Shown in pieces: positions 1 to 22,768 of a stretch of 22,768 bases of DNA. This DNA comes from a virus. The notes below the pieces were generated by a model, which saw nothing but the letters and a program-made list of their open reading frames with translations, made no database searches and was not told the origin of the DNA. Position numbers and translations under genes: made by a program. The stretch's first letter is position 1, and each line of letters opens with the position of its first letter. The DNA lies in the IMG/VR virus record IMGVR_UViG_3300045120_000414, positions 1 to 22,768 of that record; one strand, given 5' to 3'.

Positions 1-107
1 GGACCCCCCGGCCCCCCAGGTGTCACCGGCCCGCCAGGCTCGGCCGGCGCCCAAGGCCCCCCAGGTGTTGCAGGTGCGCAGGGTCCGCCGGGGGCGGGGA
101 TCGTCGG
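1..107. repeat. 107-bp exact direct repeat, left copy
   Basis: Bases 1-107 are identical to 22145-22251; the first mismatch is C at 108 against A at 22252. Similarity continues with scattered mismatches through the remaining Gly-X-Y repeats. Both copies lie in the same reading frame of collagen-like genes. Because the window begins inside the repeat, the repeat may extend further left than can be seen. It could mark an assembly-graph junction, a pair of attachment sites, or a recombination boundary. Confidence 0.95.
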
Positions 108-363
108 CCCGGCCGGCGACCCCGGTGCCACCGGATCCTCAGGAGAACCCGGCACCCCCGGGGCGGCAGGCAAACCAGGCGCGGCGGGGGAGGCGGGCAC
201 ACCGGGCGCACCCGGCGCGTCGGGCGCCCAGGGGGTGCAGGGGTTGCAAGGGCCGAGGGGACCGACCGGGCCGGTCTGCCCCCCCGGGTTCTCCGGTCAG
301 GCGCTCACCGTCAAGAACGGCAACGGGGCCAACGTGGCCGCCTTCATCTGCGCCGCCGGCTAA
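1..363 (+). CDS. Collagen-like protein, C-terminal part (5' end outside window)
   Basis: The reading frame is open from base 1 and ends with TAA at 361-363, giving 120 residues of an incomplete protein. About thirty Gly-X-Y triplets run from the window edge, with one imperfect triplet (GPP-GA-GIV). They are followed by a 28-residue cap with Cys at 93 and 117 of the fragment (CPPGF...FIC). Gly-X-Y repeats of this kind form trimeric triple helices. The first 107 bases are identical to the full-length gene at 21869-22522, which has two membrane helices upstream of the repeats, so this fragment probably belongs to the same family. Later repeats and the cap differ in sequence between the copies, though C...C and NGANV are kept. 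The stop codon overlaps the stop of the convergent integrase gene. The role on the phage or in the lysogen is unknown. Confidence 0.85.
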
Positions 364-1235
364 CCGGTTCCCAGGGCTGATAGGGAGAGCTGGGCGGGGC
401 GGCGGTGGGCGTCGAGAGCGAGGACCGCCTCGGGCGCCCCGGCCCGGTCGTAGGCGGCGTAGATCGTCGTGGTCGTCATCGACGCGTGACCCATGAGATC
501 TTGGACCATCAGCAGATCCCGCCCGCTCGTGCGGTACAGGCTTGTCCCGAACCAGTGGCGAAGCTGGTGCATGGTGGCGCCGATCCCGATGCCGTGCAGG
601 AACCCGTTCCCGACCGCGGAGACCTTCCACGCCGGCAGGGCCCGGCTCGTGTCTCCACGCAGCAACGGCCCCGTCTTCGGCGCCGGGAGCCGGGTCAGGG
701 CTTGCATCACTCCGGGGTGCAGCGGGATGACCCGGGGTCGGCCACCCTTGCCTTGAGGAACGACGATCACCGGCGGTGTCCGGTCGTCGTGGACGTCCTC
801 GCGTACCGCCCGGGCGATCTCGGCGCACCGCATCCCTTCGTAGGCGGCCAGGGCGAGCATCACCGCCACCTCGGCGCCGGCCATGGATAGCGCCTGGGCG
901 AGATCGGCGTCGGAGATCGGGCGGGGCAGACCCGGGCGCAGTTTCGGGCGGATGATGTCGGCCGTCGGGTCGGTCTCGGCCCGGCCGGTGTGGACCGCCC
1001 AGGCGTAGAAGACGTGCAGGTTGGACACGTAGGCGTAGCGGGCTTTGTGGCCGATGCGGCGGGAGTCGAGGAACGATTCGACGTCCTCGGTGGTGGCGGC
1101 CAGGACGTCGGCGCCGGCGAGCCACTCCTCGAGGTGCCGGACTATCCGGGCCCGGCAATCGATCGTGTCGGCCAGCAACCCCCGGCGGTGCTGGTCGCGG
1201 CGATGGGCCCGGATCACTTCGCTATAGGTAGTCAT
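360..1235 (-). CDS. int: Phage tyrosine integrase
   Basis: This is a site-specific recombinase of the lambda-integrase family, expected to insert and excise the phage genome through a 3'-phosphotyrosyl intermediate. From the ATG at 1235 it has 291 residues. An N-terminal SAM-like core-binding domain occupies roughly residues 3-100 and the catalytic domain follows. Active-site residues are visible: Arg in YEGMRCAE (about 136), Lys in QGKGGRP (about 163), HxxR in MHQLRHW (about 223 and 226), His in LMGHAS (about 250) and the nucleophile Tyr in TTIYAAY (about 259). A TTG at 1250 would add five residues, but neither start has a clear ribosome site. It lies 18 bp downstream of the repressor gene on the same strand, so the two are probably co-transcribed. 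Its TAG shares bases with the TAA of the convergent collagen-like gene. It is clearly different from the second recombinase at 22519. Confidence 0.95.
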
Positions 1236-1253
1236 GGCGTGATATGACAACCG

Positions 1254-1661
1254 TTATGCCGAGCGGGCAAGTGCCCTGGCATCCCACACTTCGGAGAAGC
1301 ATCTACTTCTGACGGAGGCCTTGGCCCTCGCATTGGCCCGGGCGTGGCTGAGCGCCACAACCTTGGCGACCGCGGCCGGTTCCGGCCCCTCATCGGCGAG
1401 CCAGCGCAGGGCATCACGCGGCTGTGTCCAGAACAACTCGGGCGGCACGGCGAAGAACAGGGACAGGGCCCGGAGCTCGTCTTGGCGGATGGCCGATTCC
1501 CCGCTCAGCTTCTTATAGATGGTCTCGCGGGTCACATCCAACGTGGCGGCCAGCTGAGTGACTGACACCCTGTAGGTATCGCAGAGGATGCCGAGCACTG
1601 CCGGCATCGTCGCCTGAGCCTCGTGCATCGATGTCCGGATCGTTGCGGGAGACTGCGCCAT
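1254..1661 (-). CDS. HTH repressor candidate (cI-like immunity regulator)
   Basis: From the ATG at 1661 this is a 135-residue protein with a helix-turn-helix at about residues 33-53 (VSVTQLAATLDVTRETIYKKL), typical of XRE/Cro-cI regulators. DELRALSLFFAVPPELF follows, as in small phage repressors. The C-terminal third (from about 95) is Ala/Arg-rich, has no recognisable domain and ends in ALARSA. The frame extends upstream to 1862, but that would overlap the divergent gene. A TTGACA-N17-CATAAA promoter sits just before 1661, which decides the start and predicts a leaderless mRNA. It is divergent from a small HTH gene and directly upstream of int, the arrangement of a lysis-lysogeny switch. Its role as immunity repressor is inferred from position and fold. 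Small mycobacteriophage repressors with an attP inside the gene are a possible parallel. Confidence 0.8.
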   Translation of the reverse strand: MAQSPATIRTSMHEAQATMPAVLGILCDTYRVSVTQLAATLDVTRETIYKKLSGESAIRQDELRALSLFFAVPPELFWTQPRDALRWLADEGPEPAAVAKVVALSHARANARAKASVRSRCFSEVWDARALARSA

Positions 1662-1671
1662 AGTCACGCAG

Positions 1672-1700
1672 TTTATGACAGAACGTCTGCACAGTGTCAA
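1672..1700 (-). promoter_or_regulatory. Leftward promoter for repressor-integrase, predicted leaderless
   Basis: On the minus strand a perfect -35 TTGACA (1700-1695) is followed by a 17-nt spacer and a -10 CATAAA (1677-1672, four of six consensus bases). Ten nucleotides separate the -10 from the ATG at 1661, so transcription should begin zero to four bases before the start codon. Leaderless messages are common in actinobacteria and among phage repressors. The promoter overlaps a TGACA/TGTCA inverted pair, consistent with autoregulation. Confidence 0.65.
1676..1699. promoter_or_regulatory. Operator-like inverted repeat over the leftward promoter
   Basis: TGACA at 1676-1680 and TGTCA at 1695-1699 form an inverted pair separated by 14 bases, covering the spacer and -35 region of the repressor promoter. 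Related half-sites occur at 1724-1728 and 1736-1740 (TGTCG) and at 1749-1753 (TGACA). The clustering of one half-site motif between divergent regulators suggests operators for one or both HTH proteins. No binding has been shown. Confidence 0.4.
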
Positions 1701-1728
1701 GTCAAGGCTGCGGATATCAGGCCTGTCG

Positions 1729-1757
1729 TTGAAAGTGTCGGAAATATCTGACATTGT
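1729..1757 (+). promoter_or_regulatory. Possible rightward early promoter
   Basis: TTGAAA at 1729-1734 (five of six -35 bases) is followed by a 17-nt spacer and CATTGT at 1752-1757 (a weak -10). Initiation would fall at about 1763-1765, again essentially at the start codon of the rightward HTH gene (GTG 1763 or ATG 1766). The -10 match is poor, so this is tentative. The spacer contains the palindrome at 1736-1753, which would let a repressor shut off the early operon. Confidence 0.35.
1736..1753. promoter_or_regulatory. Operator-like palindrome in the rightward control region
   Basis: TGTCGGAAATATCTGACA is an inverted repeat with five of six arm bases matching and an AT-rich centre, unlike the GC-rich surroundings. 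It lies between the putative -35 and -10 of the rightward promoter. It shares the TGTC/GACA half-site seen over the leftward promoter, so it is a good candidate repressor site. Confidence 0.45.
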
Positions 1758-1765
1758 GACGGGTG

Positions 1766-1993
1766 ATGCCGACACTCCCGACTTCCTATCGGCTCGTCGA
1801 TGTCCTCTTGGGCGGTGACCTCGAGACCCGGCTCCGCAAGTGGCGAGCAGCTGGCGTCTCATACCGGGCTATCGCGAATCTGCTCGAGGAGGAGACCGGT
1901 GAGCGTTACACCTACGACACGATTCGCCGCTGGTGCGATGACCTCGACATAGACGGGGACGTCTCCAGTCCGCCCGACCGGGCGGCATCGTGA
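1766..1993 (+). CDS. Small Cro-like helix-turn-helix protein
   Basis: This 75-residue protein is the first gene rightward from the control region. Residues around 25-55 (RLRKWRAAGVSYRAIANLLEEETGERYTYDTIRRW, read in two halves) look like a helix-turn-helix: a turn at AGVS, then an RAIANLL helix and a YDTIRRW recognition helix. Position opposite the repressor suggests a Cro-type antirepressor or early regulator; an excisionase is an alternative. A GTG at 1763 directly precedes the chosen ATG. There is no Shine-Dalgarno sequence, which fits a leaderless message if the weak promoter at 1729-1757 is real. Its TGA overlaps the ATG of the next gene (TGATG). Confidence 0.7.
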   Translation: MPTLPTSYRLVDVLLGGDLETRLRKWRAAGVSYRAIANLLEEETGERYTYDTIRRWCDDLDIDGDVSSPPDRAAS

Positions 1994-2355
1994 TGGGACT
2001 CACACCCTTCGAGGACCGCGACGTCGTGGGCACCGCTATCGCGGTGACCAACGCCGGCGACGGGCTGAGCGCTGCCATGAAGATCCAACCGGCCGAGCTC
2101 CACCTAGGCGACACGGTCTACATCGTCCTCGAGACCACCGTGACGAAGGTGCGTCACGAACCGGCCGACAAGAACGAGCCTGACGGCGAGGTAGTCCGCA
2201 TGCACGTCCTGCGGGCCGGGACGGCGGTGATAGTCGAACGCAAGCTGGTTGGCAAGCTCCTCGACGCCCAGGCCGCCCGGATCCGCAAAGCGGCCGAGGA
2301 CGAGGCCGGGATCCTCCACCTCGCCGGCACCGACAGCGAAGCCGACGACGCATGA
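1993..2355 (+). CDS. Conserved-type early phage protein of unknown function
   Basis: The protein has 120 residues and begins MGLTPFEDRD; the ATG overlaps the upstream TGA, so translation is probably coupled. A GTG at 1990 would add one residue. The middle (about 37-85) looks beta-rich, with alternating hydrophobic residues (DTVYIVLETTVTKVRH and VVRMHVLRAGTAVIV). The C-terminus is a charged helix (LLDAQAARIRKAAEDEAG) with an acidic tail. I recall similar proteins with this opening in actinobacteriophage early regions, always without assigned function. It sits directly upstream of the RecT-like gene and overlaps it by ATGA, so it may act in the same recombination or replication step, but nothing in the sequence shows this. 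Confidence 0.8.
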   Translation: MGLTPFEDRDVVGTAIAVTNAGDGLSAAMKIQPAELHLGDTVYIVLETTVTKVRHEPADKNEPDGEVVRMHVLRAGTAVIVERKLVGKLLDAQAARIRKAAEDEAGILHLAGTDSEADDA

Positions 2356-3335
2356 GCGCCGGTCTGCAGCGCATCGACCCCGGCGACGTCGCCGACGTGG
2401 CCGGCGTGCTCGCCAACAGCTCATGGGTCCCGAAAGACTGGAAAGACGGCCAAGGCCGGCCCCGAACCGGAGACATCGTCGCCGGGGTCATGGTCTGCCG
2501 GACCCTCGACATCCCCGAGATCAACCTGTTCCGCTACCTGTGGGTCTTCGATGGCAACGTCAACCTGACCGCCGAATGTCAACGGGTCCTCTGCGCCCGG
2601 GCCGGCTACGACCTCGAGATCGTCACCCAATCCGACGCCGAAGCGACCGTACGGATCCGCTACCGGGGCGGCGAATGGCACACCGTGACCCACACCCTCG
2701 AGGACGCCAAGACGGCCAAGCTGGCCGCCAAAGACACCTGGCAGAAGTACCCGCGGCGGATGAACGTGGCCGCCGCCTGCCGCCAGGCCGTGTCGTTCTA
2801 CGCCTCCGAAGTCAAAGCCGGCATCGAGCGCGCCGGGGTTGACTACGACGAACCCGCCGGCCCTGCCCCAGCCGGCGGCAGCGGTGAGAGCGCCGGGCCG
2901 GTGCACACCCCGGGAGACGCCCCTCCCCCCGGCCCGGCCCTCACCCCCGGCGGGGCCACCATCCCCACCGCCCGCCGGGAAGCGCCGATCGGCGACGACG
3001 AACGAGCCGATCTGCTCGCCGCCATCGAGGCGCTCGGCGAGCTCGCCCCCGACGTCCACGCCGCCATCCGGGCGCTGTGGAAGGAATGCAACCTGCCGAA
3101 CCTGCGCCTCGAGCAGCTATCCAAGGGCGACGGGCTGCTCATGGCGTTCCTGATCGGATCGGGGGGGATCGCCCCGGACGTGGCCGACGTGTGCGCCGAG
3201 ATCCTCGAGGCCGCCGAGGCGGTGAGAGTCGCCGCCGGCGTCGACCAGGACGACGCCGCCGAGGACGTCGTCGAGTACGACGCCGCCGGCGAGGTCGTCG
3301 TCGAATACGCCCCCGGCGAAGAGCCATTCGAGTGA
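2352..3335 (+). CDS. RecT-like single-strand DNA annealing protein
   Basis: This is a 327-residue protein starting at an ATGA overlap. The N-terminal 155 residues resemble phage RecT-type annealing proteins. INLFRYLWVFDGNVNLTAE matches the 'input DNA/known product' strand. AGYDLEIV plus RIRYRGGEWHTVTHTLEDAKTAKLAAKDTW matches the beta-strand/AGL..W segment. YPRRMNVAAACRQAV matches the 'YP..ML.ARA' helix. Such proteins pair complementary single strands during phage replication and recombination. A Pro/Gly-rich linker (about 165-205) follows, then a helical second region (about 210-290) and an acidic Val/Glu/Asp-rich tail. The tail may mimic DNA or bind an SSB or nuclease partner. A VRR-NUC nuclease two genes downstream supports a recombination module. 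The assignment is by motif reading, not alignment. Confidence 0.65.
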   Translation: MSAGLQRIDPGDVADVAGVLANSSWVPKDWKDGQGRPRTGDIVAGVMVCRTLDIPEINLFRYLWVFDGNVNLTAECQRVLCARAGYDLEIVTQSDAEATVRIRYRGGEWHTVTHTLEDAKTAKLAAKDTWQKYPRRMNVAAACRQAVSFYASEVKAGIERAGVDYDEPAGPAPAGGSGESAGPVHTPGDAPPPGPALTPGGATIPTARREAPIGDDERADLLAAIEALGELAPDVHAAIRALWKECNLPNLRLEQLSKGDGLLMAFLIGSGGIAPDVADVCAEILEAAEAVRVAAGVDQDDAAEDVVEYDAAGEVVVEYAPGEEPFE

Positions 3336-3808
3336 TCTCCGACGCGGCCCGCGAGCAGATGGCCGCCGGCGCTCAGAGACGGGCCGACGGCTGGGCCGGG
3401 CGCCGCCCGCTCACCGACCCGCTCACCTGGCGCACCGCCACCGACGTCCGCCTGCTCGAGCCCGGTTGGGAGGCGTGGTCCTGCAAACGCACGATCGCCG
3501 ACGACCAGGCCGTCGGCGGGATCGTCGTCGCCTCCGCCCCCCGGGTCGACACCGACACCGGCGAGATCTCCGAAGGCTGGATCGTCCGTAACGCCTTCCT
3601 GCGCCCCGACGACCGCCGCGCCCGCCGCCGGATCGACGCCGCCGAGGTCGCCATCCCCGACGGGCTGGTACAACCCCAACCCGATGCCATCGTGCGCCTG
3701 ATCCGCCGCCTCGCCCGCTACCTGTACGAGCACGATCAACCGTGGCTCACCGCCACCGATCTCGACGCCATCCGCGACCTGTGGGCCCTCTTCGGGGCGG
3801 TGGCATGA
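3332..3808 (+). CDS. Early phage protein of unknown function
   Basis: The GTG at 3332 overlaps the stop of the RecT-like gene (GTGA), giving 158 residues. The open frame runs upstream to 3077, but that part lies inside the RecT-like gene and has skewed Arg-rich composition. The protein contains DPLTWRTATDVRLLEPGWEAWSCKRT, an acidic strand-rich middle (VDTDTGEISEGWIVRNAFLRPDD) and a C-terminal segment rich in Leu, Trp and Tyr (IVRLIRRLARYLYEHDQPWLTATDL). No family is recognised. Its place between an annealing protein and a nuclease suggests DNA metabolism, by position only. Confidence 0.75.
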   Translation: MISDAAREQMAAGAQRRADGWAGRRPLTDPLTWRTATDVRLLEPGWEAWSCKRTIADDQAVGGIVVASAPRVDTDTGEISEGWIVRNAFLRPDDRRARRRIDAAEVAIPDGLVQPQPDAIVRLIRRLARYLYEHDQPWLTATDLDAIRDLWALFGAVA

Positions 3809-4167
3809 CCGGCCCCCGGGTCATCCCCGGGCGCACCATGACCGAACGGGACCTGGCCATGTTCGTGGCCAGCGCCGCCAAGCAGTTCGGATGGGCCCGC
3901 TACCACACCCACCGCTCCGACTTCTCGCCGGCCGGATGGCCAGACGAGGCCCTGTGCCGCGTCGACCGCCACACCGGGACCGGGCGCCTAGTCCTCGCCG
4001 AGCTCAAATCGGCGACCGGCAAGCTATCCGAGGCGCAACGTACGTGGCTCGACCTGCTCGGCCAGGTCCCCGGGCTCGAGGTCTACCTGTGGCGCCCCGC
4101 CGACATCGACAAGATCGTCCGCGTGCTCGGCCCGACCTATCCACCGACCGGGACCGGGAGCTCATGA
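3805..4167 (+). CDS. VRR-NUC domain nuclease
   Basis: This 120-residue protein begins at an ATGA overlap. It shows the PD-(D/E)XK core of the VRR-NUC family: TERDLAMFV with an early Glu (about 14), GWPDEAL with Asp at about 47, and LVLAELKS with Glu 66 and Lys 68. KLSEAQRTWLDLL follows, the conserved helix with Gln. VEVYLW-type strand and a C-terminal helix complete it. Stand-alone VRR-NUC proteins in phages are Holliday-junction or flap resolvases used in replication and recombination. The size is normal for the phage form. A longer frame from 3742 lies within the preceding gene and lacks support. Confidence 0.85.
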   Translation: MTGPRVIPGRTMTERDLAMFVASAAKQFGWARYHTHRSDFSPAGWPDEALCRVDRHTGTGRLVLAELKSATGKLSEAQRTWLDLLGQVPGLEVYLWRPADIDKIVRVLGPTYPPTGTGSS

Positions 4168-4374
4168 GTGACCACGCCATCTGTCGGACAGAACCGCCTC
4201 GAGCTCACCCACCGGCTCGAGCTCTTGAACGCCGCTCTTGCCCGTCTCGGAGTCGACCCGCTGGTATCGGTCGGCGAGTCGCTCGCCCTACCGGTCGACG
4301 ACCTGCGCGGGGTGGTGAAATCCACCGCCGACCGGGTCGAGGCGGTCGGCCGGGCCCTCAGGGGCATCGCATGA
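4168..4374 (+). CDS. Small helical protein of unknown function
   Basis: The GTG at 4168 directly follows the nuclease stop, with a GGGAG ribosome-binding site at 4156-4160 about seven bases upstream. The 68-residue product is mostly helical, with Leu-rich amphipathic stretches (RLELTHRLELLNAALARLG, then DDLRGVVKSTADRVEAVGRAL). It could be a small coiled-coil adaptor. Its stop overlaps the ATG of the replication-initiator-like gene. No homologous family is recognised. Confidence 0.7.
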   Translation: MTTPSVGQNRLELTHRLELLNAALARLGVDPLVSVGESLALPVDDLRGVVKSTADRVEAVGRALRGIA

Positions 4375-4895
4375 GCTGGCAGCACGCCCGGGCGGTCCTC
4401 GACACCGACGGCGTCAAGCCGGCGGCCAAATTCGTGCTCGTCGCCATCGCCCTCCGGGCCGGCACCGACGGGCGGGCGTGGCCGTCGATCGCCCGTATCA
4501 GCGCCGACACCGGCTACAGCCGATCGACCGTGAAGGCGGCTATCGCGGCCCTCAGGCGGACCGGTCACCTGGCCGTTATCCACAGCCCCGGGCGCCCGCT
4601 CCTGATGACCGTGACCGGGTCAGCTCCCGGCCCCCCCACCGGGTCAGCTCCCGGCCCTACCGGGTCAGATGACGCACAAAAGCGGGTCAGCTCCCGGCCC
4701 CAGAAGAGAAAGGAAGAGAACAAGAAGGGCGCGACGACCGGCTCGACCACTACGTGGCCGGCCGTCGCTGACAACGGCAACGGCACCCCGGTGGTCCCCA
4801 AGCCCGGTGCTCATCCACAGGACTGCATCTGCGGCGGTACCGGCGAGATCCACCTCGACTACGGGACCTTCGAGTGCGGCGGCGGTGTCCTATGA
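4371..4895 (+). CDS. Winged-helix replication initiator-like protein with internal origin repeats
   Basis: This is a 174-residue protein starting at ATGA. Residues 10-72 form a winged helix-turn-helix of the phage replication-protein type (GVKPAAKFVLVAIAL, then WPSIARISADTGYSRSTVKAAIAALRRTGHL), as in lambda O-like and DnaD-like initiators. A Gly/Ser/Pro-rich linker (83-100) is encoded by direct DNA repeats, followed by a basic stretch (RPQKRKEENKK). The C-terminus carries CICGGTGEI...C, a possible zinc-binding knuckle. No helicase or primase is encoded in the window, so the protein would have to recruit host replication enzymes. Placing an initiator over its own iterons is the lambda O plan. 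The function is inferred from the fold and the repeats. Confidence 0.7.
   Translation: MSWQHARAVLDTDGVKPAAKFVLVAIALRAGTDGRAWPSIARISADTGYSRSTVKAAIAALRRTGHLAVIHSPGRPLLMTVTGSAPGPPTGSAPGPTGSDDAQKRVSSRPQKRKEENKKGATTGSTTTWPAVADNGNGTPVVPKPGAHPQDCICGGTGEIHLDYGTFECGGGVL
4617..4700. repeat. Origin-like iterons inside the initiator gene
   Basis: GGGTCAGCTCCCGGCCC occurs exactly at 4617-4633, 4641-4657 and 4684-4700, with a shortened copy GGGTCAG at 4662-4668. Start-to-start steps are 24, 21 and 22 bp, about two helical turns. Each full copy has CCGGG/CCCGG arms, or GGG/CCC in the last copy. The first three copies are in frame (GSAPGP), but the fourth is shifted by one base and encodes RVSSRP, so the DNA rather than the peptide is conserved. 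A purine-rich, A-rich tract follows immediately (4701-4729). This matches initiator-bound iterons beside an unwinding element. Confidence 0.6.
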
Positions 4896-5143
4896 CGCCG
4901 CGGCCTAATCGCTCGGCCAACCCCGCCGACCACGTCGGCCAAGGCGGCCCGGTGGCCAAGCCCGACTATGCCCGGGTGCAGATCGCGCTCATACGCCGGG
5001 AGCGCTTCGGCCAGGACGTCGAGGTCCCCGACCTGGACGGCCCGGTCGAGCTCTTCGACGACGACCTCGAGGCGCTCGAGGCGGCGGTCGCCGATCACCC
5101 CGCACGGGGCGTCACCAACGTCGACACCGGAGGCCGGTTGTGA
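4892..5143 (+). CDS. Small acidic phage protein (paralogue of the 6720 gene)
   Basis: This 83-residue protein starts at an ATGA overlap. The N-terminus is polar (MTPRPNRSANPADHVGQGG), then VQIALIRRERF precedes an acidic half containing DLDGPVELFDDD and HPARGVTNVDTGG. That C-terminal half recurs in the short gene at 6720-6890 (EVDGPVPMFDHD...HPARPVTNVHTG). Both copies are followed, through a GTGA overlap, by a Cys-rich zinc-type protein, so a two-gene unit appears to be duplicated. The function is unknown. Confidence 0.75.
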   Translation: MTPRPNRSANPADHVGQGGPVAKPDYARVQIALIRRERFGQDVEVPDLDGPVELFDDDLEALEAAVADHPARGVTNVDTGGRL

Positions 5144-5409
5144 GACTCGTGAAGGCCTGCCGTAGCTGCGGGGCGCCGGTGGTATGGCTCACCATGAGAC
5201 CGTCAGGCAAAGCGATGCCTGTCGATGACGCCCCCCACCCAGACGGCAACATCTTGGCCGATCTCGACCAGGCCGTCGGCATCGTTCTCTCACCCCCTAT
5301 GCGCGCCGAGCTCATCGACCACGGCGCCCCCGAGCCGCTCTACCGTTCCCACTTCGTCACCTGCCCGCAAGCCGACGACTGGCGGCGCGACCGCCGGGGC
5401 CGGCTGTGA
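5140..5409 (+). CDS. Zinc-ribbon phage protein
   Basis: The GTG at 5140 overlaps the upstream stop. The 89-residue protein opens with CRSCGAPVVWLTM (CxxC knuckle) and GKAMPVDD, and later has SHFVTCPQADDWRR, giving further His and Cys ligands. This layout is common in small zinc-binding proteins of actinobacteriophage early regions. They probably bind nucleic acid or a host protein, but no reaction is known. It is part of the coupled early operon. Confidence 0.75.
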   Translation: MRLVKACRSCGAPVVWLTMRPSGKAMPVDDAPHPDGNILADLDQAVGIVLSPPMRAELIDHGAPEPLYRSHFVTCPQADDWRRDRRGRL

Positions 5410-5495
5410 CGTGGCTCGAACGATGGTTCCGAGCCCACCGCCGCCGGCGTCAACTACGCACCTGGATGGAACAAGTCGAAGAGGGGCGCTGGTGA
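5406..5495 (+). CDS. Tiny basic protein (29 residues)
   Basis: A GTG at 5406 overlaps the zinc-ribbon stop, and the TGA at 5493-5495 overlaps the GTG of the HNH gene. The frame thus fits exactly into the coupling chain and fills what would otherwise be an 82-bp gap. The product is Trp- and Arg-rich (VTWLERWFRAHRRRRQ, then TWMEQVEEGRW). It may be a real micro-protein or only a translational bridge to the HNH gene. No family is recognised. Confidence 0.5.
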   Translation: MTWLERWFRAHRRRRQLRTWMEQVEEGRW

Positions 5496-5755
5496 GCTCG
5501 CCCGCTCACCGCACCGCCGACTACCGGCGCCGCCGGGCCGCGCTCGCCGCCGCCCTGGCCGCCGCCGGCGTGATCCCCTGCGGGATCTGCGGGAAACCCG
5601 TCACCGCCCGCGACCGGTGGGACGCCAACCACGCCAACCCCGTCGCCCACGGTGGCGCCGACGGGCCCCTCGAGGTCACCCACGCCCGATGCAACCGCAA
5701 AGCCGGCGGCGGGATCCGTACCCGCCACCGGGCCGCCCCCTCGCGAGACTGGTGA
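5492..5755 (+). CDS. HNH endonuclease (early region)
   Basis: From the GTG at 5492 (GTGA overlap) the protein has 87 residues. A basic N-terminal helix (YRRRRAALAAALAAAG) leads to a CGIC zinc knuckle (Cys 30 and 33). The catalytic segment DANHANPVAHGG carries the general-base His (about 47). THARCNRKAG supplies the Asn/His metal-binding part with Cys 67. Small free-standing HNH nucleases nick or cut double-stranded DNA through a beta-beta-alpha metal fold. A role in recombination or host DNA degradation is possible. It is not next to the terminase, unlike the second HNH gene at 7529. The frame is open upstream to 5225, but that part overlaps real genes. Confidence 0.8.
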   Translation: MSSPAHRTADYRRRRAALAAALAAAGVIPCGICGKPVTARDRWDANHANPVAHGGADGPLEVTHARCNRKAGGGIRTRHRAAPSRDW

Positions 5756-5757
5756 CC

Positions 5758-5787
5758 ATGGCCGAACAGACGGGCGGCAGGCCATGA
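5758..5787 (+). CDS. Possible nine-residue coupling ORF
   Basis: ATG at 5758 opens MAEQTGGRP and ends with a TGA that overlaps the ATG of the next gene at 5784. A GTG at 5752 in the same frame overlaps the HNH stop. The mini-ORF bridges a 28-bp gap with the start-stop overlaps used by neighbouring genes, so it may exist only to pass ribosomes along. It could equally be chance. Confidence 0.25.
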   Translation: MAEQTGGRP

Positions 5788-5972
5788 TCGCCGATGGTGG
5801 TCGCCGAGTCTTGGGGTTCGCCGATGAGCTTGGGATCAGCGTCGAGCGCCTGCTCGAACTGCTCGAGACCTACGACCTGCACATCCTCAGCGAAACGGCG
5901 CTCAGAGATGAGAAGGCCCTCGCCGTCAAGGTGACCGCCGACGCCATCCGTACCGCACGAACGGGCCGCTAG
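5784..5972 (+). CDS. Small helical protein of unknown function
   Basis: From ATG 5784 the product has 62 residues. It is predicted almost entirely helical, with LGFADELGISVERLLELLETYDL followed by a charged helix (ETALRDEKALAVKVTADAIR). The LGISVERLLELL segment resembles the turn and second helix of a small HTH fold, so DNA binding is possible but unproven. It is directly abutted by the cupin gene (TAG then GTG). Longer upstream frames overlap the HNH gene. Confidence 0.65.
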   Translation: MIADGGRRVLGFADELGISVERLLELLETYDLHILSETALRDEKALAVKVTADAIRTARTGR

Positions 5973-6452
5973 GTGGACCGTCTCGGCGACATCGCCCCCA
6001 TATCGTTCACCGCCGGCGGGGAACCCGACGTCGCCCACCTACCCCACGACGTCGTGAAGGATCAAGACGGCCGGCCCTACATGGTCCGGTACTACCTGCG
6101 CCACGACCCGAAAGGCGGAGACGTCCGGTTCCATCACATCTTGAGCTCCGATGACGCCCGGGCCCTACACGATCACCCGTGGGACTTCGCGTCGCTCATC
6201 CTGTGCGGCGCCTACCTCGAACACACCGCCGCCGCCGCCACCCTCTACCGGGCGCCCGCCTTGGTCACTCGGCCGGCGACCCTCGCTCACCGCCTCGAGC
6301 TCGCCGACGGCCCGGTCTGGACATACGTGGTGACCGGGCGGATCCGCCGGCGATGGGGATTCCACACCCCGACCGGGTGGGTCCCCTGGTCGGCCTACCT
6401 CGCCGGCGGACACGGCGGGATCTCATCGGCGACAGGGGGGATCGACGAGTGA
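5973..6452 (+). CDS. Cupin-fold phage protein
   Basis: GTG at 5973 follows the preceding stop without a gap; the product is 159 residues. It has a cupin core: RFHHILSSDDARALHDHPWDFASLIL, with the HxHxW metal-binding segment (His 66 and 68), then RPATLAHRLEL with a third His (about 106), VWTYVVTG and the closing RRRWGFHTPTGWVPW. I recognise this pattern from small cupins in bacteria and actinophages that resemble cysteine-dioxygenase-type enzymes. Their substrate is unknown. The ligands suggest an iron or other divalent metal. Its role in infection is unclear. Confidence 0.75.
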   Translation: MDRLGDIAPISFTAGGEPDVAHLPHDVVKDQDGRPYMVRYYLRHDPKGGDVRFHHILSSDDARALHDHPWDFASLILCGAYLEHTAAAATLYRAPALVTRPATLAHRLELADGPVWTYVVTGRIRRRWGFHTPTGWVPWSAYLAGGHGGISSATGGIDE

Positions 6453-6697
6453 CCCACGACTACGACGAGATGGCAGGCCCCGACGTCGACGAGATCCGAC
6501 GACGGGAACGGGACACCGCCCGGGTCGTCGCCGTCGCCGACGTCTACGTCATGACGAACCGCATCGACGCCCTGCTCGAGGACCGCCTACTAGCGATCGA
6601 GCGGGCGGTCGACGCGGGGGCGACCGCCGACGAGCTACACGCGGCGATGGGGGGGTCGCGCGACGGGGGGGAGGGTTTACCTGTCACCCCCCCCTGA
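6449..6697 (+). CDS. Small charged protein ending in a homopolymer region
   Basis: The GTG at 6449 overlaps the cupin stop, giving 82 residues. An acidic N-terminus (VTHDYDEMAGPDVDEIRRRERD) is followed by helices (VVAVADVYVMTNRIDALLEDRLLAIERAV and ATADELHAAM). The last 18 codons run through two seven-base G tracts (6649-6655 and 6665-6671), and the TGA directly follows a C8 run (6687-6694). Polymerase slippage in these tracts would change the C-terminus. No family is recognised. It is the last gene before the terminator at 6716-6737. Confidence 0.65.
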   Translation: MTHDYDEMAGPDVDEIRRRERDTARVVAVADVYVMTNRIDALLEDRLLAIERAVDAGATADELHAAMGGSRDGGEGLPVTPP

Positions 6698-6712
6698 TAC
6701 AACGGGGGGGGG
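6649..6712. other. G/C homopolymer tracts with hairpin and quadruplex potential
   Basis: Runs of seven G (6649-6655), seven G (6665-6671) and three G (6673-6675), then eight C (6687-6694) and nine G (6704-6712), lie within 64 bases. C8 and G9 can pair around a nine-base loop, and the G runs could form a quadruplex. The tracts are also prone to length variation, both biologically and in sequencing. They sit at the end of the early gene chain. Confidence 0.8.
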
Positions 6713-6715
6713 AAC

Positions 6716-6737
6716 CCGCATGCAGCATGCGGTTTTT
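6716..6737 (+). terminator. Rho-independent terminator ending the early operon
   Basis: CCGCATGC at 6716-6723 and GCATGCGG at 6725-6732 are perfect inverted repeats (practically a six-base-pair stem with a five-base loop), followed at once by TTTTT at 6733-6737. This is the only stem with a T run I found in the window. It follows the C8/G9 hairpin. The ATG of the next small gene (6720) lies inside the stem. Confidence 0.75.
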
Positions 6738-6890
6738 CCGAGGGGGCGGCGGGTCGCCCAGGACCTCGAGCTGCCCGAGGTTGACGGCCCGGTACCCATG
6801 TTCGACCACGACGACCAGGCCCTCGACGAAGCCAAAGCACGGCACCCCGCCCGACCCGTCACCAACGTCCACACCGGGGATGCACTGTGA
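6720..6890 (+). CDS. Short paralogue of the 4892 gene, possibly truncated
   Basis: This 56-residue frame starts at ATG 6720 and ends with TGA 6888-6890. From about residue 14 it matches the acidic half of the 83-residue protein at 4892: AQDLELPEVDGPVPMFDHDD and HPARPVTNVHTGDAL against GQDVEVPDLDGPVELFDDD and HPARGVTNVDTGGRL. The first 13 residues are unrelated, and the start codon lies within the terminator stem, so the gene may be an N-terminally truncated copy. Its GTGA overlap with the next gene argues that it is still translated. Function unknown. Confidence 0.55.
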   Translation: MQHAVFPRGRRVAQDLELPEVDGPVPMFDHDDQALDEAKARHPARPVTNVHTGDAL

Positions 6891-7330
6891 CCGCCGATAA
6901 CCCCCATTATGACAACCCGGCACAGAACGCCGAATATGGCGCACAGCACGCCTTCACTCCTACCACGCTGCTCTCGGGCCAGACCGTCTCCATGTGCATC
7001 CGCTGCGGGCTAGTCGAGGGAGCGGAAACCGACGACGAGCGATGCATAGACCACGACGTTGAGGCCGTTCCCGTCGACAAGATGGACGGCGGCCTGATCG
7101 GCTACCGCTTCACTTGCTCTTGTGGGCGGATCGGGAACGGATGGCACGCCACGCCCGAAAAGGCCATCGCCGCTGGCGCGGCACACACGGGCCGAAAATT
7201 TGTGCTCTCGATCTACTGCGGCGACGAGGCTCACGTCCTGTGTGACGGCTGGTTTGTCATGTGGCCCTGTTCCTGTCCCTGCCATACCGAAGCCGCACAG
7301 ATCGACAGATCGGAGGCCGACCGTGGCTGA
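6887..7330 (+). CDS. Cysteine-rich zinc-binding-type protein
   Basis: GTG at 6887 overlaps the upstream stop; the product has 147 residues. Three Cys clusters are visible: CIRCG with a later C (about residues 37-53), CSCGRIGNGWHATPEKA (about 82-98) and CDGWFVMWPCSCPCH near the end. The middle cluster with Trp-His resembles a small zinc fold. The DNA here is less GC-rich than its neighbours and uses codons such as AAT, TAT and TTT that are rare elsewhere in the window. This suggests recent exchange with another phage. It repeats the zinc-protein-after-acidic-protein order seen at 4892-5409. Confidence 0.75.
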   Translation: MTADNPHYDNPAQNAEYGAQHAFTPTTLLSGQTVSMCIRCGLVEGAETDDERCIDHDVEAVPVDKMDGGLIGYRFTCSCGRIGNGWHATPEKAIAAGAAHTGRKFVLSIYCGDEAHVLCDGWFVMWPCSCPCHTEAAQIDRSEADRG

Positions 7331-7347
7331 GCCGAACGCCGAATATG
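6925..7347. repeat. 14-bp direct repeat near the starts of two consecutive genes
   Basis: GAACGCCGAATATG occurs at 6925-6938 and 7334-7347, in both cases encoding NAEY near the N-terminus of a gene. Together with the 19-bp repeat near both gene ends it suggests that these two genes share a recombination history. Confidence 0.7.
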
Positions 7348-7515
7348 TGCGCCAGCTAGAGGACGCCTGCCTAATGCTCTGGTATCAGGCGGACCACCTC
7401 GCCCTACGCAGCGAGTACCCCGGCCTAGCTGACTTTCTCGGCCATCTTCATCACTCCATCGACCATGTAGAAACGATGGTCCGTCGCAACGTCTGGGCCG
7501 CACAGATCGACAGAT
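7292..7515. repeat. 19-bp direct repeat near the ends of two consecutive genes
   Basis: GCCGCACAGATCGACAGAT is present at 7292-7310 and 7497-7515 and encodes AAQIDR near the C-terminus of both genes. The second copy lies just before the HNH-terminase block. A repeat of this length could have served as a junction for module exchange. Confidence 0.8.
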
Positions 7516-7532
7516 ATGGGGTGGAGTCATGA
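7323..7532 (+). CDS. Small phage protein of unknown function
   Basis: GTG at 7323 lies eight bases inside the preceding gene and opens a 69-residue frame: EPNAEYVRQLEDACLMLWYQADHLALRSEYPGLADFLGHLHHSIDHVETM. The product is a His-containing helical protein of the kind often found among short actinophage genes. The N-terminal NAEY and C-terminal AAQIDR segments are shared at DNA level with the preceding gene. An ATGA overlap links it to the HNH gene. The frame is open further upstream, but that portion lies inside the preceding gene. Confidence 0.65.
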   Translation: MAEPNAEYVRQLEDACLMLWYQADHLALRSEYPGLADFLGHLHHSIDHVETMVRRNVWAAQIDRYGVES

Positions 7533-7933
7533 GGCGGCGTACCACCACAGAGCAGGGCTACGGGGGTGGGTGGCAACGCCTCCGTCTGGTCATCCTGTGG
7601 CGCGACGGGTACGTGTGCCACTGGTGCGGGGGCAGGGCCAACAGCGTGGATCATGTGACCCCGAAGGTGGAGGGTGGGGGCGACGAGCCGGGCAACCTTG
7701 TCGCCGCGTGTACCCCCTGCAACAGTCGGCGGTCTATGGAATGGGTGCGCGCCAACCGGGGGTGGCGCGGTCGGGCCGGGACCGGTTCAGAGGCCGACCC
7801 GTTTTTTTGTGGCGCCCAAGTTCCTACGAGGTCCTCAGCCCTTCGCGGTCACAAAAGGGCCCGTACCGCCCCAACCGGGGTGCTCGCCGCCATGATGGGA
7901 GACGATGGCCCGCCCGGTTCCGGTCCCCGCTGA
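7529..7933 (+). CDS. HNH endonuclease next to the terminase
   Basis: This 134-residue protein begins at an ATGA overlap with GGAG just upstream. CHWCG (Cys 30 and 33), VDHVTPKVEGGGDEPGNLVAAC (Asp-His 41-42 and Asn 56) and CTPCNSRR (Cys 61 and 64, Asn 65) form a canonical zinc-stabilised HNH nuclease domain in residues 17-70. The C-terminal 60 residues are low-complexity, and the last 29 bp overlap the terminase gene. In HK97-type and many actinobacterial phages an HNH protein encoded beside the terminase is required for cleaving packaging sites. Here it is especially relevant because the terminase nuclease domain looks degenerate. No separate small terminase gene is seen. Confidence 0.88.
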   Translation: MRRRTTTEQGYGGGWQRLRLVILWRDGYVCHWCGGRANSVDHVTPKVEGGGDEPGNLVAACTPCNSRRSMEWVRANRGWRGRAGTGSEADPFFCGAQVPTRSSALRGHKRARTAPTGVLAAMMGDDGPPGSGPR

Positions 7934-9365
7934 TCCCGGCCCTTCGCATGGTTCGTTGCAGCACCCGGGGCCCCGCCGACCGTTGCAGCTGGTCGAGCTG
8001 CCGGCATGGCACGGATGGAAGCACCGGTCGCTGCCAGCGAGGGTGTGCCGGTGGATCGAGACCCATGTTCGGGTTCCGACCGGGTACGGGGCGGGGGAGC
8101 CGTTGCGCCTGGCCGGGTTCCAACGCCAGGTCATCGAAACCCTGTACGACTCGAGGGCGGCGGTGGTGTCACTCCCGGCCGGTAACGGGAAGACGACGCT
8201 GCTCGCCGCTATCGCGTTGGAGCGGATCTGTCGGGGCGACGATTACGTCGAGGTCGATGTTGTGGCCACCAAACAGGAACAGGCCGGGTTTCTGGTGGAG
8301 GCGGCTAAGCGGATGGTGGAGGCGTCGCCAGCGTTGGTGCCTCTGTGCGCGTTCGCGTCGGATTCGGGGACCCTGGATTACCGGGTGACCGGCTCGAGGT
8401 TGCGGGCCCATCCGGCCAAGTTGTCGTCGGTGCAGGGCCTGAACTTTTCATTGGCGGTGATCGACGAGATCGGCTTCGCGGCCGATGACGTGGTCGCTTC
8501 GTTGATCGCCCGGGTGGGTAAACGCCCGGACGCGGCGGTGATCGGGATCGGCACCCCCGGTCTCGAGCCGAACGTGATGTTCCGGATGCGGGAACGGGCC
8601 GCCGAGTTGGGCGGGATCGGGTTCCGGTATTTGGAGTGGTCGGCGCCGGCCGGCTGCGAGATCGGGGACCGGTCGGCGTGGCGGTCGGCGAACCCGGCGA
8701 TGCGGGCCGGGTTCTTGAACCCCGAGGCGATGGCCATCCAGGCCGCGTTGATGACCGAGGCGGAGTTCCGGGTGTATCACCTGGGGCAGTGGGTGACGGT
8801 GTCTGGGGGGTCGTGGTTGCCGCCCGGGGTGTGGGACGCGTGCCCGATGGTCGACGCACCCCCGGAGGGAACCGAGGTGGTGTTGGGGTTGGCGGGGACG
8901 TGGTCGAGCTCGGTGGCGGTGGTCGGGGCGACCATTGATGGGGCGTTGTTCGTGGCGTGGGCGTCGGACACGGCGACCGACGACGAGCTGGCCGCCGTGT
9001 TCCAAGCCGCCGCCGAGCAGTGGCAGGTCGTCGAGGTGGTCGTCGCCCCCCGCCAGCGAGCCAATCTGATCCCCGTGCTGGTCGACGCCGGCCTGGCGGT
9101 GGAGGTGTGGCCGAACCGGTTGGATGTGGAGGTGTCGTCGGCGACGGAGTGGCGGCGGGCGATCATGGAGGGCCGGGTCGCCCACGATCACCATCCTGTG
9201 CTGGGGAAGCATGTGACAGCGTCGGCGGCCCGGTCTACTTCCGATGGTTCTCTGCGTCTGGTCCCGCCGGATGACGGCCGCCCGGTGGATGCGGCGCGGG
9301 CGGCGCGGATGGCGTGGTGGCGGGTCACTGACCCTGACGCGGTGTCGGTCCCAGCCATCTACTGA
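7905..9365 (+). CDS. terL: Terminase large subunit (packaging ATPase; nuclease domain looks degenerate)
   Basis: This is a 486-residue packaging motor. The ATPase half is intact: Walker A PAGNGKTT (91-98), Walker B LAVIDE (183-188) and the coupling motif IGIGTPG (214-220). In the C-terminal RNase H-like nuclease half, the strand that normally reads G-D-x-S is VVLGLAGTW (Ala 330). The second acidic position reads VVVAPRQR (Ala 381). The late Asp is kept in RPVDAARAARMA (Asp 462). Loss of two of the metal-binding acidic residues suggests a weak or inactive nuclease, unless other residues substitute. Start ATG 7905 overlaps the HNH gene. The gene uses G-ending codons and TTG Leu more than the early genes, which prefer C-ending codons. 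Confidence 0.92.
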   Translation: MARPVPVPADPGPSHGSLQHPGPRRPLQLVELPAWHGWKHRSLPARVCRWIETHVRVPTGYGAGEPLRLAGFQRQVIETLYDSRAAVVSLPAGNGKTTLLAAIALERICRGDDYVEVDVVATKQEQAGFLVEAAKRMVEASPALVPLCAFASDSGTLDYRVTGSRLRAHPAKLSSVQGLNFSLAVIDEIGFAADDVVASLIARVGKRPDAAVIGIGTPGLEPNVMFRMRERAAELGGIGFRYLEWSAPAGCEIGDRSAWRSANPAMRAGFLNPEAMAIQAALMTEAEFRVYHLGQWVTVSGGSWLPPGVWDACPMVDAPPEGTEVVLGLAGTWSSSVAVVGATIDGALFVAWASDTATDDELAAVFQAAAEQWQVVEVVVAPRQRANLIPVLVDAGLAVEVWPNRLDVEVSSATEWRRAIMEGRVAHDHHPVLGKHVTASAARSTSDGSLRLVPPDDGRPVDAARAARMAWWRVTDPDAVSVPAIY

Positions 9366-9390
9366 CCGCGGTGAGTAGCATCTGGTTCCG

Positions 9391-10611
9391 GTGTCAAGTT
9401 TCGACGTCCCGGCGAACCCGAACGACCCAGCGTCGGTGCCGCCAGGCACGGTCGGCCCGCCTGCCGCCGACCCCGGCGACCCGCACGGTGTGCAGGTGCT
9501 GGGGGAGGTCGGCCAGGCGTGGATGCCCCCGCCGATCATGCCGATGCCGTGGTCGGGTTGGCCGGCGGAGTGGATGACCCCGAACTGGTTCGGTCAGGTG
9601 TCCCTGCTCACCGACACGGCCTGGGCTTGTTTGGACTCCAACGCCAGCATCCTGTCGACCATGCCCCCGTACCTGGTCGGCGCCGCCGACAGCCTGGGCG
9701 CGGATTGGTTGAACAACCCGGACCCTGATCTGTATGTGTCGTGGGAGGAGTTTGCCAAACAGGTGTTCTGGGATTTCCAGGCCGCCGGGGAAGTGTTCGT
9801 CCTGGTCACCGCCCGGTATTCGTCGGGGTGGCCGGCCCGGTTCCATGTCGTCCCCCCGTGGATGGTGATCGCCGAGCTCGGCGCCGGGGCGAGGCGGTTC
9901 TATTCGATCGGCGGGGTCGATATCACCGACGACGTGTTGCATATCCGCTACACGTCCCGGGTCGGCGACGCCCACGGCCGCGGGCCGTTGGAAGTGGCCG
10001 GCCCCAGGATGGTGGCGGCGGTGGCGTTGGCCCGCTACGCCTCCGAGCTGGCCCGCACCGGCGGTGTCCCGCATTCGGTGTTGGTGCACCCGAACCGCCT
10101 GACGGCGGAGCAGGCCGCCGCTTTGCAGCAGCAGTGGGTGACGGCGCGGATGTCGTCGATCGGGATGCCGGCGGTGCTGGCCGGAGGCGTCGATTTCAAA
10201 ACCCTCAGCTTCGATCCGGCCAAGATGGCGTTAGTGGAGTTGTCGCAGTGGAACGAGGCCCGCATCGCCGTTCTGCTCGGCGTCCCCCCGGTGTGCATGG
10301 CGTTGCCGTCGGGAGGCGACCCGATGACCTACTCGAACACCGAGAGCTTGTTCATGTACCGGTGGCGGGCCGGGCTGAAACCGTTGGCGGCGTCGGTGAT
10401 GGCCGCCCTGTCCGGCTGGGCGCTGCCGAGGGGCACGACGGTGGAGTTGAATCGTGACGAGTTCATCGCCCCGAGCCCCCTGGAGCGGGCCAAGACGGCG
10501 GAGATTTGGCACAACATCGGCGCCCAGTCCGCCGCCCAGATCGCCGAGACGGAACGCTTCGGCGACGTCGCCGCCCCATCCGAGTCCCTGTCTTCGGGGG
10601 TGATGCAATGA
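9391..10611 (+). CDS. Portal protein (HK97 family)
   Basis: GTG at 9391, 25 bp after the terminase stop, opens a 406-residue protein. The portal ring forms the DNA entry vertex and docks terminase and connector proteins. Family features are visible in order: the N-terminal TAWACLDSNASILSTMPPYL helix, WEEFAKQVFWDFQAAGEVFVLV, FHVVPPWMV, the strand pair DITDDVLHIRYTS, GRGPLEVAGPRMVAAVALARYASEL, and the FDPAKMALVELSQWNEARIAVLLGVPPVCM segment. The last is highly typical of HK97-like portals. The length is usual. A Pro-rich N-terminal 40 residues is variable. The gene couples to the protease through ATGA. Confidence 0.93.
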   Translation: MSSFDVPANPNDPASVPPGTVGPPAADPGDPHGVQVLGEVGQAWMPPPIMPMPWSGWPAEWMTPNWFGQVSLLTDTAWACLDSNASILSTMPPYLVGAADSLGADWLNNPDPDLYVSWEEFAKQVFWDFQAAGEVFVLVTARYSSGWPARFHVVPPWMVIAELGAGARRFYSIGGVDITDDVLHIRYTSRVGDAHGRGPLEVAGPRMVAAVALARYASELARTGGVPHSVLVHPNRLTAEQAAALQQQWVTARMSSIGMPAVLAGGVDFKTLSFDPAKMALVELSQWNEARIAVLLGVPPVCMALPSGGDPMTYSNTESLFMYRWRAGLKPLAASVMAALSGWALPRGTTVELNRDEFIAPSPLERAKTAEIWHNIGAQSAAQIAETERFGDVAAPSESLSSGVMQ

Positions 10612-11201
10612 GCGACGACAAACCGAGGGCGCCGATCGAGTTGCGATCGGCGACGGTGTCGGACGTCCGGTTCCCTGAACGCATCGTCGATCTGGTCGTG
10701 GTGCCTTACGACGAATGGGCGCCGGTCGAGTACCGGGGCCGGCTCGTCGAGGAGTCGTTCGCCCCGGGGGCGTTCGGGAACGTCCAGAACCGGGCGCACA
10801 AGTTCCTGGTCAACCTGGCCCATGACCGGGACCGGGTGGTGGGCCGGGTGCTGAGCTTGGACCCCGACGCATCCGAGGGGTTGCGCTCGGAGTTGCTGAT
10901 CCGCCGGGGTGTCGATGGCGACCAGGTCCTCGACGACGCGGCCGACGGGATGCTCGGCGGGTCGGTCGGGTTCGCCGCCCTGCCATCCGATCAGCAATGG
11001 GAGACACGGGACCGGCGCCGCATCGTGAAGGCGTATTTGGATCACATCGGCCTGGTGTTCACTCCGGCCTACCAGTCGGCCCAAGTGGTATCTGTCCGGT
11101 CCGCTCCCACGCCGCCGGTCGGTCCGGTCCGGGTCGCCACCCCGAACCTGGACGCCATCCTCGCCGCCCGTCTCGAAGCGGACTACTCTTCGCGGTTGTA
11201 G
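10608..11201 (+). CDS. HK97-type prohead protease
   Basis: This 197-residue serine protease (peptidase family S78-like) is coupled to the portal by ATGA. It cleaves scaffold domains of the assembled procapsid before DNA packaging. The fold begins at IELRSATVSDVRFPERIVDLVVVPYDE and RGRLVEESFAPGAF. The catalytic His is in NLAHDRDRVVGRV (His 72), the nucleophile is Ser 119 in LGGSVGF, and FTPAYQSAQVVSVR marks the C-terminal end of the domain. It is followed by the capsid gene, whose N-terminal coiled region would be its substrate. Confidence 0.93.
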   Translation: MSDDKPRAPIELRSATVSDVRFPERIVDLVVVPYDEWAPVEYRGRLVEESFAPGAFGNVQNRAHKFLVNLAHDRDRVVGRVLSLDPDASEGLRSELLIRRGVDGDQVLDDAADGMLGGSVGFAALPSDQQWETRDRRRIVKAYLDHIGLVFTPAYQSAQVVSVRSAPTPPVGPVRVATPNLDAILAARLEADYSSRL

Positions 11202-11216
11202 CGCAAACGTTCCTGC

Positions 11217-11250
11217 CAGCGGAGGAGTGACGGTCAGTGACCGGCCGCTG
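11217..11250 (+). promoter_or_regulatory. Nested stem-loop in the capsid leader
   Basis: CAGCGG (11217-11222) pairs with CCGCTG (11245-11250), enclosing the odd palindrome CGGTCAGTGACCG (11231-11243). The element lies in the 102-bp gap before the capsid gene, the second-longest uncovered stretch in a window that otherwise has almost none. It has no T run and so is not an intrinsic terminator. It may stabilise or process the capsid message. A GGAGGA and a 20-codon frame from GTG 11227 are also present, but their spacing is poor for translation. Confidence 0.4.
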
Positions 11251-11303
11251 AAACGAGGCACCGAGCCCTACGCAACTAACGACGCGTAGAGAGGTGGCCC
11301 CGA

Positions 11304-12512
11304 ATGTCGGGTGCGAATGATGCCATGCTGGCCCGGTTGCAGGGCGAGCTGACCGAACGGCGACGCTTCCAGGACCAGTTGGTGGAGGGCGCCCAGGACT
11401 CCGGACGGGACCTGACGTCCCAGGAGATGGAGCTGTTCAACCGGGCCCAGTCCCGCATGGCCGAACTCGAGTCCCAGTTGGGACCGTTGCGCGAATCGGC
11501 GCGGATCGCCCAGGAGTCGACGCAGCGGGCCGGGGAACTACAACGGGCGTTCGACGTGGCGAGGGACCCGGCCAAGGTGTCGCCGGTCGAGTACCGGTCG
11601 GCGGGCGAGTACATCATCGATTACGCCCAAGCCCAGATCGGTTCGACGTCGTCGCGGGAACGCCTGGAGTTGTTCACCCGGGCCGCCGCCCACCAGACCA
11701 GCCCCGACAACTTGGGGATCATCCCCGAGCCGATCGTCGGCCCGGTCCTGAACTTCATCGACACGTCGAGGCCGATGGTCAACGCCATCGGGGTGACCCC
11801 GATGCCGGGCGGCCGGTTCAACATCCCGTCGGTCACCCAGCACACCGACACCTCCCTACAGGCCGGTGAGAAAGCGGAGCTGGTGTCCCGCAAGATGTTG
11901 ATCACCCGGATCCCGGTGTCGATGGACACCTACGGCGGGTATGTCAACGTGTCCCGCCAGGACGTGGACTGGTCGGTTCCCCAGATCATGGACATTGTGA
12001 TCAACGACCTGGCCGGGCAGTACGCCCAGGACTGCGAATCGGCGACCGGGGTGCTGTTGAAGGCGTCGGCCACCGCCCAGACCCCGGTGCTCACCGCGGC
12101 GTCGACCGCCGCCCAGGTGTCAACCGCCATCTGGCAGGCGGTCGGGACGGCGTACGCGGCGACGCCGGGGGTCAACAACTTCCAGTTGTTCGTGTCCCCC
12201 GACATGATGGGCGTCATCGGCCCGCTGTTCCCCGGGGTCAACCCGACGAACGCCCAGTCGTCGGGGTTCTCCGCCGCGAACTACGGGTCGGGGGTCATGG
12301 GAACCATCGCCGGGGTGACCGTGGTCATGTCCTACGGGCTGGTGGCCGGCACGGTGCTGCTGCTGAACGCTCCGGCGGCCCGCTGTTACGAGCAACGCAT
12401 CGGCGCCCTGCAGGTCACCGAACCATCGGTCCTGGGCGTCCAGGTGGCGTATGCGGGGTACTTCAAACCGGTTGCCGCCCTGCCCGCCGGGATCATCAAG
12501 CTGACGGCCTGA
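11304..12512 (+). CDS. Major capsid protein (HK97 fold)
   Basis: This 402-residue protein starts at ATG 11304, with AGAGAGG about nine bases upstream. Residues 1-90 are a charged coiled coil (LARLQGELTERRRF, MAELESQLGPLRE) like the HK97 delta domain that acts as internal scaffold and is removed by the protease. The mature region contains GIIPEPIVGPVLNFIDTSRPMVNAIG, the N-arm and E-loop entry. It continues with GGRFNIPSV, KMLITRIPVSMDTYGGYVNVSRQDVDW and VINDLAGQYAQDCE, the spine helix. FQLFVSPDMMGV and GTIAGVTVVMS form the A- and P-domain strands. All are typical for HK97-fold capsids. No crosslinking Lys/Asn pair can be assigned by eye. Confidence 0.95.
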   Translation: MSGANDAMLARLQGELTERRRFQDQLVEGAQDSGRDLTSQEMELFNRAQSRMAELESQLGPLRESARIAQESTQRAGELQRAFDVARDPAKVSPVEYRSAGEYIIDYAQAQIGSTSSRERLELFTRAAAHQTSPDNLGIIPEPIVGPVLNFIDTSRPMVNAIGVTPMPGGRFNIPSVTQHTDTSLQAGEKAELVSRKMLITRIPVSMDTYGGYVNVSRQDVDWSVPQIMDIVINDLAGQYAQDCESATGVLLKASATAQTPVLTAASTAAQVSTAIWQAVGTAYAATPGVNNFQLFVSPDMMGVIGPLFPGVNPTNAQSSGFSAANYGSGVMGTIAGVTVVMSYGLVAGTVLLLNAPAARCYEQRIGALQVTEPSVLGVQVAYAGYFKPVAALPAGIIKLTA

Positions 12513-12513
12513 C

Positions 12514-12870
12514 ATGGCCGCCAAAGGCAAAGCCGCCGAATACGCCGACGACGACGACGACCCCGGGGTCGAGCCGTTGGCGGCGACGACGTGGTACGCC
12601 CCCAACCAGCAGTGCGTGCACGCCGACACGCTCGGTCCCGCCCTGATCCACTCGACGGGCGGGACCGCCGGGATCCCCGGTTCGTGGACGCCGGCCGGAT
12701 CCATGCCGCCTTCGTCGCCCGCCGATCTGCAAGGCGGCCGGCCCATCACGGTGACCGCCACCCCGGGCACCGGGTGGACAACCGGCCAGTACGTGCAGAC
12801 GGGGACGGCGGGGGCGGCCGGTCGGGCCTGTTGGACCGGTACCGGCTGGGTGGGCGGGGCGGCCCCGTAG
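12514..12870 (+). CDS. Virion-associated protein with Ig-like C-terminal module
   Basis: The ATG is one base after the capsid stop. The 118-residue product has a basic start, an acidic DDDDD stretch, and a region with Cys and His (WYAPNQQCVHAD). From residue 52 there is a module, IPGSWTPAGSMPPSS...WTTGQYVQT..G.A.W.GTGWVGG, that recurs at the C-terminus of the tail tube protein at 13960 (LPGYYTPSGATVP...NWATGQYVIT...W.GAAWAAG). Such modules in actinophage virion proteins are surface-exposed and may bind carbohydrate or cells. Position suggests a capsid decoration or head-tail protein; the exact role is unknown. Confidence 0.7.
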   Translation: MAAKGKAAEYADDDDDPGVEPLAATTWYAPNQQCVHADTLGPALIHSTGGTAGIPGSWTPAGSMPPSSPADLQGGRPITVTATPGTGWTTGQYVQTGTAGAAGRACWTGTGWVGGAAP

Positions 12871-13191
12871 ATGGCCTACGCCACCGCCGACCAGCTCGCC
12901 GAGGCGTTGCGGACCAAGGTCACGGCCGCCAACCAGCAGCTACTCGACGACTGCCTCGCCGCGGCGGCCACCGAGATCGACTCCGAGCTGACCGGCCCGG
13001 TGGCCCCCCCGGTCCCCGAGCTGGTGTCCCGCACGAACGTCAACCGGGCGGTCGAGTGGTACAAGGCCGCCGACGCGGCGTACGGGATGGTCGGCTTCGA
13101 GCAGGTCGGCGTCATCCAAGCACCGAGGGACGGGTTCAACCGTCACGCCGCCGCCCTGCTCCCCTTGAAAACATCCTGGGGGGTGGCGTGA
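12871..13191 (+). CDS. Head-tail connector/adaptor protein
   Basis: The ATG directly follows the preceding TAG; the product has 106 residues. MAYATADQLAEALR, LLDDCLAAAATEIDSELTGP and VNRAVEWYKAADAAYGMVGF match the helical plan of HK97 gp6-like or SPP1 gp15-like connectors. These form a ring under the portal and receive the tail. Order after the capsid gene and size both fit. The assignment rests on layout and helix pattern rather than a strict motif. Confidence 0.75.
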   Translation: MAYATADQLAEALRTKVTAANQQLLDDCLAAAATEIDSELTGPVAPPVPELVSRTNVNRAVEWYKAADAAYGMVGFEQVGVIQAPRDGFNRHAAALLPLKTSWGVA

Positions 13192-13562
13192 GTACCGCCC
13201 TGGTCGATCTGCGCTCCAAGGTGGCCGCCGCTCTGGCCCCCGTCGCCGACGGGGACCCGAACATGTACACGGCCCTGGTCGACGCCCTCGACCCGCCGTG
13301 TCTGATGCTCGGACCGATCGGCGGGCGGTCGTCGGGCACGTTCTGTTTGTACGAGGTCGTCGGTGTGGTCACCGCGGTGGCCGGCCGCCTGGAGGCCGGC
13401 GCCGGGCTCGACACTTTGGACGGGCTGGTCGCCTACGTGGCCGGCCGGTTCCACGGAACCGAATGGCTTGTCGAGTCGTGGCCCGAGGCGAGGGTGTTCA
13501 CCGTCGGCGGGATCAACTACCTGGCCACCCGTATCCTGTACTCGACATTGGCGACCCTCTGA
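13188..13562 (+). CDS. Head-tail joining protein, probable tail terminator or stopper
   Basis: GTG at 13188 overlaps the connector stop (GTGA), giving 124 residues. The sequence has a helical start (TALVDLRSKVAAALAPVADGD), a central strand-rich part (SGTFCLYEVVGVVTAVAGRLEAG), a helix (LDTLDGLVAYVAGRF) and closing strands (ARVFTVGGINYLATRILYSTLATL). The compact alpha/beta plan, with a surface helix near the middle, resembles tail terminators of the lambda gpU or HK97 gp11 kind. The slot between the gp6-like and gp10-like genes could instead be the stopper. Confidence 0.65.
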   Translation: MSTALVDLRSKVAAALAPVADGDPNMYTALVDALDPPCLMLGPIGGRSSGTFCLYEVVGVVTAVAGRLEAGAGLDTLDGLVAYVAGRFHGTEWLVESWPEARVFTVGGINYLATRILYSTLATL

Positions 13563-13963
13563 TGGCCGGCCCCGACGTGGAGGTCCACGGGGCCGCCGAA
13601 GCGGCCGCCGATCTCGGCCGCTTCGCCGACCAGCTCGGCCCGGCGGTCGCCAAAGCCGGGCAACCGTTCGCCCAAAAAGTCGCCGCCGCCGTCCGGTCCC
13701 GGGTCCCTCGGGTGTCGGGGGCGTTGGCCGCGTCGATCTACGCCGGGACCGACAACGACGCCGCGTTCGTGTCCGAAGGCGAAGGCCTCGACTACGGCGG
13801 GTGGATCGAATTCGGAGGCGGTCACGGCCGCCCCTACATCGACGAGGGCCGCTACCTGTACCCCACCGCCGCCGACGCCGGCGACGAGTGGGCGGCGTTC
13901 GCGTCCCAGGCGGCCGACGCCAACATCGAAAAGTTCAAATGGCATCAGGAGGCCAGCTCATGA
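13562..13963 (+). CDS. HK97 gp10-like tail completion protein
   Basis: The ATG shares bases with the preceding TGA (TGATG). The protein has 133 residues with an N-terminal helical half (AAADLGRFADQLGPAVAKAGQPFAQKVAAAVRSRVP) and SGALAASIYA. The family-typical segment is YGGWIEFGGGHGRPYIDEGRYLYPTA, followed by a C-terminal helix. HK97-gp10-like proteins are needed to finish the tail end that joins the head. The next gene begins in an ATGA overlap, with AGGAGG about nine bases before its start. Confidence 0.85.
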   Translation: MAGPDVEVHGAAEAAADLGRFADQLGPAVAKAGQPFAQKVAAAVRSRVPRVSGALAASIYAGTDNDAAFVSEGEGLDYGGWIEFGGGHGRPYIDEGRYLYPTAADAGDEWAAFASQAADANIEKFKWHQEASS

Positions 13964-14649
13964 CCATGACCGAACAAGACGCCCCAGAGCAGTTCGCGGC
14001 GGGCGACCCGGTCGCCCCGGTCGGTTTGCCGTTGGTGATGACGGATTGCTACTTCGAGCTGGGCGGCGTGAACCTGCGCTGCTTCGTGAAACATCTCGAA
14101 GCGTGCGCGGTGGACGTCAAGAAGAACACCGCGGAGACGTTCTGTGCCCGCACCGATTACCCGGGCACGGTGCGCTACACGCTCAAGGTCACGTTCTACC
14201 AGTCGTTCGATACCGGCACCGTGTTCGACACGTTGAACTCGGCGGTCACCGCGTATAAGGCGAACAGCACCCCGGTCAACTTCAAGGCCCGCCCGTTCTT
14301 CTCCCGGGTCCCCTCGGCGTCGAACCCGATCATCTCGGGGACGGTCATCCCCACTGATTTCACCTGGTTGTCGGGCGACGCCGGCGCCCTGTCCGAGGTC
14401 GATATCGAATGGGACCTGACCGGCCCGCCGACGAGGGACACCGGGGCCGTCACCGCGACGGGGGCCGTCGCCGGTCTCCCCGGCTATTACACCCCGTCGG
14501 GGGCGACGGTCCCCGCCAACCTGGCCGCCCTCACCGGGATCACCGCCTCCCCGGCGACGAACTGGGCGACCGGGCAATACGTGATCACCGCCGACCTGCT
14601 GGCCGCCAACTGGACGGGGGCGGCGTGGGCGGCCGGGAAGCACGCATGA
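13960..14649 (+). CDS. Major tail (tube) protein with Ig-like C-terminal module
   Basis: This 229-residue protein starts at ATG 13960 with a strong AGGAGG site. The core (about 22-155) shows the tail-tube strand pattern: TDCYFELGGVNLRCFVKHLEACAV, then TVRYTLKVTFYQSFDTGTVFDTLNSAVTAYKANSTPVNF and ALSEVDIEWDL. These proteins polymerise as hexameric rings around the tape measure to form the non-contractile tube. Residues 171-229 form an added module (LPGYYTPSGATVP, NWATGQYVI) that also ends the capsid-linked protein at 12514. It would project from the tube surface. Tail tubes with a C-terminal Ig-like extension are known in siphoviruses. Confidence 0.88.
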   Translation: MTMTEQDAPEQFAAGDPVAPVGLPLVMTDCYFELGGVNLRCFVKHLEACAVDVKKNTAETFCARTDYPGTVRYTLKVTFYQSFDTGTVFDTLNSAVTAYKANSTPVNFKARPFFSRVPSASNPIISGTVIPTDFTWLSGDAGALSEVDIEWDLTGPPTRDTGAVTATGAVAGLPGYYTPSGATVPANLAALTGITASPATNWATGQYVITADLLAANWTGAAWAAGKHA

Positions 14650-14972
14650 CGGTGACCGAGTCGCCCGCCGATCCGACCGTCGCCCTGCCCCTCCTGGTCC
14701 ATGTCGACCAGGCGTTCTCGCAGCGCATCATCTCCCAGCGCGCCGCCGACGCCCTGGAGAAACTCACCGGCGGGACGCCGTACAGCGAACTGATGCAAAC
14801 CCAGATGAACCGGGTCACCGCCTTCCGGGCGTTGCTGCGGGACTTCCCGTTACGCGACGAGACCTCGCTATGGGCCCACGCCTATGACGTAGAAATCGAG
14901 CTCCACACCGTGGACCCTACAAACAGCAACGGGCAGACGGCATCGCCGCTTTCTGCCGGTACTACCGCATGA
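14646..14972 (+). CDS. Tail assembly chaperone, first gene
   Basis: This 108-residue protein, coupled by ATGA, lies between the tail tube and tape measure genes, the invariant place of siphovirus tail assembly chaperones (lambda gpG-like). These bind the tape measure and recruit tube subunits. The sequence is helical (FSQRIISQRAADALEKLTG, SELMQTQMNRVTAFRALLRDF) with a polar C-terminal tail. The function is inferred from position and size. In many phages this gene is read into the next by a -1 frameshift. The downstream frame is indeed -1, but no canonical slippery heptamer is present. Confidence 0.75.
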   Translation: MTVTESPADPTVALPLLVHVDQAFSQRIISQRAADALEKLTGGTPYSELMQTQMNRVTAFRALLRDFPLRDETSLWAHAYDVEIELHTVDPTNSNGQTASPLSAGTTA

Positions 14973-15082
14973 CACCAGTCGAGATGGACGAACTCGACGA
15001 CGTCGTCTTCGCGGCCATGGTCCGGCTGATGCAACGCGAGGCGGCCGAGATCCGCCGGGCTCAACGCCGCTCGGGAAGCTAA
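14969..15082 (+). CDS. Tail assembly chaperone, second small gene candidate
   Basis: ATG at 14969 overlaps the preceding TGA (ATGA) and opens a 37-residue frame, MTPVEMDELDDVVFAAMVRLMQREAAEIRRAQ..., ending in TAA at 15080-15082. It lies in the -1 frame relative to the first chaperone gene and just before the tape measure, which is the place of lambda gpT-type extensions. The product is a short charged helix. The -1 frame is open upstream only to 14888. Expression probably depends on translational coupling. Confidence 0.6.
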   Translation: MTPVEMDELDDVVFAAMVRLMQREAAEIRRAQRRSGS

Positions 15083-15085
15083 CCG

Positions 15086-16636
15086 GTGGCCGGCCCGTCG
15101 GTCGTCGTCAAGTTCCTCGGCGACGCGTCGGGAATGAAAAAAGCCACCGACGACGCCCAGGAATCAACCAACAAGTTCGTCGACTTCGGGAAGAAAGCGG
15201 CGCTCGCGGTCGGCGGCGCGTTCGCGGTCGACAAGGTCGTCGAGTTCGGGAAGGCGTCACTCGACGCCGCCGCGGCCGACGCCCAAGCCCAACAGATCCT
15301 GGCCCAGACGATGAAGAACTCGGCGGGGGCGACCGACGCCCAGATCGCCTCGACCGAGAAATCGATCACGGCCATGTCGAAACACTCGGCCATCGCCGAC
15401 GACGTGCTCCGCCCCGCGTTGGGGAACCTGGTCCGGGCCACCGGCGACGTCACCAAATCCCAGGACCTTTTACAGATCGCCGTCGACGCCTCGGCCGCCA
15501 CCGGCAAGGACCTCGGGTCGATCACCGAGGCCATGGGCAAAGCGGCCAACGGGTCGACCGGCGGGCTGCAAAAGCTCGGCATCGCCGTCAAAGGCGCCCA
15601 CGGCGAAGCGCTCACCGCCGACCAGGTCTTCCAGAACATGGCGACCACGTTCAAGGGCCAAGCCGCGGTGGCGGCCGACAGCGCGGCGGGGAAGATGGCC
15701 AACGCCAAAATCCAGTTCGGCGAGTTCCAAGAACAGATCGGCGGTTACCTCCTGCCCGTCGTGTCGACCATGGCGACGTTCTTCACCACGACGCTGATCC
15801 CGGCCATCTCCGGGCTGTCGGACTGGGTGGCCAAAAACAAAGACATGGTGGTGGCCGCGTTCATCGGCTTCGGGGTCGTCGTCGGCGCCGTGGTCATCCC
15901 CGCCTTCATCACCTGGGCGGCCGCGGCCGGGGCCGCCGCGTTGGCCACCCTGGTGGCGGCCGCCCCGTTCATCGCTATCGGCGCGGTGATCGCCGGGGTG
16001 GCGTTCCTGATTATCAAGAACTGGGACTCGATCGTGGCCGCCACCAAAGCGGCCTGGGATTTCGTGTTCGGCGCCATCAAGTTCGTGTGGGACTGGGTTC
16101 AAGCCAACTGGCCCATCCTGCTCGGCATCCTGCTCGGCCCTATCGCCCTGGCCGCCGTCCTCATCGTCAAGAACTGGGACACCATCAAAGAGGGGGCGGC
16201 GGCGGTCTGGGATTTCATCCGTAACGGATGGAACAGCCTCATCGGGTTCTTCACCAGCATCCCCGGCCGTCTCGCCGGCATCTTCTCCGGCATGTGGGAC
16301 GGCATCTGGGAAGCGTTCAAGGGTGCCATCAACATGATCATCCGGGCGTGGAACAACTTCGAGATCAAACTCCCCGAGGTCGACACCCACATCCCCTTCG
16401 TCGGCAAGATCGGCGGGTTCGCCCTCGGTACCCCCGACATCCCGACGCTGGCCCAAGGCGGGCTCATGACCAGCTCGGGGCTGGTGTTCGCCCACGCCGG
16501 CGAGGTCATCTCCCCCGCCCCGGCCGGCTCGACGGGCCCGGCGTTGCACATCGAGAACGCCTACTTCAACGACGCCGTCGACGTCGACCTGCTGATGGCC
16601 AAAGCCGAGTTCGCGATCTCCGCCGGGCGGCTGTAA
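15086..16636 (+). CDS. Tail tape measure protein
   Basis: GTG at 15086 starts the largest protein in the window, 516 residues. It sets tail length and occupies the tube lumen until DNA ejection. The N-terminal half is coiled-coil-like (MKKATDDAQESTNKFVDFGKK, ASLDAAAADAQAQQILAQ). It contains the STGGLQKLGIAV..AHGEALTADQVFQNMA segment that is common in tape measures of Gram-positive phages. From about 230 to 370 there are several hydrophobic helices (MVVAAFIGFGVVVGAVVIPAF and others), followed by repeated KNWD/AVWDFI segments. The C-terminus has PTLAQGGLM, GLVFAHAGEVISP. Using the usual 1.5 Angstrom per residue, the tail would be near 75-80 nm. No lysozyme or peptidase domain is seen. Confidence 0.93.
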   Translation: MAGPSVVVKFLGDASGMKKATDDAQESTNKFVDFGKKAALAVGGAFAVDKVVEFGKASLDAAAADAQAQQILAQTMKNSAGATDAQIASTEKSITAMSKHSAIADDVLRPALGNLVRATGDVTKSQDLLQIAVDASAATGKDLGSITEAMGKAANGSTGGLQKLGIAVKGAHGEALTADQVFQNMATTFKGQAAVAADSAAGKMANAKIQFGEFQEQIGGYLLPVVSTMATFFTTTLIPAISGLSDWVAKNKDMVVAAFIGFGVVVGAVVIPAFITWAAAAGAAALATLVAAAPFIAIGAVIAGVAFLIIKNWDSIVAATKAAWDFVFGAIKFVWDWVQANWPILLGILLGPIALAAVLIVKNWDTIKEGAAAVWDFIRNGWNSLIGFFTSIPGRLAGIFSGMWDGIWEAFKGAINMIIRAWNNFEIKLPEVDTHIPFVGKIGGFALGTPDIPTLAQGGLMTSSGLVFAHAGEVISPAPAGSTGPALHIENAYFNDAVDVDLLMAKAEFAISAGRL

Positions 16637-17553
16637 TGGGCCACCTGTGCTCCTCGCCCGTCGCCCTGGTCCTCACGTTGGGTGCGCTCACCCTGGACCT
16701 GATGGAGGCGGGCAACGGGTTCGCCATCGACACCGTCGACATCCAGTTCCCGAACCCCAACGAGGACATATCCCCGATCCCCGAACGCGACGGCCAGTGG
16801 GACGACACCCGCTTCTTCGGGGCCAGGGCGGTCACGATCGCCGGGACGATCATCCCCGCCGCCTACGGGTCCCGTTCCAAGGTCCTCGACCGTCTCGCCC
16901 CGTTCCTGGCCCAAACCGCCCGCCCCACCCTGACCTACCAGATCGACGCCGACGCCCCCGCCCGTTTCGTCACCCTGCGGGCCACCAACCTGACCGCCCC
17001 GGCCACCAACCCCACCATCTCCGCCTTCCAGCTCGCATGGAAAGCGGCCGACCCGGCCGCCTACGGCGTCGCCCTGAACCAGGTCGTCATCGCCCCCACC
17101 GCCGCCATCTTCGGGCGGACCTACACCCACCCCCAGGGCGCGGCCATCACCAACACCTCCGGGTGGCAACCGCCCCGCGTCTACCCGCACACCTCCGGGG
17201 CGGTCAACGTGGTGGCGACCAACCAAGGCACCTTGTCCACCCCGCCGCTCATCGTCGTCAAAGGCGGTTGCACCAACCCCAAGGTGTGGAACGACACCGC
17301 CGGGGCGGTGTTCGCGGTGGGCACCACCGCCCAACCTCTGGTCCTCGCTGCCGGGTCCAGCCTGACCATCGACGCCCGTAACCGGCTCGTGTACCTGGGC
17401 AACGACCCGACCAACACCCGGTACAACTACGTCGATTTCTCGGTGTCGTCGTGGTGGTCGCTGCTGCCCGGAGACAACCATCTCCGCTTCGTGCCCGACA
17501 CCGCCGACGGGGCCGCCAACGCCACCGTGTCATGGAACGACGCCTACCTGTGA
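16636..17553 (+). CDS. Distal tail protein (Dit-like)
   Basis: The ATG overlaps the tape measure stop (TAATG); the protein has 305 residues. Distal tail proteins form the ring joining the tube to the tip. The N-terminal domain has strand patterns of that family: GFAIDTVDIQFPNPNEDISPIPERDGQWDDTRFFGARAVTIAGTI, SRSKVLDRLAPFL, and RPTLTYQIDADAPARFVTLRATNL. The C-terminal half resembles a phage tail fold ending with the NNP.TR..Y..F..SWW.LLPG.N.LR pattern. Position directly after the tape measure supports this. Confidence 0.85.
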   Translation: MGHLCSSPVALVLTLGALTLDLMEAGNGFAIDTVDIQFPNPNEDISPIPERDGQWDDTRFFGARAVTIAGTIIPAAYGSRSKVLDRLAPFLAQTARPTLTYQIDADAPARFVTLRATNLTAPATNPTISAFQLAWKAADPAAYGVALNQVVIAPTAAIFGRTYTHPQGAAITNTSGWQPPRVYPHTSGAVNVVATNQGTLSTPPLIVVKGGCTNPKVWNDTAGAVFAVGTTAQPLVLAAGSSLTIDARNRLVYLGNDPTNTRYNYVDFSVSSWWSLLPGDNHLRFVPDTADGAANATVSWNDAYL

Positions 17554-17563
17554 GGAACCCGCT

Positions 17564-18538
17564 ATGACTCTCGAGGCCCCGCTGTGGATCCAGCTCGGCA
17601 CCTTCGCCTCCCAAAACGACCGGCTCCTGATCGACACCCTGCTCGCCGCCGGCGTGTTGGACGGGCGGGCCGACCCCGTCACCGTGCTCCCCGCCTCCGG
17701 GGATCTGGCGGCCACGCCGAACGCCTCGTCCCTGGCCGTCGATGTCGCCCCCGGGGTGTGCGTGGTCACCGGGACCGACCAGACCCGCCAGGGCAAATAC
17801 GTGTGCCGCTCCACCGCCATCCAAACCGTCGCCCTGTCGCCCCGCCCGGCGGCCGGCCAGTCCCGCATCGACGTCATCTTCGCCCAGGTCCTCGACTCGT
17901 CCTCGGGGATCGTGATCACCCCGGGCACCGACGGGTGGATCATCGACAAGGTGACCGGCGTGCCGTCGGGTTCGAGCCCGGCCGTGCCCGCCGCGCCGAC
18001 CAGCTCCCTGATCCTCGCCCAGGCCCTGGTCGCCTCGACCGGCGGCGGGACCCTGCTGCCCGGCGATATCACCGACCGGCGGGTGAGGGCCTTGTCCCGC
18101 AACTCGCCGATCGCCAAGCAGTGGCGGGCGACGACCGCCCCGGCCACCGTCGACGACTTTTTCGCCCAGGCCGGGTTGCGGTCCATCCCCGGCGCCCAAA
18201 TCCCGATTGTCACCTACACCCCGAACGTGCCCGTCACCTTCCACGCCCATGTCGGGGTGGCCGCCATCGCCCTCAATCACGCGGTGGCGTTCACCGTCGA
18301 GCTGCTCCAAAACGGGGTCACCAGCGTATGGTCCGGCCCGCAGAGCGCCGCCATCGTGGTCACCTCCGCCGGTCTCACCGCCGAAGGGCACTTCACCTAC
18401 ACCTACACCATCCCGGCGCCCGGCTCATACACGGCCCGTATCGTCGGGCAGGCCTACCAATCCCAGAACGTGACCACAAAGGCGGCCGGCTCCTGGCTCA
18501 CCGCCCAGTGGTCCGATATCGCCGGTCCTACCGGTTGA
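17564..18538 (+). CDS. Minor tail protein (baseplate or tip component)
   Basis: This 324-residue protein starts at ATG 17564, with GAGGAA upstream. The N-terminal half is strand-rich and resembles actinophage minor tail proteins that begin with a QNDRLLIDTLLAAGVLDG segment and contain a central VVTGTDQTRQGKYVC / RIDVIFAQVLD region. PGTDGWIIDKVTGVPS, and LLPGDITDRRVRAL follow. The C-terminal 120 residues look like an Ig-like or carbohydrate-binding beta-sandwich (VPVTFHAHVGVAAIAL, AEGHFTYTYTIPAPGSYTARIVGQAY). It lies between the distal tail protein and hub genes, so it is probably part of the tail tip. The exact subunit cannot be named. Confidence 0.75.
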   Translation: MTLEAPLWIQLGTFASQNDRLLIDTLLAAGVLDGRADPVTVLPASGDLAATPNASSLAVDVAPGVCVVTGTDQTRQGKYVCRSTAIQTVALSPRPAAGQSRIDVIFAQVLDSSSGIVITPGTDGWIIDKVTGVPSGSSPAVPAAPTSSLILAQALVASTGGGTLLPGDITDRRVRALSRNSPIAKQWRATTAPATVDDFFAQAGLRSIPGAQIPIVTYTPNVPVTFHAHVGVAAIALNHAVAFTVELLQNGVTSVWSGPQSAAIVVTSAGLTAEGHFTYTYTIPAPGSYTARIVGQAYQSQNVTTKAAGSWLTAQWSDIAGPTG

Positions 18539-18541
18539 GCG

Positions 18542-19558
18542 GTGGTCGCCTGGCGGTGGGTCATCGGCCCGTGGAACACCCAACCCCAACGCGAGCTCAC
18601 CCTGGCCTACAACCGGCACCTGTCGTTCAATCTGACCGCCCCCGCCGCCGCCACTTTCAGCCTGCCCGGCCGGACCGACGAGGCTGCCGCCCTGACCGAA
18701 ATGTTGACCGACATGTGGGTCTACGCCGACAACACCCTCGTCTACCGGGGCCGGATCATCGCCATCACCGACACCGTCGCCCAGTCCGGGCACACCGTGG
18801 CGGTGACCTGCACCGACTACCGGGGCCTCCTGTCCCGCCGCCTGCTCGTCGAGGGCGACCAGCTCAACTGGTCGACGGCCACCTATGCCGCCATCGCCTG
18901 GGGCCTGGTGCAGTCCACCCAGGCCAAGACCGGCGGCGGGCTCGGCGTCACCCAAGGCGTGTGGCAGGCCGACACCGCCCAGCCCCCCTCCGGGTACCGG
19001 GTACGGAACTACCAGCCCGGCGCCGAGATCGCCAAAACATTGGACGACCTCGCCGCGGTGGCGTTCGACTACCAGATCGACCCGGCCCTGAAGATGAACC
19101 TGTGGGCGCCGGGCAAAACCCACACCTCCGCGTTCGTGGCCGACTACGGCGGCACCGTGATCGGATTCACCCGGGCCGCCACCGCCACCGGGTGGGCGAA
19201 CGTGGTCCGGGTCTCCGGTGACGCCACCCAGACCGTCGCCGTGAACCTGGCCACCAACCAACCCGAAGGCCGTTTCGAGCAACAGATCGGCTACCCCGAC
19301 GTCGTCCTCCAAGACACCCTGGCCCAGCGGGCCCCGACCGCCCAGACCGACTGGCTGACCCGGCGGTCGTCGCTGAACATCGACCTACGCCCCGGGATCA
19401 TCGCCCACACCGCCGACGTCGACGTCGGCTCCCAGATCACCGTCGCCCTCCGCTCCGGGCGCATCCACGAGGTCGGGACGCGCACCATCCAACAGCTCGA
19501 CGTCAACCTGGACGACACCGGCGTCACCCACACCCGCCTCGGGCTCCTCGTCGGATGA
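18542..19558 (+). CDS. Tail hub protein (Tal/gp27-like)
   Basis: GTG at 18542 opens 338 residues. The opening ATFSLPGRTDEAAAL..MLTDMWVYADNTLVYRGRIIAITD followed by HTVAVTCTDYRGLLSRRLL is the usual N-terminal beta-domain of siphovirus hub proteins of the ReqiPepy6 gp37-like group. YQPGAEIAKTLDDLAAVAFDYQIDPALKMNLW and the VRVSGDA / VDVGSQITVALRSG.IHEVGTRTIQQLDVNLDDTGVTHTRL segments complete the fold. Hub trimers plug the tube end and carry the receptor-binding parts. It overlaps the collar gene by ATGA. No extra hydrolase domain is fused. Confidence 0.85.
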   Translation: MVAWRWVIGPWNTQPQRELTLAYNRHLSFNLTAPAAATFSLPGRTDEAAALTEMLTDMWVYADNTLVYRGRIIAITDTVAQSGHTVAVTCTDYRGLLSRRLLVEGDQLNWSTATYAAIAWGLVQSTQAKTGGGLGVTQGVWQADTAQPPSGYRVRNYQPGAEIAKTLDDLAAVAFDYQIDPALKMNLWAPGKTHTSAFVADYGGTVIGFTRAATATGWANVVRVSGDATQTVAVNLATNQPEGRFEQQIGYPDVVLQDTLAQRAPTAQTDWLTRRSSLNIDLRPGIIAHTADVDVGSQITVALRSGRIHEVGTRTIQQLDVNLDDTGVTHTRLGLLVG

Positions 19559-20478
19559 CCGACCGCGGTCACACCGACCCCGCCTCCCAGTACGTCGACC
19601 GGCTCGCCGGCTACGACCAACGCCTCCAATCCCTGGAGCGGTCCCACACCCACGAACCGGAAACCCCGGTCGGGGCGATGATCGACTGGCCGGCGCCGAC
19701 CCCCCCGAACCTGTGGCACGTCGCCGACGGCGCCAGCCTGCTCGCCGCCGCCTACCCCGACCTGTTCGCGGTGATCGGCTACACCTACGGCGGGTCGGGG
19801 GCCAGTTTCAATCTGCCCGACACCCGGGGCCGGGTCGTCGTCGCCGCCGGCGCCGGCCCCGGCCTCACCGCCCGTTCGGTCGGCGCCAGGGGCGGCGCCG
19901 AAACCGTCGGGTTGACCGCCGCCCAGAACGGCACCCACGCCCATGGGATCAACTTCGCCACCGCCGCCGGATCCGGGCAGCATTCCCACCCGGGGACCAC
20001 GACCGCCGGGTCCGGGTCCCACGCCCACACCGCCACCACGACCACCGGGTCGGGGTTGCATTCCCATCCGGGGACCACCAACGGGGCGAACGCCCGCCAC
20101 CAGCACGCGGTAACCGCGGCGATGGTCCTCGGCGGCGCCCCCGGGTCGAACACGTTCGTGTTTCAGGGCGGCAACGTGCAGTCCGCCAACGACAGCCCCG
20201 ACCACGGGCACACCTTCACGACCGGGTCCGACGCCCCCGGCCACCAGCACGTCCTCACCACCGACGGCGACTCCCCGGTCCACCAACACGCCTTCACCAC
20301 CGGCGCCGATTCCCCGGTGCATCAGCACACGGTGGCCGGGTCGACCGACGGGGGCGGGGCCACCGGCGCCGCCCACGAGAACATGCCCCCCTTCGTCGCC
20401 CTGGTCAAGATCATCAAGATCCTCCCGTCGACCGCCGCCTCCCTCACCACCCTTACCATCATCGAAAGGACCCGCTGA
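19555..20478 (+). CDS. Tail collar/tip protein with HxH metal-binding ladder
   Basis: This 307-residue protein begins at an ATGA overlap. Residues 37-103 are a phage tail-collar domain (PVGAMIDWPAPTPPNLW, LFAVIGYTYGG, FNLPDTRGRV). Residues 128-258 hold nine HxH motifs at 128, 143, 156, 169, 182, 217, 230, 243 and 256, mostly exactly 13 residues apart within Gly/Ser/Thr-rich repeats; another HTH is at 31-33. In T4 gp37 and related tips, such HxH motifs bind iron within an intertwined trimer. The end, HENMPPFVALVKIIKIL, is the conserved collar-family closing segment. It is therefore probably the receptor-binding tip. Confidence 0.88.
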   Translation: MTDRGHTDPASQYVDRLAGYDQRLQSLERSHTHEPETPVGAMIDWPAPTPPNLWHVADGASLLAAAYPDLFAVIGYTYGGSGASFNLPDTRGRVVVAAGAGPGLTARSVGARGGAETVGLTAAQNGTHAHGINFATAAGSGQHSHPGTTTAGSGSHAHTATTTTGSGLHSHPGTTNGANARHQHAVTAAMVLGGAPGSNTFVFQGGNVQSANDSPDHGHTFTTGSDAPGHQHVLTTDGDSPVHQHAFTTGADSPVHQHTVAGSTDGGGATGAAHENMPPFVALVKIIKILPSTAASLTTLTIIERTR

Positions 20479-20651
20479 TGCCCGTAACCATCCACCCGCC
20501 CATAACCACTATCGACGCCACCCCCATCGACGAACCGAGAGGCGCCGACTGGAAAACCGGTGCCATGGGGTCCCTCCAGGTCGTCGACGAGTCCGCCGTC
20601 GTCGTCGCCGAGTTCGCCGCCGGGCAATGGGGATGGGTTGAGCACTCATGA
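20478..20651 (+). CDS. Short protein of unknown function (57 residues)
   Basis: The ATG overlaps the collar-gene stop (TGATG). The product, MPVTIHPPITTIDATPIDEP followed by GADWKTGAMGSLQVVDESAVVVAEFAAGQWGWVEHS, has a beta-hairpin look and a Trp pair near the end. Comparable short proteins often follow tail-tip genes in actinophages. A small tail or capsid accessory role is possible. No family is recognised. Confidence 0.65.
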   Translation: MPVTIHPPITTIDATPIDEPRGADWKTGAMGSLQVVDESAVVVAEFAAGQWGWVEHS

Positions 20652-20788
20652 CCGAACACGACATCCCCGGCGACTACGACCCGCCGCTAAACCCCGAAAC
20701 CGAACCCGAACCCGACGACGACGACGGCGACGGGGAGGCAGCGGAGATGGACACAGAAGGCATGGGACCAGACGACGGCGAGGAATAG
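20648..20788 (+). CDS. Short strongly acidic protein (46 residues)
   Basis: ATG at 20648 overlaps the preceding TGA, and the frame ends with TAG at 20786-20788. Nearly half of the residues are Asp or Glu (ETEPEPDDDDGDGEAAEMDTE), with Pro at the N-terminus. It is certainly disordered. The next ATG follows without a gap. Tight packing between neighbours supports a real gene, but the function is unknown. Confidence 0.5.
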   Translation: MTEHDIPGDYDPPLNPETEPEPDDDDGDGEAAEMDTEGMGPDDGEE

Positions 20789-20911
20789 ATGGACCGCCCG
20801 CCCCGTTTCGAACGCTTCACCCGCCTGGTGATCTGGCCGCCTCCCGCCGACGAGTTCGAACCCGAGGTCGAGCCGTCCGAACCGTGGGCGTGCGACGACG
20901 AGCCGTCATGA
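20789..20911 (+). CDS. Short protein of unknown function (40 residues)
   Basis: ATG at 20789 directly follows a TAG, and the TGA overlaps the endolysin ATG at 20908. The product has an aromatic, basic first half (MDRPPRFERFTRLVIWPPP) and an acidic second half (EFEPEVEPSEP). It may only pass ribosomes to the endolysin gene. No similarity is recognised. Confidence 0.5.
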   Translation: MDRPPRFERFTRLVIWPPPADEFEPEVEPSEPWACDDEPS

Positions 20912-21678
20912 TCGAACGCGACCCGATCCCCTCGCCGAACTACTCGACCCGGCACGGCACCCCCGTGCGCCTGATCGTGCTCCACACCGCCGAGGGCGCC
21001 CTCACCTACCAGGCGTTGGGGAACTACTTCGCCGACCCGGCTTCGGGGGTGTCGTCGCACGCCGGGATCGATGACACCCCCGGCCGCATCGGCATCTACG
21101 TGCCCCGGGGCGACAAGGCGTGGACACAGGGCAACGCCAACCCGTACAGCCTGGCCGCCGAGCTGTGCGCCTTCGCCGCCTGGTCGGAGGCGGAATGGTG
21201 GTTGCATCCGCAGATGTTGGAGAACTGCGCGGCGTGGGTGGCCGAGGAGGCCGCCGCGTTCGGCATCCCCCTCGTCGCCCTCACCCCGACCGAGGCGCAG
21301 TCCGGGGCCTCGGGGGTGTGCCAGCACGCCGACCTCGGCGCCGCGGGTGGGGGACACTGGGACTGCGGGCCCGGGTTCCCTATGGCCTGGATCATCGACG
21401 CCGCCCGGGACGGGGCGGAGACAGGAGGCGGCGCGGTGGAGATTTGCGCGACACCGTCAGGCAAGGGGTACTGGGTGTGCGGGTCCGATGGGGGGGTGTT
21501 CACCTACGGCGACGCCGAGTTCCACGGCTCCCTGGGCGACGTCGACCTCGAGGCCCCGATTGTCGGGATGGCCCCCACCCCGACCGGCCGGGGCTACTGG
21601 CTCCTCGGCCAGGACGGGGGCGTGTTCACCTTCGGCGACGCCCCGTTCTACGGGGCACCCACCGGGGTAGTCAAGTAA
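20908..21678 (+). CDS. Endolysin: N-acetylmuramoyl-L-alanine amidase with wall-associated repeats
   Basis: This 256-residue lytic enzyme, coupled by ATGA, cuts the amide bond between N-acetylmuramic acid and the stem peptide. The amidase_2/PGRP domain covers roughly residues 15-165. Zinc ligands are probably His 26 in LHTAEG, His 140 in CQHAD and Cys or Asp in HWDCGPGFP (152-153). The C-terminus has two copies of a repeat, [19 protein letters not shown] (187-205) and [19 protein letters not shown] (229-247), probably for wall binding. I associate this repeat mostly with Acidimicrobiia surface proteins. There is no signal peptide, so a holin is needed; one is encoded next. Confidence 0.92.
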
Positions 21679-21680
21679 CC

Positions 21681-21857
21681 ATGATGCTCGCCGCCTACCT
21701 GGCCACCAAACCGACCGGCGGGCCGCTCACCTGCCTCATCGTCGCCCTGGTCCTCTTCGTCGTCGCCGGCGCCGCCGCCGCCTTCTACAAAGCGTTCTGG
21801 GGCTGCGTGATCTGCGCCGGGCTCGCCTTCCTCACCCTCGCCTTCCTCGTGAGCTAG
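21681..21857 (+). CDS. Holin candidate with two transmembrane helices
   Basis: This 58-residue protein starts at ATG 21681 (a second ATG follows), three bases after the endolysin gene. Two hydrophobic segments, [18 protein letters not shown] (about 18-35) and [16 protein letters not shown] (about 42-57), are joined by a short YKAFWG turn, a class II or III holin layout. Holins make the membrane lesions that release endolysins. The role is inferred from size, membrane helices and position. The membrane-anchored collagen-like protein downstream could be a second membrane component. Confidence 0.65.
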
Positions 21858-21868
21858 CCCCGGGCGAT

Positions 21869-22522
21869 GTGAGCGACGGGGCGATCATCGCGGCTGTGCT
21901 CACCGGCGTCGCCGCCATCATCACCGCCTGGGCGGCTGTTGTCCGGGCCAAAAAGCAGGGCGCGGCCGCCTGCGAGGATGAGTTGAGATCGGCCCGGGCG
22001 GAAGGGGAAGCCGCCCGGGCCGAACTGCACCGCCTCCGCATGGAAAACGGGGAGATCGGCTCCGGGTTCCTGTTCGCCGCCGCCGCCGTCCTCGTCGCCG
22101 CCGCCGTCACCTTCGCCATCATCGCCGGGACCGACACCGCCACCGGACCCCCCGGCCCCCCAGGTGTCACCGGCCCGCCAGGCTCGGCCGGCGCCCAAGG
22201 CCCCCCAGGTGTTGCAGGTGCGCAGGGTCCGCCGGGGGCGGGGATCGTCGGACCGGCCGGCGACCCGGGCGCCACCGGATCATCAGGCGAACCCGGTTCC
22301 CCCGGAGCGGCCGGCAAACCCGGCCAGGCGGGCGAGGCGGGCACACCGGGCGCCCCCGGCGCGGCGGGCGCCCAAGGCGTCGAGGGGCGGCAAGGACCGG
22401 AAGGGCCGCCCGGGTTGGCGTGCCCGGTCGGGTTCTCCCAGAAAATCGTGTCGGTGAAATCGGCCAACGGGGCGAACGTCCCCCTGTCGGTGTGCGCCCC
22501 CCTCACCTTCCCGCCCGGCTAA
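21869..22522 (+). CDS. Membrane-anchored collagen-like protein
   Basis: GTG at 21869 opens a 217-residue protein. A first hydrophobic helix (about 5-25) is followed by a charged coiled-coil-like stretch (28-60, [26 protein letters not shown]) and a second hydrophobic helix (66-87). From residue 93 there are about thirty Gly-X-Y triplets with one imperfect one (GPP-GA-GIV). The 33-residue cap has Cys 185 and 209. I infer two membrane spans with the collagen stalk outside or in the wall, and trimer formation. The N-terminal part alone resembles a two-helix holin or antiholin. The C-terminal repeats and cap differ from the copy at 1-363. It is convergent with an integrase, a usual place for lysogenic-conversion genes. 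Function unknown. Confidence 0.8.
22145..22251. repeat. 107-bp exact direct repeat, right copy
   Basis: Identical to bases 1-107, in the same reading frame of the collagen-like gene. The distance between the copies is 22,144 bp, which would be the unit length if the genome is circular. Downstream similarity decays through the Gly-X-Y repeats to the shared 13-bp junction CCGGCTAACCGGT (356-368 and 22515-22527). Confidence 0.95.
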
Positions 22523-22768
22523 CCGGTCTCCATAGCGGAACGCATCACGTCAAGGTCCGGGGTACGCAGATACCGTTCCGTGGTCGCCAACGAGACGTGA
22601 CCGAGCGCGCCCTGCACGGTGCGCACGTTGCCGCACCGGTCCAACATGTTCGAGGCCATGGTGTGGCGCAGCGCGTGGGCGGATACCCCGTCGTAGGCGC
22701 TGGCCTTCAACCCGGCCAGGTCCATCCACCGTGACACCAGCTTGGAGATACGCCCGGCGGACAGCCCG
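22519..22768 (-). CDS. Second tyrosine recombinase, C-terminal part (start outside window)
   Basis: The minus-strand frame is open to the window edge and ends with TAG at 22521-22519, overlapping the TAA of the collagen-like gene. The visible 82 or so residues contain the end of a tyrosine recombinase catalytic domain: [13 protein letters not shown] (HxxR), [13 protein letters not shown] with His and the nucleophile Tyr. [19 protein letters not shown] lies upstream. It differs in sequence from the integrase at 360-1235 outside these motifs, but it sits at the same convergent junction. It is probably an alternative integrase, either of a related phage or of a neighbouring prophage. Confidence 0.88.

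What the first reader, a model, noticed from the sequence alone, without database searches (positions are those of the whole stretch)
22145..22768. Two alternative collagen-tail/integrase modules at one shared junction
Bases 1-107 equal 22145-22251. From there both copies encode homologous Gly-X-Y repeats with different caps, and both meet a tyrosine recombinase tail-to-tail at the same CTAA inside CCGGCTAACCGGT (356-368, 22515-22527). The two recombinases are clearly different proteins. This looks like cassette exchange in which the repetitive collagen DNA supplies homology, so that integration specificity and the collagen tip are swapped together. Possible explanations are: a circular genome of about 22.1 kb with two variants in the population; tandem prophages; or one phage integrated in the collagen gene of another, with the repeat as attL/attR. 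The first seems simplest because the window begins inside the repeat.
Basis: partly seen in the sequence, partly recalled or inferred. Interest (0 to 1): 0.82.

Follow-up and report, generated by a model that had tools for sequence, protein, structure and literature searches.

The report
Phage integrase swap beside collagen gene
The two ends of this contig are best read as two coexisting versions of one spot in a small circular soil-phage genome, where a collagen-like gene meets the phage's integrase; it is a clear case of ordinary phage module shuffling, and a relative shows that the collagen tip and the integrase can be exchanged independently.

Summary
Bases 1-107 equal 22145-22251. Both copies continue as homologous Gly-X-Y genes and meet a tyrosine integrase tail-to-tail at overlapping stops inside CCGGCTAACCGGT. 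The record is a metagenomic viral contig, so its ends are assembly ends. The closest capsid relative (G006) closes into a 22,184-bp circle with similar gene order, so the window is best read as one full turn of a 22,144-bp temperate-phage genome plus 624 bases, ending in a second population variant. Relative G001 corrects the main interpretation: it carries the A-type cap with the B-type integrase. Cap and integrase therefore reassort, with breakpoints near the end of the collagen repeat (about base 222-231) and at the shared stop overlap. IntA's last 21 nt resemble IntB ends (16/21; 75 other integrases reach at most 13), probably a replacement scar. The collagen protein has two predicted membrane segments and lies in the lysis cassette, so it is probably not a tail tip. 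IntA and IntB groups have different candidate attP cores inside the repressor gene upstream of int, and relatives' repressors end in ssrA-like tags, as in integration-dependent immunity. This is a known kind of module exchange. Reads are needed to prove that both variants share one core.

The parts
1..107 (.). Exact direct repeat, left copy, starting at the contig's first base and at the first Gly-X-Y codon
22145..22251 (.). Exact direct repeat, right copy
1..363 (+). Collagen-like gene, copy A: Gly-X-Y repeats plus cap [28 protein letters not shown] (5' part cut by the contig end)
21869..22522 (+). Collagen-like gene, copy B, complete: two predicted membrane segments separated by a charged stretch, then Gly-X-Y repeats and cap [33 protein letters not shown]
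222..231 (.). Best-supported recombination breakpoint in copy A (B-like on the left, G001-like on the right)
356..368 (.). CCGGCTAACCGGT junction: collagen TAA (361-363) overlaps IntA TAG (360-362)
22515..22527 (.). CCGGCTAACCGGT junction: collagen TAA (22520-22522) overlaps IntB TAG (22519-22521)
360..380 (-). Putative scar: last 21 nt of IntA (SALGTG*), 16/21 identical to IntB-type 3' ends (SAMETG*/AAMETG*)
360..1235 (-). IntA, full-length tyrosine integrase (possible start at 1250)
22519..22768 (-). IntB, C-terminal 82 aa of a different tyrosine integrase (84% identical to the integrase of G001)
1254..1862 (-). Helix-turn-helix repressor-like gene directly upstream of IntA (start uncertain, likely internal)
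1292..1313 (-). [quoted passage not shown]
2352..3335 (+). RecT-like ssDNA-annealing protein, a possible driver of recombination between diverged sequences
3742..4167 (+). Endonuclease / Holliday-junction-resolvase-like protein
7905..20478 (+). Single set of structural genes: terminase large subunit, portal, capsid, candidate tape measure (15086-16636, named by size and position), tail collar
20875..21678 (+). Endolysin (Amidase_2 with [13 protein letters not shown] repeats)
21681..21857 (+). Small hydrophobic protein, holin-like by position only

Best explanation
The contig is one complete turn (22,144 bp) of a circular or circularly permuted genome of a small temperate phage, probably of an actinobacterium. 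It overlaps itself by 107 bp and stops because the sampled population carries two versions of the boundary between the late (lysis) operon and the opposing integration/immunity operon. Version A is cap A | IntA; version B is cap B | IntB. The boundary is a seam where modules from related phages have been joined by recombination: one breakpoint near the end of the diverged Gly-X-Y repeat, another within the last ~20 nt of the integrase gene, where the two stop codons overlap. A phage-encoded RecT-like annealing protein is a plausible driver. Caps and integrases can reassort independently. Because candidate attP cores lie within the repressor gene just upstream of int, an exchange of integrase probably carries the repressor tail and attP with it, changing where the phage integrates. 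Shown from sequence: the two versions, the three-way mosaic, the seam, the gene order, the closed circle of a relative. Inferred: that both versions belong to the same core genome, RecT as driver, altered attB, and the membrane and lysis role of the collagen protein.
For: The exact repeat begins at base 1 of a metagenomic contig and its second copy starts 624 nt before the other end. G006 (capsid 77%) closes on itself with an exact 127-bp end overlap into 22,184 bp with a similar gene order. IntB-type (G001, L006, L009, L091) and IntA-type (L123-L125) integrases both occupy this position, 3' end facing the lysis genes. Three-way mosaic: collagen N-part A=B (93-100% nt, G001 61-64%); cap region A=G001 (83-87% nt) with B at 57-71% to A; integrase B=G001 (84% aa), A only 28-34%; breakpoint p about 5e-5. 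IntA 3' end 16/21 identical to IntB ends against at most 13/21 in 75 other integrases, and the close IntA relatives L123 and L124 end about 16 aa earlier. A 142-bp tract is 99.3% identical between the window and G001 where the other aligned blocks are about 66-82%, showing recent short-tract exchange between these lineages. RecT-like gene present.
Against: No reads were available, so the joins 22144->1 and 22251->B are not verified on single molecules. 107 is not the 127-nt overlap seen in G006, so the contig start could be a coverage end rather than a graph node. The B version's upstream region (attP, repressor) is not on the contig, so that B joins the same early genes is unseen. IMG/VR classes the record as linear. 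The cap was found in only one other IMG/VR contig, so the reassortment rests on three sequences.
Confidence: 0.8

Rival explanations
1. Assembly chimera: the core phage carries only version A, and the last ~500 bases (B) belong to a different phage that shares the conserved collagen stretch; the assembler crossed over at the shared 107 or more bases.
For: The shared exact stretch is in the range of assembler k-mers and starts at the contig end. De Bruijn assemblers cannot phase variants across conserved stretches longer than k (PMC11443906).
Against: B matches this phage group: IntB is 84% identical to the integrase of G001, and window 21421-22768 aligns as one 73% block with G001, lysis genes included. 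Two versions in one sample would still be real.
Confidence: 0.12
2. Tandem or adjacent prophages: two related phages integrated side by side, the contig running through one and into the next.
For: The linear layout A-core-B is literally what such an array would show.
Against: Only one set of structural genes is present. The candidate attP cores lie inside the repressor gene on the 5' side of int, so a prophage would be interrupted there and not at the collagen/int boundary. G006 closes as a single circle.
Confidence: 0.05
3. One phage integrated into the collagen gene of another, with the 107-bp repeat as attL/attR.
For: A direct repeat flanks a phage-sized unit.
Against: The similarity does not stop at 107 bp but decays through homologous coding DNA (88% over 294 nt) to the stop codon, unlike an att core. 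The same collagen-int order exists in G001 with one integrase.
Confidence: 0.02
4. Programmed variation: cap and integrase alternate by a dedicated switch, such as an invertase or a cassette system.
For: Two versions appear in one assembly, and both integrases have Xer-like tyrosine recombinase matches.
Against: No inverted copies of the module and no silent cassettes are in the window. The versions differ by ordinary divergence and recombine with separate breakpoints.
Confidence: 0.01

Closest known systems
Modular mosaicism of temperate phages by homeologous recombination (lambda Red; Martinsohn et al. 2008, PMC2327257)
   Same: Breakpoints in diverged homologous genes and at gene ends; a RecT-like annealing protein is encoded; recent short-tract exchange with a relative.
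   Different: One homology patch is a collagen-type repeat. Not tested experimentally here.
Integration-cassette diversity in closely related actinophages (cluster K mycobacteriophages, PMC5721135)
   Same: Related cores carry different integrases and different predicted attachment sites.
   Different: Uncultured small soil phages; the seam lies directly against a collagen-like gene with overlapping stops.
Integration-dependent immunity (BPs and relatives, PMC4557955; Gordonia phages, PMC5559632)
   Same: Repressor and int transcribed in the same direction; candidate attP core within the repressor ORF; ssrA-like repressor C-termini in relatives.
   Different: The window's own repressor ends ALARSA, not a clear tag; attB not found; no functional test.
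Phage collagen-like repeats as recombination hotspots (discussed in PMC7242381)
   Same: Recombination in or beside Gly-X-Y repeats changes the distal part of the protein.
   Different: The protein here has predicted membrane segments and is in a lysis cassette, not an evident tail fibre.

Membership tests
Circular (or circularly permuted) temperate phage genome | Contig end overlaps itself, with one copy of each core gene | tested here: inconclusive
   107-bp exact self-overlap, but not at both termini; one set of structural genes; a relative closes at 22,184 bp
Temperate phage | Integrase and repressor genes present | tested here: met
   Integrase matches Pfam and PHROGs strongly; repressor match is weak but consistent
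Mosaic exchange by recombination | Neighbouring segments have conflicting closest relatives with a definable breakpoint | tested here: met
   G001 carries the A-type cap with a B-type integrase
Integration-dependent immunity (BPs type) | attP inside the repressor ORF, int directly downstream in the same direction | tested here: inconclusive
   Candidate core AGAAGTAGATGCTTCT at 1292-1313; 9 of 76 IntA-search loci have it within 4 mismatches upstream of int, shuffles average 6.8. A second core, CCATCTACCAAATGG, is exact in three IntB-type phages (G001, L006, G004) and has one mismatch in L091. Position and orientation fit; crossover at these sites is not shown
Integration-dependent immunity (BPs type) | C-terminal ssrA-like tag on the viral form of the repressor | tested here: inconclusive
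   11 of 13 repressors of the family end in [AVLIM]A[AS] against 7 of 275 background proteins, but the pattern was chosen after inspection and the window's own repressor ends ALARSA
Integration-dependent immunity (BPs type) | Matching attB in a host; only the truncated repressor is active | not testable with these tools
   No exact full-core hit in 296 genomes of one phylum; host unknown
Tail fibre / collagen tail tip | Virion tail protein | tested here: inconclusive
   Collagen repeats match tail-fibre PHROGs, but the N-terminus has two predicted membrane segments and lies after the endolysin; its N-domain has no match in the phage collection

The most novel reading that the evidence does not exclude
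In this family of small soil phages the integrase is a routinely exchanged cartridge bounded by two seams: the attP core inside the repressor gene on one side and the overlapping stop codons with the collagen or lysis gene on the other. Natural variants L124/L125 switch sharply within 8 bp of the attP core. A membrane-anchored collagen-like protein is varied separately at its tip through recombination in its own repeat.
Probability: 0.3. Interest if true: 0.5.

Novelty: new member of a known kind. Interest (0 to 1): 0.36.

Why it matters
It is a fine-scale natural record of how temperate phages trade integration modules: three combinations of cap and integrase, a probable scar left in the incoming integrase gene, and in relatives a breakpoint at the candidate attP core. 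It also shows that the two ends of a viral contig can be two alleles of one place, which matters for calling genomes complete, and it points to an uncultured group of ~22-kb phages that may use integration-dependent immunity.

Tried and rejected
Own-genome search gave only this record. A DNA pattern across the collagen start found no other IMG/VR contig. No tRNA genes in the window. The cap alignment found only G001 in IMG/VR. Genome scan with the capsid gave five distant relatives on bacterial contigs and no host for this phage. The collagen N-domain has no match in 50,697 phage records. attP cores were not found in bacterial genomes (IntA core in 5 genomes with one mismatch allowed; both cores exact in 296 genomes), so attB is unknown. 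I considered the 13-mer CCGGCTAACCGGT as an att core and rejected it: CTAACCGGT is the end of the integrase coding sequence plus its stop, and the flanking collagen codons differ in G001. I considered k=107 as the assembler word size; this could not be checked.

Full report
What the window is. The 22,768-base window is a complete IMG/VR record classed as linear. It encodes one set of phage structural genes (terminase, portal, capsid, a candidate tape measure, collar), an endolysin, a small hydrophobic protein, a collagen-like gene, an integrase with a helix-turn-helix repressor, and an early region with a RecT-like annealing protein and a resolvase-like nuclease. Its ends are therefore contig ends, and both lie in the same pair of genes.

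Check of the observation. Every stated fact is correct. The exact repeat is 107 nt, the alignment continues at 88% to base 294, and the differences fall mostly at third codon positions. Both collagen copies end in TAA overlapping the TAG of a leftward integrase within CCGGCTAACCGGT. IntA and IntB are both tyrosine recombinases but share only 28-34%. The two caps are homologous at 55%.

Why the ends look alike. Relatives found through the capsid and the integrase show the same gene order, with an integrase facing the lysis genes and a repressor behind it. In G001 and others a B-type integrase stands exactly where IntA stands in the window, with a collagen gene in front of it in G001; in L123-L125 an A-type integrase does. 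G006, the closest capsid relative, has an exact 127-bp end-to-end overlap and so closes at 22,184 bp. It has an integrase of another type and no collagen gene, but the same order of modules. The window read as a circle is 22,144 bp. The simplest account is one full turn of a circular genome that ends in a second allele of the collagen/integrase boundary. I could not see reads, so the joins 22144->1 and 22251->B remain inferred.

Cap and integrase are not obligatorily swapped together. Codon alignment of copy A, copy B and G001 shows three different patterns in three adjacent segments. In the first part of the Gly-X-Y region A equals B and G001 is distant. In the last part and the cap A is close to G001 (24 of 28 aa in the cap) and B is distant. 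In the integrase B is close to G001 (84%) and A is unrelated in detail. The best breakpoint between the first two segments lies at A positions 222-231, near the end of the Gly-X-Y repeats, with 57:5 and 37:8 informative sites on either side (the permutation treats sites as independent). The second breakpoint is at the stop overlap CTAACCGGT, which G001 shares with both copies. The observed combinations are capA-IntA, capB-IntB and capA-IntB.

A probable scar. The last 21 nt of IntA (SALGTG*) match IntB-type ends in 16 of 21 positions; the best of 75 other integrases of the IntA search reaches 13, and the closest IntA relatives L123 and L124 end about 16 residues earlier. This suggests that IntA replaced an IntB-type gene with a breakpoint in its last six or seven codons, and it would explain why the two junctions share their letters. 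The support is moderate (about 1 in 76 empirically).

The integration side. [quoted passage not shown] In the window the core is at 1292-1313. Two contigs from different metagenomes, L124 and L125, are 99.8% identical over 4,923 bases from that core through int and the lysis genes, and their repressor bodies differ from 8 bp upstream of it (further upstream they become similar again, so a local exchange or an indel is possible). Eleven of 13 repressors of the family end in ssrA-like residues, against 7 of 275 background proteins (pattern chosen after inspection). [quoted passage not shown] The window's own repressor has no clear tag, and no attB was found, so membership is likely but not proven.

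What the collagen protein may be. Copy B has hydrophobic segments at about residues 1-27 and 61-92, before the repeats, and follows the endolysin and a small hydrophobic protein. Relatives G004, L006 and L008 have other small membrane-type proteins in that place. Similar N-domains followed by longer collagen repeats occur behind endolysins in other soil phages such as L015 and L018. A membrane-anchored product of the lysis cassette is more likely than a tail tip. Its function is not known; display of a collagen-like stalk outside the membrane at lysis or in the lysogen is my guess.

Mechanism and verdict. Recombination between related phages, perhaps helped by a RecT-like protein (homeologous exchange at 22% divergence is known for lambda Red, PMC2327257), explains all features. 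A 142-bp tract 99.3% identical to G001, where other aligned blocks are about 66-82%, shows that such exchange is recent. The finding is real and instructive, but it is module exchange of a known kind.

Noticed in passing
window 6762-6902: 142-bp tract 99.3% identical to G001 (L101:169-310) where other aligned blocks of the two genomes are 66-82% identical, covering a tiny gene (6720-6890) and the start of the next; a paralogous copy (72%) lies at 5002-5130.
   Followed up: partly
L124:3696-8627 and L125:3186-8117: Two contigs from different metagenomes are 99.8% identical from the candidate attP core through int and lysis genes, while the repressor body diverges from 8 bp upstream of the core.
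   Followed up: partly
L132, L134, L154 upstream of int: The IntA-type core appears in the opposite orientation (such as GAAGCATCTACTTCTGA) upstream of related integrases.
   Followed up: no
window 5973-6452: Early gene matching a PHROG labelled cysteine dioxygenase (E 6e-44), an unusual gene for a 22-kb phage.
   Followed up: no
L103/L104 (G006): Exact 127-bp terminal repeat, so the record is a closed 22,184-bp genome.
   Followed up: yes
L015:8001-8744, L017:554-1294, L018:5120-5872: Collagen-like genes with a related membrane N-domain behind endolysins in other soil phages.
   Followed up: partly
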